Below are positions 1-64,000 of a DNA stretch of 64,000 bases, piece by piece. The DNA is taken from assembly GCA_008360975.2 (NCBI GenBank), contig VLJF02000033.1, forward strand, positions 3,162,001 through 3,226,000. Direction: 5' to 3'. The position numbers and the translations under genes are program-made. A model generated the notes under the pieces. It was not told the origin of the DNA. It searched no databases and saw only the letters and a list, made by a program, of their open reading frames with translations. The first letter of the stretch is position 1. Each line of letters begins with the position of its first letter. The DNA is from Lichenostomus cassidix. Taxonomy: Eukaryota > Chordata > Aves > Passeriformes > Meliphagidae.

Positions 1-1780
1 TCCTGGGAATTCATCCCAAAAATCCTGGGAATTGTGCAGGAAAATCCCGGGAATTCTGCCCGAAAATCCTGGGAATTCATCCCAAAAATCCTGGGAATTC
101 TGCAGGAAAATCCCGGGAATTCTGCCCCAAAATCCTGGGAATTCATCCCAAAAATCCTGGGAATTCTGCCTGAAAATCTGGGAATTCAGCCCAAAAATCC
201 TGGGAATTCTGCCCAAAAATCCTGGGAATTCGGCAGGAAAATCCCGGGAATTCAACCCAAAAATCCCTGGAATTCTGCATTAAAATCTCGGGAATTTAGC
301 AGGAAAATCCTGGGAATTCATCCCAAAAATCTGGGAATTCTGCAGGAAAATCCTGGGAATTTGGCAGGAAAAATCCCAGGAATTCAGCCCTAAAATCCCC
401 AGAATTCAACCCAAAATCCTGGGAATTCTGCCCGAAAATCTGGGAATTCTGCAGGAAAAATCCCGGGAATTCATCCCAAAAATCCTGGGAATTCTGCATG
501 AAAATCCCTGAGAATTTGGCAGGAAAATCCTGGGAATTCACTCCCAAAAATCCCAGGAATAAAACCCCAAAATCTCCGGAATTCAACCCAAAAATCTGGG
601 AATTCTGCAGGAAAAGTCCCAGGAATTCTGCCCAAAAATCTGGGAATTCAGCCCCAAAATCTGGGAATTCGGCAGGAAAATCCTGGGAATTCTGCATTAA
701 AATCTCGGGAATTTAGCAGGAAAATCCTGGGAATTTGGCAGGAAAATCCTAGGAATTCACCCCGAAAATCCCTGAATTCAGCCTGAAAATCCTGGAATTC
801 ATCCCAAAAATCTGGGAATTCAACCCAAAAATCCCGGGAATTCAGCCCCAAATCCCCGGAATTCAGCATAAAAATCCTGGGAATTCTGCAGAAAAATCCT
901 GGGAATTCATCCCAAAAATCCCAGGGATACAACCCCAAAATCCTGGGAATTCTGCCCAAAAATCCCGGGAATTTGGCCCAAAAATCCAGGAATTCAGCCC
1001 TAAAATCCTGGGAATTCAGCCCCAAAATCCCGGGAATTCTGCAGGAAAATCCTGGGAATTTAGCCGCAAAATCCTGGGAATTCATCCCAAAAAATCCCAG
1101 GAATTCATCCCAAAAACAGTGGGAATTCTGCATGAAAATCCTGGGAATTCTGCCTGAAAATCCCTGGGAATTTGGCAGGAAAATCCCACGAATTCAGCAG
1201 GAAAATCCCTGGGAATTTGGCAGGAAAATCCTGGGAATTCATCCCAAAAATCCTGGGAATTCACGGAAATTCCAGTTGTGTTTTTTTTTCCCCAAAATTC
1301 CCATTTTCCCCAGCAAAATCCCATCTTTTGCTGTGAAATTCCCATTTTTTTTCTGCTCAATTCCCATTTTTCCCCATGAGATTCCTGTTCTTCCCCACAA
1401 AATTCCCATTTTTCCACTGCAAAATTCCCTTTGTTTTTCTCCTTCCAAATCCTGTTTTTTCCCCACAAAATTCCTGGTTTTTTTCTCAGTGAAATTCCCA
1501 TTTTTCCACTCCGAATTCCTCTCCTGGATTGAGGCTCTTGGGGGGAATCAGAGCTGCTTGAGAGTTCCCAAAATCCTGGGAATTCATCCCAAAAATCCTG
1601 GGAATTCACCCCAAAAATTCCAGGAATTCATCCCAAAAATCCTGGGAATTCACCCCAAAAATTCCAGGAATTCACCCCAAAAATCCTGGGAATTCAGCCG
1701 GAAAATTCCAGGAATTCATCCCAAAAATCCCAGGAATTCATCCCAAAAATCCTGGGAATTCACCAAGATTCCAAGTTCTG
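1..1780. repeat. Intergenic minisatellite, about 22-24 bp unit rich in GAATTC
   Basis: The stretch is a degenerate tandem array around ATCCTGGGAATTCATCCCAA, with alternating variants (CTGCAGGAAAATCC, TTGGCAGG). It is interrupted at about 1270-1560 by a second motif family, AAATTCCCATTTTTCCCC. Stop-free frames on both strands are a by-product of the repeat and no gene is seen. A short less repetitive patch at 1515-1570 shows no recognisable coding content. Confidence 0.9.
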
Positions 1781-3330
1781 CTTTTTCCCCCAAAATTCCC
1801 ATTTTTCCCAGCGAAATTCCTGGTTTTTTCTCCATGAAATTCTTGTTTTTCTCCTGTGAAATTCCCATTTTTTGCTGCTAAATTCCCATTTTTCCCCATG
1901 AAATTCCTGTTCTTCCCACAAAATTCCTGGTTTTTCCCAGCGAAATTCCCATTTTTTTCCCCCCCAAAATTCCTGTTTTTCTCCACGAAATTTCTAGTTT
2001 TCCCAGTGAAATTCCTGTTTTTCCCCACAAAATTCCCATTTTTTTCTCTGCAAAATTCCCATTTTTCTGTGTGAAATTCCCATTTTCCCAGTAAATTTCC
2101 TGTTTTTCCCCACAAAATTCCCTTTTTTTTTTTGCTGTGAAATTCCCATTTTTCCCCCACAAAATTCCCATTTTTTCTCCACCCCAAATCCTGGTTTTCC
2201 CCACAAAATTCCCATTTTTACCTGAGAAATTCCCATTTTTTCCTGCAAAATTCCCATTTTTCCTCCCAAATTCCACCTCCGGATCGCAGCAGTGAAAGGA
2301 TGGAGATTCCTGGGAATCCCAAAAATTCCTCCCAAAATTCCCAAATTTCCCTTGGGACCAAAACCCCAAAATCCTCAGTTAATCCCCCAAACCCCCAAAA
2401 TTCCCAATTTTTCCCTAAAATTCCCAATTTTCCCCCAAAATTCCCAATTTTCCCCCAAAATTCCCAATTTTCCCTAAAATTCCAGGTTGGAATAAAGGAA
2501 TTGAAGCTGCAGGTGTTGAGTTTTTGCTGCTTTTCCCCCCAAAATTCCTGGGATTCCCCAAATCCCCAAAATTCCCATTTTTCCTTCTGAAATTCCTGTT
2601 TTTCCCCAAAAAATTCCTTCTTTTCCACCAAAAATCCCCAATTTTCCCTCCAAATTCCCAATTTTCCCCTTAAATTCCTGATTTCCCCCCAAATTCCTGA
2701 TTTTTCCCCAAAATTCCTGCTTTTCCACCGTGAAATTCCCCATTTTCCCAAAAAAAATCCCTATTTCCCCCAAAAATTCCTGATTTTACCCTGAAATTCC
2801 CAATTTTTCCCCCAAAATTCCCTCTTTCCACCCCAAAATTCCTATTTTCCCCAAAATTCCTGCTTTTCCACCCCCAAAATCCCCAATTTTTCCCCCCAAA
2901 ATTCCCAATTTTCCCCCCAAAATTCCCAATTTCCTCCCCAAAAATTCCCAATTTTTCCACCCAAAATCCTCATTTTCCACCCAAAATTCCTGTTTTTCCC
3001 CCAAAACTCCCAATTTCCTCCCCAAAAATTCCCATTTTTCCCCAAAATTCCCATTTTGCCCCCAAAATTCCCATTTTTCCCCCAAAATTCCCAATTTCCC
3101 CCCAAAATTCCCATTTTTCCCCCAAATTCCCTCTTTCCACCCCAAAATCCCCAATTTTCCCCCCAAAATTCCCCATTTTTCCCCAAAATCCCCAATTTTT
3201 CTCCCCAAAATTCCAATTTTCCCCAAAATTCCTGCTTTTCCACCCCCAAAATCCCCAATTTTCTCCCCCAAAATCCCCATTTTTTCCCAAAATTCCCATT
3301 TTCCCCCCAAATTCCCATTTTTCCCCAAAT
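1781..3330. repeat. Intergenic C/T-run minisatellite (AAATTCCCATTTTTCCCC family)
   Basis: This is a tandem array of 17-20 bp units of the form AAAATTCCCATTTTTCCC, drifting to CCCAAAATTCCCAATTTTCC after about 2300. Two short non-repeat islands occur, at about 2275-2310 and 2485-2535. The second resembles the RING1 poly(A) region at 3339-3380. No gene is supported. Confidence 0.88.
2491..2532. repeat. Diverged copy of the RING1 3'-end sequence
   Basis: The segment begins AATAAAGGAATTGAAGCTGC and ends TTTTTGCTGC. It matches 3339-3380, which begins AATAAAGGATTCGAAGCTCC and ends TTTATTGCTGC, at roughly three quarters of positions by eye. The minus-strand AATAAA of the 3368 copy is not kept here (it reads AAAAAC). 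I read it as a duplicated remnant of the terminal exon end. Confidence 0.5.
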
Positions 3331-3338
3331 TCAGACAC

Positions 3339-3373
3339 AATAAAGGATTCGAAGCTCCAACTGTTGCTTTATT
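3339..3373 (-). promoter_or_regulatory. RING1: Candidate poly(A) signal of RING1
   Basis: The minus strand has AATAAA at 3373-3368 within a non-repetitive 50-bp island, about 1.17 kb downstream of the RING1 stop codon. The plus strand also has AATAAA at 3339-3344, so the island could serve a convergent plus-strand transcript. No plus-strand gene is visible to the left. The assignment to RING1 rests on position only. Confidence 0.55.
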
Positions 3374-4540
3374 GCTGCTGGTGACAGCTGGGGGGAAATT
3401 TGGGGGAAATTTGGGGAGAATTTGGGGAAATTTTGGGAAGGGAATTTTGGGGATTTGAGTCTCCCCATCCCCCCCCAGCTCCAAAATTCCCAAAAATTCC
3501 CAAAAATTCCCCAAAATTCCGAGGGAGGGGGGAGGGGGAGGGGGGAGGGGCCCTGAGGGGGTTTTGGGGACCCAAAAGTGGAATTTTGGGATCCCAAAAT
3601 CAGAATTTTGGGATCTCAAAATGGGAATTTTGGGATCCCAAAGTGGAATAAATTGGATTTTTGGGATCCCAAAAGTGGATTTTAGGATCATTAAATTAGG
3701 TTTTTAGGATCCCAAAGTGAAATTTGGGATTCCTGGGTGGATTTTGGGATCCCAAAAAGGAAATTTGGGATTCCTGGGTGGATTTTGGGATCCTAAACTG
3801 AAATTTTGGATCCCTAAATTGGATTTTTGGGATCCCAAAGTGGAATAAATTGGATTTTTGGGATCCTTAAATTGGATTTTGGGATCCCAAAGGGGAAATT
3901 TGGGATCCCAAAGGGGAATTTGGGATCCCAAAATTGGATTTTCAGGATCTCAAAATCAGAATGTTGGGATTTTTGGGTGGATTTTGGGATCCCAGAATTG
4001 GATTTTTGGGATCCCAAAGAGGAATAAATTGGATTTTTGGGACCCTGAAGTGAAATTTGGGATCTGAAAATTGGATTTTTAGGATCCCAAAGGTGGAAAT
4101 TTTGGATTTTTGGGTGGATTTTGGGATCCCAGAATTGGATTTTTGGGGTCAAGTGGATTTTAGGATCATTAAATTACATTTTTGGGATCCCAAAGTGAAA
4201 TTTGGGATCCCAAAATCGGATTTTTAGGATCCCAAAGTGGAATAAATTGGATTTTTGGGATTCCTGGGTGAAATTTTTGGCTCCCCAGGTGGATTTTGGG
4301 GCCCCAAAAGTGAAATTTTGGGATCTCCAAGTGACTTTTTGGGAACCCAAAAGTGAATTTTTGAGTCCCCAAGTGGATTGAGGAATTCCCAAATGAATTT
4401 TTTTGGCTCCTCAGGTGAATTTTGGGACCCAAAACTGAATTTTTTGGCTCCCCAGGTGGATTTTGAGACCCCAAAAGTGAATTTTTGGGCTCCCAGAGTG
4501 AATTTTGGGCTCCCAAACCCGGATTTTGGGTGGATTTTGG
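3374..4540 (-). repeat. RING1 3' UTR made of GGATCC-containing minisatellite
   Basis: The region is built from units such as TTTTTGGGATCCCAAAATTGGA, drifting to CTCCCCAGGTGGATTTTGGG toward the stop codon. It lies between the RING1 stop (4541) and the candidate poly(A) signal and is therefore probably transcribed 3' UTR. The GGGATCCC core is palindromic, so the RNA could form many small hairpins (inference). Confidence 0.6.
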
Positions 4541-4642
4541 CTATTTCTGCTCCTTGGTGGGTGCATAGTAAAGCTCCAGAGGTTTGCTGAGTTTCCAGAA
4601 CTTCTCATTCACCAACTCCAGCGTCAGAGAGCCGTTCAGGGG
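4541..4642 (-). CDS. RING1: RING1 last coding exon (end of RAWUL domain)
   Basis: It encodes 33 residues, from [11 protein letters not shown] to YYAPTKEQK, with TAG at 4543-4541. The acceptor is CCCTGCAG directly before CCC CTG AAC, phase 0. It holds the final beta strands and helix of the RAWUL fold ([15 protein letters not shown]). No partial copies of this exon are seen around it. Confidence 0.95.
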
Positions 4643-7600
4643 CTGCAGGGAAATGGGAAATTTGGGTCAAATTGGGGAAATTTGGGGAGATTTGGGGGAA
4701 TTTTGGGAAGTTTGGGGGAAATTTGGGTCAAATTTGGGGAGATTTGGGGGAAATTTGGGAGAAATTTGGGGAAAATTGGGGGAAATTTGGGGAATTTGGG
4801 AAAATTTTGGGAAATTTGGGTCAAATTTGAAATTGGGGGAAATTTGGGGGAATTTGGGGAGATTTGGGGGAAATTTGGGAGAAATTTGGGGAAATTTGGG
4901 GGAATTTCCTGAGAAAATAGTGGGGAAATTCCCTCCTGGAAGATCCCAGGAATTTCCAAAAAATTCCCCAAAAAATCGGTAAATAGTCCCCAAAAAAACC
5001 CCCAAAATGCCTCCAAAAAATTCCTAAATTATCCCCAAAAATCCCTTCCCAGAATCCCCAAAATTCCCCGAAAAATCTCAGATTTTCCCCCAAAAAATCC
5101 CTAAATTTTCCCAAAACCCCAAAATCCTCTTAAAAAGTCCCAAAATTCCCCTCAAAAACCCAAAATCCTCCCCAAAAAAATCTGCAAAAAATCCCAAAAT
5201 TGTCCTCAAAGAAATCCCAAAATTCCCAAAAAAAATCCCAAAAATCCCCCCAAGAATCCCAGAATTTCCCACAAAAAATCCCAAAATCCTCCCCAAAAAA
5301 ATTCCCCAAATCCCTCCCCCAACTCACCCCAAAATTCCCAAAATTTCCCAAAAACCTCCCCAAGAATCCCAAAATCCTCCATTAAAAAAAATCCCAAATT
5401 CCTCCCCAAAAATCCCAAATTCCACCTCCCAAAATTTCCCCAAAACTTCCCCAAAATTTCCCCAAAAAATTCCTCTCAACTCCCCCACCGGAACCTCCCA
5501 AAATCCCGCCGCACTTCCGGGTTCATTTCCTGGTCTTTCCCGGAAATTCCCGTGAAGAAACCACCGGAAGTGATGTCACAGATGCTCTGCAGCTCACTCC
5601 CACCCCTCCAGCCCCACTTCCGGGTCACTTCCGGGTTATACTGTGACACTTCCGGGTCACTTCCGGGGAATTCCCGTGAAATAACCACCGGAAGTGATGT
5701 CACAGCTGCGCCCCATCTCCCTCCCACCCTTCCACGCCCACTTCCGGGTGACTTCCGGCTCATTTCCGGCTAATTTCCGGGAAATTCCCGTTAAATAACC
5801 ACCGGAAGTGGCAGTCCAGATGGTCCCCACCTCCCTCCCACCCCTCCACACCCACTTCCGGGTTATCCTGTGACACTTCCGGCTAATTTCCGGGCAATTC
5901 CCGTGGAAGAACCACCGGAAGTGATGTCACACCTCCTCCCCAGCTCCCTCCCACCCCTCCACTCCCACTTCCGGGTGACTTCCGGGTTCATTTCCGGGTC
6001 ACTTCCGGGTCGCTCCCAGCTAATTTCCGGGCAATTTCCATGGAAGAACCACCGGAAGTGATGTCACACCTCCTCCCCAGCTCCCTCCCACTCCTCCACC
6101 CCCACTTCCGGGTGACTTCCGGGTTCATTTCCGGGTCATTTCCGGGTCGCTCCTGGCTCATTTCCGGGCAATTCCCGTGAAAGACCCACCGGAAGTGACA
6201 CCCCATCGCCTCCCCATCTCCTTCCCACCCTTCCACCCCCACTTCCGGGTCAATTCCGGGCAATTTCCAGGAAAATCTCATTAAAGAACCACCGGAAATG
6301 ATGTCACACCTCCTCCCCAGCTCCCTCCCACCCCTCCACCCCCACTTCCGGGTCATTTCCGGGTTCATTTCCGGGTCATTTCCGGGTCATTTCCGGGTTG
6401 GGTACCGTGAAGGCGCCGGCGGCAGTGGTGGTGTAGATGGTGTATTGCTTCTCGCTGACGTCGCGCAGGGCGGGGGAGGAGTCAGGGCCGGGGGGAGGAG
6501 CTTCCTCCAGCGCGATCCGCAGGGCCAGGTACTTGGACAGGTGATCCACCGTCGCGTTCGACGTCGTCTTCACGAACCTGGGGATAAAATAGAGATAAAA
6601 TCTAGATAAAATAACCAAAAATGGGACAAACAGGGACTTGGACAGGTGATCCACCGTCGCGTTCGACGTCGTCTTGACAAATCTGTGAGATAAAAACAGG
6701 GAAAAATGGGGAAATCAGCCCAAAATGGGATGGACAGGTACTTGGAGAGGTGATCCACCGTCGCGTTCGACGTCATCTTGACAAATCTATGGGATAAAAT
6801 AACCAAAAAATGGGGTGAATCCAGGGGGAAATGGGAAATTCAGGATAGCAGAAAAGTCTGGAAAAAATCTGGGAAAAATCGCAGAAAAATTAATGGAAAA
6901 ATGGCTGAGAAAATGGGATGAGCAGGGACTTGGAGAGGTGATCCACCGTGGGGTTGGAGGTGGTTTTAACGAACCTGCAGGGGGGAAAATAACCCAAAAA
7001 ATGGGGTGAATCCAGGGGGAAATGGGAAATTTGAGATAGGAAAAAAGTCTGGAAAAAATCTGGGAAAAAATCGCAGAAAATAATGGAAAAATGATGGAAA
7101 AATGGCTGAAAAAATGGGATAAACAGGGACTTGGAGAGGTGATCCACTGTGGGGTTGGAGGTGGTTTTGACAAATCTATAGGGGATAAAATAACCAAAAA
7201 TGGGGTGAATTCAGGGGGAAATGGGAAATTTGGGGATGGGAGAGAAGTGGGAAAAAATCTGGGAGAAAATCTGGGGAGAAAACATGGAAAAATGGGAAAA
7301 AATGGGGAAAAAAGCCCAAAAATGGGATGAACAGGGACTTGGAGAGCTGATCCACCGTGGCGTTGGAGGTGGTTTTGACAAATCTGGGGGGAAAAACAGG
7401 GAAAAATGGGGTGAATCCAGGGGGAAATGGGAAATTTGGGAATGAGGGAGATGTGGAAAAGTGTCTGAAAAAATCTGGGAAAAAATCTGGGGAAAATCCA
7501 TGGAAAAATGGCTGAAAAAATGGGAAAACCACTACAAAATTATAGGAGGAAAGGGGCTGGGAGTGACTGTGGGGTTCTGGGTGGTTTTGATGGAAATAAT

Positions 7601-10600
7601 ATGGAAAAATATGGAAAAAATTCATGGGAAATTGGATGAATCCATGGGAAAATGGGATGAATCCATGGAAAAACACCTGGAATGACACGGACCAGGAACT
7701 GGAAACGGAAATGCAACAGGAAGTGGAACTGAAACAAGAACTGAACAGGAAATGGAACAGGAGCAGGAAATGGGAATGGAATAGGAAATTGAACCTGAAA
7801 TGGAAGTAGAACTGGAAACGGAACAGGAAACGGAAACGGAAACGATGACAGGAAATGGAACTGGAATAGAAACAGGAAATGGAACTGGAATAGAAACAGG
7901 AAATGGAACAGGAAATGGAACAGGAAGCAAAGCCGGTAGTTTCCTCACTGTAGTGAGGAATAAGAGTAATAGTCTGGGAATATTCCCCTTTTTCCACCAG
8001 CAGGGGGTGTGGCCGGAAGGGGAAATGGAACAGGAAATGGAACACAAACAGGAAACAAACCCGGAAGTGAACCCGGAAGTGAACAGGAAATGGCACAGGA
8101 AGTCTCCTCACCGTGTCTGGCAGTACTGCCCTTTCTCCACCAGCAGGGGGTGTGGCCGGAAGGGGAACAGGAACCAGAAATGGAACAGGAAATGGAGCAG
8201 GAAGTGGAACACAAACAGGAAATAGACCCGGAAGTGACCCGGAAGTCTCCTCACCGTGTCTGGCAGTACTGCCCTTTCTCCACCAGCAGGGGGTGTGGCC
8301 GGAAGGGGAACAGGAACCAGAAATGGAACACAAACACCAATAGGAAGTGGAACAATGACAGGAAATAAACCCGGAAGTGAACCGGAAATGGCACAGGAAG
8401 TCTCCTCACCGTGTCTGGCAGTACTCTCCCTTCTCCACCAGCAGGGGGTGTGGCCGGAAGGGGAAGAGGAACAGGAAATGGAGCAGGAAATGGAGCAGGA
8501 AATGGAGCAGGAAGTGGAACACAAACCCGGAAATGAACCCGGAAGTGACCCGGAAGTCTCCTCACCGTGTCTGGCAGTACTCTCCCTTCTCCACCAGCAG
8601 GGGGTGTGGCCGGAAGGGGAAATGGAACAGGAAATGGAACAGAAACACAAACAGGAAGTGGAACACAAACAGGAAATAGACCCGGAAATGAACAGGAAAT
8701 GAACAGGAAGTGTCCTCACCGTGTCTGGCAGTACTCTCCCTTCTCCACCAGCAGGGGGTGTGGCCGGAAGGGGAACAGGAACAGGAAATGGAACAGGAAG
8801 TGGAACAGGAAGTGGAACACAAACCCGGAAATGAACCCGGAAGTGAACAGGAAATGAACCCGGAAATGACCCGGAAGTCTCCTCACCGTGTCTGGCAGTA
8901 CTCTCCCTTCTCCACCAGCAGGGGGTGTGGCCGGAAGGAGAACAGGAGCAGGAAATGGAGCAGGAAATGGAGCAGGAAATGGAGCAGGAAGTAGAACACA
9001 AACCCGGAAGTGAGCAGGAAATGGCACAGGAAGTGTCCTCACCGTGTCTGGCAGTACTCTCCCTTCTCCACCAGCAGGGGGTGTGGTCGGAAGACGAGCT
9101 CGATCTCGCTGCTGGCCACTTCCTGCTCTGTCTCGGGGCTGCCCCTCCCCCCCGGCCCCGCCCCGTCAGGCCCCGCCCCCTCGGGCTCGGGCTCGGCGCC
9201 GGAGTCGTCGGAGGCGCGGGAGCGTTTGCGGCTCGGTCCCGCCGCGGGGTCGGCGGCGCTGCCAACGCTGCCCAGAGCCTCCAGAGCTTCCTCGGCGCCG
9301 CTCAGGGCGGACGGGTCCGACTCGGCCGCCAGCTTGCGGACGCGCTGGGCTCTGGGGAGGGAAACGGGAAAATTGAATAAAAATTGGGATTTGGGGGAAA
9401 AATATTGGGATTGGGGGGAAAAAACAGGAAAAAAAAGGAGTTTTGGAGTGAAAAAATGGAGTTTTTAGGTGAAAAAATGGGATTTTTAAGGGAAAAAATG
9501 GGATTTTTAAGGGAAAAAAATGTGGTTTTTAAGTGAAAAAATGGAATTTTCAGGGGAAAAAATGGAGTTTTTAGGGGAAAAACTGGGAAAAATTGGGATT
9601 TTTAAAGGGAAAAAAGGGATTTTTAAGGGAATAAATGCTCTGGGGGGAAAAAGGGGAAAATGGGAAAATTTGAATAAAACTGGGGGAAATATTGGGATTT
9701 GGAGTGAAAAAATGGAGCTTTCAGGGGAAAAAACGGGGAAATAATGGGATTTTTAAGTGAAAAAATTGGATTTTTAGGGGAAAAAATGAGGTTTTGGAGT
9801 GAAAAAATGGAGTTTTTAAGGGAAAAAATGGGATTTTTAAAGGGAAAAAAGGGATTTTTAAGGAAATCCCCAGAGCTTCCTCGGCGCCGCTGAGAGCAGA
9901 GGGTGTGACTCGGCTGCCAGCTTGCGGACGCGCTGAGCTCTGGAAATGGGGAGAAAATGGGAAAAAATGGGGTTTTTAGTGAAAAAATGGAGTTTGTGGG
10001 GGAAAAAGAGCATTTTAGAAAAAATAATGGGGAAAATATGAGATTTTTAAGTGGAAAAAACGGGGGTTGTAAGGGAAAAAAGTTGGTTTTGCATGATTTC
10101 CACCCCAAAATTCCCAAAAAACCCCAAAAATCTCTAAATTCCCCCCAAACCTGTGCATGGCCTGCAGCCTGAATGGAGAATTTGTAATATTTGAGTGGAT
10201 TTGGGGAGAAATTGTGGGATTTGAAGCAGTTTTGGATGAGATTTTGGGGAGAATTTGTGGGATTTGGTGCGGTTTTTGATGGGATTTGGGGAGAATTTGG
10301 GGGATTTTGTGGGGATTTTGTGAGATTTGTGGGATTTTCAGTGATTTGGGAACAACCAGGGAAATTATTGAAGGGATTTTAGATTTTTTTTCAGTTTTTC
10401 AATGCGATTTTTGTTGAATTTAATGCGATTTTCACCCCGTTTTTTGCACCATTCCCACCCCAAAACTCTCAAAATCCCCCAAAAACCCCAAAACCCCCCA
10501 AACCTGTGCATGGCCTGCAGCCTGAATGGGGAATTTGTAAGATTTGAGTGGATTTGGGGAGAATTTGTGGGATTTGAGGCAAATTTTTTATGGGATTTTA

Positions 10601-13600
10601 GGGAGAATTTCTGGGATTTGGTGCAGATTTTGATGGGATTCTTGAGGATTTTGGGGGAATTTGTGGGAAATCTCTAGGATTTAGGGGAATTAGTGGGACT
10701 TATGGGATCTTCAGTGATTTGGGAACAACTGAGGAAATTTCTGAGGGAATTTTACAGATATTTTGCAGCTTTTCAATGCCATTCTAGGTGAATTTAAAGC
10801 AATTTTCACCCCGTTTTTTTCACCATTCCCACCCCGAAACCCCCAAAATTCCCAAAATTTCCCGAATTCTCCCCAAACCTGTGCATGGCCTGCATCTTGA
10901 GCCCCTCCTCGATGCTGGAGCTGAGCGCCTGCTGGTTGTGGAGGCGACTGAGCTTGGCGAGGACTCTGTCCTGGTGAGCTTCGTACTCGTCGCGGGAGGG
11001 ATAGATCTTGGAGATGAGCGCGTCGAAGTTGGGGTCGGGGCGGAGAGAGCGCTTGGAAACCAGCTTCTTACGGCATGTGGGACACTCCTTGTTCCTGAAA
11101 AATATGGGAAAAATGGGATTTAACCCCAAAAAATGGGAATTTGGGATCAGAGAGTCGAAATTGGGGTCGGGGCGGAGAGAGCGCTTGGAGAGCAGCTTCT
11201 TACGGCATGTGGGACACTCCTTGTTCCTGAAAAAACATGGAATTATTGGGATTTAATGGGAAAAATGGGAATTTGGGATCAGAGAGCCGAAATTGGGGTC
11301 GGGGCACAGAGAGCACTTGGAGAGCAGCTTCTTACGGCATGTGGGACACTCCTTGTTCCTGGGAAAAACCCAAAAATATGGGATTTAACCCCAAAAAAAT
11401 GGGAATTTGGGATCAGAGAGTCGAAGTTGGGGTCGGGGCGCAGAGAGCGCTTGGAAACAGCTTCTTACGGCACGTGGGACACTCCTTGTTCCTGGAAATA
11501 ACCCCAAAATATGGGAATTTGGGATCAGAGAGTTGAAATTGGGGTCAGGGCGGAGAGAGCGCTTGGAGAGCAGCTTCTTACGGCATGTGGGACACTCCTT
11601 GTTCCTGGGAATAACCCAAAAATATGGGATTTAACCCCAAAAAATGGGAATTAATGGGATCAGAGAGTCGAAATTGGGGTTGGGGCGGAGAGAGCGCTTG
11701 GAGAGCAGCTTCTTACGGCATGTGGGACACTCCTTGTTCCTGGAAAAAACCCAAAAATATGGGAATTTGGGATCAGGAAATGGGAATTTGGGATCAGAGA
11801 GTCGAAATTGGGGTCGGGGCGGAGAGAGCGCTTGGAAACCAGCTTCTTACGGCATGTGGGACACTCCTTGTTCCTGGAAAAACATGGAATTATTGGGATT
11901 TAACCCCAAAAAATGGGAATTTGGGATCAGAGAGTCAAAATTGGGGTCGGGGCGGAGAGAGCGCTTGGAAACAGCTTCTTACGGCATGTGGGACACTCCT
12001 TGTTCCTGGAAAATATGGGATTATTGGGATTTAACCCCAAAAAATGGGAATTTGGGATCAGGAAATGTGGAATGATTGAGATTAGAGAGTCAAAATTGGG
12101 GTCAGGGTGGAGAGAGCGCTTGGAGAGCAGCTTCTTACGGCATGTGGGACACTCCTTGTTCCTGGAAAATCATGGAATTATTGGGATTTAACCCCAAAAT
12201 ATGGGAACTGGGGATCAGACAGTCGAAATTGGGGTCGGGGCGGAGAGAGCGCTTGGAAACCAGCTTCTTACGGCATGTGGGACACTCCTTGTTCCTGGAA
12301 AATATGGAAAATATGGGAAAAACCATGGAAAAATGGGAATTAATGGGATCAGAGAGTCGAAATTGGGGTCAGGGCGGAGAGAGCGCTTGGAGACCAACTT
12401 CTTACGGCATGTGGGACACTCCTTGTTCCTGAAAAAACATGGAATTATTGGGATTTAATGGGATTTAATGGGAAAAATGGGAATTTGGGATCAGAGAGTC
12501 GCAGTTGGGGTCGGGGCGGAGAGAGCGCTTGGAGAGCAGCTTCTTACGGCATGTGGGACACTCCTTGTTCCTGGAAATAACCCAAAAATATGGGAATTTG
12601 GGATGGGAAATGGGAAAAAATGGGAATTTGGGATCAGAGAGTTGAAATTGGGGTTGGGGCGGAGAGAGCGCTTGGAGAGCAGCTTCTTACGGCATGTGGG
12701 ACACTCCTTGTTCCTGGAAATAACCCAAAAATATGGGATTTAACCCCAAAAAATGGGAATTTGGGATCAGGAAATGGGTTTTTTTTTTGGGAAAAAACCC
12801 AAAAATTATGGGATTTAACGGGAAAAAATCAGGATTTTGGCAAAGGAAATGGAAATTGGGAAACGGGGAATGGAATTAGGGGCAGGAAATGGACAGATCT
12901 TGGAGATCAGAGAGTTGAAATTGTTCCTGGGAAAAATGGGAAAAATCGGGAATTTTCGGGATGGGAAATGGGAATTGGGAAATGGGGACAGGGAAAGGAC
13001 ACTGAGGTGACACTGAGGTGACACTGAGGTGACAATGACAATGACACACAGGTGACACAGGGAGGTGACAGAGGTTACACAGGTGACACACAGGTGACAG
13101 AGGTGACACAGAGGTTGTACAGGTGACACTGAGATGACACTGAGATGATACAGGTGACACACAGGTGACAATGACAACGATAATGACACACAGGTGACAA
13201 TGACACTCAGCCACTCCTCAATGAGGTGACAATGCAATCAGAGCCGAATCAATGCAGGGACAGGTGACACTGAGGTGACACAGGTGATGATGACACACAG
13301 GTGACAGAGACGAGACAGGTGACACAGAGAGGTTACAGAGGTTATACCGGTGACACACAGGTGACAATGACAATGACACACAGGTGACAATGACACACAG
13401 GTGACAATGACAATGACAACGACAACAGCACTGAGGTGACAATGACAATGACACACAGGTGACAATGACACACAGGCGACAATGACAATGACAATGACAA
13501 CAGCACTGAGGTGACAATGACAATGACACACAGGTGACAATGACACACAGGTGACACTGAGGTGACAATGACAATGACAGTGTCACTCACCCGCTCCTCA

Positions 13601-16600
13601 GCGTGGTGACAATGCAGTCAGAGCAGAACCAGTGCAGGGACAGGTGACACACAGCTGACACACAGGTGACAATGACAGTGACAATGACAATGACACACAG
13701 GTGACACACAGGTGACATCACTCACCCACTCCTCAGCGCGGTGACAATGCAGTTGGAGCAGAGGTGATGCAGGGACAGGAGTGGGACAGGTGACATACAG
13801 GTGACAATGACAATGCCAATGACACACAGCTGACACACAGGTGACACACAGGTGACAATGACAATGACAGTGTCACTCACCCGCTCCTCAGTGCGGTGAC
13901 AATGCAGTCAGAGCAGAGCCGATGCAGAGATAGGAGTGGGACAGGTGACAATGACAGTGACACACAGGTGACACACAGGTGACAATGACAGGTGACAATG
14001 ACAATGACAGTGTCACTCACCCGCTCCTCAGTGCGGTGACAATGCAGTCGGAGCAGAGGTGATGCAGGGACAGGAGTGGGACAGGTGACAATGAGGTGAC
14101 ACACACGTGACGACAGTGACACACAGGTGACACTGAGGTGACAATGACAATGACAGTGTCACTCACCCGCTCCTAAGCGCGGTGACAATGCAGTCAGAGC
14201 AGAACCAGTGCAGGGACAGGTGACAATGAGGTGACACAGGTGACAATGACAGGACAATGACAATGACACATAGGTGACACTGAGGTGACAATGACAATGT
14301 CACTCACCTGCTCCTAAGCGCGGTGACAGTGCAGTCAGAACAGAACCAGTGCAGGGACAGGTGACACACAGGTGACAATGAAGTGACACACAGGTGACAA
14401 TGACAATGACAGTGTCACTCACCCGCTCCTGAGTGCGGTGACGATACAATCGGAGCAGAACCAATGCAGGGACAGGTGACACACAGGTGACAATGACAGT
14501 GACAATGACAATGACACACAGGTGACATCACTCACCCACTCAGCGCGGTGACAATGCAGTCAGAGCAGAGGTGATGCAGGGACAGGTGACAATGAGGTGA
14601 TACACAGGTGACAGTGACACACAGGTGACAATGACAGTGACACAGGTGACATTGACAATGACACACAGGTGACACTGAGGTGACAATGACAGTGTCACTC
14701 ACCCGCTCCTGAGCGCGGTGACAATGCAGTCGGAGCAGAATCAATGCAGGGCAGGAGGGACACAAGGAGGTGACACAGGTGACAATGACAGGACAATGAC
14801 ACACAGGTGACAATGACAATGACAGTGTCACTCACCCGCTGCGGAGCGCGGTGACGATGCAGTCGGAGCAGAACCTGTGCAGACACTCCTTGGTGGTCAT
14901 CGTGTTCTTCAGCATGTCCAGGCAGATGGGACACATCAGCTCCGAGTGCAGTGACCGCGGGGACACTGCTATCTCTGTCCCGTCCATGATGGCCTCCTGG
15001 GGACAGAGTGACATCAGAGTGACACAGTGTCCATGGGGACACATCAGCTCCGAGTGCAGTGACCGCGGGGACACCGCGATCTCCGTGCCATCCATGATGG
15101 CCTCCTGGGGACAGAGTGACATCATGGGGTCAGTGACACCATGGGGACATCCCTGACACACCATGGGGACACATGAGCTCCAAGTGCAGTGACCGCAGGG
15201 ACACCGCGATCTCTGTCCCATCCATGATGGCCTCCTGGGGACACACAGTGACATTGGGGACACATGAGCTCCGAGTGCAGTGACCGCGGGGACACCGCGA
15301 TCTCCGTCCTGTCCATGATGGCCTCCTGGGGACACACAGTGACACTGGGGTCAGTGACACCCCTAGGGACACATCAGCTCTGAGTGCAGTGACCGCGGGG
15401 ACACCGCGATCTCCGTCCCGTCCATGATGGCCTCCTGGGGACATTGGGCACAGGGACTGGGGACACCCTGGGCACACAGCCAGGGACGCTCCTGGGGTGT
15501 CCATCCAAAACTGCCCCGAAACAGCACAAATTCTCCACAAAATCCCACCCAAAACTACCACGAAGACCAGAAATCATCTCCTAAATCCCACCAAAAACTG
15601 CCCCAAAAATCCCACAAATTTTCCACAGAATTGCATCAGAAATTGTCACAAACATCAGAAATTCAGCCCAAAATCCCATCAAAAACTGCCCCAAACCCCA
15701 CAGATTCCCCCCAGTTCTGAGCTCCTCAATTTTGGGGTTTTCCCCAACAAATTCCCAATTTTTGGGTGTTTCCCCCAGTTTCGGTGTCTCCCTCCCCAAT
15801 TTTGGGGTGTTTCTCCCCAATTTCAGGATGTTTCTCCCCAATTTCAGGGTTTTCCCCCTCAGATTCCCAATTTCTGGGTGTTTCCCCCAGTTTCGGTGTC
15901 TCCCTCCCCAATTTAAGGCTGTCTCTCCCCAATTTCGGGATGTTTCTCCCCAATTTCAGTGTGTCTCTCCCCAGTTTCAGGGTTTTCCCCCCCCAAACCC
16001 GAAATTTTGGGATGTTTCTCCCCAATTTTGGGGTGTTTCCCACCCAATTTCAGGATTTCTCCCCCAAATTCCCAATCCCAGGCTGTTTTTCCCCAATTCC
16101 AGCCTGTTTTTCCCAATTCCAGCCTGTTTTTCCCAATTCCAGCCTGTCTCTCCCCAATTCCAGGCAGTTTTCCCCAATTCCAGGCAGTTTTTCCCCAATC
16201 CCAGGCAGTTTTTCCCCAATCCCAGGCTGTTTTTCCCCAATCCCAGGCTGTTTTTCCCCAATTCCAGGCTGTTTTTCCCAATTCCAGGCTGTCTCTCCCC
16301 AATTCCAGGCAGTTTTCCCCAATTCCAGGCAGTTTTTCCCCAATCCCAGGCAGTTTTTCCCCAATCCCAGGCAGTTTTTCCCCAATCCCAGGCTGTTTTT
16401 CCCCAATCCCAGGCTGTTTTTCCCCAATTCCAGGCTGTCTCTCCCCAATTCCAGGCTGTCTCTCCCCAATTCCAGGCTGTCTCTCCCCAATTCCAGCCTG
16501 TTTTCCCCAATTCCATGATGTCTCTCCCCAATTCCATGATGTCTCTCCCCAATTCCAGGCTGTCTCTCCCCAATTCCAGGCAGTTTTCCCCCAAATTTCT

Positions 16601-16787
16601 GGCAGTTTTTTCCCAATTCCAGGCAGTTTTTCCCAATTCCCGGCTGTCTCTCCCCAATTCCCGTCAGTTTTTCCCAATTCCCGTCAGTTTTTCCCCAAAT
16701 TTCGGTTACCTGAGGTGTCCTGTGCAGCTCATACAAGCTCAGCTCCCACGTCTTGCTGGCGCTCTGCGCGCTGGCGGGGGCGGCCAT
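4541..16787 (-). CDS. RING1: RING1, Polycomb repressive complex 1 E3 ubiquitin ligase (whole coding region, six coding exons)
   Basis: RING1 pairs with a PCGF protein in PRC1 and mono-ubiquitinates histone H2A in the nucleus. Joining 16787-16710, 14996-14836, 11094-10879, 9351-9043, 6577-6406 and 4642-4541 gives 345 residues and a stop, and every junction is in phase. The RING finger has C48, C51, C64, H66, C69, C72, C84 and C87 as the C3HC4 ligands. A basic stretch (SRKRSR) lies near residues 192-197. The C-terminal RAWUL domain runs from about residue 234 ([10 protein letters not shown]) to the end and binds CBX and RYBP-type partners. The sequence [12 protein letters not shown] and the ending YAPTKEQK identify RING1 rather than a distant RING protein. 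The protein is shorter than mammalian RING1 (about 406 residues, from memory) because the Gly-rich linkers are reduced. Introns are almost entirely minisatellite. Confidence 0.95.
4643..5479 (-). repeat. RING1 last intron, 3' part: low-complexity array
   Basis: On the plus strand the left half reads GGGGAAATTTGGGGAGATTT and the right half switches at about 4935 to CCCCAAAAAATCCCAAAAT. No exon, conserved element or RNA gene is visible. Confidence 0.85.
5480..6405 (-). repeat. Intronic minisatellite of ETS/CRE-like units (7 units of about 115-140 bp)
   Basis: Seven tandem units each carry CCACCGGAA (starting near 5562, 5688, 5800, 5914, 6049, 6189 and 6291), followed in most by GTGATGTCAC. Each then has CTCCCTCCCACCCCTCCA and clusters of CACTTCCGGGT or CATTTCCGGG. 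CCGGAAGT is the ETS (GABP/ELK-type) consensus and TGATGTCA is close to a CRE. The array lies directly downstream of the 6406 donor. Regulatory function is inference; the motif density is directly visible. Confidence 0.8.
6406..6577 (-). CDS. RING1: RING1 coding exon 5 (RAWUL N-terminal half)
   Basis: It completes the split Arg codon and encodes [20 protein letters not shown], an acidic Pro-rich linker ([14 protein letters not shown]) and [18 protein letters not shown]. The acceptor is ATCCCCAG at 6578-6579 and the donor is GTACCC after ACG. The linker is far shorter than the Gly-rich one of mammalian RING1. The first 50 nt of this exon are repeated in the intron to its right. Confidence 0.95.
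6625..7395 (-). repeat. Five intronic copies of the 5' edge of RING1 coding exon 5
   Basis: Copies centred near 6660, 6760, 6950, 7155 and 7360 each hold an acceptor AG followed by about 50 nt equivalent to [17 protein letters not shown]. They are joined by spacers of the type GGGGTGAATCCAGGGGGAAA. All five keep the AG. The two nearest the exon share its CGTCGCGTTCGACGTCGTC or CGTCATC text. The outer ones read CGTGGGGTTGGAGGTGGTTTT or close variants. A further decayed copy is likely near 7550-7600. Confidence 0.85.
7396..7940 (-). repeat. Intron 5 spacer arrays (ATGGGAAAAT and GGAAATGGAACA motifs)
   Basis: The left part continues the GGGGAAAATGGG spacer of the exon 5 copies. From about 7685 it becomes a 12-bp GGAAATGGAACA/GGAACTGGAA array. 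No exon is visible. Confidence 0.8.
7941..9042 (-). repeat. Seven intronic copies of the 3' edge of RING1 coding exon 4
   Basis: Copies near 8104-8165, 8250-8305, 8400-8460, 8560-8620, 8712-8770 and 8878-8935 each encode [17 protein letters not shown] or GQYCQTR followed by the intact donor GTGAGGA. A seventh, decayed one lies at about 7945-8030. They are separated by 12-bp GGAAATGGAGCA repeats with ACCCGGAAGTGA. The repeat period is about 150-165 bp. The functional exon end at 9043 is the last member of the array. Confidence 0.9.
9043..9351 (-). CDS. RING1: RING1 coding exon 4 (linker, NLS and start of RAWUL)
   Basis: It encodes 102 full codons between two split Arg codons. It starts [18 protein letters not shown], continues through a basic patch [14 protein letters not shown] and a Gly/Pro/Glu-rich tail, and ends [10 protein letters not shown] to YCQT. 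The acceptor CCCCAG precedes A-GCC-CAG and the donor is CG|GTGAGGA. The linker is GC-rich with many CpGs, unlike the surrounding introns. Confidence 0.95.
9872..9952 (-). repeat. Partial copy of the 5' edge of RING1 coding exon 4
   Basis: On the minus strand this reads an acceptor CCAG then AGCTCAGCGCGTCCGCAAGC, equivalent to AQRVRKLAA. It has an internal deletion relative to the real exon before returning to GGCGCCGAGGAAGCTCTGG. The acceptor dinucleotide is kept. It is out of frame for use as a full exon and has no donor. Confidence 0.85.
10150..10530 (-). repeat. Two partial copies of the 3' edge of RING1 coding exon 3
   Basis: At about 10150 and 10501 the plus strand reads AAACCTGTGCATGGCCTGCA, the complement of MQAMHR plus its GTTTGG donor. 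Each is followed by GCCTGAATGG(G/A)GAATTTG. The two copies are about 350 bp apart and the functional edge is at 10879. Both keep the donor GT. Confidence 0.85.
10879..11094 (-). CDS. RING1: RING1 coding exon 3 (end of RING finger and C-terminal RING helix region)
   Basis: It encodes [20 protein letters not shown], then [20 protein letters not shown], and ends [11 protein letters not shown]. The two Cys of NKECPTC are the last RING zinc ligands (C84, C87). The acceptor is TTTCAG before G-AAC-AAG and the donor is AG|GTTTGG. The first 75 nt recur 12 times in the intron to the right. Confidence 0.96.
11100..12990 (-). repeat. Twelve intronic copies of the 5' edge of RING1 coding exon 3
   Basis: Copies end (acceptor side) near 11227, 11359, 11493, 11606, 11740, 11875, 12009, 12162, 12296, 12428, 12573 and 12715. 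Each carries an intact AG and about 75-80 nt equivalent to [20 protein letters not shown] plus PNFDSLIP. After that the text runs into AATTCCCATTTTTGGGG spacer. Period is about 110-155 bp. Some copies have one-codon losses (KKLSKR). A thirteenth, internally deleted copy sits at 12895-12935. Confidence 0.93.
12991..14835 (-). repeat. Ten intronic copies of the 3' edge of RING1 coding exon 2 in a GGTGACAATGACA array
   Basis: The spacer is a 6-12 bp array of GGTGACAATGACACACA. Copies near 13211, 13590, 13730, 13880, 14020, 14163, 14308, 14422, 14533 and 14700 each match [13 protein letters not shown], and most are followed by donor GTGAGTG (the 13211 and 14533 copies are degraded). The functional donor at 14836 is the terminal member. 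Spacing is about 110-160 bp apart from the first, larger gap. Confidence 0.9.
14836..14996 (-). CDS. RING1: RING1 coding exon 2 (core of the RING finger)
   Basis: It encodes [20 protein letters not shown] followed by [20 protein letters not shown] and [13 protein letters not shown]. It contains six of the eight RING zinc ligands (C48, C51, C64, H66, C69, C72). The acceptor is CCCCAG before GAG-GCC-ATC and the donor is GG|GTGAGTG. Only this copy continues past MCP into ICLDML; the four copies to the right do not. Confidence 0.97.
15031..15440 (-). repeat. Four intronic copies of the 5' edge of RING1 coding exon 2
   Basis: Copies at about 15038-15106, 15164-15236, 15262-15326 and 15370-15436 each carry the CCCCAG acceptor. 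After it come roughly 65 nt equivalent to [20 protein letters not shown] plus MCP. They then diverge into (C)ATGGGGACA spacer. Unit spacing is 90-130 bp. Substitutions among copies include both silent and replacement changes. Confidence 0.92.
15441..16709 (-). repeat. RING1 intron between coding exons 1 and 2: two minisatellite blocks
   Basis: From 15490 to about 15720 the text is CCCAAAACTGCCCC-type. From 15720 to 16070 it is a 33-bp family around TTTCTCCCCAATTTCAGGATG. From 16070 to 16695 it is a tight 21-23 bp array around CAGGCTGTTTTTCCCCAATT with about 28 units. Long open frames here are repeat artefacts. Confidence 0.85.
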
Positions 16788-16791
16788 CGCC
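16710..16791 (-). CDS. RING1: RING1 exon 2 with the start codon (first coding exon)
   Basis: The ATG is at 16787-16785, preceded by GGCG and an acceptor CCAG, so four nt of 5' UTR lie in this exon. It encodes [16 protein letters not shown] and [10 protein letters not shown] (26 residues) and ends CAG|GTAACC. The sequence closely matches the known RING1 N-terminus, which supports this start. Confidence 0.95.
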
Positions 16792-18917
16792 CTGGGGAAC
16801 CCAAAAATCAGCCTTTCAGCCCAAAAATCACCCCTGGAACCCCAAAAATCACCCTTGGAATCCCCAAATTCCCCTCAGAATTCCCAAATTCCCCTCAGGA
16901 ACCCCACATTTCCCTCAAAAACCCCAAATTCCCCTCAGAAACGCAAATTCCCTCAGAATTCCCACATTCCCCGCACGATCCCCAAATCCTCCCCGGAACC
17001 CCAAATTCCCCTCAGAAACCCCAAATTCTCCTCAAAAACCCCAAATTTCCCCTCTGGATCCGCAAATTCCCCTCAAAACCCCAAAATTCCCCTCAGAACC
17101 CCAAAATTACCTCAATTTCTCCTCAGAAACCCCAAAATTGGCCTCAGGATCCCCAAATTCCCCTCAGGAATCCCCAAATTTCCCTCAGAAACCCCAAAAT
17201 TGGCCTCAGGATCCCAAATTCCCCTCAGAATTCCCAAATTCCCCTCAGGAATCCCCAAAGTTCCCCTCAAAAACCCCAAATTTCCCTCAGAACCTCAAAT
17301 TTCCCCCTCAAAAACCCCAAATTCCCCTCCGGATCCCAAAATTTGCCTCCGAACTCAAAAATTCCCCTCAGAAACCCCAAAATTTCTCCCTGGATCCCCA
17401 AATTGCTCTCAGAAACCCCAAATTCCTCTCAGAATCCCCAAAATTCCCCTCAGAATTCCAAAATTTCCCCTCAGAAACCCAAAATTCCCTTCAGAATTCC
17501 TAAATTCCCCTCAGGATACCCAAAATTCCCCTCAGAACCCCAAATCTCCCTCAGAAATCCCAAAATTCCTCTCAGAAACCCCAAATTTCCCTCAGAACCT
17601 CAAATATTCCCTCAAAACCCCCAAATTCCCCTCAGGATCCCAAAATTCCCCTCAGAAATCCCAAATTCCCCTCCGGATCCCTGGATTCCCCTCAGAACTC
17701 AAAAATTCCCCTCAGAAACCCCAAAATTCCCCTCAGGATCCTCAAATTCCCCTCAAAAACCCTAAATTCCCTTCCGGAATCCCAAATTTCCCCTCAGGAT
17801 CCCCAAATTTCCCTCAGAACCTCAAATATTCCCTCAAAAACCCCAAATTCCCCTCAGAACTCAAAAATTCCCCTCAGAAACCCCAAAATTCGCCTCAGAA
17901 ATCCCAAAATTCCCCTCAGGATCCTCAAATTCCACTCAAAACCCCCACATTTCCCTCGAAACCCCAAAAATTACCCTCAGAAGCCGCAAAATTCCTCTCG
18001 AAACCCCAAAATTCCCCCCCGGAACCCCAAATTCCCCTCAGAATTCCTAAATTCCTTCCCGGAACCCCAAAATTCGCCTCAGAAACGCCAAATTCGCCTC
18101 AGAAACCCCAAAATTCCCCTCAGAACCCCAAATTCCTCTCAAAACCCTAAATTCCCCTCCGGATCCCCAAAATTCCCTCAGAATCCCCAAATTCCCCTCC
18201 GGATCCCAAAACTTCCCCTCAGAAACCCCAAATTCCCCTCAGGAACCCCAAATTCCCATCAAAACCCCCAAAATTCCCCTCCGGATCCCCAAAATTCCCT
18301 CAGAATCCCCAAATTCCCCTCCGGATCCCAAAACTTCCCCTCAGAAACCCCAAAATCCCCTCAGGACTCCCAAAATTCCCCTCCGGATCCCAAAATTCCT
18401 CTCAAAAACCCCAAATTCCCCTCAAAACCCCCAAAATTCCTCTCAGGGTCCCCAAAATTCCCCTCAAAAACCTCAAATTCCCCTCAGAACCCCAAATTCC
18501 CCTCAGAAACTCCAAATTCCCCTCAGGATCCCGAAATTCCCCTCAGGATCCCCAAAATTCCTCTCAAAACCCCAAATTCCCCTCGGGATCCCAAAATCCC
18601 TCCCCGAAACCGCAAATCTCCCCTCCGAATCCCCAAATTCCCCTCAGAAACCCCACATTTTCCCTCAGAATTCCCAAATTTTCCCTCAAAACCCCAAAAT
18701 TCCCCTCAGAACTCAAAATTCCCCTCAGGGATCCCCAAATCCTCCCCGGAACCGCAAATTTCCCCTCCGGAACCCCAAATTTCTCTCAAAACCCCAAAAT
18801 CCCCCTCCGGATCCCCAAATTCCCCTCAGAAACCCCAAATTCGCCTCCGGATCCCCAAATTCCCCTCAGAAACCCCAAATTTTCCCTCAAAAACCCAAAT
18901 TCTCTTCTCCCCCTCAC
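16792..18917 (-). repeat. RING1 intron 1: CCCCTCAGAAACCCCAAATT minisatellite
   Basis: The whole intron is an approximately 20-22 bp array of CCCCTCAGAAACCCCAAATT and CTCCGGATCCCCAAATT variants on the plus strand. The transcribed strand is therefore G-rich. No other exon or element is visible. Confidence 0.88.
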
Positions 18918-18990
18918 CCGCCCGAGCCGCGCGCCGCCGTCGCTTCCGGGTGGCGCCGCCTGATTACGTCACCGCGCGTCGGCCAATGGG
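18918..18990 (-). other. RING1: RING1 non-coding first exon (5' UTR), 5' end approximate
   Basis: A minus-strand donor, CTCGGGCGG|GTGAGGGG, lies at 18918/18917 within a CpG island, and the next acceptor is at 16792. This fits a leader exon spliced to the ATG exon. The upstream end is a guess because no transcript evidence is available. The exon contains a CCGGAAGCG ETS-like site typical of TATA-less start regions. Confidence 0.65.
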
Positions 18991-19270
18991 AGGCGCGGCT
19001 GGGTTCGGCCAATAGGCTCTCTTTGTGGGCGTGGTTATGTAAATTAGGCACAGCTCTGTCCATAAATGGCGATTCGGGGCGTGGTTATGCAGATGAGGCT
19101 CGAGCTGACCATTTTTAGTGTGTTGAAGGGCGTGGTTATGTAAATAAGATGGGCGTGGTTATGTAAAAGAGCCACAGCGGTGTGGCGCGAAATCGGGAGG
19201 GGCGTGGCCTTGTCCTTATATGGGTGTGAATGGGCGTGGCTTGGGAAGGGAGCGTGGTCTCTGCCGGCGG
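18940..19270 (-). promoter_or_regulatory. RING1: RING1 CpG-island promoter
   Basis: There is no TATA box at a suitable place. Visible motifs are an ETS core (CTTCCGG, 18943-18949), a CRE-like TTACGTCA (18964-18971) and two CCAAT boxes (18983-18987 and 19009-19013, inverted relative to RING1). Six GGGCGTGG KLF/Sp-type boxes lie at 19027, 19077, 19128, 19151, 19200 and 19232. Four of the boxes continue as GTTATG(T/C)A. A perfect CArg box, CCTTATATGG, lies at 19214-19223. Motif names are from general knowledge; binding is not shown. Confidence 0.75.
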
Positions 19271-19281
19271 GCGGGAAAGAG

Positions 19282-20045
19282 CGGAGAGAGAGACCAGTTC
19301 ATCCCAGTTCGTCCCAGTTTGTTCATCCCAGTCCATCCCAGTCCCTCCCAGTCCATCCCAGTCCTCCTAAAATTCCCTCCCAGTGCTCCCAGTCCCTCCC
19401 AGTTCCATCCCAGTCCATCCCAGTTTGTCCATCCCACTCCCTCCCAGTCCCTCCCAGTCCCTCCCAGTTGCTCCCAGTCCATCCCAGTCCCTCCCAGTCC
19501 CTCCCAGTTGCTCCCAGTCCATCCCAGTCCCTCCCAGTGCTCCTAAAATTCCCTCCCAGTGCTCCCAGTCCCTCCCAGTTCCCCCCAAGATCCCTGTCAA
19601 TCATTCCCAGTTCCTCCCAGTCCCTCCCAGTTTATTTCCAGTCCCTCCCAGTGCCCCCAAGTTGCCTGTCAGACCATCCCAGTCCATCCCAGTTCATCCC
19701 AGTATCCTCCCAGTACCTACAAAGTTCCCTCCCAGTCCCTCCCAGTCCCTCCCAGTCCCTCCCAGTCCCTCCCAGTCCATCCCAGTCCATCCCAGTCCAT
19801 CCCAGTTCCCTCCCAGTCCATCCCAGTTCCCTCCCAGTCCATCCCAGTCCATCCCAGTCCCTCCCAGTCCATCCCAGTCCCTCCCAGTCCCTCCCAGTTC
19901 CCTCCCAGTCCATCCCAGTCCATCCCAGTCCATCCCAGTCCATCCCAGTCCCTCCCAGTCCCTCCCAGTCCCTCCCAGTTCCCTCCCAGTCCATCCCAGT
20001 CCATCCCAGTCCCTCCCAGTCCCTCCCAGTTCCCTCCCAGTGTCC
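19282..20045. repeat. Intergenic 10-bp minisatellite (TCCCAGTCCA/C)n
   Basis: This is a nearly perfect array of CCCAGTCCCT and CCCAGTCCAT units, with occasional CCCAGTGCTCC and AAAATTCCCT insertions, about 75 units. Stop-free frames give Ser/Pro/Val-rich hypothetical proteins that I do not accept as genes. Confidence 0.92.
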
Positions 20046-21390
20046 TGAGAGGATCCACTGGGAAAGAGTCAGAGAAATTTTGGGATTTTGGGATCCTCTG
20101 AAGTCTCTGATTTTGGGGAATTTTTGGAAAATTTTGGGAGGAAATTTTGGGATTTTGGGATCTCAGGAAATCCCTGATTTTGGGGGATTTTGGGGGAGGA
20201 ATTCTTGGATTTTGGGATCTCGGGAAATCCCTGATTTTGGGAGGAAATTTGGGGATTTTGGGATCTTCAGAAGTCTCTGATTTTGGAGGATTTTGGGGGG
20301 AAATTTGGGGATTTTGGGATCTCGGGAAATCCCTGATTTTGGGAGAATTTTGGGAGGAATTCTTGGATTTTGGGATCTCGGGAAATCCCTGATTTTGGGG
20401 AATTTTGGGAGGAAATTTCAGAATTTTGGGATCTCAGGAAGTTGCTGGTTTTGGAGGATTTTGGGGGGAAATTTGGGGATTTTGGGATCTCGGGAAATCC
20501 CTGATTTTGGAGGATTTTGGGAGAATTTTGGGAGGAATTGTGGGAGGAATTTTGGGATTTTGGGGAACAGAGGAGTCTCTGATTTTGGGGGAATTTTGGG
20601 AGGAAATTTTGGGATTTTGGGATCTCAGGAAATCCCTGATTTTGGGGATTTTTGGGAGGAAATTTTGGGATTTTGGGGTCCTGGGAAGTCCCTCGTTTTG
20701 GGGGATTTTGGGGAAATTTAGGGGATCTGTGAGGGAAAATTTGGGGGAATTTTGGGATGAAATTTTCGGATTTTGGGATCTCAGGGAGTCTCTGATTTTG
20801 GGGGAATTTTGGGAGGAAATTTTGGGATTTTGGAATCTCAGGAAATCCCTGATTTTGGGGATTTTTGGGAGGAAATTTTGGGATTTTGGGATTTCAGTGT
20901 GTCTCTGATTTTGGAGGAATTTGGGAGAATTTTGGGGTCCTGGGAAGTCCCTGCTTTGGGAGAATTTTGGGAAATTTAGGGGATCTGTGAGGGAAAATTT
21001 GGGAGAATTTTGGGAGGAAATTTGGGGATTTCGGGATCTCGGGAAATCCCTGATTTTGGAGGATTTTGGGAGAATTTTGGGAGGAATTGTGGGATTTTGG
21101 AGAACAGGGAAGTCCCTGATTTTGGGGGAATTTTGGGAGGAAATTTGGGGATTTTGGGATCTCAGGGAGTCCCTGATTTTGGGGATTTTGGGGAATTTTG
21201 GGGATCCCAGGAAGTCCCCGATTTTGGGGAATTTTAAGAGGAAATTTCGGGATTTTGGGATCTCGGGAAGTTCCCAATTTTGGGGAATTTTGGGATGAAA
21301 TTTTGGGATTTGGGGGATCTGGGAGGGGAAATTCGGGAATTTGGGGAGATGTGGGGAAAAATTTGGGGATTTGGGAGGAATTTGGGGGAA
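20046..21390. repeat. Intergenic minisatellite of about 60-75 bp units
   Basis: Units follow the pattern TTTTGGGATCTCGGGAAATC, CCTGATTTTGGGG, AATTTTGGGAGGAAA. They are repeated roughly 17-20 times, with higher-order variants that add GGGGATCTGTGAGGGAAAAT. No gene is seen. Confidence 0.85.
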
Positions 21391-22220
21391 AAAACCAAAA
21401 AACCCAGAAACCCCCAAAAAACCCAAAAACCCCAAAACCCCAAAAACCCCAAAAAATCAAAAAAACCCAAAGAACCAAAAACCCCAAACAACCCCAAAAA
21501 CCCCAAAAACCCAAAAAACCCAAAGAACCCAAGACCCCAAAAAAGTAAAAAAAACCCCAAAAAACCAAAATAACCCAAAACCCCAAAACCCCAAAACCCC
21601 AAAAACCCACAAACCCCAAAACCCAAAACCCAAGGGACCAAAAAACAGCAAAAACCCAAAGGCCAAAAAACCCAAAAACCCCAAACCCAAAACCCAAAAC
21701 AAAAAGTCCCAGGACAAAAACCCCAAAACCCAAAACCCCAAAAACCCCAAAGAACCCAAAACCCCAAAAACCCAAAACCCCAAAAAACTCCAAAAATAGA
21801 TAACCCAAAACTCAAAAACCCCAAAAGCCAAAGCCCAAAACCCCAAAACCCCAAAAGACCCCAAACCCCAAAAAAGCCAATAAACCAAAAACCAAAACCC
21901 AAAACCCCCAAAGCCCCAAAAAAAAACCCAAAAACCCCAAACAACCCCAAAAACCCCAAAAGCCCAAAACCCCAAAGAACCCAAAACCCCAAAAGTCCAA
22001 AAACCCCCAAAAATAAATAAACCCAAAAACTCAAAAACCCCAAAAACCCAAAAAACCCCAAAACCCCAAAACCCCAAAAACTCAAAAACCCCAAAAGCCC
22101 AAAAACCCCAAAACCAAAAACCCAAAACCCCAAAAAACTCAAAAACCCCAAAACCCCAAAACCAAAAAAACCCAAAACCCCAAAAAACCCCCAAAAAACC
22201 CCCAAAAGCCCCAAAAAACT
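21391..22220. repeat. CCCCAAAA-type low-complexity tract
   Basis: The plus strand is almost only A and C, in runs CCCCAAAAACCC, for about 0.8 kb; the minus strand is GGGGTTTT-like. It lies just beyond the COL11A2 poly(A) site. Runs of 3-4 G separated by short T tracts on the minus strand fit G-quadruplex formation (inference). Confidence 0.88.
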
Positions 22221-22254
22221 GGGAAATTCTCTTCTTTCCATATTAAAATATAAC

Positions 22255-22260
22255 TTTATT
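22255..22260 (-). promoter_or_regulatory. COL11A2: Poly(A) signal of COL11A2
   Basis: The minus strand reads AATAAA at 22260-22255 in a non-repetitive island, CCAAATAAAGTTATATTTTA. It is 1.08 kb downstream of the collagen stop codon and just before the CCCCAAAA tract. It is the only canonical signal found in a suitable place. Confidence 0.75.
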
Positions 22261-23341
22261 TGGACAAAGTTAAAACTCTCTGAGGAAAAAATTGGGATTT
22301 TGGATCTCGAGGGGAGGAAAATTCCAGAATTTGGGAATTTCTGTTGGGAATTTGGGAATTTTTGGCAGAAATTTGGGATTTTTTTGCAGGAATTTGGGAA
22401 TTTCTGGTAGGAATTTGGAAATTTTCTGCAGGAATTTGGGAATTTCCAGTGGAAATTTGGGAACTTCTGGCAAAAATTTGGGAATTCCTGGCAGGAATTT
22501 GAGGAATTCCAGTAAGATTTTGGGAATTTTCTGCAGGAATTTGGGAATTTCTGTGAGGAATTTGGGAATTTGGGCAAAAATTTGGGAATTCCCATCAGAA
22601 ATTTGGAAATTTCTGGCCAAAATTTGGGAATTTCCAGTGGAAATTTGGGAACTTCTGGCAAAAATTTGGGAATTTCTGGCAAAAATTTGGGAATTTTCTG
22701 TGGGAATTTTGGAACTTTCTGCAGGAATTTGGGAATTTCCAGTAGGAATTTGGGAATTTCCTGCAGAAATTTGGGAATTTCTGGCAAAAATTTGGGAATT
22801 TGGGAATTTCTGGCAAAAAATTCGGGAATTTCCTGCAGGAATTTGGGAATTCTGGGCTGGAATTTGGGAATTTTCGGTAAAAAATCGGGAATTTGGGAAT
22901 TTCCTGTGTAAATTTGGGAATTTCCTGCAGAATTTTGGGAATTTCCTCTCCCCACGGGATCATTTTTGGGGTAAATCCCTGGAATTTTGGGTTAAATCCC
23001 TGGAATTTTTGGGTTAAATTCCTGGAATTTTGGGGTTAAATCCCTGGAATTTTTGGGGTAAATCCCCGGGATTTTGGGGTTAAATCCCTGGAATTTTTGG
23101 GTAAAATCCCTGGAATTTTGGGGTAAATCCCTGGAATTTTGGGTGAAATCCCTGGAATTTTGGGTGAAATCCCTGGAATTTTGGGTTAAATCCCTGGAAT
23201 TTCGGGTTAAATCCCTGGAATTTCGGGTTAAATCCCTGGAATTTTTGGGGTAAATCCCTGGAATTTTTGGGGTAAATCCCTGGAATTTTTGGGTTAAATC
23301 CCTGGAATTTTTGGGGTAAATCCGCGGGATTTTTGGGGTTT
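22261..23341 (-). repeat. COL11A2 3' UTR made of minisatellite
   Basis: On the plus strand the region is two arrays. At 22310-22950 the unit is 20-24 bp, AATTTGGGAATTTCTGGCA. At 22960-23335 the unit is about 20 bp, GGGTTAAATCCCTGGAATTT. They lie between the stop codon and the AATAAA signal, so they are probably part of the mature mRNA. Confidence 0.7.
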
Positions 23342-23476
23342 TCACCCCGAGCAGCAGAGGGGGCCGAGCTCCAGCTGGGAATTCCGCGGGAATTTGGGGA
23401 ATTTGGGGAATTCCTGGATTGGGAATTGCTCCGGGCGGGAAGAGCGAAGCTCCAGCAGGCGCCGGCCGGAGCTGCC
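23342..23476 (-). CDS. COL11A2: COL11A2 terminal coding exon
   Basis: It encodes 44 residues and TGA (23344-23342). It starts [20 protein letters not shown] and ends [11 protein letters not shown], matching the family pattern ending in G-P-x-C-F/C-x-G. The middle, [13 protein letters not shown], is written by GAATTCCCCAAATTCCCC, the same text as neighbouring intron and UTR repeats. The acceptor is GCCCCAG. Confidence 0.88.
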   Translation of the reverse strand, partial: GSSGRRLLELRSSRPEQFPIQEFPKFPKFPRNSQLELGPLCCSG

Positions 23477-26400
23477 CTGGGGCTGGAAAAATGGGGAAAA
23501 AATCGGGAATTTTGGGGATTTTTAGGGAGTTTGGGGTGATGAATCCTGAAATTTGGTTTGCCACCCCGAAATTCCCACTTTTCCTACCCGAAATTCCCAA
23601 TTTTCACACCCCGAAATCCCCAAAATCCCTTTTCCCACCCCGAAATTCCCACTTTTCCCACCCGAAATCCCGAAATTTCCCAATTTTCCCACCCCAAATC
23701 ACCCAAAATTCCCACTTTTACCATCCCTGAATTTCCTAAAATGACTTTTTCCACCCCAAATCCCACAAATTCCCATTTTCCCACCCGAAATCACTCAAAA
23801 ATCCTTTTCCCACCCCAAAATTCCCACTTTTCCAACCCCAAATTCCTAATTTTTCTGCCCCAAGTCCCCAAAAATCCGACTTTCCCCACCCCGAAATCCC
23901 CAAAATTCCCAATTTTTTCATCCCAAATCCCCAAAAATCCAACTTTTCCCACCCTGAAATCCCCAAAATTCCCACTTTTTCCACCCCAAATCACCCAAAA
24001 TTCCCAATTTTCCCATCCCAAATTCCCCAAAATTCCCACTTTCCACACCCCAAATCCCCAAATTTCCCTTTTCCCGCCCCTAATTCCCACTTTTCCCACT
24101 CAAAATTCCCACTTTTCCCATTCCAATTCCCAAAATTCCCATTTTTTTCATCCCAAATCCCCAAAATTGCCAATTTTCCCACCCCAAATCCTGAAATTTC
24201 CCACTTTTTCCACCCCAAAGTTCCCAAAAATCCCTTTTCCCACTCCAAATTCCCACTTTTCCCACCCCAATTCCCCAAATTCCCACTTCCTCCACCCAAA
24301 ATTCCCATTTTCCCACCCCAAAATTCTCCCAAATTCCCACTTTTTCCACCCCAAATCCCCAAAATTCCCACTTTTCCCACCCCAAATCCCCACTTTTTCC
24401 ACCCAAAATCCCCAGTTTTCGCACCCCAAATCACCCCAAAATTCCTTTTCCCACCCCAAATCCCAAAATTCCCACTTTTTCCACCCCAAAACCCCAAAAA
24501 TTCCTTTTCCCACCCCAAATTCCCATTTTCCCACCCCAAAATCCTTTTTCCCCACCCCAAATTCCCACTTTCCCATGCAAAATCCCCAAAATTCCCATTT
24601 TATCACCCCAAAATTCCCAAAAATCCCTTTTCTTGCCCCCCAAATTCCCATTTTCCCAACCCAAATCCTGAAATTTCCCACTTTTCCCACCCTCTCCATC
24701 CCAAATTCCCACTTTTCCCATCCCAAAATCCCCAAATTCCCACTTTCTGCACCCCAAATTCCCACTTTTCCCACCCAAAAATCCCCAAATTCCCACTTTT
24801 CCCATCGCAATTCCCCAAATTCCCACTTTCTCCACCCCAAATTCCCACTTTTCCCACTCTGAAATTCTCAAAATTTCCACTTTTCCCACCCCAAATTTCC
24901 GAAACTTCCCTTTCCCCATACCAAATTCCCATTTTCCCACCCCAAATCCCAAAATTTCCCACTTTTCTCACCCCAAATTCCTCCAGAATTCCCTTTTCCC
25001 ACCCCAAATTCCCACTTTTCCCACCCAAAATTCCCTTTTTCCCACCCAAATCTCCCCAAATTCCCTTTTCCCATCCCCAAATCCCCAAATTTCCCACCTT
25101 TCCCACCCAAAATTCCCATTTCCCCCCCCAAAATTCCCTTTTCCCACCCAAAATTTTCCACTTTTCCCACCCCAAAACCAAAATTCCCATTTTCCCACCC
25201 AAATCCCAAAATCCCCATTTTCCCACCCAAAATTCCCATTTTCCCACCCCAAAATTCCCCAAAATCCCTTTTCCCACCCCAAAATTCCTTTTCCCACCCT
25301 GAAATCCCCAATTTCCCATTTTCCCAAATCCCCAGAATTCCCATTTTCCCATCCAAAAATTCTCCCAAATCCTTTTCCCCCGAAAATCCCCAGAAATTCC
25401 CATTTTCCCACCCCAAAATTCCCAAAAATCCCTTTTCCCACCCCAAATTCCCATTTTCCCACCCTAAAGTTCCCAAATTCCCACCTTTCCCACCCAAGAT
25501 TCCCTTTTCTCACCCCAAAATTCCCATTTCTCACCCCAAAATTCCCATTTTCCCACCCTAAAGTTCCCAAATTCCCACCTTTCCCACCCAAAATTCCCAT
25601 TTTCCCACTCAAAATTCCCATTTTCCCACCCAAAATCGCCAAATTCCCACCCCAAAATCCCAAAATCGCCAAATTCCCACCCCAAAATCCCAAAATCCCC
25701 ATTTTCCCACCCAAAATCCCCCACCTTTCCCACCCAAAATTCCCATTTTCCCACCCAAAATCCCAAAATCCCCATTTTTTTCTCCACCCACCCCACATCC
25801 ATCCTCGAGTATCCGGAAGTTCTCCTCTCCCAGCTCCTCCTCGTTCGCTCCCAGGAACCGCAGGGAACCCCCGGAATTTTGGGAATTTTGGGAACTTTGG
25901 GAATTTTGGGAATTTTGGGAGTTTTTGGGGTGATTTTGGGGGTTTTGGGGGGCGCAGGGCAGAGCCAGGCGCTGCCGGCAGGTGGCGCTGAGGAGCCGCA
26001 GGAACTTCAGCTGAACCACCGAGAGAGGCTGGGAGGGAAAATGGGGAGAAAATGGGAAAAAATGGTGAATTTTGGGGAGAAAAAATACTGAAATTATTGT
26101 GAAAAAATGGGGGGGAAATGGGGGGAAAATGGGGAAAGGGCTGGGAGAGAAAATGGGGAGAAAAAGGGAAAAAACGGGAAAAATATGGTTAAAAATAGTG
26201 AATTTTGGGGAGAAAAAAATGGGAAATTATTGTGGGAAAATGGGGAAAGGGCTGGGAGAGAGAAAGTGGGGAGAAAAAGGGAAAAAATGGGAAAAAACGG
26301 GGAAAAATGGTGAGAAAAAATAGTGAAATTATTGTGAAAAAATGGGGGGGAAATGGGGAAAAAAAGGGAAAAAAAGGGAAAAAAAGGGAAAAAAGGTGAA

Positions 26401-29400
26401 ATTATTGTGAAATTATTCTGAAATTATTGTGAAAAAATGGGAAATTATTGTGGGGAAAGGGCTGAGAGAGAGAATGGGGAGAAAAAGGGAAAAAATGGGA
26501 AAAATGGTGAGAAAATGGGAAAAATGGGAAATTATTGTGGGAGAATGGAGAAAAGGCTGGGAGGGAAAATGGGGAGAAAACGGGAAAAAACGGGAAAAAA
26601 TGGTGAAATTATTGTGAAAAAATAGTGAATTTATTGTGAAAACATCTTCAGCTGAACCACCGAGAGAGGCTGGGAGGGAAAATGGGGAGAAAAAGGGAAA
26701 AAATGGGAAAAAATGGTGAATTTTGGGGAGAAAAAAATACTGAAATTATTGTGGGGAAATGGGGGGGAAATGGGGAAAGGGCTGGGAGGGAAAATGGGGA
26801 GAAAATGGGAAAAAACGGGAAAATTATTGTGAAATTATTGTGAAAAAATGGGAAATTATTGTGGGGAAATGGGGAAAGGGCTGGGAGGGAAAATGGGGAA
26901 AAAACGGGAAAAAATGGGAAAAATATGGTTAAAAACAGTGAAATTATTGTGAAATTATTGTGAAAACATCTTCAGCTGAACCACCGAGAGAGGCTGGGAG
27001 GGAAAATGGGGAGAAAATGGGAGAAAACGGGAAAAATGGTGAGAAAATAGAGAGAAAAAATAGTGAAATTATTGTGAAAAAATGGGAAATTATTGTGGGG
27101 AAAATGGGGAAAGGGCTGGGAGAGAGAAAGTGGGGAGAAAAAGGGAAAAATGGGAAAAATATTGTGAAAAATAGTGAATTTTGGGGAGAAAAAAAAGGGA
27201 AATTATTGTGGGGAAAATGGGGAAAGGGCTGGGAGAGAAAATGGGGAGAAAAAGGGAAAAACGGGAAAAATATTGTGAAAAATAGTGAATTTTGGGGAGA
27301 AAAAAATGGGAAATTATTGTGGGGAAAGGGCTGGGAGAGAAAATGGGGAGAAAATGGGAAAAAACAGGAAAAATATTGTGAATTTATTGGGAAAAAATAG
27401 GGAAATGATTGTGGGGAAAATGGGGAAAGGGCTGGGAGGGAAAATGGGGGAAAATGGGGAAAAAATGGGAAAAATGGTGAATTTTGGGGAGAAAAAATAG
27501 TGAAATTATTGTGGGGAAATGAGGAAAGGGCTGGGAGAGAGAAAGTGGGGAGAAAATGGGAGAAAACGGGAAAAATATTGAGAAAAATGGTGAATTTTGG
27601 GGAGAAAAAAATGGGAAATTATTGTGGGAAAATGGGGAAAGGGCTGGGAGAGAAAATGGGGAAAAATGGGAGAAAACGGGAAAAAATGGTGAAATTATTG
27701 TGAAATTATTGTGAAATTATTGTGAAATTATTGTGAAATTATTGTGAAATTATTGTGAAAAAATTGGGAAATTATTGTGGGGAAAGGGCTGGGAGAGAGA
27801 ATGGGGAGAAAAAGGGAAAAAACCAGGAAAAAATGGGGAAAAATAGTGAAATTATTGTGGGGAAAATGGGAAATTATTGTGGGGAAATGGGGAAAGGGCT
27901 GGGAGAGAAAATGGGGAGAAAAAGGGAAAAAATGGGAAAAAATGGGGAAAAATAGTGAAATTATTGTGGGGAAATGGGGAAAAATGGGGAGAAAAAATGG
28001 GGGGAAAATGGGAAAAATGGGAAAAAATGGGGAGAAATTAGGGGAAAATGGGAAAAATGGAAATATTGGGAAAACATGGAAAATTATTGGGGAAAAAGGG
28101 AAAATATTGGGAAAAAATGAGAAAATATTGTGGAGAAATGGGGAAAAAATGGGGGAAAGATGGGAATTTTGGGGGAAAAATGGGAATTTTGGGGAGAAAA
28201 ATGGGAATTTTTGGGGAAAAAGGGGAATTTGGGGAGAAATTTGGGAGGATTTTGGGGGAAAAATGGGAATTTTGGGGGAAAAATGGGAATTTGGGAAAAA
28301 TGGGAATTTTGGGGAGAAAAATGGGAATTTTGGGGGAAAAATGGGAATTTTGGGGAAAAATGGGAATTTGGGGGAAATAGAAAAGGGAAAAAGGAATTTT
28401 GGGGAAAAAGGAATTTTGGGGAAATGGGAATTTTAGGGAAAAGTTGGAAAAAGGAAAAAATGGGAATTTTGGGGGAAAAATGGGAATTTTGGGGAAAAAA
28501 TGGGAATTTTGGGGGAAAAAATGAGAATTTTGGGGAAATTTAGGGGAAAAAATGTGAATTTTAGGGAAGAAAATGGGAGAAAAAATGGGAATTTTAGGGG
28601 AATTTTGGGGAAAAATGGGAATTTTAGGAGAAAAATGGGAATTTTAGGGGAATTTTGGGGAAAAATGGGAATATTAGGAGAAAGAATGGGAATTTTAGGG
28701 GAAAAAAGGAATTTTAGGGGGGAAAATGGGAATTTTAGGGGAAAATGGGAATTTTAGGGGAATTTGGGGGAAAAAAATGGGAAGAAATGGAATTTTGGGG
28801 GAAAATGGGAAAAAAAGGGAAAAGGGGAATTTTGGGGAAAATGGGAATTTTGGGGGAAAAAGGGAATTTTGTGGGAAATGGGATTTTTGGAGGAAAATTG
28901 GGATTTTAGGGGAAAAGTTGGGGGGAAAAAATGGGAAAATTTGGAATTTTGGGGGAAAATATGAGGAAAAATGGGAATTTTGGGGAGAAAAATGGGATAA
29001 AATGGGGGAAAATGGGAAAAATGGGGAAATGGAATTTTGGGGAAAAAATGGGAAGATTGGGAAAAAAATGGGAATTTTGGAGGAAAAATGGGAATTTTGG
29101 AGGAAAAGTGGGAGTTTTGTGGGGAAAAGTGGGAATTTTGGGGGAAATATTGGAAAAATTGGGAAAAAATTTGGAATTTTGGGGGGGAAAATGGGGAAAA
29201 AGGGAATTTTGGGGAGAAAAATGGGATAAAATGGGGAAAAATGGGAATTCTGGGGAAAATATGGGAAGAATGGGAAAAAATGGGAATTTTGGAGGAAAAA
29301 TGGGAATTTTGTGGGGAAAAATGGGTATTTTGGGGGAAAGTGGGAAAAAGTGGGAGTTTTTTGGGAGGAAATGGGGAAAAAAATGGAATTTTGGGGGGGA

Positions 29401-32400
29401 AAGTGGGGAAAAATGAGGGAAATGGGAAAAAGTAGGAATTTGGGGGGAAAACAGGAATTTGGGGAATTTGGAGAATTTTGGGAATTTTGGGAATTTTGGG
29501 AATTTTGGGGAATTTTGGGAATCTCTCACCTTGTGGCCTCCCCGGGATTGGCTGAACCACTTTGGGGTTGGAATTTCCTCCTTGGGATCCGAATTTGGGG
29601 AAGGAACCTGAGGGGGAGAGAAATTCCTGAAAATAATCCTGAAATTCCTGAAAATAATCCCAAAATTCCTGAAAATAATCCCAAAATTCCCGAAAATAAT
29701 CCTGAAATTCCTGAAAATAATCCTGAAATTCCTGAAAATAATCTTGAAATTCTGGAAAATAATCCCAAAGTTCCGAAAATAATCCCAAAATTCCTGAAAA
29801 TAATCCCAAAATTCCAGAAGATATCAAAAAATCCTGAAATTCCTGAAAATAATCCCAAAATTCCCGAAAATAATCCCGAAATTCCTGAAAATAATCCCAA
29901 AATTCCTGAAAATAATCCCAAAATTCCCAAAAATAATCCCAAAATTCCTGAAAAAAATCCTGAATTTCCTGGAAAATAATCCCAAAATTCCCAAAAATAA
30001 TCCCAAAATTCCCGAAAATAATCCCAAAATTCCTGAAAATAATCCTGAAATTCCAGAAGATATCAAAAAAATCCTGAAATTCCTGAAAATAATCCCAAAA
30101 TTCCCAAAAATAATCCTGAAATTCCCAAAAATAATCTCGAAATTCCTGAATTTCCTGGAAAAAAATCCCAAAATTCCCAAAAATAATCCCAAAATTCCCA
30201 AAAATAATCCTGAAATTCCTGAAAATAATCCTGAAATTCCCAAAATTCCCGAATTCCCGGGAATCCCAAAATTCCAGGAGATATCAAAAATAATCCCAGA
30301 GATAGCAAAAAAATCCTGAAATTCCTGGAAATAATCCCAAAATTCCAGGAGATAATAAAGATCCCAAAGAGCCCAAAAATCCCAAAAATCCCCAAAATTT
30401 GGGAGATATTAAAAAAATCCCAGAGATCCCAAAAGATCCCAAAAATCCCGAAGAGCTCAAAGATCCCAAAAATCTCAAAATATCCCAAAGAGCAAAAAAA
30501 TCCAAAAAATCCCAAAAATCCCAAAATATCCCAAAATATCCCAAAGAGCAAAAAAATCCCAAAAAGCCCAAAGATCCCCAAAAATCCCAAAGATCCCAAA
30601 AGATCCCAAAAATCGAAGAGATCCCGAAGATCCCAAAATCCTGGAGATCCCAAAAATCCCAAAAATAATTCCCAGAGATCCCAAATATCCGGATTTGGGA
30701 AAAACTCCTGAGGGAGGAGGAGAGTTGGTGGAGAAATTCCTGGGAAAAAAATCCCAAAATTCCCCAAAATAATCCCAGAATTTTAGGGAATTTTGGGAAA
30801 TTTTGGGATTAGTTCACTTCTCAGGAATTGGGGAATTTTTGGAGGAATTCCTGGGAAATTTCGGGATCCCAATCCTTGGGAATTTCTGAAATAATTTCAG
30901 GGAATTTTGTGGGAATTTTGTGGGAATTTTGTGGGAATTTTTTTTGAATTTTGGGGCAATTTTGGGAGAATTTCCGAGGAATTTTGGGGTAATTTTTTGA
31001 GGAATTTTGTGGGAGTTTTGGAGGAATTTTGTGGGAGTTTTGGAGGAATTTTTGGGGGAATTTTGGGGGAATTTTTCAAGGAATTTTGGGGAATTTTGGG
31101 AGAATTTGGGGGAATTTTTTTGAGGACTTTTGTGGGAATTTTGTGAGAATTTTTTTAGGAATTTTGGGGGAATTTTTTTAGGAATTTTGGGGGAATTTTA
31201 GGGAAATTTTGGGGGATTTTTTTTTTAATTTCAGAGGAATTTTGAGGGAATTTTTTGAGGAATTTTGTGGGAATTTTGGGAGAATTTTGCGGGAAATATT
31301 TTAGGAATTTCAGGGGAATTTTGTAGGAATTTTTGGAGGTATTTCAGGGGAATTTTGTGGGAATTTTGGGAGAATTTTTTGAGGAATTTTGGGGTAATTT
31401 GGGACCAATTTTGGGGGAACTTTTTTAGGAATTCCAGGGAATTTTGTAGGACTTTTTTTGGAATTTTCGGAGGAATTTTGTGGGACTTTTGGGGGAGAAT
31501 TTTAGGGAAATTTTGGGGGATTTTTTTGAGAAATTTTGTGGGAATTTTGGGGGAATTTGGGAGAATTTTTGTGAGAATTATTTTAGGAATTTTGGGGACA
31601 TTTCAGAGGAATTTTGAGGGAATTTTTGTAGGAATTTTGTGGGAATTTAGGGGGAATTTTTGGAGGATTTTTGGGGGAATTTCAGGGGATTTTTTTAGGG
31701 ATTTTGGGAGAATTTTTGGGGAATTTTCTGGGAATTTTTTTAGGAATTTCAGGGCAATTTTGGGGGAATTTTTGGAGGAATTTTGTGGGAATTTTTGGGG
31801 AATTTCAGGAGAATTTGGTGAGAATTTTGGGGTAAATTTTGGGAATTCTGGGGGAATTTTGGAGGCATTTTGTGGGAATTTTGTGGGAATTTTGTAGGAA
31901 TTTTGTGGGAATTTGGGAGAATTTTTGGGAGAATTTTTTGAGAAATTTTAGGGAAATTTCAGAGGAATTTTGGGATAATTTTGGGGGGGAATTTTTCAAG
32001 GAATTTGGGGAATTTTGGGATTTGGGGGAAATTTTTTGAGGAATTTTGTGGGAATTTTGTAAGAATTTTTGGGAATTTTGTGGGAATTTTGGGACAATTT
32101 GGGGGGAATTTTTTGAGAAATTCCAGGGAATTTTGTGGGAATTTTGGGAGAATTTTAGGGGAATTTTGTGGGAGAATTTTAGGGAAATTTTGGGGGAATT
32201 TTTTTAGGAATTCCAGGGAATTTTGGGAGAATTTTAGGGAAATTTTGGGGGAATTTTTTGAGGAATTTTGGGGGGAATTTTTTGAGGAATTCCAGGGAAT
32301 TTTGGGAGAATTTTAGGGGAGAATTTCAGGGGAATTTTTTTAGGAATTTCAGGGAAATTTCGGGGGAATTTTTTGGAATTTTTGGAGGAACTTTGGGTGA

Positions 32401-35400
32401 ATTTTGGGTTAAATTTAGGGAATTTCAGACCTGTGGGATGTCGGGGAAGATGCAGCTCTCTCCTCCGGCTGTGAAATTGCAGAAAACTTGGAAAGAATCT
32501 CTGGAGCAACCCTGGTTGGGATCGATCCAATAGTCACCTGGAAAACACAAAAAATTATTGAAAAATCCCAAAAAATCCTGAAAAAACCTGAAAAATCCCC
32601 AAAAAATCCCCTAAAGAATCTCTGGAGCAACCCTGGTTGGGATCAATCCAATAGTCACCTGGAAAATACCAAATTTTAGCCCAAAAATTTAAAAAAAATT
32701 CCCCAAAAAATCCCAAAAAATTTCCCAAAAATCCTGAAAAAATCCCCTAAAGAATCTCTGGAACAGCCCTGGTTGGGATCGATCCAGTAGTCACCTGGAA
32801 AATAACAAAAAATCCTGAAAATCCAAAAAAAAATCCTGAAAAATCCTGGAAAAAACCAAATTTTAACCCAAAAAAACCCAAAAATCCCGAAAAAAATCCC
32901 CTAAAGAATCTCTGGAGCAACCCTGGTTGGGATCGATCCAATAGTCACCTGGAAAATACCAAATTTCAGCCAAAAAATTAAAAAAAAATTCCCCAAAAAA
33001 TCCCAAAAAATTTCCCAAAAATCCTGAAAAAATCCCATAAAGAATCTCTGGTTGGGATCGATCCAATAGGAACCTGGAAAATAACAAATTTCAGCCAAAA
33101 AACCCCCAAAATTTCTGAAAAAATCCCAGAAAGAATTCCTGAAAAAACCCAAAAATCCCGAAAAAATCCCATAAAGAATCTCTGGAGCAACCCTGGTTGG
33201 GATCGATCCAGTAGTCACCTGGAAAATAACAAAAATTATTGAAAAATCCCAAAAAATCCTGAAAAAATCCTGAAAAATCCCCAAAAAAATCCCCTAAAGA
33301 ATCTCTGGAGCAACCCTGGTTGGGATCAATCCAATAGTCACCTGGAAAATACCAAATTTTAGCCCAAAAATTCCCAAAAAATCCCAAAAAATTTCCCAAA
33401 AATCCTGAAAAAATCCCCTAAAGAATCTCTGGAACAGCCCTGGTTGGGATCGATCCAATAGTCACCTGGAAAATAACAAAAAATCCTGAAAATCCAAAAA
33501 AAAATCCTGAAAAATCCTGGAAAAAACCAAATTTTAACCCAAAAAAACCCAAAAATCCTGAAAAAATCCCCTAAAGAATCTCTGGAGCAACCCTGGTTGG
33601 GATCGATCCAATAGTCACCTGGAAAAGACCAAAAATTATTGAAAAATCCCAAAAAATCCTGAAAAAACCTGAAAAATCCCCAAAAAAATCCCCTAAAGAA
33701 TCTCTGGAGCAACCCTGGTTGGGATCGATCCAATAGTCACCTGGAAAATAACAAATTTTAGCCAAAAAATTCCCAAAAAATCCTGAAAAATTCCTGAAAA
33801 ATCCCAGAAAGAATTCCTGGTTGGGATCAGTCCAATAGTCACCTGGAAAAAACCCAAAATCAGCCCAAAAATTCCCAAAATCTAAAACCAAAAAACAAAC
33901 AAACCAAAAAAAAAAAAAATCCCCCAAAAAATCCCAAAAATTCCTGAAAAAAAAATCCCAAAACATCCCAAAAAAAATCCCCAAAAAATCTCCCAAAAAA
34001 TCCAAAAAAATCCCAAAATTTCCCCCAATTCCCAAAAAATCCCCAAAAATAAAAAAAACCCAAAAAAATCCCAAAAATTCCAAGAAATCCCCAAAAAATC
34101 CCAAAAAATCCCCCAAAAATCCCAAAAATTCCCCCAAAAATCCTAAAAAACCCCAAAATCCCAAAAATTCCTGAAAAAATCTAAAAAACCCCAAAAAAAT
34201 CCCAAAAATTCCGAAAAAAATCTAAAAAAAAAAAAAAATCCCCAAAAATCCCCAAAATCCCCAAAATCCCCCAAAAATCCCCCAAAATCCCCCAAAAATG
34301 CCAAAAATTCCCCAAAAATCCAAGGAATTTTTTAAAAATCCCAAAAAATCCCAAAAATTCCCCAAAAAATTTTAAAAACCAAAAAATCCCAAATTTTTCC
34401 CCCAAAAATCTCAAAAATTCCAAAAAAAATCCCAAAAAATCCCCAAAAAATCCCCAAAAATTCTCCCAAAAAAATCCGAAAAATTCCCCCAACAATTCCC
34501 AAAAAAATCCCCAAAAGTAAAAAAAAATCCCAAAAAATCCGAAAAAATCCCAAAAATTCAAAAAAAAATTTTTAAAAAATCCCAAAAATTCTCGAAAAAA
34601 ATCCTAAAAAATCCCCCAAAAAATCCCAAAAATCCTCAAAAAATCCTCAAAAATTGCCAAAAATTCCCCAAAATCCCAAAACCCCCCCAAAATTCCCCAA
34701 AATCCCCTAAAACCCCACAGACCGTCGGGCAGCTCGGGGTGGGCGAGGTGCAGGTCCTGGCAGGTCCTGGCAGGGAATTCCCGACTTCCCGGCGGGTTCC
34801 GGAGCTGCTCCACCTCGGATTTTAGGGAATTCAGGGAGCCAAGGAGAGCCTGGGAGCGATCCCGAAATTCCTGGGAATTCCCAAATTTCTCAGCCTCAAA
34901 TTCTTCAGAATTCCCAAATTTTTCATCCTGGAATTCCCGGGAATTCCCGAATTTCTGAGCCTCAAATTGCCGGGAATTCCCGAATTTTTCATCCTGGAAT
35001 TCCTGGGAATTCCTGAATTTCTCATCCTCGAATTCCTGATGATTCCCGAAATCCTCAGCCTGGAATTCCCGAGAATTCCTAAATTTCTGATCTTCAAATT
35101 CCGGATGATTCCTGAATTTTTCGTCTCCGAATTCCTTGTGATTCCCGAATTCTTGATCCTGGAATTCTTCATGATTCCCAAATTTTTCGTCTCCGAATTC
35201 CTCAAGATTCCTGAATTTCTTGTCCTGGAATTCTCCAAGATTCCCGAATTTCTGATCCTGGAATTCCCGACGATTCCCGAATTCCTGATCTCCGAATTCC
35301 CGTCGATTCCCAAATTTCTGATCTCCGAATTCCCGTCGATTCCCGGATTTCCCGTCGAGGGATCGTTTGGATTTTTTGGGAATTTGGAGAGGCAGAGGTT

Positions 35401-38400
35401 GGATGACGTCACCGGGAGGACCCTGCGGGGGGAATTGTGGGATTGGGGTGGAAAATCCCAAAATTCCGACGGGAAATCCCAAAATTCCGACGGGAAATCC
35501 CAAAATTCTGATGGGAAATCCCAGAATTCCAATAGAAATCCCAGAATTCCAACAGGAAATCCCAAAATTCCAACAGGAAATCCCAAAATTCCGATGGAAA
35601 ATCCCAAAATTCTGATGGGAAATCCCAGAATTCTGATGGAAAATCCAAAAATTCCAACTGGAAATCCCAAAATTCCGATGGGAAATCCCAAAATTCTGAT
35701 GAGAAATTCCAAAATTCCAATGGGAAATCCTAAAATTCTGATGGAATAACCCAAAATTCTGACTGGAAATCCCAAAATTCCAACGGGAAATCCCAAAATT
35801 CTGATGGGAAATCCCAGAATTCCGACGGGAAATCCCAAAATTCTGATGGGAAATCCCAAAATTCCGACGGGAAATCCCAAAATTCTGATGGGAAATCCCA
35901 GAATTCTGACGGGAAATCCCAAAATTCCAATGGGAAATCCCAAAATTCTGATGGGAAAATCCAAAATTCCGACGGGAAATCCCAAAATTCTGATGGGAAA
36001 TCCCAAAATTCCCCCAAAATCCCACTTGGAATCCCAAAATCCACCCAGAATCCCCAAAATTGTCCCAAAATCCAACCCAGAATTCCTGAAATTCAGCTGG
36101 AAAACCCCAAAATCCCACCTGGAATCCCCAAAATCCACCCAGAATCCCCAAAATCCCACCTGAAATTCCCCAAATTCCCCCAAAATCCAACCCAGAATCC
36201 CCAAAATTCCCCTGGAAAACCCCAAAATCCTACCTGGAATCCCCAAAACCTCCCTAAAATCCCCCAAATTCACCCCAAAATCCACTTTCCCCTCCCAAAA
36301 TTCACCCCAAAATCCAATTTTTCCTCCCAAAATTCACCCCAAATCCCATTTTTCCCCCCAAAATTCACCCAAAATCCAATTTTTTCTCCCAAAATTCACC
36401 CAAAATCCAATTTTTTCTCCCAAAATTCACCCCAAATCCCATTTTTCCTCCCAAAATTCACCCCAAATTTCCCCGCTGAGCCACCAAATCCCTTTTTTTT
36501 CCCCCAAAATTCTCCCCAAATCCTTTTTCCATCCCCCAAATCCCATTTTCCATCCCAAATTCCCCAAAAATCCCAAATTCCCCCAAATTCCCCCAAATTC
36601 TTCCAAATTGCCCCCAAATTGCCCCAAATTCCCCCAAAATCTCTCAAATCCCCAAATTCCCCCAAATTCCCCAAAATTCCTCCAACTTCCTCCCTAAATT
36701 CCCCAAATCCCATTTTCCATCCCAAATACTCCCAAAATCCCCAAATTCCCCCAAATTTCCCAAAATCCCAAATTCCCCAAATTCCCCCAAAATCCCCAAA
36801 ACTTCCAAAATCCAAAATTCCCCAAAATTCCCAAATTTCCCCAAATTCCCCAAATTTCTCAAAAATCCCAAATTCCCCTAAATTCCCAAAATTCCCCAAA
36901 TTCCCCAAAATCCCAAATTCCCCCAAATTCCCCAAAATTCCCCCAAATTCCCCAAAATCCTCAAAATTCCCAAATTCCCAAAAATCCCCAAAATTCCCAA
37001 AATCCCCTAAATTCCCTCAAAACTCCCAAAATTCCTTCCTCAAATTCCCCAAAATTCCCCAAATTCCCCAAAATCCCCCTCAAGATCCCCAAAATTCCCC
37101 AAAATTCCCCAAAATTCCCCAAAATTCCCACTTTTCCCTCAGATCCCAAATTCCCCAAAATTCCCCAAAAATCCCCAAAATCCTTCAAATTTCCCCCAAA
37201 TTCCCCCCAAAATCCCATTTTCCATCCCCCAAATCCCCCAAAATTCCCCAAAATTCCCCAAATCCCAAATCTCACAGGATGCCCAGGAGGTCCAGGAGGT
37301 CCTCGTTGCCCTTTGGGTCCTGCTTGGCCCTGCAGAGAAATTTGGGGAAATTTAGGGAATTTTTGGGGCAAATTTAGGAAATTATTGGGGGAAATTTAGG
37401 GGAATTTTTTGGGGGAAATTTGGGGAATTTTTGGGGCAAATTTAGGGAATTTTTGGGCCAATTTAAGGAATTTTTTTTGGAATTTAGGGAATTTTTGGGG
37501 CAAATTTAAGGAATTTTGTTTTAATTTAGGGAATTTTGGGGAAATTTGGGAATTATTGGGGGAATTTTAGAGATTTTGGGGCAAATAGGGAATTTTTGAA
37601 ATTTAGAGAATTTTTGGGGAAATTTAGGGAATTTGAAATTTAGGGAATTTTTTGGGGAAATTTGGGGAATTTTTTTGGGAATTGTAGGGAATTATTGGGG
37701 GAAATTTAGGGAATTTTTTTGAAATTTAGGGGAATTTGGGGCAAATTTAGGGGATTTTTGGGGCAAATTTAGGGAATTTTTGGGGGAATTTAGGGAATTT
37801 TTTTGGAAATTTAGGGAATTTTTTTGGAAATTTAGGGAATTTTTGGGGCAAATTTAAGGAATTTTTTTTGAATTTAGGGAATTTTTGGGGAAATTTAGGG
37901 GAATTTGGGGCAAATTTAGGGGATTTTTGGGGGAATTTAGGGAATTTTTTGGGGAAATTTGGGAATTTGGAAATTTAGGGGAATTTTTTGGGAAATTTAG
38001 GGAATTTTTTGGGGAAATTTGGGGAATTTTTTTGGGAATTGTAGGGAATTATTGGGGGAAATTTAGGGAATTTTTTTGAAATTTAGGGAATTTGGGGCAA
38101 ATTTAGGGGATTTTTGGGGCAAATTTAGGGAATTTTTGGGGGAATTTGGGGCATTTTGGGGGAAATGTAGGGATTTGGGGGAATTTAGGGGGAATTTGGG
38201 GTATTTTTTGAGGTGGTTTTGGGGTATTTTTGGGTGTTTTTCCATTATTTTTTGGAGTATTTTTGGGTATTTTTGGGATGGTTTTGGAGTATTTTTGGGA
38301 GTTTTTGGGATATTTTGGGGTGTATTTGGGATATTTTGAGGTTTTTTGGTGTATTTTTGGGTGGTTTTGGGTATTTTTGGGTGTTTTTCCTTTTTTTTTT

Positions 38401-41400
38401 GGGTGTTTTTTGGGGTATTTTTGGGGTAGTTTTTGGGTAATTTTTGGGTGGTTTGAGGGTATTTTTTGGTGTTTTTCCATTATTTTTTGGGGTATTTTTC
38501 CATTATTTTTTGGGATGTTTTTGGGGTATTTTTGGGACTTTTTAGTGTATTTTTTGGAATATTTTTGGGTGTTTTTCCATTATTTTTGGTGGGTTTTTGG
38601 GGAATTTTTGGGGTATTTTTAGTGCATTTTTGGGCTGGTTTTGGGGTATTTTTGAGGGTATTTTTGGGGTATTTTTGGGATATTTTTTGGGATGTTTCAG
38701 GTTTATTTTTGGTGTATTTTTGGGATATTTTTGTGGTATTTTTGGGATATTTTTGGGTATATTTTGGGGTATTTTGGAATATTTTTGGGTTATTTTTGGG
38801 CTACTTTTGAGGGATATTTTGGGGTATTTTGGGATTTTTTTGGGGGTATTTTTAGGTATTTTGGGAATATTTTTTGGGTATATTTGGGGTAATTTGGGGT
38901 ATTTTCTCACCACGGCCCCTTTGGGGTGTTTTTAGGGTATTTTTGGGATTTTTTTGGGATATTTTTGAGGTATATTTTGGGATATTTTTGGGGCATTTTT
39001 AGGAGTTTTTGAGGTATATTTTGGGGTATTTTTTGGATTTTTTGGGGCATTTTGGAATTTTTTGGAATTTTTTTGGGATATATTTGGGGTATTTTGGGGT
39101 ATTTTGGGGCATATTTTGGGATATTTTTGGGGTATATTTTGTGATTTTTTTTTTAATTTTTTGGGATATTTTTGGGGATATTTTGGAGTAACTTATGGGA
39201 TATTTTTTGGGATTTTTTTTGGGATTTTTTGGGATATTTTTTGGGATATTTTTTGGATATTTTTTGGTATATTTTGGGGTAATTTATGGGATATTTTTGG
39301 GTTATTTTTGGAATATTTTTGGAATATTTTTGGAGTATATTTTGGGGTATATTTGGGATATTCTGAGATTTTTTTGGGGTATTTTGGGGGTATTTTTGGG
39401 GATATTTTTTGGGATATTTTTTGGGATATTTTTGGAATTTTTTGGGGATATATTTGAGGTATTTTTTGAATATTTTTGGGGTATTTTGGGATATTTTTGG
39501 AGTATATTTTGGGATGTTTTTTGGGATATTTTTTGGGATTTTTTGGGATATTTTTTGGGGTATTTTGGGATATTTTTGGGTATATTTTGGGGTAATTTAT
39601 GGGATATTTTTTGGATATTTTGTGGTATTTTGGAATATTTTTTGGGTATTTTGGGGTATATTTCGAGATACTTTTTGAGGTGTTCTTGGGCTATTTTTGG
39701 GGTATATTTTTTGGTATTTTTGGGGTATTTTTGGGGTGTTTTTGGCATATTTTTGGAGTATATTTTGGGATATTTTTTGGGATTTTTGGGGATATTTTTT
39801 GGGTATTTTTTGGGATATTTTTGGGGTGATTTTGGGTATTTTCTCACCATGGCTCCTTTGGCTCCTTTAGGTCCTGCAGGACCCTGAGGGGAAAAATGGA
39901 GAAATTTGGGGATTTTGGGAATTTTGGGGGAATTTGGGGAGAGAATTTGGGGAAATTGGGGAGTTTGGGGATTTGGGAATTTGGGGAATTTTGGGGGATT
40001 TTGGGGATTTTGGGGATTTTGGGGGTTTTGGGGATTTGGGGAGAGAATCTGGGGAATTTGGGGATGGAAAGGATTTTGGGAGGAATTTGGGGATTTTGGG
40101 GAATTTGGGGATTGAAAGGAATTTGGGGAATTTGGGGAGGGATTTGGGGGATTTGGGAATTTTGGGAATTTTTGGGGAATTTGGGGAGGGAATTTGGGAA
40201 TTGGGGAAGAAGCTGGGGATTTGGGGAATTTGGGGATTTTGGGATTTGGGGAATTGAGGGAATTTGGGGATTTAAAGGATTTTGGGAAATTTGGGGATTT
40301 TTGGGGATTTTGGGCATTTGGTGAATTTTGGGGAATTTGGGGACTATGGGGGGGAGAAATTTGGGGGATTTGGTAATTTCTGGGGGAATTTGGTGAATTT
40401 TGGGGGATTGGGGAGGAAGTTGGAAGTTTGGGGAATTTTGGGAATTTGGGGATTGAAAGGATTTTGGGAGGAATTTGGGGATTTTGGGAATTTTGGGAGG
40501 AGGAATTTGGGGGGATTTGGAATTTTGGGTAATTGGGGATTTGGGGAATTTAGGGATTGGAAGGATTTTGGGAGGAATTTGGGGATTTTGGGGAATTTGG
40601 GAATATGGAGAATTTGGGAATTTGGAGATTTTGGTATTTGGGGAGGAAATTTGGGGCATTTTGGGGAATTTGGGGATTTGGGGAATTTCAGAGGAATTTG
40701 GGGATTTGGAGGAATTTGGGGATTTGGGGAAATTTGGGGAAATTTGGGGATTGAAAGGATTTTGGGAGGAATTTGGGGATTTTGGGGATTGGGGGAATTT
40801 TGGAGGATTTCGGGGAATTTGGGGAGTATGGGGAGGGGGAGAAATTTTGGGGATTTGGGAAATTTGGGGGATTTGGGAATTTCTGGGGAAATTTGGTGAA
40901 TTTGGGGGAATTTGGGGATTGAAAGGATTTTGGGAGGAATTTGGGCATTTGGGGGATTTGGGGAGTTTGGGGATTTGGGAATTTGGAGGTTTTGGTATTT
41001 GGGGAGGAAATTTGGGGGATTTTGGGAGGAATTTGGGGATTTTTGGGAGGAATTTGGGGATTTATTTGGGGAATTTGGGGATTTGTGAGGAAGAAAAATT
41101 GGGGAATTGGGAAACTTGAGGGAATTTGGGGAATTTTGGGGATTTGGGGAGAGAAAATTGGGGAATTTTGGGGAATTTCACAAGGGGGATTTGGGAATGT
41201 GGGGAGGGAATTTGGGGAGGAGGATTTTGGGAATTTTTTGGGAATTTTTTGTGGGAATTTTGGGAATTTTTTTGGGAATTTTTGGGGTTTTTTGGTGACT
41301 CACAGGCAGCCCAGGAGGTCCCGAAGGTCCCAAAGGTCCTGCAGCTCCAGGAATTCCCTGGAGAGAAAAATTCATGGAATTTCACATCCCAAAAATCCCC

Positions 41401-44400
41401 AATTTCCCCAAAATCCCCAAAAATCCACCCAAAAGCCCTTTTTCCCCCAAAAAATCCCATTTTTCCCACCCCAAATCCCATTTTTTCCCAAAAAAATCCC
41501 ATTTTTCCCACCTGAAATCCCAATTTTTTTCCCCAAAAATCCCTTTTTTTCCCCACAAATTCCCCCAAAATCCTGTTTTTCCCACCCCAAATCCCATTTT
41601 TCCCCCCAAAAGTCCCATTTTTCCCCAAAAAATCCCTTATTTTCCCCCAAATCCCATTTTCCCCAAAAATCCCATTTTTCCCCACAAATTCCCCCAAATT
41701 CCCATTTTCCCCACCCCAAATCCCATTTTTTTTAGGATTTTTCCCCCCAAAATCCCATTTTTCCCACCCCAAATCCCATTTTTTTCCCCAAAAAATTCCA
41801 TTTTTTCCCCAAAAATCCCATTTTTCCCCACAAATTTCCCCCAAAATTCCCATTTTCCACCCCAAATCCCATTTTTTTTTAGGATTTTTCTCCCCAAAAT
41901 CCCATTTTTTGAGGATTTTTTCCCCCAAATCCCCTTTATTTCCCCAAATCCCATTTTTTCCCCCAAATCCCAATTTCTCTGGGATTTTTTTCCCTCCAAA
42001 ATCCCATTTTTTGGGAGGATTTTTTTCCCCAAAAATCCCATTTTTCCCCCAAATTCCCCCAAATCCCATTTTCCAACCCAAAATCCCAATTTTTTAGAAT
42101 ATTTTTCCCCCAAATCCCATTTTTTGGGTGATTTTTTTCTCCCCAAACCCATTTTTTTCCTCTCAAAACCTAATTTCTCTGCGATTTTTTCCCCCCAAAT
42201 TCCAATTTTTTCCCCAAAATTTAATTTTTTTCCCACCCAAAATACCATTTTCCTCCCCCAAATCCCATTTTTTTGGTTTTTTTCCCAAAATCCCATTTTT
42301 TCCCCACAAATCCCATTTTCCAAAAAAACTCTCTTTGCTTTTTTTGTGATTTTTTCCTCCCAAATCCCTATTTTTTGCCATTTTTTCTCCCCAAAATCCC
42401 TTTTTTTTGAGGATTTTCCCCCAAAATACATAATTTTAAAAACTTTTTTCCCAAAATCCCACTTTTTCTCCCCAACTGCTCACCGTCTCTCCCTTGTTCC
42501 CGGTTTTTCCAGGAATTCCAGGTCTCCCTCTGTCCCCTTTGTCCCCAAAAATCCCATTTTTCCTCCCAAAAATCCCATTTTTTTAGGTTTTTTCCCCAAA
42601 ATCCCATTTTTTTAGGTTTTTTTCCCAAAATCCCATTTTTTCTCCCCAATTTCTCACCGTCTCTCCCTTGTTCCCGGTTTTTCCGGGAATTCCAGGTCTC
42701 CCTCTGTCCCCTTTGTCCCCTTGCTCCCCAGGAGGTCCAATCAGCCCAATGAGCCCGGGGTGGCCCTGGGGGGAAAATGGGGGAAAATTGGGAAAAATGG
42801 GGAAAAATGGGAAAAAATGGGGAAAAATGGGGAAAATGGGGAAAATGGGAAAATGGGGAAATGGGGAAAATGGGGGAAAATGGGGAAAAATGGGAAAATT
42901 AGGGAAAATTGGGGAAAATGGGGGAAAATGGGAAAATGGGAAAATTGGGGAAAAATGAGGAAATTGGGAAAAATGGGAAAAATGGGGAAAAGGGGATTTT
43001 TGGGGGAAAAATGAGGAAATTGGGAAAAATGGGAGAAAATGGGAAAATGGGGAAAATGGGGAAAATGGGGAAAATGGGGAAAAATGGGGAAAATGGGAAA
43101 AATGGGGAAATGGGGATTTTGGGGGAAAAATGGGGAAAATTGGGGAAATTGGAAAAATTGGGAAAATGGGGAAAAATGGGGGAAAATGGGAAAATGGGGG
43201 AAAATGGGAAAAATGGGGAAATTGGAAAAATTGGGGAAAAAAGGGGAAAATGGGAAAGATGGGAAAGATGGGGAAGATGGGGAAAAATTGGGGAAATTGG
43301 GGAAAATGGGATTTGGGGGGAAAATTGGAAAATGGGAAAAATATGGGAAAAATGGGGAAATTGGGGAATTGGGGAAAATGGGAGAAAATGGGGAAATTGG
43401 GAAAAATGGGGAAAATTGTGAAAAAATGGGGAAATGGGATGTGGAGGTAAATGGGGAAAAATGGGATTTGGGGAAAAATGGGAAAAAAGGGGGGAAATGG
43501 GGAAAACGGGAATTTGGGGGCCGAAAAGGGGATTTTGGGAATTCCAGGTGGAATTTTTAAAATTCCCAGTGGAATTTTGGGAAATCCCAGTGAAATTTTG
43601 GGAATTCTGTCAGAATTTTGGGAATTCCATCAGGATTTTGGGAATTCCTGAGGGAATTTTGTCGGAATTTTGGGAATTCCAGCAGAATTTTGGGAATTCC
43701 CAGAGGGAATTTTGGGAATTCCGTCAGGACTTTGGGAATTCTGGGTGGAATTTCGTCAGAATTTTGGGAATTCCCAGAGGGAATTTTGGCAATTCCATCA
43801 GGATTTCGGGAATTCCCGAGGGAATTTTTGGGAATTCCCAGAGGGAATTTTTTTTATTCCCCATGGAATTTTGGGAATTCTGTCAGGATTTTGGGAATTC
43901 TGTGGGAATTTAGGGAATTCCATGGGGATTTTTGGGAATTCCCAGAGGGAGTTTTTAAAATTCCCCATGAAATTTTGGGAATTCTGGGTGAAATTTTGGG
44001 AATTCTGTGGGAATTTTGTCAGAATTTTGGGAATTCTGGGTGAAATTTTGGGAATTCCCGGTGGAATTTTGGGAATTCCCGGTGGAATTTTGGGAATTCC
44101 GTGGGAATTTCGGGAATTCCCATCCCGACTCACCTTCTCCCCCTTGGCTCCCGAGTCTCCCTTCAGCCCTGGAATTCCTGGAGGTCCCTGAGGAGTTCGG
44201 GAAGAAATTTGGGATCCCAAAATTTGGGATTCTTGTTTTTTTGGGATTCCCAATTTTCGGGATTCCCATTTTTTGGGATTCCTCATTTTCCAGGATCACA
44301 GTTTTTTGGGATTCCCATTTTTTTGATAATTTTTTTTTTTAATCCCATTTTTTTGGAATTCCCCTTTTTTGGGATTCTCTTTTTTTTTTTTTTTGGGATT

Positions 44401-47400
44401 CTCTTTTTTGGGGTCCTTTTTTTTGGGATCCCAATTTTTTAGGATTCCCCTTTTTTAAATTCCTTTCTTGGGGATCCTTGGTTTTTTTTTTTTTCCTTTT
44501 TATCTCATTTTCTGGGATCCCAGTTTTTTGGGATTCCCATTTTTTTTGGGATTCCCAATTTTCGGTATTCCCATTTTTTGGATTTTTTTTTTTTTGCTTT
44601 TAATCCCATTTTTTGGGATTCCTCATTTTTCCAGGATCACCACTTTTGGGATTCTTTTTTTTTTTTTGGGATTCCCAATGTTCAGGATTCCCAGGTTTTT
44701 GGGATTTTTTTTATCCCATTTTTTGGGGATTCCTAATTTTGTGGGATCATCATTTTTTTGGGATTCCCCTTTTTTTGGGATTCCCATTTTTTTGATCCTT
44801 TTTTTTTTTAAATCCCATTTTTTGGAATTCTCTTTTTTTTGGGATTCTCATTTTTGGGATCCCAATTTTTTAGGATCCCAATTTTTTTTATCCCCTTTTT
44901 TTTGGGATCCTTTATTTTTTTTTTTCCTTTTTATTCCATTTTCTGGGATCCCAGTTTTTTGGGATTCCCATTTTTTTGGGATTGCCAATTTTCGGGATTC
45001 CCATTTTTTGGGATTTTTTTTTTTTTTATCCCATTTTTTGGGATCCATTTCTGGGATCACAATTTTTGGGATTCCCATTTTTAGGGATTCCCCTTTTGGG
45101 GATTCCCTTTTTGGGATTCCTTTTTTGGGATTCCATTTTTTGATCCTTTTTTTTTTAAATCCCATTTTTGGGATTCTCTTTTTTTGAGATTCTCAGTTTT
45201 TAGGATCCCAATTTTTTGGATTTCCCCTTTTTTCCCCTATTTTTAGGATCTTTTTTTTTTTCCTTTTTATTCCATTTTTTGGGATCCCTCATTTTCCAGT
45301 ATCACCTTTTTTTTTTGGGATTCCCATTTTTTTGGGGTTGCTTTTTTTGGTTTTGGGATCCCAAATTTTTGTTTTTGGGATCCCAAATTTTTTTTTTTGG
45401 GATCCCCATTTTTAGGATTCCCACTTTTCGGATCCATTTTTTTAGGATTCCCATTTTTTTGGGATTTTTTTTTTTGGGGATCCCAATTTTAAAAAATCTC
45501 CTTTTTTTAATCCCATTTTTTTGGGGATTCCCATCTTTCACGATTCCCTTTTTTTTTTTTTTTTGGGATCCCTTTTTTCCTCAATCCCTGATTTTTTTGG
45601 GATTCCAATTTTTGGATTCCCTTTTTTTATTCCCTTTTTTAAAAAAAAATCCCATTTTTTAAATCCCCATTTCTCAGAATCCTTTTTTTATAAATCCCCA
45701 TTTTTTTGACTCCCAATTTTTCAGGATTCCCAATTTTTGACTCCCAATTTTTCAGGATTCCCGAATTTTTTGGGATCAGATTTTTGGGATTTCTCACTCA
45801 CCACAGGGCCAGGAGGTCCAGCCTGACCTGGTTTTCCAGGTTTTCCTTGTTCTCCCTAAAAACAGACGGAAAATCCCAAAATTTCCACCCCAATCCCAAA
45901 ATTTTTGGGTCCCAATCCCAGATTTTGGGGTTCGAAATCCCAATTTTCAGTTCCCAATCCCAGAGTTTTGGGTCCCAATCCCATTTTTTCAATCCCAAAT
46001 CCCGAATTTCCCATCCCAAATCCCAATTTTTCTCACCCCGAATCCCAAATTTCCCATCCTAAATCCCAAATTTCTCATCCTAAATCCCATTTTTCCATCC
46101 CAATCCCATTTTTTCAGCCCCAAATGCTGAATTTCTCATCCTAAATCCCAAATTTTCTCACCCCAAATCCCGAATTTTCAATCCCAAATCCCAATTTCCC
46201 ATACCAATTCCCAAATTTCCCATCCCAAATCCCATTTTTCTTCCCCAGATCCCAAATTTTCCATACCAATTCCCAAATTTCTCATCCCAAATCCCAAACT
46301 TTCGATCCCAAATCCCAAATTTCCCATCCAAAATACCATTTTTCATTCCCAAATTTCTGATCCCAAATCCCAAATTTTCAATCCCAATCCCATTTTTCAA
46401 TCCCAAATCCCAAATTTTTGATCCAAATCCCATTTTTTCAGCCTCAAATCCCAATTTCCCATCCCAAATCCCGAATTTCCACCCCAAATCCCAAATTTTC
46501 CATCCCAAATCCTGAATTTCAGTCCCAAATCCCAAATTTTCAATCCCAAATCCCAAATTTCTCATCCAAAATCCCATTTTTCCATCCCAATCCCAATTTT
46601 TGCAGCCCCAAATCCTGAATTTCTCATCCTCAATCCCATTTTTTCAGCACTAAATCCTGAATTATTGATCCCAAATCCCATTTTTTCAGCCCCAAATCCT
46701 GAATTTCCCACCCCAAATCCCAAATTTTCAATCCAAATCCCAAATTTCCCACCTGAAATCCCAAATTTTCCATCCCAAATCCCAAATTTTTGATTCCAAT
46801 CCCATTTTTCCATCCCAAATCCCAAATTTCTCCACCCAAATCCCAATTTTTTGATACAAATCCTATTTTTTCAGCCCCGAATCCTGAATTTTTGATTCCA
46901 AATCCCAAATTTTCCATCCCAAATCCAAAATTTCATCCCCAAATCCCAAATTTTCAATCCAAATCCCATTTTTTTCTGCCCCAAATCCCATATTTTGTCC
47001 CCAAATCCCATATTTTCTATTCCAATCCCATTTTTTTGATCCAAATCCCAAATTTCAGCCCCAAATACGATTTTTCCCACCCCAAATCCCAAATTTCCCT
47101 CCCCAAATCTCAAATTTTTGATCCCAAATCCCAAACTTTCGATCCCAAATCCCATTTTTCAATCCCAAATCCCATATTTTCAATCCCAAATCCCATTTTT
47201 TCCGCCTCAAATTCCAAATTTCCCATCCCAATCCCATTTTTTTGACCGCAAATCCCAAATTTCTGATCCCAAATCCCAATTTTTCCATCCCAATCCCATT
47301 TTTTCAGTCCACAATCCCATTTTTTGGCCCCAAATCCCAAATTTTCAGCCCCAAATCCCATTTTCCCACCCCAAATCCCGAATTTCCCATCCCAAATCCC

Positions 47401-50400
47401 AAATTTTCAGTCCCAAATTCCAAATTTTTGATTCCAGTCCCATTTTTTCAGCCCCGAATCTTGAATTTCTCATCCCAAATCCCAAATTTTCCATTCCAAA
47501 TTTTTCCATTTTTTCAGCCCCAAATCCTGAATTATTGATTCCAATCCCATTTTTTCTATCCCAAATCCCAAATTTTTGATCCAAATCCCAAATTTCCCAC
47601 CCCAAATCCCATTTTTCATTCCCAAATCCCAAATTTCTCATCCCAAATCCATTTTCTTGATCCCAAATCCCGAATTTCCCACCCCAAATCCCATTTCTTC
47701 ACCTGAAATCCCAAATTTTCAATTCCAATGCCATTTTTCCCACCCCAAATCCCAAATTTCTCATCCCAAATCTGATTTATTTGATCAAAATCCCATTTTT
47801 CCCACCCCAAATCCCAAATTTCCCATCTCAAATCCCAAATTTTTCATCCCAATCCCATTTTTCCACCCCAAATCCCGAATTTCAGCCTCAAATCCCATTT
47901 TTCCAACCCCAAATCCCAAATTTTGTCCCCAAAATCCCAAATTTTCGATCCCAAATCCCGAATTTCCCATCCCAAATCCCATATTTTCAATCCCAAATCC
48001 CAAATCCCACTTTTTCAGCCCCAAATCCCAAATTTTCAATCCAAATCCCATTTTTTCAGTCCCAAACCCAGAATTTTTGATCCCAAATCCCAAATTTCTC
48101 ATCCCAAATTTTTGATCCCAAATCCCAAATTTTTGGTCCCAAATCCCGAATTTCCCACCCCAAATCCCAAATTTTGTCCCCAAAATCCCCAAATTTTTGA
48201 TCCCAAATCCTGAATTTCGCATCCCAAATCCCAAATTTTCAATCCCAATCCCAATTTTCATTCCCAAATCCCAAATTTCCCACCCCAAATCCCATTTTTT
48301 CAATCCCAAATCCCAAATTTTCCATCCGAAATCCCAAATTTTTGATCCCAAATCCTGAATTTCAGTCCCAAATCCCAAATTTTTTACTCCAAATCCCAAA
48401 TTTCCCATCCCAATCCCATTTTTTCGACCCCAAATCCCAAATTTTCCATCCCAAATCCCAAATTTTCCATCCCAAATCCCAAATTTCTGATCCCAAATCC
48501 CAAATTTTCCATCCCAATCCCATTTTTTCAGTCCACAATCCCAATTTTTGGCCCCAAATCCCAAATTTTCAATCCCAAATCCCAAATTTTTCACCCCAAA
48601 TCCCGAATTTTGATTCCAATCCCATTTCTTCAGCCTCAAATCCCATTTTCTCACCCCAAATCCCAAATTTCCCATCCCAAATCCCATCTTTTCAATTCCA
48701 AATCCCATTTTTTCACCCCAAATCCCAAATTTCTTATCCCAAATCCCAAATCTCTGATCCCAAATCCCGAATTTTCAATCCCAAATCCCAAATTTTTGAC
48801 TCCAAATCCCAAATTTCCCATCCCAAATCCCATTTTTTCAATCCCACATCCCATTTTTCAATCCCAAATCCCATTTTTTCCACCTCAAATCCCAAATTTC
48901 CCATCCCAATCCCATTTTTTTGACCCCAAATCCCAAATTTTCCATCCCAAATCCCAAATTTCTGATCCCAAATCCCATTTTTTCCATCCCAATCCCATTT
49001 TTTCAGTCCACAATCCCATTTTTTGGCCCCAAATCCCAAATTTTCAATCCCAAATCCCAAATTTTTCACCCCAAATCCCGAATTATTGATTCCAATCCCA
49101 TTTCTTCAGCCCCAAATCCCAAATTTCCCATCCCAAATCCTATTTTTCCACCCCAAATCCCAAATTTCAGCCTCAAATCTCATTTTTCAGCCCCAAATCC
49201 AGAATTTCCCATCCCAATCCCATTTTTCCCACCCCAAATCCCAAATTTTCAATCCAAATCCCATTTTCTCAGCCCCAAATCCCGAATTTTTGATCCCAAA
49301 TCCCAAATTTTTCACCCCAAATCCCGTTTTTTTCAGCCCCAAATACTGAATTTCCCATCTCAAATCCCATTTTTCAGCCCCAAATCCCAAATTTTCATCC
49401 CCAAATCCCATTTTTTCAATCCCAAATCCCATTTTTCCACCCCAAATCCCGAATTTCCCATCCCAAATCCCATATTTTCAATTCCAAATCCCATTTTTTC
49501 AGCCCCAAATCCCATTTTTTTGGTTCCAAATCCCGAATTTCCCACCCCAAATCCCATTTTTTCAGCCCCAAATCCCAAATTTCTGACCCCAAATCCCGAA
49601 TTTCCCATCCCTTGCTCACCACAGCTCCCGGCAATCCCCGAATTCCATCAGTTCCAGTTTTCCCAGGAATTCCCGCTGGTCCAACTGCTCCGGTTCTCCC
49701 AGGAGCTCCAACCGCTCCCGACTCGCCCTGAGGGTTTCGGGAATTTTGGGAATTTTTGGGAATTTTGGGGGTGGAATTTTGGGGATTTTTGGGAATTTTT
49801 GGGATTTTTGGGATTTTTTTGGTTTTGGAATTTTGGGATTTTTGGGGATTTTGGGGGATTTTGGGATTTTGGGAATTTTTGGGTTTTGGGGAATTTTGGG
49901 AGATTTGGGGTTTTGGGAATTTTTTTGAGGGAATTTTGGGATTTTGAAATTTTGGGGATTTTGGGAATTTTGGGGAATTTTGGGGTTTTTGGGAATTTTT
50001 TGGGGGGAATTTTTATTTTGGGATTTTTGGGATTTTTTGGGGATTTTGGGGAATTTTGGGAATTTTTTGGGAATTTTGGGAATTTTTGGGGAACTTGGGG
50101 AGGATTTGGGGGAATTTTGGGTGGAAATTTGGGGATTTGGGGGAATTTTTGGGAATATTTTTGGGTATTTTCTTTATTTTTGGGGATTTTTTGGGGATTT
50201 TTTGGAATTTTTGGGAGATTTTTTTGGAATTTTTGGGGATTTTGGGGATTTTGGGAAATTTTGGGTGGAAATTGGGGGATTTGGGGGAATTTTTGGGAAT
50301 TTTTTTGGGTATTTTCTTTATTTTGGGGGATTTTTTTTTGATTTTTGGGAATTTTTGGGGATTTTTTGGGGTATTTTTGGGGTTTTTTGGGATTTTTGGG

Positions 50401-53400
50401 GATTTTTTGGATTTTCTGGGATTTTTTGGGGATTTTTTTGGGTTTTTTGGGGGGATTTTTTTGATTTTTGGGGTTTTTTTGGGATTTTTGGGGATTTTCA
50501 CTCACCTTGGCTCCTTTCTCTCCCTGCCGCCCCTCAGGGCCTCGAGAGCCTGGAGGACCCTGCGGGGAAAAATGGGGAAAAATCATGGGAAATTGGGAAA
50601 AACAGGGAAAAATCATGGGAAAATGGGAAAAATGGGAAAATGGGGAAAAATCATGGGAAAATGGGGAAAAATAATGGGAAAAAATGGGAAAAATGGGGGA
50701 AAATTGGGAAAAATAATGGGGAAAATGGGGAAAATGGGGAAAAATGGGAAAATGGGGAAATAATGGGAAAATAATGGGGAAAAAAAGGGGAAAAAGGGGA
50801 AAAATGGGGAAAATGGGGAAAAATGGGAACAATGGGAAAAAAAGGGAAAATAATGGGAAAAATGGGGAAAATGGGAAAAATAATGGGGAAAATGGGGAAA
50901 ATAATGGGGAAAAATAATGGGAAAAATGGGGAAAATAATAGGAAAATGGGGGAAAATGGGAAAAATGGGGAAAAATGGAAAAATGGGGAAAATGGGGAAA
51001 ATAATGGGAAAATGGGGAAATGGGAAAATGGGGAAATGGGGAAAAAATGGGAAAAATGGGGGAAAATAATGGGAAAATGGGGAAAAAATGGAAAAATGGA
51101 AAAATGGGGGAATGGGAAAATGAGAAAAAATGGGGGAAAAAGGGAAAAACAATGGGAAAATGGGGAAAAAGGGAAAAATGGGGAAAATGAAATCATGGAA
51201 AAATGGGAAAAATGGGAAAAAATGGAAATGGAGAAAAATGGGAAAAATGGGAAAAAAATGGGGGAAAATGGGAGAAAAATGGGGAAAAAAGGGAAAATGG
51301 GGGAAAATGGGATAATGGGAAAAGTGGGAAAAAATGGGGAAAATGGGGAAAAACTGGAGAAAATTGGGGAAAATAATGGGAAATAATGGGAAAAATAATG
51401 GGAAAAATAATGGGAAAAATAATGGGAAAAAATGGGAAAAAATGGGAAAAATGGGGAATTAATGGGAAAATGGGGAAAAAATGGGGAAAAAAGGGGAAAA
51501 ATGGGGAAAAATGGGAAAATAATGGGAAAAAGGGAAAAAAATGGGGAAAAATGGGGAAAATGGGGGAAAATGGGGAAAAATGAGGAAAAATGGGGAAAAA
51601 TGGGGAAAATGGGGAAAATGGGGGAAAATGGGAGAAAAATGGGGAAAAATGGAGAAAATTGGGGAAAATGATGGGAAAAATGGGAAAAAATGGGAAAAAT
51701 AATGGGAAAATAATGGGAAAATGGGGAAATAATGGGGAAATAATGGGGAAAAATGGGGAAAATAATGGGGAAAATGGGGAAAAATGGGGAAAATGGTAAA
51801 AATGGGAGAAATGGAAATAATGTGAAAAATGGGAAAAATGGGGAAAATGGTGAAAAAATGGGAAAAATGGGGAAAAATGGGGAAAAATGGGGAAAATGGG
51901 TGAAAATTGGGAAAATAATGGGGAAAATGGGGAAATGGGGAAATGGGGAAAAAATGGGAAAAATGAGGGGAAAATAATGGGAAAATGGGGAAAAATGGGG
52001 AAATAATGGAAAAAATGGGGGGGGAAAATGGGAAAAATGAGAAAAAAATGAGAAAAAAATGTGGGAAAAAGGGAAAAATAGTGGGGAAAATGGGGAAATC
52101 ATGGAAAAATGGGGAAAATGGGAAAAGAATGGGAAAAATGGGGAAATGGGGGAAAATGGGGAAAGTGGGGAAAATATGGAAAATAATGGGGAAAAATAAT
52201 GGGAAAATGGGGAAATAATGGGGAAAATAATGGGGAAAAAATGGGGTAAATGGGGAGAAATGGGGAAATTGGAGAAATTGGGGAAAATGGGGAAATAATG
52301 GGAAAACTGATGGGGAAATTGATGGGAAAAATAATGGGAAAAAATGGGAAAAGATAATGGGGGGAAAATGGGGAAAATCATGGGGAAAATGGGGAAATTG
52401 GGAAAAATGGGGAAAATCATGGAAAAATGGTGAAAATGGGGAAAAAATGGGGAAAAAATGGGGAAAATAATAGGAAAATGGGGGAAAATGGGAAAAATGG
52501 GGAAAAATGGAAAAATGGGTGAAAATGGGGAAAATAATGGGGAAAAAATGGGGAAATGGGAAAATGGTGAAATGGGGAAAAAATGGGAAAAATGAGGGGA
52601 AAATTGGGAAAATATGGGAAAATGGGGAAAAAATGGGGGAAATAATGGAAAAAATGGGGGGAAAATGGGAAAAATGAGAAAAATGTGGGAAAAAGGGAAA
52701 AAAATGGGGAAAATGGGAAAAATGGGAAAAAAAATGGGGGAAATGGAGAAAAATGGGAAAAATGGGAAAATGGGGAAAAAATGGGAAAAATGGGAAAAAT
52801 AATGGGGGAAAATGGGGAAAAATGGGGAAAATGGGAAAAATAATGGGAAAAAATGGGGAAAATGGGGAAAATAATGGGAAAAATAATGGGAAAAATGGGG
52901 AAAAAAGGGAGAAATGGGGGAAAAAAATGGGAAAAATTATGGGAGAAATGGGGAAAATAATGGGGAAAATGGGAAAAAATGGGGAAAATGGGAAAATGGG
53001 GAAAATAATGGGAAAAGTGGGTCAGAAGCAGGGATTTACCCTTTTTCCGATGGGCCCTGGCGCTCCGTTCTCACCGGTGGGACCTGGAGAGCCCTGGGGG
53101 GAAATTGGGATCAGAGCAGAAATTCCCAAAGTTTGGGAGCCCAGAATTGCCTAAATCCCCAAGGTTTGGGATCCCAGAATTCCCTAAATTCCCAGAGTTT
53201 GGGATCTCAGAATTCCCTAAATTTGGGAGCCCAGAATTCCCTAAATCCCCAAAGTTTGGGATCCAGAATTCCCAAAATCCCCATAGTGGGATCCCAGAAT
53301 TCCCAAAATCCCCAAAGTTTGGGAGCCCAGAATTCCCTAAATTCCCAAAATTTGGGAGTCCAGAATTCCCTAAATCCCCAAAATTTGGGATCCCAGAATT

Positions 53401-56400
53401 CCCTAAATTCCCAAAATTCGGGAGCTCAGAATTCCCTAAATTCCCTAAATTTGGGATCCCAGAATTCCCTAAATTCCCAACGTTTGGGATCCCAGAATTC
53501 CCTAAATTTGGGATCTCAGAATTCCCTAAATCTGGGAGCCCAGAATTCCCAAAAACCCAAAATTTGGGAGCCCAGAATTCCCAAAATTTGGGAGCCCAGA
53601 ATTCCCAAAAACCCAAAATTTGAGATCTCAGAATTCCCAAAAACCCAAAATTTGGGATCCCAGAATTCCCCAAATCCCCAAAATTTGAGATTTCAGAATT
53701 CTCAAAATCCCCAATCACTGGGATCCCAGAATTCCCAAAATTCCCAAAATTTGGGATCCAGAAATTCCCAAAATTTGATCCCAGAATTCCCACAATTTGG
53801 GATCCCAGAATTCCCAAAAACCCAAAATTTGGGATCCCAGAATTCCCAAAATCCCCAATCATTGGGATCCCGAAATCCCCAAAATTTGGGAGCCCAGAAT
53901 TCCCAAAAACCCAAAATTTGGGATCTCAGAATTCCCAAAATCCCCAATCAGTGGGATCCCAGAATTCCCAAAATTTGGGATCCCAGAATTCCCAGTCAAT
54001 TCCCCCCAGAATTCCCAAAATCTGGGAATTTCCCCCAAAATTCCCAAAATCCAAGAATTTTCCCCTAAAATTCCCAAAATCCAGGACTTTTCCCCCAAAA
54101 CCTGGTAATTTTTCCCCAGAAATCCTCAAATCCAGGAATTTTCTCCCCCAAAATTCCCAAAATCCAGGAATTTTTCCATGACATTCCCAAAATCTGGGAA
54201 TTTTTTCCCAAAATCCGGGAATTTCCCCCCAAAATTCCCGAATTTCTCTCACCGTCTCTCCCGGCTCTCCATCCTCTCCTCTCTCCCCTTTGGCTCCATC
54301 CTGACCCTGCAGAAAAAAACCCCAAAATCCCAGGAATTTACCCCAAAATCCCCGGGAAATTCCCAGATTTCCACGGGAAAAGCACAAATCTGGGAGTTTT
54401 TTTGGGGGAAAATTCAGATTTTTGGGGATTTTGGGAATTCTCACCCTGGGGCCGACCTCGCCAGGAGGACCGGGATCGCCCGGGAAACCCACTGGACCCT
54501 GGAATGGGGAAAAATGGGAAAATTGGGAAAATTGAGAGAAATGGGAAAAATGGGAAATTGGGGAAATTGGGGAAAATGGGAAAAATATGGGAAAATGGGG
54601 AAAAAAGGGGAAAATATCCAGGAAAATGGGAAAAAAAGGGGAAAATATCCAGGAAAATGAGGGAAATGGGGAAAAATGGGGAAATCCGGGAAAATCCGGG
54701 AAAATGGGGAGAAATGGGAAAAATGGGGAAAATAATTGGAAAAATGGGAAAAATGGAAAAAATGGGGAAAAAATGGGGAAAAATGGGGAAAAATGGGGAA
54801 AAAGGGAAAAAAGGGAAAAAATGGGAAAATGGGGAAATTGGGGAAATTGGGAAAATAATGGGGAAAAATGGGGAAAAAGTGGGGAAAAAATGGGGAAAAA
54901 TGGGGAAAATATGAAAATGGGAAAAAATGAGGAAAATGGGGAAAAATTTGGAAATGGGAGAAATGGAGGAAATAATGGGAAAATGGGAAAAATGGGAAAA
55001 ATGGGAAAAATAATGGGAAAAATGGGGGAAATGGAGAGAAAAAGGCAAAAAATGGAAAAAAGGAAAATAATGGGGAAAAATGGGGAAAAATGACAAAAAA
55101 GGGAAAAATAAAGGGAAAAAAGTGGGAAAAAATGGCAAGAAATGGGTTAAAATGGGGGAAAATGGGGGAAATATGAGGGAAAAATGGGGAAAAATGGGAA
55201 TAAAGGGGAAAAAGGGAAAAATGGAAAAAATAGGAAATGGGGGAAAATGGGGAAAATGGGAAAAAAAGAGAAAATAAGGGGGAAAAAATGGGGAAAATTG
55301 TGTAAAAAATTCCGGAAAAAATAGGGAAAAATTGTAAAAAAATCCAGAAAAAATGGGGAAAAATGGGGAAAAAATGGGAAAAAGGGGGAAAAATGGTGAA
55401 AATAATGGGAAAAATGGGGGAAATAGGGGGAAAAATTGAAAAAAATGGGAAAAAATGGGAAAAAAATGGGAAAAAAATGGTAAAATTCCGGAAAATGGGG
55501 AAAAATGGGAAAAATTGGAAAAAATTGCGAAAATAAAATGGGAAAAATTGGAAACATTCAGGAAAAATCTTGAAAAATGGGGGGAAAATGGGGGAAAATG
55601 TGAAAAAAATGGGGAGAAAAATGGTAAAAATTCCAGAAAAAATGGGGTGAAATTAAAAAACATGAAAAAATGGGGAAATGGGGAAAAATGGGAAAAATGG
55701 GAAAATGGGAAAATAGGGATGGGAAAAATGGGGGAATTGGTGGGAAAAATTGGAAAAAATGGGAAAAAATGGGAAAATTGGGGAAAAAATGGTAAAAAAT
55801 TCCAGAAAAAATAGGGAAAAATTGTAAAAAAATCCAGAAAAAATGGGGAAAAATGGGGGAAAAGTGGGAAAAATGGGAAAATGGTGAAAGTAATGGGAAA
55901 AATGGGGGAAATAGGGGGAAAAATTGAAAAAAATGGGAAAAAATGGGGAAAAAATGGGAAAAAAATTGTAAAAAATTCTGGAAAAAATGGGGAAAAATTG
56001 TAAAAAAATCCAGAAAAAATGGGGGGAAAAATGGGAAAAAATTGGAAAAAATTGCAGAAAATGGGGTAAAAATGGGGAAAATATTGGAAAACATTCAGGA
56101 AAAAATTCTGGAAAAATAGGGGGAAAATGGGGAAAGAATTGGAAAAAATTCCGGAAAAATTCTGAAAAAATGGGGAAAAATGGGGGAAAATGTGAAAAAA
56201 TGGGGAGAAAAAAAAATTCAGAAAAAATGGGGAAAATTGTAAAAAATCCGGAAAAAATGGGAAAATGGGGAAAAATGGGAAAATGGGAAAAATGGGTGAA
56301 AATAATGGGAAAAATGGGGAAAGGAAAATTGGAAAAAATGGGAAAATGGGGAAAATGGGAAATCAGAAAAAATCCGGAAAAATAGGGAAAAATTGTAAAA

Positions 56401-59400
56401 AAATCCAGAAAAAATGGGGGGAAAAATGGGAAAAATGGGAAAATGGTGAAAATAATGGGAAAAATGGGGGAAATAGGGGGAAAAATTGAAAAAAATGGGA
56501 AAAAATGGGGAAAAAATGGGAAAAAATGGGAAAAAAATTGTAAAAAAATCCGAAAAAATAGGGAAAAATTGTAAAAAAATCCAGAAAAAATGGGGGGAAA
56601 AATGGGAAAAAATTGGAAAAAATTGCAGAAAATGGGGTAAAAATGGGGAAAAAAGTGGAAAAAATTCAGGAAAACATTCCGGAAAAAAATGGGGGAGAAA
56701 ATGGGGGAAAATGTGAAAAAAAAAAGGGGAGAAAAATGGGAAAAAATTCCGGAAAAAATGGGGAAAAATTGTAAAAAAATCCAGAAAAAATGGGGAAAAT
56801 GGGGAAAAAATGGGAAAAAAATAGGGAAAAATGGGAAAAATAGGGAAAAATGGGAAAAAATGGGGAGAATTGGAAAAAATGGGAAAAAAGTGAAAAAAAT
56901 GGGAAAAAATAGGGGAAAAAATGGGGAAAAAATGGTAAAAAATTCCAGAAAAAATGGAGAAAAATTGTAAAAAATTCCGGAAAAAATGGGAAAAAAATTG
57001 GAAAAAATGGGGAAAAATGGGGAAAAAGTGGGAGTTTTTTGGGGAATTTTTTGGGGATATTTTTTGGGAATTTTTGGGGATTTTTGGGCTCTCAGACTCA
57101 CGGGGTTTCCCTTGGGTCCATCGTCCCCAGGAGGTCCTTTTCCCCCCGGAGGTCCTGCAGCTCCCGAGGATCCCGATTCGCCTTTCTCCCCTCGATCCCC
57201 GCGGGGACCCTGCGGGAAATTCCGGAACGTTCCGGGAAATTCCGGAACATTTGGGATAATCAGGGAAATTTTGGGGGGTTTGGGGGGTTTTGGGGATTTT
57301 TTTGGGGATTTTTGGGATTTTTGGGGTTTTTTTTATTTTTTAATGGATTTTTAAAGATTTTTAAAGATTTTTTGGAGGATTTTTGGGGGATTTTTTTGAT
57401 TTTTGGGGGATTTTTGGGGATTTTTGGGGGATTTTTGATTTTTGGGGATTTTTTGGGATTTTTTTGGATTTCTGTGATTTTTTGGGGATATTTTGGGGAT
57501 TTCTTTTGGATTTTTTGGGATTTTTGGGGTTTTGGGGATTTTTTTGGATTTTGGGGGATTTTTTTGGAGTTTTTTTTGAATTTTTTTTTTATTTTGGGGG
57601 ATTTTGTGGGATTTTTTGGGGATTTGTTGAGGTTTTTGGGATTTTGGGGATTTTTTGGGATATTTTGGGATTTTTTGGGTGATTTTTGGGGATTTTTTTG
57701 GGATTTTTTGGGGATTTTGGGGTTTTTTGGGGATTTTTTTGGGATTTTTTGGGATTTTTGGGGGATTTTTGGGGATTTTTTTTTATTTTTGGGGGATTTT
57801 TTGGGGGTTATTTTGGGGGATTTTTTGGGTTTTTTTTTGAGGATTTTAGGGGATTTTTTGGATGAGTTTTTGGGGATTTTTGGGGGATTTTTTTGATTTT
57901 TGGATTTTTTGGATTTTGGGGATTTTTTGGTGATTTTTTGGGGTTTTTTTGGGGGATTTTTGGGGATTTTGGGGATTTTTTGTGATTTTTGAGGATTTTT
58001 GGGATTTTTGAGTAATTTTGGGAGGATTTTTGGGGATTTTTGGGATCTTTTTGAGGATTTTTGTGATTTTGGGGTTTTTTTTGGGGGATTTTTGGAGGAT
58101 TTTTGGGGAATTTTGGGGGATTTTTTGGGGATTTTTTAGGTGATTTTTTGGGATTTTTTGAGGGATTTTTTGGAGGATTTTTTGGAGATTTTTTGGGGAT
58201 TTTTTGGAGGATTTTTTGGGGGATTTTTTGGGGTTTTTTTGAGGGATTTTTGGGGATTTTTTGGGATTTTTGGGAGGATTTTTGGAGAATTTTTTGAGAT
58301 TTTTTGGTGGATTTTTGGTGGATTTTTGGGGGATTTTTTGGAGGATTTTGGGGTGATTTTTGGGGTTTTTTTGAGGGATTTCAGGGGATTTTTAGGGATT
58401 TTTTTAATTCTTTTTTTGGAGGATTTTTTTTTTTGAGGATTTTTTGGGGATTTTGATTTTTATTATTTTTGAGGATTTTTTTGGATTTTGGGGGATTTTT
58501 TGGAGGATTTTTTTGGGGATTTTTAGGTGATTTTAAAATTTTTTTTTGGAGGATTTTTTTTTTTTTTTTTTTGGATTCTTTTTGGGTTTTTTTGGGAATT
58601 TTCTCACCTTGGCTCCAGGTTCTCCCTGAATTCCTGGAGTTCCTGGTTCACCTGGATCACCCTGAGGGGGGAGAGAGAGATTTGGGAATTCCCAAAATTC
58701 CCATCGGGAATCCAAAATCCATTTGGAATTCCCAAAATTCCAGCTGGGATTCCCAAAATCTGCCCTGAAATCCCCAAAATTCCACCTGGAATCCCCAAAA
58801 TTCCACCTAAAATCCCCAAAATTCCACCTGAAATCCCCAAATTCCATCCTGAATCCCCAAAATTCCACCTTGGATCTCCCAAATTCCCCCAAAATTCTGC
58901 CCTGGATCCCAAAAATTCCCCAAATTCCACTCAGAATCCCAAACATTCCACCTGCAACCCCCAAAATCCATCCTGGAACCCCAAAATTCCCAAAATTTCC
59001 CCCCAAATTCACCCAAAATTCCCAAAATTTCCCCCAAAATTCATCCTGGATCCCCAAAATTCCTGAAATTTTCCCCCAAGTTCACCCAAAATTCCTACCT
59101 GGATACCCAAAATCCCCAATATTCCCCCCAAAATCCATCCTGAATCCCCAAAATTCCACCCTGGATCCCCAAAATTCCCAGAATTTACCCAAAATTCCAC
59201 CCCAGATCCCAAAAATTCCTGAAATTTCCCCCCAAATTCCCCCAAAATTCCACCCTGGATCCCCAAAATTCCTGAAATTTTCCTCAAATTCCCCTGGGGG
59301 CCCCTGATCCCCAAAAATTTCCCTAAACTCCCAAAATTTCCCGAAAATCTGCACCCAGACTTCTGCACACTTCCAAAATCCCCCAAAATTCCTTGTTTTC

Positions 59401-62400
59401 CCAAAATTCCTAAATTTTCCCTCAAACCCCAAATCTATCCTGCAACCCCAGTCTCCACCCAAAATCCCCCAAGTCCCCAAATTTTTCCCCAATCCATCTT
59501 GATCTCAAAATTCCTTAAAATTTCCAAATTCCATCTTAGATCCCCAAAATCCCTCAAATTTTCCCCCAAATCCTCCAAAATTCCACCCAAAATCCCCAAA
59601 TTTCCACCCAGGACTTCTGAAATTCCTGGAATTTCCCCCAAAATCCAACCTGGATCTCCAAAATTCCCAAAATTTCCTCCCAAATTCCCCCAAAATTCCA
59701 CCCTGGATCCCCAAAATTCCCGAAATTTTCCCCCAAATCCCCCAAAATTCCACCCTGGATCCCTAAAATCCATCCTGGAACTCCCAAATTCCCAAAATTC
59801 CCCCAAAATCCATCCTGAATCCCCAAAATTCCCAAAATCCCCCCAAAAATCCACCCTGGATCCCCAAAATTCCGAAAATTTCCCCCCAATTTCCCCAAAA
59901 TTCCACCCTGGAATCCCAAAATTCCTGAAATTTCCTCCCAAATTCCCCCAAAATTCCATCCTGGATCCCCAAAATTCCCCAAATTCCCAAAATTTCCCCC
60001 CAAATTCCACCCAGATTAAATTCCCACTTCCTCAGTTCCCCCAAAACCAACTCCAGAACCCCAAAATTCTGTACTCCCTCCCACCTCCCAGCACCCTGGA
60101 TCCCTAAAATCCATCCTGGACCTCCCAAATTCCCAAAATTTCCCCCAGAATTCCCCCAAATTCCCAAAATTTCCCCAAATTTCCCCCAAATTCTCCCAAA
60201 ATTCTCCCAAATTCCATTCTGGATCCTCAAAATTCCACCCAAAGTCCCCCAAATCCCCAAAATTTTCTCCCAAAATCCATCCTGGATCCCCAAAATCCCC
60301 AAAATTTCCCCCAAAATTCCATCCCGGATCCCCAAAATCCCCCAAATCCCCAAAATTTCCCCAAATTTTCCCCCAAATTTACCTTCTCCCCAGGAGGTCC
60401 CAAATTCCCGACTCCTCCCGGAGGTCCTTGAGGTCCCTGGATTGGGGAATTTCGGGAATTTTGGGAATTTTGGGAATTTTGGGAATCAGGAATCACCCCA
60501 AATTTTTTGGGATGAGCTCTCCCCGATTTCGGGGATTTTTGGGGGATTTTTTGGGGATTTTTTGGGGATTTTTTGGGGGATTTTTGGGGATTTTTTGGGG
60601 ATTTTTTGGGGATTTTTTGGGGTTTTTGACTCACGTCAGCTCCGGAAGCTCCAGCAGGACCTCGAGGGCCAGGAGGGCCTGGGGGACCCTGGGAAGTGGG
60701 AATTTGGGGAATTTTGGGGATTTTGGGGGAATTTGGGAATTTTTTGGGGGAATTTTGGGGATTTTAGGGGATTTTAGGAGAATTTTAGGGAATTTTGGGG
60801 GAATTTTTGGGGATTTTGGGATTGGAGAAGGGAATTTAGGGGAATTTTGGGGAATTTGGAAATTTTGGGGAATTTTGGGGAATTTTTGGGAATTTAGGGG
60901 AATTTTGGGATTGGCAGAGAGGAATTTTGGGGTTGGGAATTTGGGGAATTTTGGGAATTTTTGGGAATTTTTGGGAATTTTGGGATTGGCAGAGAGGAAT
61001 TTTGGAGGTTGGGAATTTGGGGAATTTTGGGGAAATTTGGGAATTTGGGAATTTAGGGGGAATTTGGGAATTTGGAAATTTTGGGAATTTGGGGGATTTT
61101 TGGGGAATTTTGGGATTGGGGAGGAGAAATTTGGGAATGAAGGAATTTAGGGACTTTTGGGGAATTTAGGGAATTTAGGGAATTTTGGGAATTTGGGAAT
61201 TTTTGGGAATTTTGGGGAATTTGGGGGAATTTTGGGATTGGGGAGGAGAAATTTGGGAAGGAAGGAATTTAGGGAATTTTGGGGAATTTAGGGAATTTGG
61301 GAATTCAGGAATTTTGGGAATTTGGGGGAATTTTGGGGAATTTAGGGAACTGTGACTCACCAGAGGTCCAACATCTCCTGTCTCACCTTTGTCACCTGCT
61401 GGTCCCGGAGAGCCCTGAGGGAAATTCGGGAATTTTTGGGGATTTTTGGGGATTTTTGGGGGATTTTTTGGAATTTTTGGGAATTTTTGGGAATTTTTTG
61501 GAATTTTTTTGGAATTTTTTTTGAATTTTTGGGAATTTTGGGGAATTTTNNNNNNNNNNNNNNNNNNNNNNNNNNNNNNNNNNNNNNNNNNNNNNNNNNN
61601 NNNNNNNNNNNNNNNNNNNNNNNNNNNNNNNNNNNNNNNNNNNNNNNNNNNNNNNNNNNNNNNNNNNNNNNNNNNNNNNNNNNNNNNNNNNNNNNNNNNN
61701 NNNNNNNNNNNNNNNNNNNNNNNNNNNNNNNNNNNNNNNNNNNNNNNNNNNNNNNNNNNNNNNNNNNNNNNNNNNNNNNNNNNNNNNNNNNNNNNNNNNN
61801 NNNNNNNNNNNNNNNNNNNNNNNNNNNNNNNNNNNNNNNNNNNNNNNNNNNNNNNNNNNNNNNNNNNNNNNNNNNNNNNNNNNNNNNNNNNNNNNNNNNN
61901 NNNNNNNNNNNNNNNNNNNNNNNNNNNNNNNNNNNNNNNNNNNNNNNNNNNNNNNNNNNNNNNNNNNNNNNNNNNNNNNNNNNNNNNNNNNNNNNNNNNN
62001 NNNNNNNNNNNNNNNNNNNNNNNNNNNNNNNNNNNNNNNNNNNNNNNNNCCCAAAATCCAACATGGATCTCAAAAATTCCCAAAATCTCCCCCCAAATTC
62101 CCCCAAAATTCCACTGTGGATCCCCAAAACTCCCAAAATTTTCCCCAAAGTTCCCCCAAAATCCACCCTGCAATTCCCAAAATTGCCCCCAAATTCTCCC
62201 AAAATCCATCCTGAATCCTCAAAATTCCACCAAAATTCCCGAAATTAATCCCAAATTCCACTCAGAATCCCAGAATTCCAACTGGAATCCCCAAAATTCC
62301 ACTCTGGATCCCCAAAAATTCCCAAAATTTCCCCCCAAATCCTCCAAAATTCCTCAAATTTCCCCCAAATCCCCAAAATCCATCCTGGATCCCCAAATTT

Positions 62401-63439
62401 CCACCCAGGACTTCTGAAATTCCTGGAATTTCCCCCAAAATCCAACCTGGATCTCCAAAATTCCCAAAATTTCCTCCCAAATTCCCCCAAAATTCCACCC
62501 TGGATCCCCAAAATTCCCTCCAAAATTCCACCCTGGATCCCTAAAATTCCTGGAACTCCCAAATTCCCAAAATTCCCCCAAACCAAATCCCCAAAATTCC
62601 CAAAATCCCCAAAATCCATCCTGGATTCCCAAATTTCCGAAAATTTCCCCCGAATTTCCCCCAAATTCCATCCTGGATCCCAAAATTCCTGAAATTTCCT
62701 CCCAAATTCCCCCAAAATTCCATCCTGGATCCCCAAAATTCCCCAAATTCCCAAAATTTCCCCCAAAATTCCACCCAGGACTCCTAAATTCCCAAATTTC
62801 CCCAAATTCCCCCAAATTCCATCCTGGATCCCCAAAATTCCCAAAATTTCCTCCCAAATTCCCCCAAAATTCCACCCTGGATCCCTAAAATTTGGTCCCA
62901 AATTCCTAAAATTTCCCCCAGTTCCCCCAAATTCCCAAAATTTCCCCAAATTTCCCCCAAATTCTCCCAAAATTCTCCCAAATTCCTTTGGTCCTCAAAA
63001 TTCACCCAAAGTAATCCCCAAAATTTTCTCCCAAATTCTTGGTCCCAAAATTCCCCTGGATTTCCCCCAAATTCCATCCCGGATCCCCAAAATCCCCAAA
63101 ATCCCCAAATTTTCCCCAAATTTTCCCCAAATTTACCTTCTCCCCAGGAGGTCCCAAATTCCCGACTCCTCCCGGAGGTCCTTGAGGTCCCTGGATTGGG
63201 GAATTTCGGGAATTTTGGGAATTTTGGGAATTTTGGGTAGGAATCACCCCAAATTTTTTGGGATGAGCTCTCCCCGATTTCGGGGATTTTTGGGGGATTT
63301 TTTGGGGATTTTTTGGGGATTTTTTGGGGGTTTTTTGGGGATTTTTTGGGGATTTTTTGGGGATTTTTTGGGGTTTTTGACTCACGTCAGCTCCGGAAGC
63401 TCCAGCAGGACCTCGAGGGCCAGGAGGGCCTGGGGGACC
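23342..63439 (-). CDS. COL11A2: COL11A2, collagen type XI alpha-2 chain (3' part; 5' end outside window)
   Basis: This is an extracellular fibril-forming collagen chain that co-assembles with alpha-1(XI) in cartilage fibrils. Sixteen Gly-X-Y exons (61414 down to 37276) encode 336 residues of uninterrupted triple helix with phase-0 exons of 54, 108 or 36 nt. Five exons then encode a 418-residue C-terminal end of helix and C-propeptide: [67 protein letters not shown], and [11 protein letters not shown] before TGA. The V/XI family is shown by exon order and by [16 protein letters not shown] and [14 protein letters not shown]. The alpha-2(XI) assignment over other V/XI chains rests on linkage to RING1 and recalled similarity. 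The two exons at 63137-63439 are near duplicates beyond an assembly gap and may not belong to the mRNA. Confidence 0.88.
23477..25791 (-). repeat. COL11A2 last intron: CCCACCCCAAAATTCCCATTTT array
   Basis: Plus-strand units of 18-24 bp run as CACTTTTCCCACCCCAAAT. They carry occasional CCCCAAAATCC and TTTTTCATCCC variants. No exon is seen. Confidence 0.88.
25792..26028 (-). CDS. COL11A2: COL11A2 penultimate exon (C-propeptide)
   Basis: It encodes 79 residues: [25 protein letters not shown], a 29-residue Asn/Gln/Ser stretch (QNSQNS type), then [17 protein letters not shown] and RILEDGCG. The flanks match the conserved fibrillar C-propeptide (VQLTFLRLLS and RFLGSNDEE-DGC). The low-complexity middle is encoded by CCCAAAATTCCC units. 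The donor is GGG|GTGGGT and the acceptor is CTCCCAG. Confidence 0.9.
26029..29529 (-). repeat. COL11A2 intron: GGGAAAAATGGG array with copies of the next exon edge
   Basis: The plus strand is G/A-rich (GGGAAAAAATGGGGAGAAA, later TTTTGGGGAAAAATGGGAAT). Copies of the 5' edge of the penultimate exon occur at about 26641-26685 and 26967-27008: acceptor plus 24 nt equal to PLSVVQLK. Shorter remnants (AAAGGGCTGGGAGAGAAAAT) recur more than ten times between 26130 and 27900. Confidence 0.85.
26641..27008 (-). repeat. Two partial copies of the 5' edge of the COL11A2 penultimate exon
   Basis: Both copies read ATCTTCAGCTGAACCACCGA followed by GAGAGGCTGGGAGGG on the plus strand. This is the first 24 coding nt plus the CTCCCAG acceptor of 25792-26028. 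They are about 325 bp apart. Confidence 0.88.
29530..29607 (-). CDS. COL11A2: COL11A2 C-propeptide exon with [10 protein letters not shown]
   Basis: It has 26 codons, phase 0 on both sides: [16 protein letters not shown] then [10 protein letters not shown]. The WFS-x-x-RGxK motif matches the WFSEFKRGK segment of V/XI C-propeptides. The rest is divergent and Pro-rich. The acceptor is CCCTCAG and the donor AAG|GTGAGA. A second frame also stays open, so the frame choice rests on phase and the WFS motif. Confidence 0.75.
29608..32430 (-). repeat. COL11A2 intron: three successive minisatellites
   Basis: At 29625-30360 the unit is 19-20 bp, AATCCCAAAATTCCTGAAAAT. At 30360-30700 it is AAAAATCCCAAAGAGCCC. 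At 30770-32400 it is GGAATTTTGTGGGAATTTTT. No exon is seen. Confidence 0.87.
32431..32537 (-). CDS. COL11A2: COL11A2 C-propeptide exon with the calcium-binding DPNQGC loop
   Basis: It completes a split Gly codon and encodes [28 protein letters not shown] and IFPDIPQ. The D-x-N-Q-G-C-x-x-D residues are the calcium site of fibrillar C-propeptides, and NFT is an N-glycosylation sequon conserved in V/XI chains. The acceptor is TTTCCAG and the donor CAG|GTCTGA. Its 5' 44 nt are copied ten times in the intron to the right. Confidence 0.95.
32600..33856 (-). repeat. Ten intronic copies of the 5' edge of the DPNQGC exon
   Basis: Copies near 32617, 32751, 32902, 33038, 33175, 33298, 33423, 33575, 33698 and 33812 carry acceptor CAG plus sequence equal to (G)[15 protein letters not shown], except shortened ones at 33038 and 33812. 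They alternate with CCCAAAAAATCCTGAAAAA spacers. Period is about 120-150 bp. All retain the acceptor AG. Confidence 0.93.
33857..34722 (-). repeat. COL11A2 intron remainder: CCCAAAAAATCC array
   Basis: This is A/C-rich text with AAAAATCCCAAAAATTCC units from the last exon-edge copy to the 34722 donor. No exon is seen. Confidence 0.85.
34723..35422 (-). CDS. COL11A2: COL11A2 helix-end and C-propeptide exon with a 33-bp coding minisatellite
   Basis: This 700-nt exon has phase 0 in and phase 1 out. It starts [20 protein letters not shown], with a furin-like KSKR just after the helix. Next come 14 in-frame 11-residue units (consensus GNSxEFxDEKF) plus a partial 15th. Then come the trimerisation coiled coil ([15 protein letters not shown], heptad Leu/Val spacing 4-3-4-3), [13 protein letters not shown] and HPELPDG. 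Without the array the exon would be about 240 nt, close to the usual size in the family. The acceptor is CCCGCAG and the donor G|GTCTGT. Confidence 0.9.
34850..35344 (-). repeat. Coding 33-bp tandem repeat inside COL11A2
   Basis: Fourteen units of exactly 33 bp span 35344-34883, followed by one degenerate unit to 34850. The first units read [11 protein letters not shown] and [11 protein letters not shown]; later ones read [12 protein letters not shown] at position 2, F at 6 and F at 11 are essentially invariant. Position 8 is D or A, position 9 is Q, E or K (one unit has E before D), and position 10 is K, E or D. No stop or frame break occurs. Confidence 0.93.
35423..37275 (-). repeat. COL11A2 intron: GGAAATCCCAAAATTCCGAC array and C-rich tail
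   Basis: From 35445 to 36010 there is a regular 21-22 bp array, GGGAAATCCCAAAATTCTGAT. To 36250 it carries AATCCACCCAGAATCCCC. To 37265 it becomes CCCAAATTCCCCAAAATTCC. No exon is seen. Confidence 0.87.
37276..37329 (-). CDS. COL11A2: COL11A2 triple-helix exon, 54 nt
   Basis: It encodes [18 protein letters not shown]. The acceptor is CTGCAG and the donor CCT|GTGAGA. It is the last complete Gly-X-Y exon before the helix-end exon. Confidence 0.93.
37330..39847 (-). repeat. COL11A2 intron: AATTTAGGGAATTTTTGGGG then GGTATTTTTGGGATATTTT arrays
   Basis: The first half (to about 38200) is an 18-22 bp family of GGGGCAAATTTAGGGAATTT. The second half is GGGGTATTTTTGGGATATTT. A short piece at about 38900-38925 resembles the 3' edge of the 36-nt exon (donor side), probably a decayed copy. 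Confidence 0.82.
39848..39883 (-). CDS. COL11A2: COL11A2 triple-helix exon, 36 nt
   Basis: It encodes [12 protein letters not shown], four Gly-X-Y triplets. A 36-nt exon followed by a 54-nt exon at this place gives the 30 residues that V/XI chains have between the GLP exon and the helix end. The acceptor is CCCTCAG and the donor ATG|GTGAGA. Confidence 0.9.
39884..41303 (-). repeat. COL11A2 intron: GGGGAATTTGGGGATTTTGG array
   Basis: Plus-strand units are G/T-rich, with a higher-order period marked by GGGGATTGAAAGGATTTTGG (for example 40737, 40917). No exon is visible. Confidence 0.85.
41304..41357 (-). CDS. COL11A2: COL11A2 triple-helix exon, 54 nt
   Basis: It encodes [18 protein letters not shown], close to the GIPGPAGPLGPPGPPGLP exon known in V/XI chains. 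The acceptor is CTCCAG and the donor CCT|GTGAGT. Confidence 0.95.
41358..42657 (-). repeat. COL11A2 intron: CCCAAAATCCCATTTTTTCC array with one exon-edge copy
   Basis: C/T-run units of 18-25 bp fill the intron. At 42479-42546 there is a copy of the 3' part of the 108-nt exon to the right, including its donor GTGAG. Confidence 0.85.
42479..42546 (-). repeat. Partial copy of the 3' edge of the 108-nt COL11A2 exon
   Basis: On the minus strand it reads the equivalent of [18 protein letters not shown] then GET and the donor GTGAG. It lacks an acceptor and the first half of the exon. It sits about 180 bp from the real exon end and differs from it by few bases. Confidence 0.9.
42658..42765 (-). CDS. 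COL11A2: COL11A2 triple-helix exon, 108 nt
   Basis: It has twelve triplets starting [18 protein letters not shown] and ending [12 protein letters not shown]. The [16 protein letters not shown] block is a signature of V/XI chains near the helix C-terminus. The acceptor is CCCCCAG and the donor ACG|GTGAGA. Confidence 0.96.
42766..44133 (-). repeat. COL11A2 intron: GGGGAAAATGGG then GGAATTTTGGGAATTCC arrays
   Basis: At 42770-43510 it is A/G-only text of GGGGAAAATGGG units. At 43520-44120 it is an approximately 24-bp array, TTTTGGGAATTCCGTCAGGA. The switch is abrupt. No exon is seen. Confidence 0.86.
44134..44187 (-). CDS. COL11A2: COL11A2 triple-helix exon, 54 nt
   Basis: It encodes [18 protein letters not shown]. 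The acceptor is CCTCAG and the donor AAG|GTGAGT. Confidence 0.95.
44188..45801 (-). repeat. COL11A2 intron: GGGATTCCCATTTTTTTGGGA array
   Basis: This is T-rich plus-strand text with GGGATTCCCA and GGGATCCCAA cores separated by T runs of up to 18. No exon is seen. Confidence 0.86.
45802..45855 (-). CDS. COL11A2: COL11A2 triple-helix exon, 54 nt
   Basis: It encodes [18 protein letters not shown]. The acceptor is TTTTTAG and the donor GTG|GTGAGT. Confidence 0.95.
45856..49619 (-). repeat. COL11A2 intron: TCCCAAATCCCAAATTTTCAA array, 3.8 kb
   Basis: Units of 17-27 bp combine CCCAAATCCCAAATTT with CATCCC, GATCCC or CAGCCCC. Long stop-free frames on both strands are repeat artefacts. It is the longest intron in the window. 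Confidence 0.88.
49620..49727 (-). CDS. COL11A2: COL11A2 triple-helix exon, 108 nt
   Basis: It has twelve triplets beginning [18 protein letters not shown] and ending [12 protein letters not shown]. It aligns with the 108-nt GEAGAEGPPGKTGPVG exon of alpha-1(XI). The acceptor is CCTCAG and the donor GTG|GTGAGC. Confidence 0.95.
49728..50505 (-). repeat. COL11A2 intron: GGGAATTTTTGGGGATTTTGG array
   Basis: This is G/T-rich plus-strand text throughout, with a longer repeat seen twice (TTGGGTATTTTCTTTATTTT at about 50162 and 50308). No exon is seen. Confidence 0.85.
50506..50559 (-). CDS. COL11A2: COL11A2 triple-helix exon, 54 nt
   Basis: It encodes [18 protein letters not shown], matching the [18 protein letters not shown] exon of alpha-1(XI). 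The acceptor is CCCGCAG and the donor AAG|GTGAGT. Confidence 0.96.
50560..53039 (-). repeat. COL11A2 intron: GGGAAAAATGGGGAAAATAAT array, 2.5 kb
   Basis: The plus strand contains almost only G, A and isolated T (GGGAAAA(A)TGGG). The transcribed RNA is therefore a long CCCATTTTTCCC pyrimidine-rich tract. No exon is seen. Confidence 0.9.
53040..53093 (-). CDS. COL11A2: COL11A2 triple-helix exon, 54 nt
   Basis: It encodes [18 protein letters not shown], matching GPPGPSGEAGPPGPPGKR of alpha-1(XI). The acceptor is CCCCCAG. The donor AGG|GTAAAT is weaker than the usual GTGAG of its neighbours. Confidence 0.95.
53094..54252 (-). repeat. COL11A2 intron: GGGAGCCCAGAATTCCCTAAA array
   Basis: The array is about 24-33 bp per unit, TTTGGGATCCCAGAATTCCC, with AAATCCCCAA spacers. 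It drifts to CCCCAAAATTCCCAAAATCC after 54000. No exon is seen. Confidence 0.87.
54253..54306 (-). CDS. COL11A2: COL11A2 triple-helix exon, 54 nt
   Basis: It encodes [18 protein letters not shown]. The acceptor is CTGCAG and the donor ACG|GTGAGA. It is separated from the next exon by only 138 bp. Confidence 0.95.
54445..54498 (-). CDS. COL11A2: COL11A2 triple-helix exon, 54 nt
   Basis: It encodes [18 protein letters not shown], nearly identical to the known [18 protein letters not shown] exon. The acceptor is ATTCCAG and the donor AGG|GTGAGA. Confidence 0.96.
54499..57101 (-). repeat. COL11A2 intron: GGGAAAAATGGGAAAATTCC array, 2.6 kb
   Basis: This is A/G-rich on the plus strand. A higher-order unit appears after 55300, marked by AAAAATTCCGGAAAAAATGG and TTGTAAAAAAATCCAGAAAA, repeated at roughly 140-500 bp. 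No exon is seen. Confidence 0.88.
57102..57209 (-). CDS. COL11A2: COL11A2 triple-helix exon, 108 nt
   Basis: It has twelve triplets, starting [18 protein letters not shown] and ending [12 protein letters not shown], matching the [12 protein letters not shown] exon of V/XI chains. The acceptor is CCCGCAG and the donor CCC|GTGAGT. Confidence 0.96.
57210..58607 (-). repeat. COL11A2 intron: GGGGATTTTTTGGGGATTTTT array
   Basis: This is G/T-only plus-strand text (GGGGATTTTTT), so the transcript is CCCCAAAAAATCC. No exon is seen. Confidence 0.88.
58608..58661 (-). CDS. COL11A2: COL11A2 triple-helix exon, 54 nt
   Basis: It encodes [18 protein letters not shown]. The acceptor is CCCCTCAG and the donor AAG|GTGAGA. 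Confidence 0.95.
58662..60382 (-). repeat. COL11A2 intron: CCCTGGATCCCCAAAATTCC array
   Basis: Units of about 35-60 bp contain CCACCCTGGATCCCCAAAAT and TCCCCCCAAATTCCCCC. The part from about 59570 onward recurs at 62330 and beyond. No exon is seen. Confidence 0.87.
60383..60436 (-). CDS. COL11A2: COL11A2 triple-helix exon, 54 nt
   Basis: It encodes [18 protein letters not shown], matching GPQGPPGSVGSVGGVGEK of alpha-1(XI). The acceptor is AATCCAG and the donor AAG|GTAAAT. An identical exon lies at 63137-63190. Confidence 0.95.
60635..60688 (-). CDS. COL11A2: COL11A2 triple-helix exon, 54 nt
   Basis: It encodes [18 protein letters not shown], matching [18 protein letters not shown]. The acceptor is TCCCAG and the donor GAC|GTGAGT. 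An identical exon lies at 63386-63439. Confidence 0.96.
60689..61360 (-). repeat. COL11A2 intron: GGGGAATTTTGGGAATTTGGG array
   Basis: This is a G/T-rich array. A higher-order unit is marked by GGGATTGGCAGAGAGGAATT and GGGATTGGGGAGGAGAAATT. The latter occurs at 61110 and 61234 and again at the window edge. No exon is seen. Confidence 0.86.
61361..61414 (-). CDS. COL11A2: COL11A2 triple-helix exon, 54 nt (last before the gap)
   Basis: It encodes [18 protein letters not shown], matching GLPGPPGEKGENGDVGPM of alpha-1(XI). The acceptor is CCCTCAG and the donor CTG|GTGAGT. It directly precedes the [10 protein letters not shown] exon, as in other vertebrates. Confidence 0.95.
61550..62049. other. 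Assembly gap (500 N)
   Basis: There are exactly 500 N, a conventional placeholder length, so the true distance is unknown. It falls inside a COL11A2 intron, between GGAATTTTGGGG text on the left and CCCAAAATCCAACATGGATC text on the right. Confidence 0.99.
63137..63190 (-). CDS. COL11A2: COL11A2 exon copy [18 protein letters not shown]
   Basis: Its translation and splice sites (AATCCAG acceptor, GTAAAT donor) are the same as in the exon at 60383-60436. It would be translated in frame if real. It is more likely a duplicate of that exon than a separate part of the helix. Confidence 0.7.
63386..63439 (-). CDS. COL11A2: COL11A2 exon copy [18 protein letters not shown]
   Basis: Its translation and splice sites are the same as in the exon at 60635-60688. 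Only the flanking intron differs slightly (TGGGAATTGGG against TGGGAAGTGGG beside the acceptor). Confidence 0.7.
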
Positions 63440-64000
63440 CTGGGAATTGGGAATTTGGGGAATTTTTGGGATTTTGGGGGAATTTGGGAATTTTTTGGGG
63501 GAATTTTGGGGATTTTAGGGGATTTTGGGAGAATTTTAGGGAATTTTGGGGGAATTTTTGGGGATTTTGGGATTGGAGAAGGGAATTTAGGGGAATTTTG
63601 GGGAATTTGGAAATTTTGGGGAATTTTGGGGAATTTTTGGGAATTTTGGGGAATTTTGGGATTGGCAGAGAGGAATTTTGGGGTTGGGAATTTGGGGAAT
63701 TTTGGGAATTTTTGGGAATTTTTGGGAATTTTGGGATTGGAGAGAGGAATTTTGGAGGTTGGGAATTTGGGGAATTTTGGGGAAATTTGGGAATTTGGGA
63801 ATTTAGGGGGAATTTGGGAATTTGGAAATTTTGGGAATTTGGGGGATTTTTGGGGAATTTTGGGATTGGGGAGGAGAAATTTGGGAATGAAGGAATTTAG
63901 GGACTTTTGGGGAATTTAGGGAATTTGGGAATTTTGGGAATTTGGGAATTTTTGGGAATTTTGGGGAATTTTGGGGAATTTTGGGATTGGGGAGGAGAAA

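Follow-up and report, generated by a model that had tools for sequence, protein, structure and literature searches.

Exon stuttering, named by Hron et al. in 2026 (PMC12954441), is a class in which, in chicken, the lateral portion of an exon is copied together with its splice donor or acceptor site. The chicken set comprises 1,345 hits in 115 genes, and 190 of 236 stuttered introns lie on avian dot chromosomes (PMC12954441). More than 90% of the chicken source sequences are at most one base from an exon border, which is a typical property of the class and not a strict criterion (PMC12954441). Gene conversion is presented by Hron et al. as one possible mechanism of length change, and on the mechanism of stuttering itself they state that only speculation is possible (PMC12954441). 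Stuttering has a name, without a mechanism. The words "codon" and "synonymous" are absent from the main text of PMC12954441, and codon-position patterns are not discussed there. Among the matches listed in a literature search for the class, only Hron et al. 2026 describes exon, sequence or intron stuttering.

The copies of RING1 exon edges described here are exon stuttering, and RING1 is an extreme case of the exon stuttering known from bird dot chromosomes. The statement in the original prediction that the pattern has no named class is outdated by PMC12954441. As in the published examples, direct tandem copies of an exon edge and its splice site occupy the adjacent intron, the exon itself is intact, and several introns of one gene are affected. 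The units are likewise imperfect and tens to hundreds of bases long, simple-repeat coverage is heavy, and matches reach the same BLASTN threshold. In contrast, the published cases are from chicken, the main text of PMC12954441 does not name RING1, and here four of the five introns separating RING1 coding exons hold edge copies. The window, meaning the whole 64,000-nucleotide stretch of Lichenostomus cassidix DNA that was analysed, most likely comes from a bird dot-type microchromosome, judging from its repeat texture, its gene neighbourhood and PMC12954441. Further arrays in the window, 5626-6260 in RING1 intron 5 among them, show no exon sequence and resemble the intronic stuttering of PMC12954441, which differs from the exon-edge arrays in that its unit is without exon sequence.

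Edge copies in the RING1 introns

RING1 is on the minus strand and has six coding exons, with a CDS of 1,038 nt (345 amino acids and a stop) that contains no internal stop. All five introns separating these exons have GT-AG borders, the product includes RING and RAWUL domains, and the coding exons are unaltered. Tandem repeats cover 89% of the window and 82-95% of each of the five introns. Exons 2-5 of the original prediction correspond to E2-E5 in Table 1.

Table 1. Coding exons of RING1 and arrays of copied exon edges in the window
Feature	Positions	Strand	Details
RING1 coding exon E1	16710..16787	-	start codon to donor; no copies of its donor edge found
E2 acceptor edge, 4 copies	15036..15435	-	69 exon nt apiece, upstream of E2
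RING1 coding exon E2	14836..14996	-	
E2 donor edge, 10 copies	13205..14749	-	about 30-47 exon nt; outermost (13211) degenerate, without GT
E3 acceptor edge, 12 copies	11154..12713	-	66-73 exon nt, identity to exon 91.5-98.6%
RING1 coding exon E3	10879..11094	-	
E3 donor edge, 2 copies	10145..10526	-	about 20 exon nt, period 374 bp
E4 acceptor edge, 1 copy	9870..9939	-	
RING1 coding exon E4	9043..9351	-	
E4 donor edge, 7 copies	7965..8937	-	51 exon nt; outermost degenerate, donor lost
E5 acceptor edge, 5 copies	6631..7383	-	three outer copies deviate from exon almost only at third codon positions
RING1 coding exon E5	6406..6577	-	
RING1 coding exon E6	4541..4642	-	last coding exon, with stop; no edge copies found
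COL11A2 C-propeptide exon	32431..32537	-	acceptor edge stuttered too
Acceptor edge of COL11A2 exon 32431..32537, 10 copies	32623..33846	-	AG in 10/10; 33846 and 33073 with shortened exon part
Donor edge of COL11A2 exon 42765-42658, 1 copy	42484..42546	-	63 nt, 98.4%

Seven of the ten RING1 exon edges are copied into the adjoining intron, in tandem units that each join an exon edge and the splice site belonging to it to an intronic spacer. Approximate matching with short edge probes recovers 39 copies (E2 acceptor 4, E2 donor 10, E3 acceptor 12, E3 donor 2, E4 acceptor 1, E4 donor 6, E5 acceptor 4) and finds zero copies of the E1 donor, E5 donor and E6 acceptor edges. With the degenerate E4 donor copy 7971, found by BLASTN, and the E5 acceptor copy 7179, found by tblastn, the total is 41, and the seven per-edge counts originally predicted are reproduced. 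The E2 donor copy 13211 has an edit distance of 9, which is not better than the best of 10 shuffles for that probe; it is detected by tblastn. Of the 41 copies, 39 preserve AG or GT, in agreement with the prediction that nearly every copy keeps it, and both losses are in donor copies (13211 and 7971).

The published screen uses blastn-short with matches of at least 20 nt and at least 42.1 bits (PMC12954441). When applied to RING1, with the same strand searched, 30 of 38 matches pass (42.1-137 bits), and all 30 are in adjacent introns. The best match of at least 20 nt in 20 mononucleotide shuffles of the RING1 introns scores 16.4 bits. Aligned units cross the exon border at all seven edges, although some raw BLASTN matches for the E2 donor, E4 acceptor and E5 acceptor end 4-12 nt inside it at mismatches.

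The terminal position of the real exon and the presence of a splice site in each unit are both imposed by the geometry of a tandem duplication spanning an exon edge. Local tandem duplications presumably arise all over repeat-saturated DNA, and those inside or across coding exons would mostly be purged by selection. Duplications that span one edge would survive because the unit beside the rest of the exon would still provide a correct splice site, with the outer units staying in the intron.

An assembly artefact, in which units were multiplied or mis-polished in a region that is hard to sequence, is very unlikely. Problem sequences of this kind are already known (PMC12954441), and a 500-N gap (61550-62049) separates two collagen-exon pairs with identical peptides, a possible false duplication. 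However, the ordered differences among copies, which fall at third codon positions, could hardly be produced by assembly error, and a similar structure in chicken PHF8 was confirmed by raw nanopore reads (PMC12954441). Some single-copy variants could still be assembly errors.

Codon-position pattern of the copies

The new observation at this locus is that variants shared among copies are concentrated at third codon positions, whereas single-copy variants are flat. Shared variants, defined as sites at which both bases each occur in at least two copies, are distributed over codon positions 1, 2 and 3 as 7:5:31 (p=5e-7), and single-copy variants as 13:13:11 (p=0.89). The E3 donor (two copies) and E4 acceptor (one copy) arrays lie outside these counts and outside the pooled counts, which have a four-copy limit. 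Dropping four degenerate copies (13211, 7971, 33846 and 33073) gives 7:1:25 for shared variants and 7:7:10 for singletons. These four were also left out of the exon-copy difference analysis and of the one-copy-per-array test. Base composition or CpG decay was rejected as the cause of the pattern, as the third-position excess persists within non-CpG G/C, CpG and A/T sites alike (Mantel-Haenszel odds ratio 7.1, p=1.4e-9, with "shared" counted over every copy, even a single copy matching the exon).

The same bias separates the copies from the exon. Exon-copy differences at positions 1, 2 and 3 amount to 44/822, 10/819 and 141/827 compared bases, a ratio of position 3 to positions 1+2 of 5.2, and the farther E5 copies have 7-10 third-position differences within a 47-nt stretch. 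The E3 donor array was left out of this analysis and of the one-copy-per-array test below, and four arrays were shortened by 2-6 distal exon columns.

Shared variation carries a coding signature, and therefore the lineages of copies seem to have gone through translated exons on more than one occasion. They would do so most simply by repeated copying from, plus exchange with, working exon sequence. The outer copies themselves are not read as protein, because single-copy mutations are flat and a frameshift and a stop are shared. We consider it probable that, as a whole, the locus represents exon stuttering at RING1 in which edge-spanning duplications survive and copies are repeatedly drawn from working exons. 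Neighbouring COL11A2 cases (an acceptor edge copied ten times and a donor edge once) and the repeat coverage of 89% across the window count for this explanation.

The E3 acceptor copies 12005 and 11491 have a 1-nt frameshifting deletion in common, and therefore copies do copy one another. This would suit a model in which the exon gave rise to each array a single time, after which the array evolved neutrally in the intron with no source of copies but itself. However, such a model predicts flat shared variants, and its simulation (two settings) puts 0.33 of them at position 3; it is already contradicted by the shared-variant spectrum, and we regard it as highly improbable. One-source models more generally (single founding, serial seeding from the exon, and exchange with the exon), simulated under limited settings, put no more than 0.62 of the shared variants at position 3 and reach a ratio of 2.2 at most, as compared with the observed 0.76 and 5.2. 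Exchange with the exon as the entire cause of the excess was rejected, as 13 simulated settings give ratios of only 1.4-2.2.

Four-gamete combinations occur in five of six arrays and point to exchange between units, although recurrent mutation could also make them. In coding minisatellites under concerted evolution, such as the Prdm9 zinc-finger array, tandem units exchange and selection acts on their coding content. All Prdm9 units are translated, whereas in RING1 only the exon-joined unit is. An age gradient with the nearest copy youngest was rejected (permutation p=0.19 over six arrays), and nearest copies are not generally closest to the exon. Such a gradient does appear in the E4 donor (rho 0.83) and E5 acceptor (rho 0.90) arrays, and is not significant for the other four arrays (rho -0.63, 0.41, -0.05 and -0.45).

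A narrower form of the preferred explanation, and not its opposite, is that several diverged coding forms of the exon, either old haplotypes of the MHC-linked gene or a second RING1, recently seeded the arrays when homologues or paralogues exchanged unequally. Such seeding is possible, though doubtful. Were decoys and silent exon sites to change equally fast, the ratio would be about 2 at most, below the observed 5.2, and drawing one random copy per array gives a median p of 0.0006 (95th percentile 0.012). RING1 and COL11A2 also lie in one block of the duck MHC region. A toy model with two to four exon alleles yields 0.65-0.73 of shared variants and 0.37-0.45 of singletons at position 3, with ratios of 4.0-5.9; however, the model was supplied with the coding alleles that it needs. 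The 7-10 differences in the farther E5 copies are very deep for alleles, and a faster silent rate in the exon may be an alternative.

Tentatively, and with less assurance than the repeated drawing of copies from working exons, the arrays could be viewed as a reservoir of working exon edges. Such a reservoir would hold several divergent coding versions in ongoing exchange with the exon, would form a fossil record of silent alleles screened by selection, and might return alternative silent versions to the exon. If units do rotate through the coding position or stem from divergent alleles, then dot-chromosome introns would record, and possibly drive, the evolution of silent sites in exons. The codon contrast between shared and single-copy variants distinguishes a single founding of the array from repeated copying out of the exon, and is applicable to the 1,345 chicken hits.

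Decoy splice sites

Within the RING1 gene alone, the arrays supply about 40 decoy splice sites in genuine exon context, which is a practical trap for annotation. In the three introns that have both donor and acceptor copies, donor copies sit 5' of acceptor copies; therefore, a decoy donor never comes after a decoy acceptor, and the copies form no complete pseudo-exon. Frameshifts or stops result from 19 of the 22 acceptor decoys, and a stop codon is reached by all 17 donor decoys tested, out of 19 (13211 and 7971 were the two untested).

A selected function for the decoys, such as splicing regulation or service as alternative exon edges, is very unlikely. In favor of such a role, AG or GT is retained in almost all RING1 copies and in every COL11A2 acceptor copy, and splice dinucleotides match the real gene at 100/102, compared with 1,373/1,530 bases in the adjacent 30 exon nucleotides (p=0.003). 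The dinucleotides also vary less than the nine neighbouring intron nucleotides (minor alleles 2/96 versus 61/432, p=0.0004), and the acceptor decoys 15326, 11226 and 6682, alone among the 22, would yield in-frame, stop-free extensions. However, silent changes that belong to the real exon are also counted in the comparison with the real gene. When the majority base of the copies themselves is the reference, minor alleles number 2/96 in the dinucleotides and 75/1,435 in the adjacent 30 exon bases (p=0.23). Selection on the decoys was rejected because AG and GT vary no less than nearby exon bases. Copies do not consistently lie a multiple of three bases from the real edge, which together with the flat singletons and the deletion common to two E3 acceptor copies also argues against selection. 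Thus, the suggestion that units bearing splice sites are selected is not supported. The pattern described in the original prediction is confirmed, and its interpretation is partly supported.

Arrays and exon borders across the window

Merged RING1 arrays with units of at least 80 bp carry exon-edge sequence in 7 of 10 cases, or in 6 of 9 when the E2 acceptor pair is treated as a single array. Random placement that does not disrupt exons is expected to give a share of about 6-15%. Elsewhere in the window, an exon edge was identified in just 2 of 24 such arrays, and screening of 18 COL11A2 collagen exons on both sides reveals one stuttered edge, so stuttering is uneven across the region. The proposal that expansion starts at exon-intron borders thus finds some support within RING1, with counter-evidence from the rest of the window. 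Border-spanning units are over-represented among the long-unit arrays of RING1, perhaps through detection bias. Short-period slippage may mask long units that lack complex exon sequence.

Slippage at short direct repeats is only a lead. GTGTCCC is present at the end of the copied E2 part and again immediately upstream of the outermost E2 acceptor copy; CTTCC is present at the start of the copied E4 part and after the E4 donor.

Copied exon edges in RING1

The RING1 gene is intact on the minus strand, with six coding exons (E1 to E6; 1,038 nt, 345 residues) and GT-AG introns between them, in a window of which tandem repeats make up 89% (Tandem Repeats Finder, score 40). Its product includes RING and RAWUL domains and is strongly similar to RING2 chains in PDB. 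The gene is called RING1, and not RING2, because COL11A2 adjoins it and because of sequence differences that we take to separate the two. COL11A2 shares its strand with RING1. In a study of the duck MHC region, COL11A2-RXRB-SLC39A7-HSD17B8-RING1 is given as one block (PMC10845735). RXRB, SLC39A7 and HSD17B8 were not noticed at 16.8-23.3 kb upon translation of the G+C-rich stretches, a scan that does not prove their absence. A G+C-rich stretch with CpGs and free of tandem repeats lies upstream of RING1, and may be the gene's promoter or an untranslated 5' exon. The sequence just ahead of E1 includes an acceptor-like CCCCAG that ends 4 bases upstream of the start codon.

Approximate matching of donor probes (24 exon and 6 intron bases) and acceptor probes (6 intron and 30 exon bases) against each RING1 intron yielded the copies listed in the table, and none at the E1 donor, E5 donor or E6 acceptor. 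With two weaker copies from other searches, one of the E4 donor and one of the E5 acceptor, the total is 41. All 22 acceptor copies keep their AG, and 17 of 19 donor copies keep their GT. The original prediction, which gave these final counts edge by edge and stated that AG or GT is kept in almost every copy, was a right and careful observation. It knew of no named class, but the kind has been known since February 2026 as exon stuttering (Hron et al. 2026, PMC12954441).

Exon stuttering was described in 115 chicken genes (236 introns, 1,345 hits); 190/236 of the introns are on dot chromosomes, the median expansion has 4 copies, and the source sequence lies within 1 base of the exon border in >90% of cases (PMC12954441). 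Length varied between chickens in 183/192 measured introns (95%), and local expansions in other birds are mentioned, as is stuttering in gerbil as data not shown (PMC12954441). RING1 is absent by name from the main text of that paper. By sequence-based criteria, the RING1 locus belongs to this class: in the published screen, 30/38 matches reach 42.1 bits, and 30/30 of these are in adjacent introns, whereas 20 shuffles of the introns give a maximum of 16.4 bits. With 4/5 introns and 7/10 edges affected, RING1 is an extreme member. An array in intron 5 is built on a CACTTCCGGGT motif in higher-order units of 113-137 bp, and no exon sequence was detected in it.

Positions of the features in the window, with numbers of edge copies (those in RING1 from probe matching)
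Feature	Position	Acceptor copies	Donor copies
RING1 E1, minus	16787-16710		0
RING1 E2, minus	14996-14836	4	10
RING1 E3, minus	11094-10879	12	2
RING1 E4, minus	9351-9043	1	6
RING1 E5, minus	6577-6406	4	0
RING1 E6, minus	4642-4541	0	
RING1 intron 5 array	5626-6398		
E5 acceptor copies with C-G swaps	6974-7383		
Repeat-free stretch upstream of RING1	18903-19296		
Last two recognisable COL11A2 C-propeptide exons, minus	23345-23464, 25789-26028		
COL11A2 exon with copied acceptor edge	32431-32537	10	
Paired collagen exons	60383-60688, 63137-63439		
500-N gap	61550-62049		

Codon positions of variants in the copies

Variants were counted by codon position in all six arrays that have 4 copies or more (five in RING1, one in COL11A2). 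Shared variants, in which both states occur in at least 2 copies, fall 7:5:31 on positions 1:2:3 (p=5e-7), whereas singletons, confined to a single copy and absent from the exon, fall 13:13:11 (p=0.89; contrast p=0.0003). Without four degenerate copies (13211 and 7971 in RING1, 33846 and 33073 in COL11A2), the counts are 7:1:25 and 7:7:10 (contrast p=0.013). Silent and replacing changes number 29:14 among shared variants versus 12:23 among singletons (p=0.006; p=0.05 without the degenerate copies). Sites at which the copies' majority base differs from the exon are distributed 3:1:20, and the third-position excess persists when non-CpG G/C, CpG and A/T sites are taken separately (Mantel-Haenszel odds ratio 7.1, p=1.4e-9). 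Because shared variants are so skewed and singletons are flat, recent changes strike the copies regardless of codon position, as expected for untranslated DNA, and most older changes, those shared among copies, arose while the DNA was being translated. Strict constraint does not act on the copies themselves, since a 1-nt deletion is common to two E3 acceptor copies and an in-frame TGA to two of the E2 donor.

If a decoy, once it had left the exon, changed at the rate of silent exon sites, the ratio of exon-copy differences per site at position 3 to those at positions 1 and 2 would be at most about 2. The observed differences at positions 1, 2 and 3 in seven arrays are 44/822, 10/819 and 141/827, a ratio of 5.2, and drawing one random copy from each array gives a median p of 0.0006 (95th percentile 0.012). 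One-source simulations (150 runs per setting) modelled one founding event in 2 settings, serial seeding by the exon in 9, and, in 13 more, seeding combined with return to the exon under a filter for protein identity; in the settings tried, at most 0.62 of shared variants were at position 3, with ratios up to 2.2. A toy model, run 400 times in each of 5 settings, supposes recent copying of 2-4 divergent coding versions of the exon; its position-3 fractions are 0.65-0.73 for shared variants and 0.37-0.45 for singletons, with ratios of 4.0-5.9. The observed fractions are 0.72 and 0.30 with all copies, or 0.76 and 0.42 (ratio 5.2) without the degenerate ones. The model, with its hypothetical exon versions, comes close to these values, but its design already includes the feature it displays; so strong a signature could also have other causes, such as silent exon sites that change faster. 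Four-gamete combinations in 5/6 arrays fit exchange between units, and no overall trend with distance from the exon was seen (p=0.19).

The third-position signature is undescribed as far as our searches reach: "codon" and "synonymous" are absent from the main text of PMC12954441, and the literature searches turned up no account of it. With this signature, the mechanism could be tested on chicken data already available. At 6974-7383, most silent differences between the E5 acceptor copies and the exon exchange C and G at third positions. Across seven arrays, C-G changes are 11/29 of exon-versus-majority differences, 11/32 of shared variants and 3/29 of singletons.

Exon borders, splice sites and decoys

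Exon-edge sequence is found in 7/10 merged RING1 arrays with units of at least 80 bp (6/9 if two E2 acceptor arrays are one), versus the 6-15% expected if non-disrupting units were placed at random; in this gene, units that span a border are thus over-represented. Short-period slippage may mask long intronic units without an exon edge. The suggestion that expansion starts at borders thus has some support in RING1. Elsewhere in the window, an exon edge was identified in only 2/24 such arrays, and among 18 COL11A2 collagen exons (including two duplicates), with both sides screened, a single edge gave a match.

Conservation of the splice dinucleotides was judged against the copies' own majority and against the real gene. 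By the first yardstick, minor alleles make up 2/96 in the dinucleotides versus 75/1,435 in the adjacent 30 exon bases (p=0.23) and 61/432 in the adjacent 9 intron bases (p=0.0004). By the second, 100/102 dinucleotide bases match versus 1,373/1,530 exon bases (p=0.003), a contrast that includes silent changes in the exon itself.

If a duplicated segment had one end in the exon and the other in the intron, every unit would necessarily carry the splice site, and one unit at most would stay joined to the remainder of the exon. A duplicated segment that spans the exon edge is therefore enough to account for the real exon's place at the end of every array. By coordinates, donor copies are 5' of acceptor copies in the three introns holding both kinds; a decoy acceptor therefore never precedes a decoy donor. 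All 17 decoy donors tested, of 19, would run into a stop if used: for E2 and E4 it is the first full intron codon, and for E3 it comes 23 codons on. Decoy acceptors give an in-frame, stop-free extension in 3/22 cases (15326, 11226 and 6682).

Repeats in COL11A2 and a possible exon duplication

The last two recognisable C-propeptide exons of COL11A2 contain in-frame AAATTCCC-type repeats, with QNS-like and FPK-like stretches, as if an intronic repeat had entered coding sequence. The very last is recognised only at a tblastn E of 0.017. Hron et al. report no repeat block crossing into an exon (PMC12954441). tblastn did not detect a COL11A2 exon that would be expected between 32431 and 26028. Two adjacent collagen exons are present twice with identical peptides, and the 500-N gap lies between the pairs; the doubling is either local and real or an assembly artefact.
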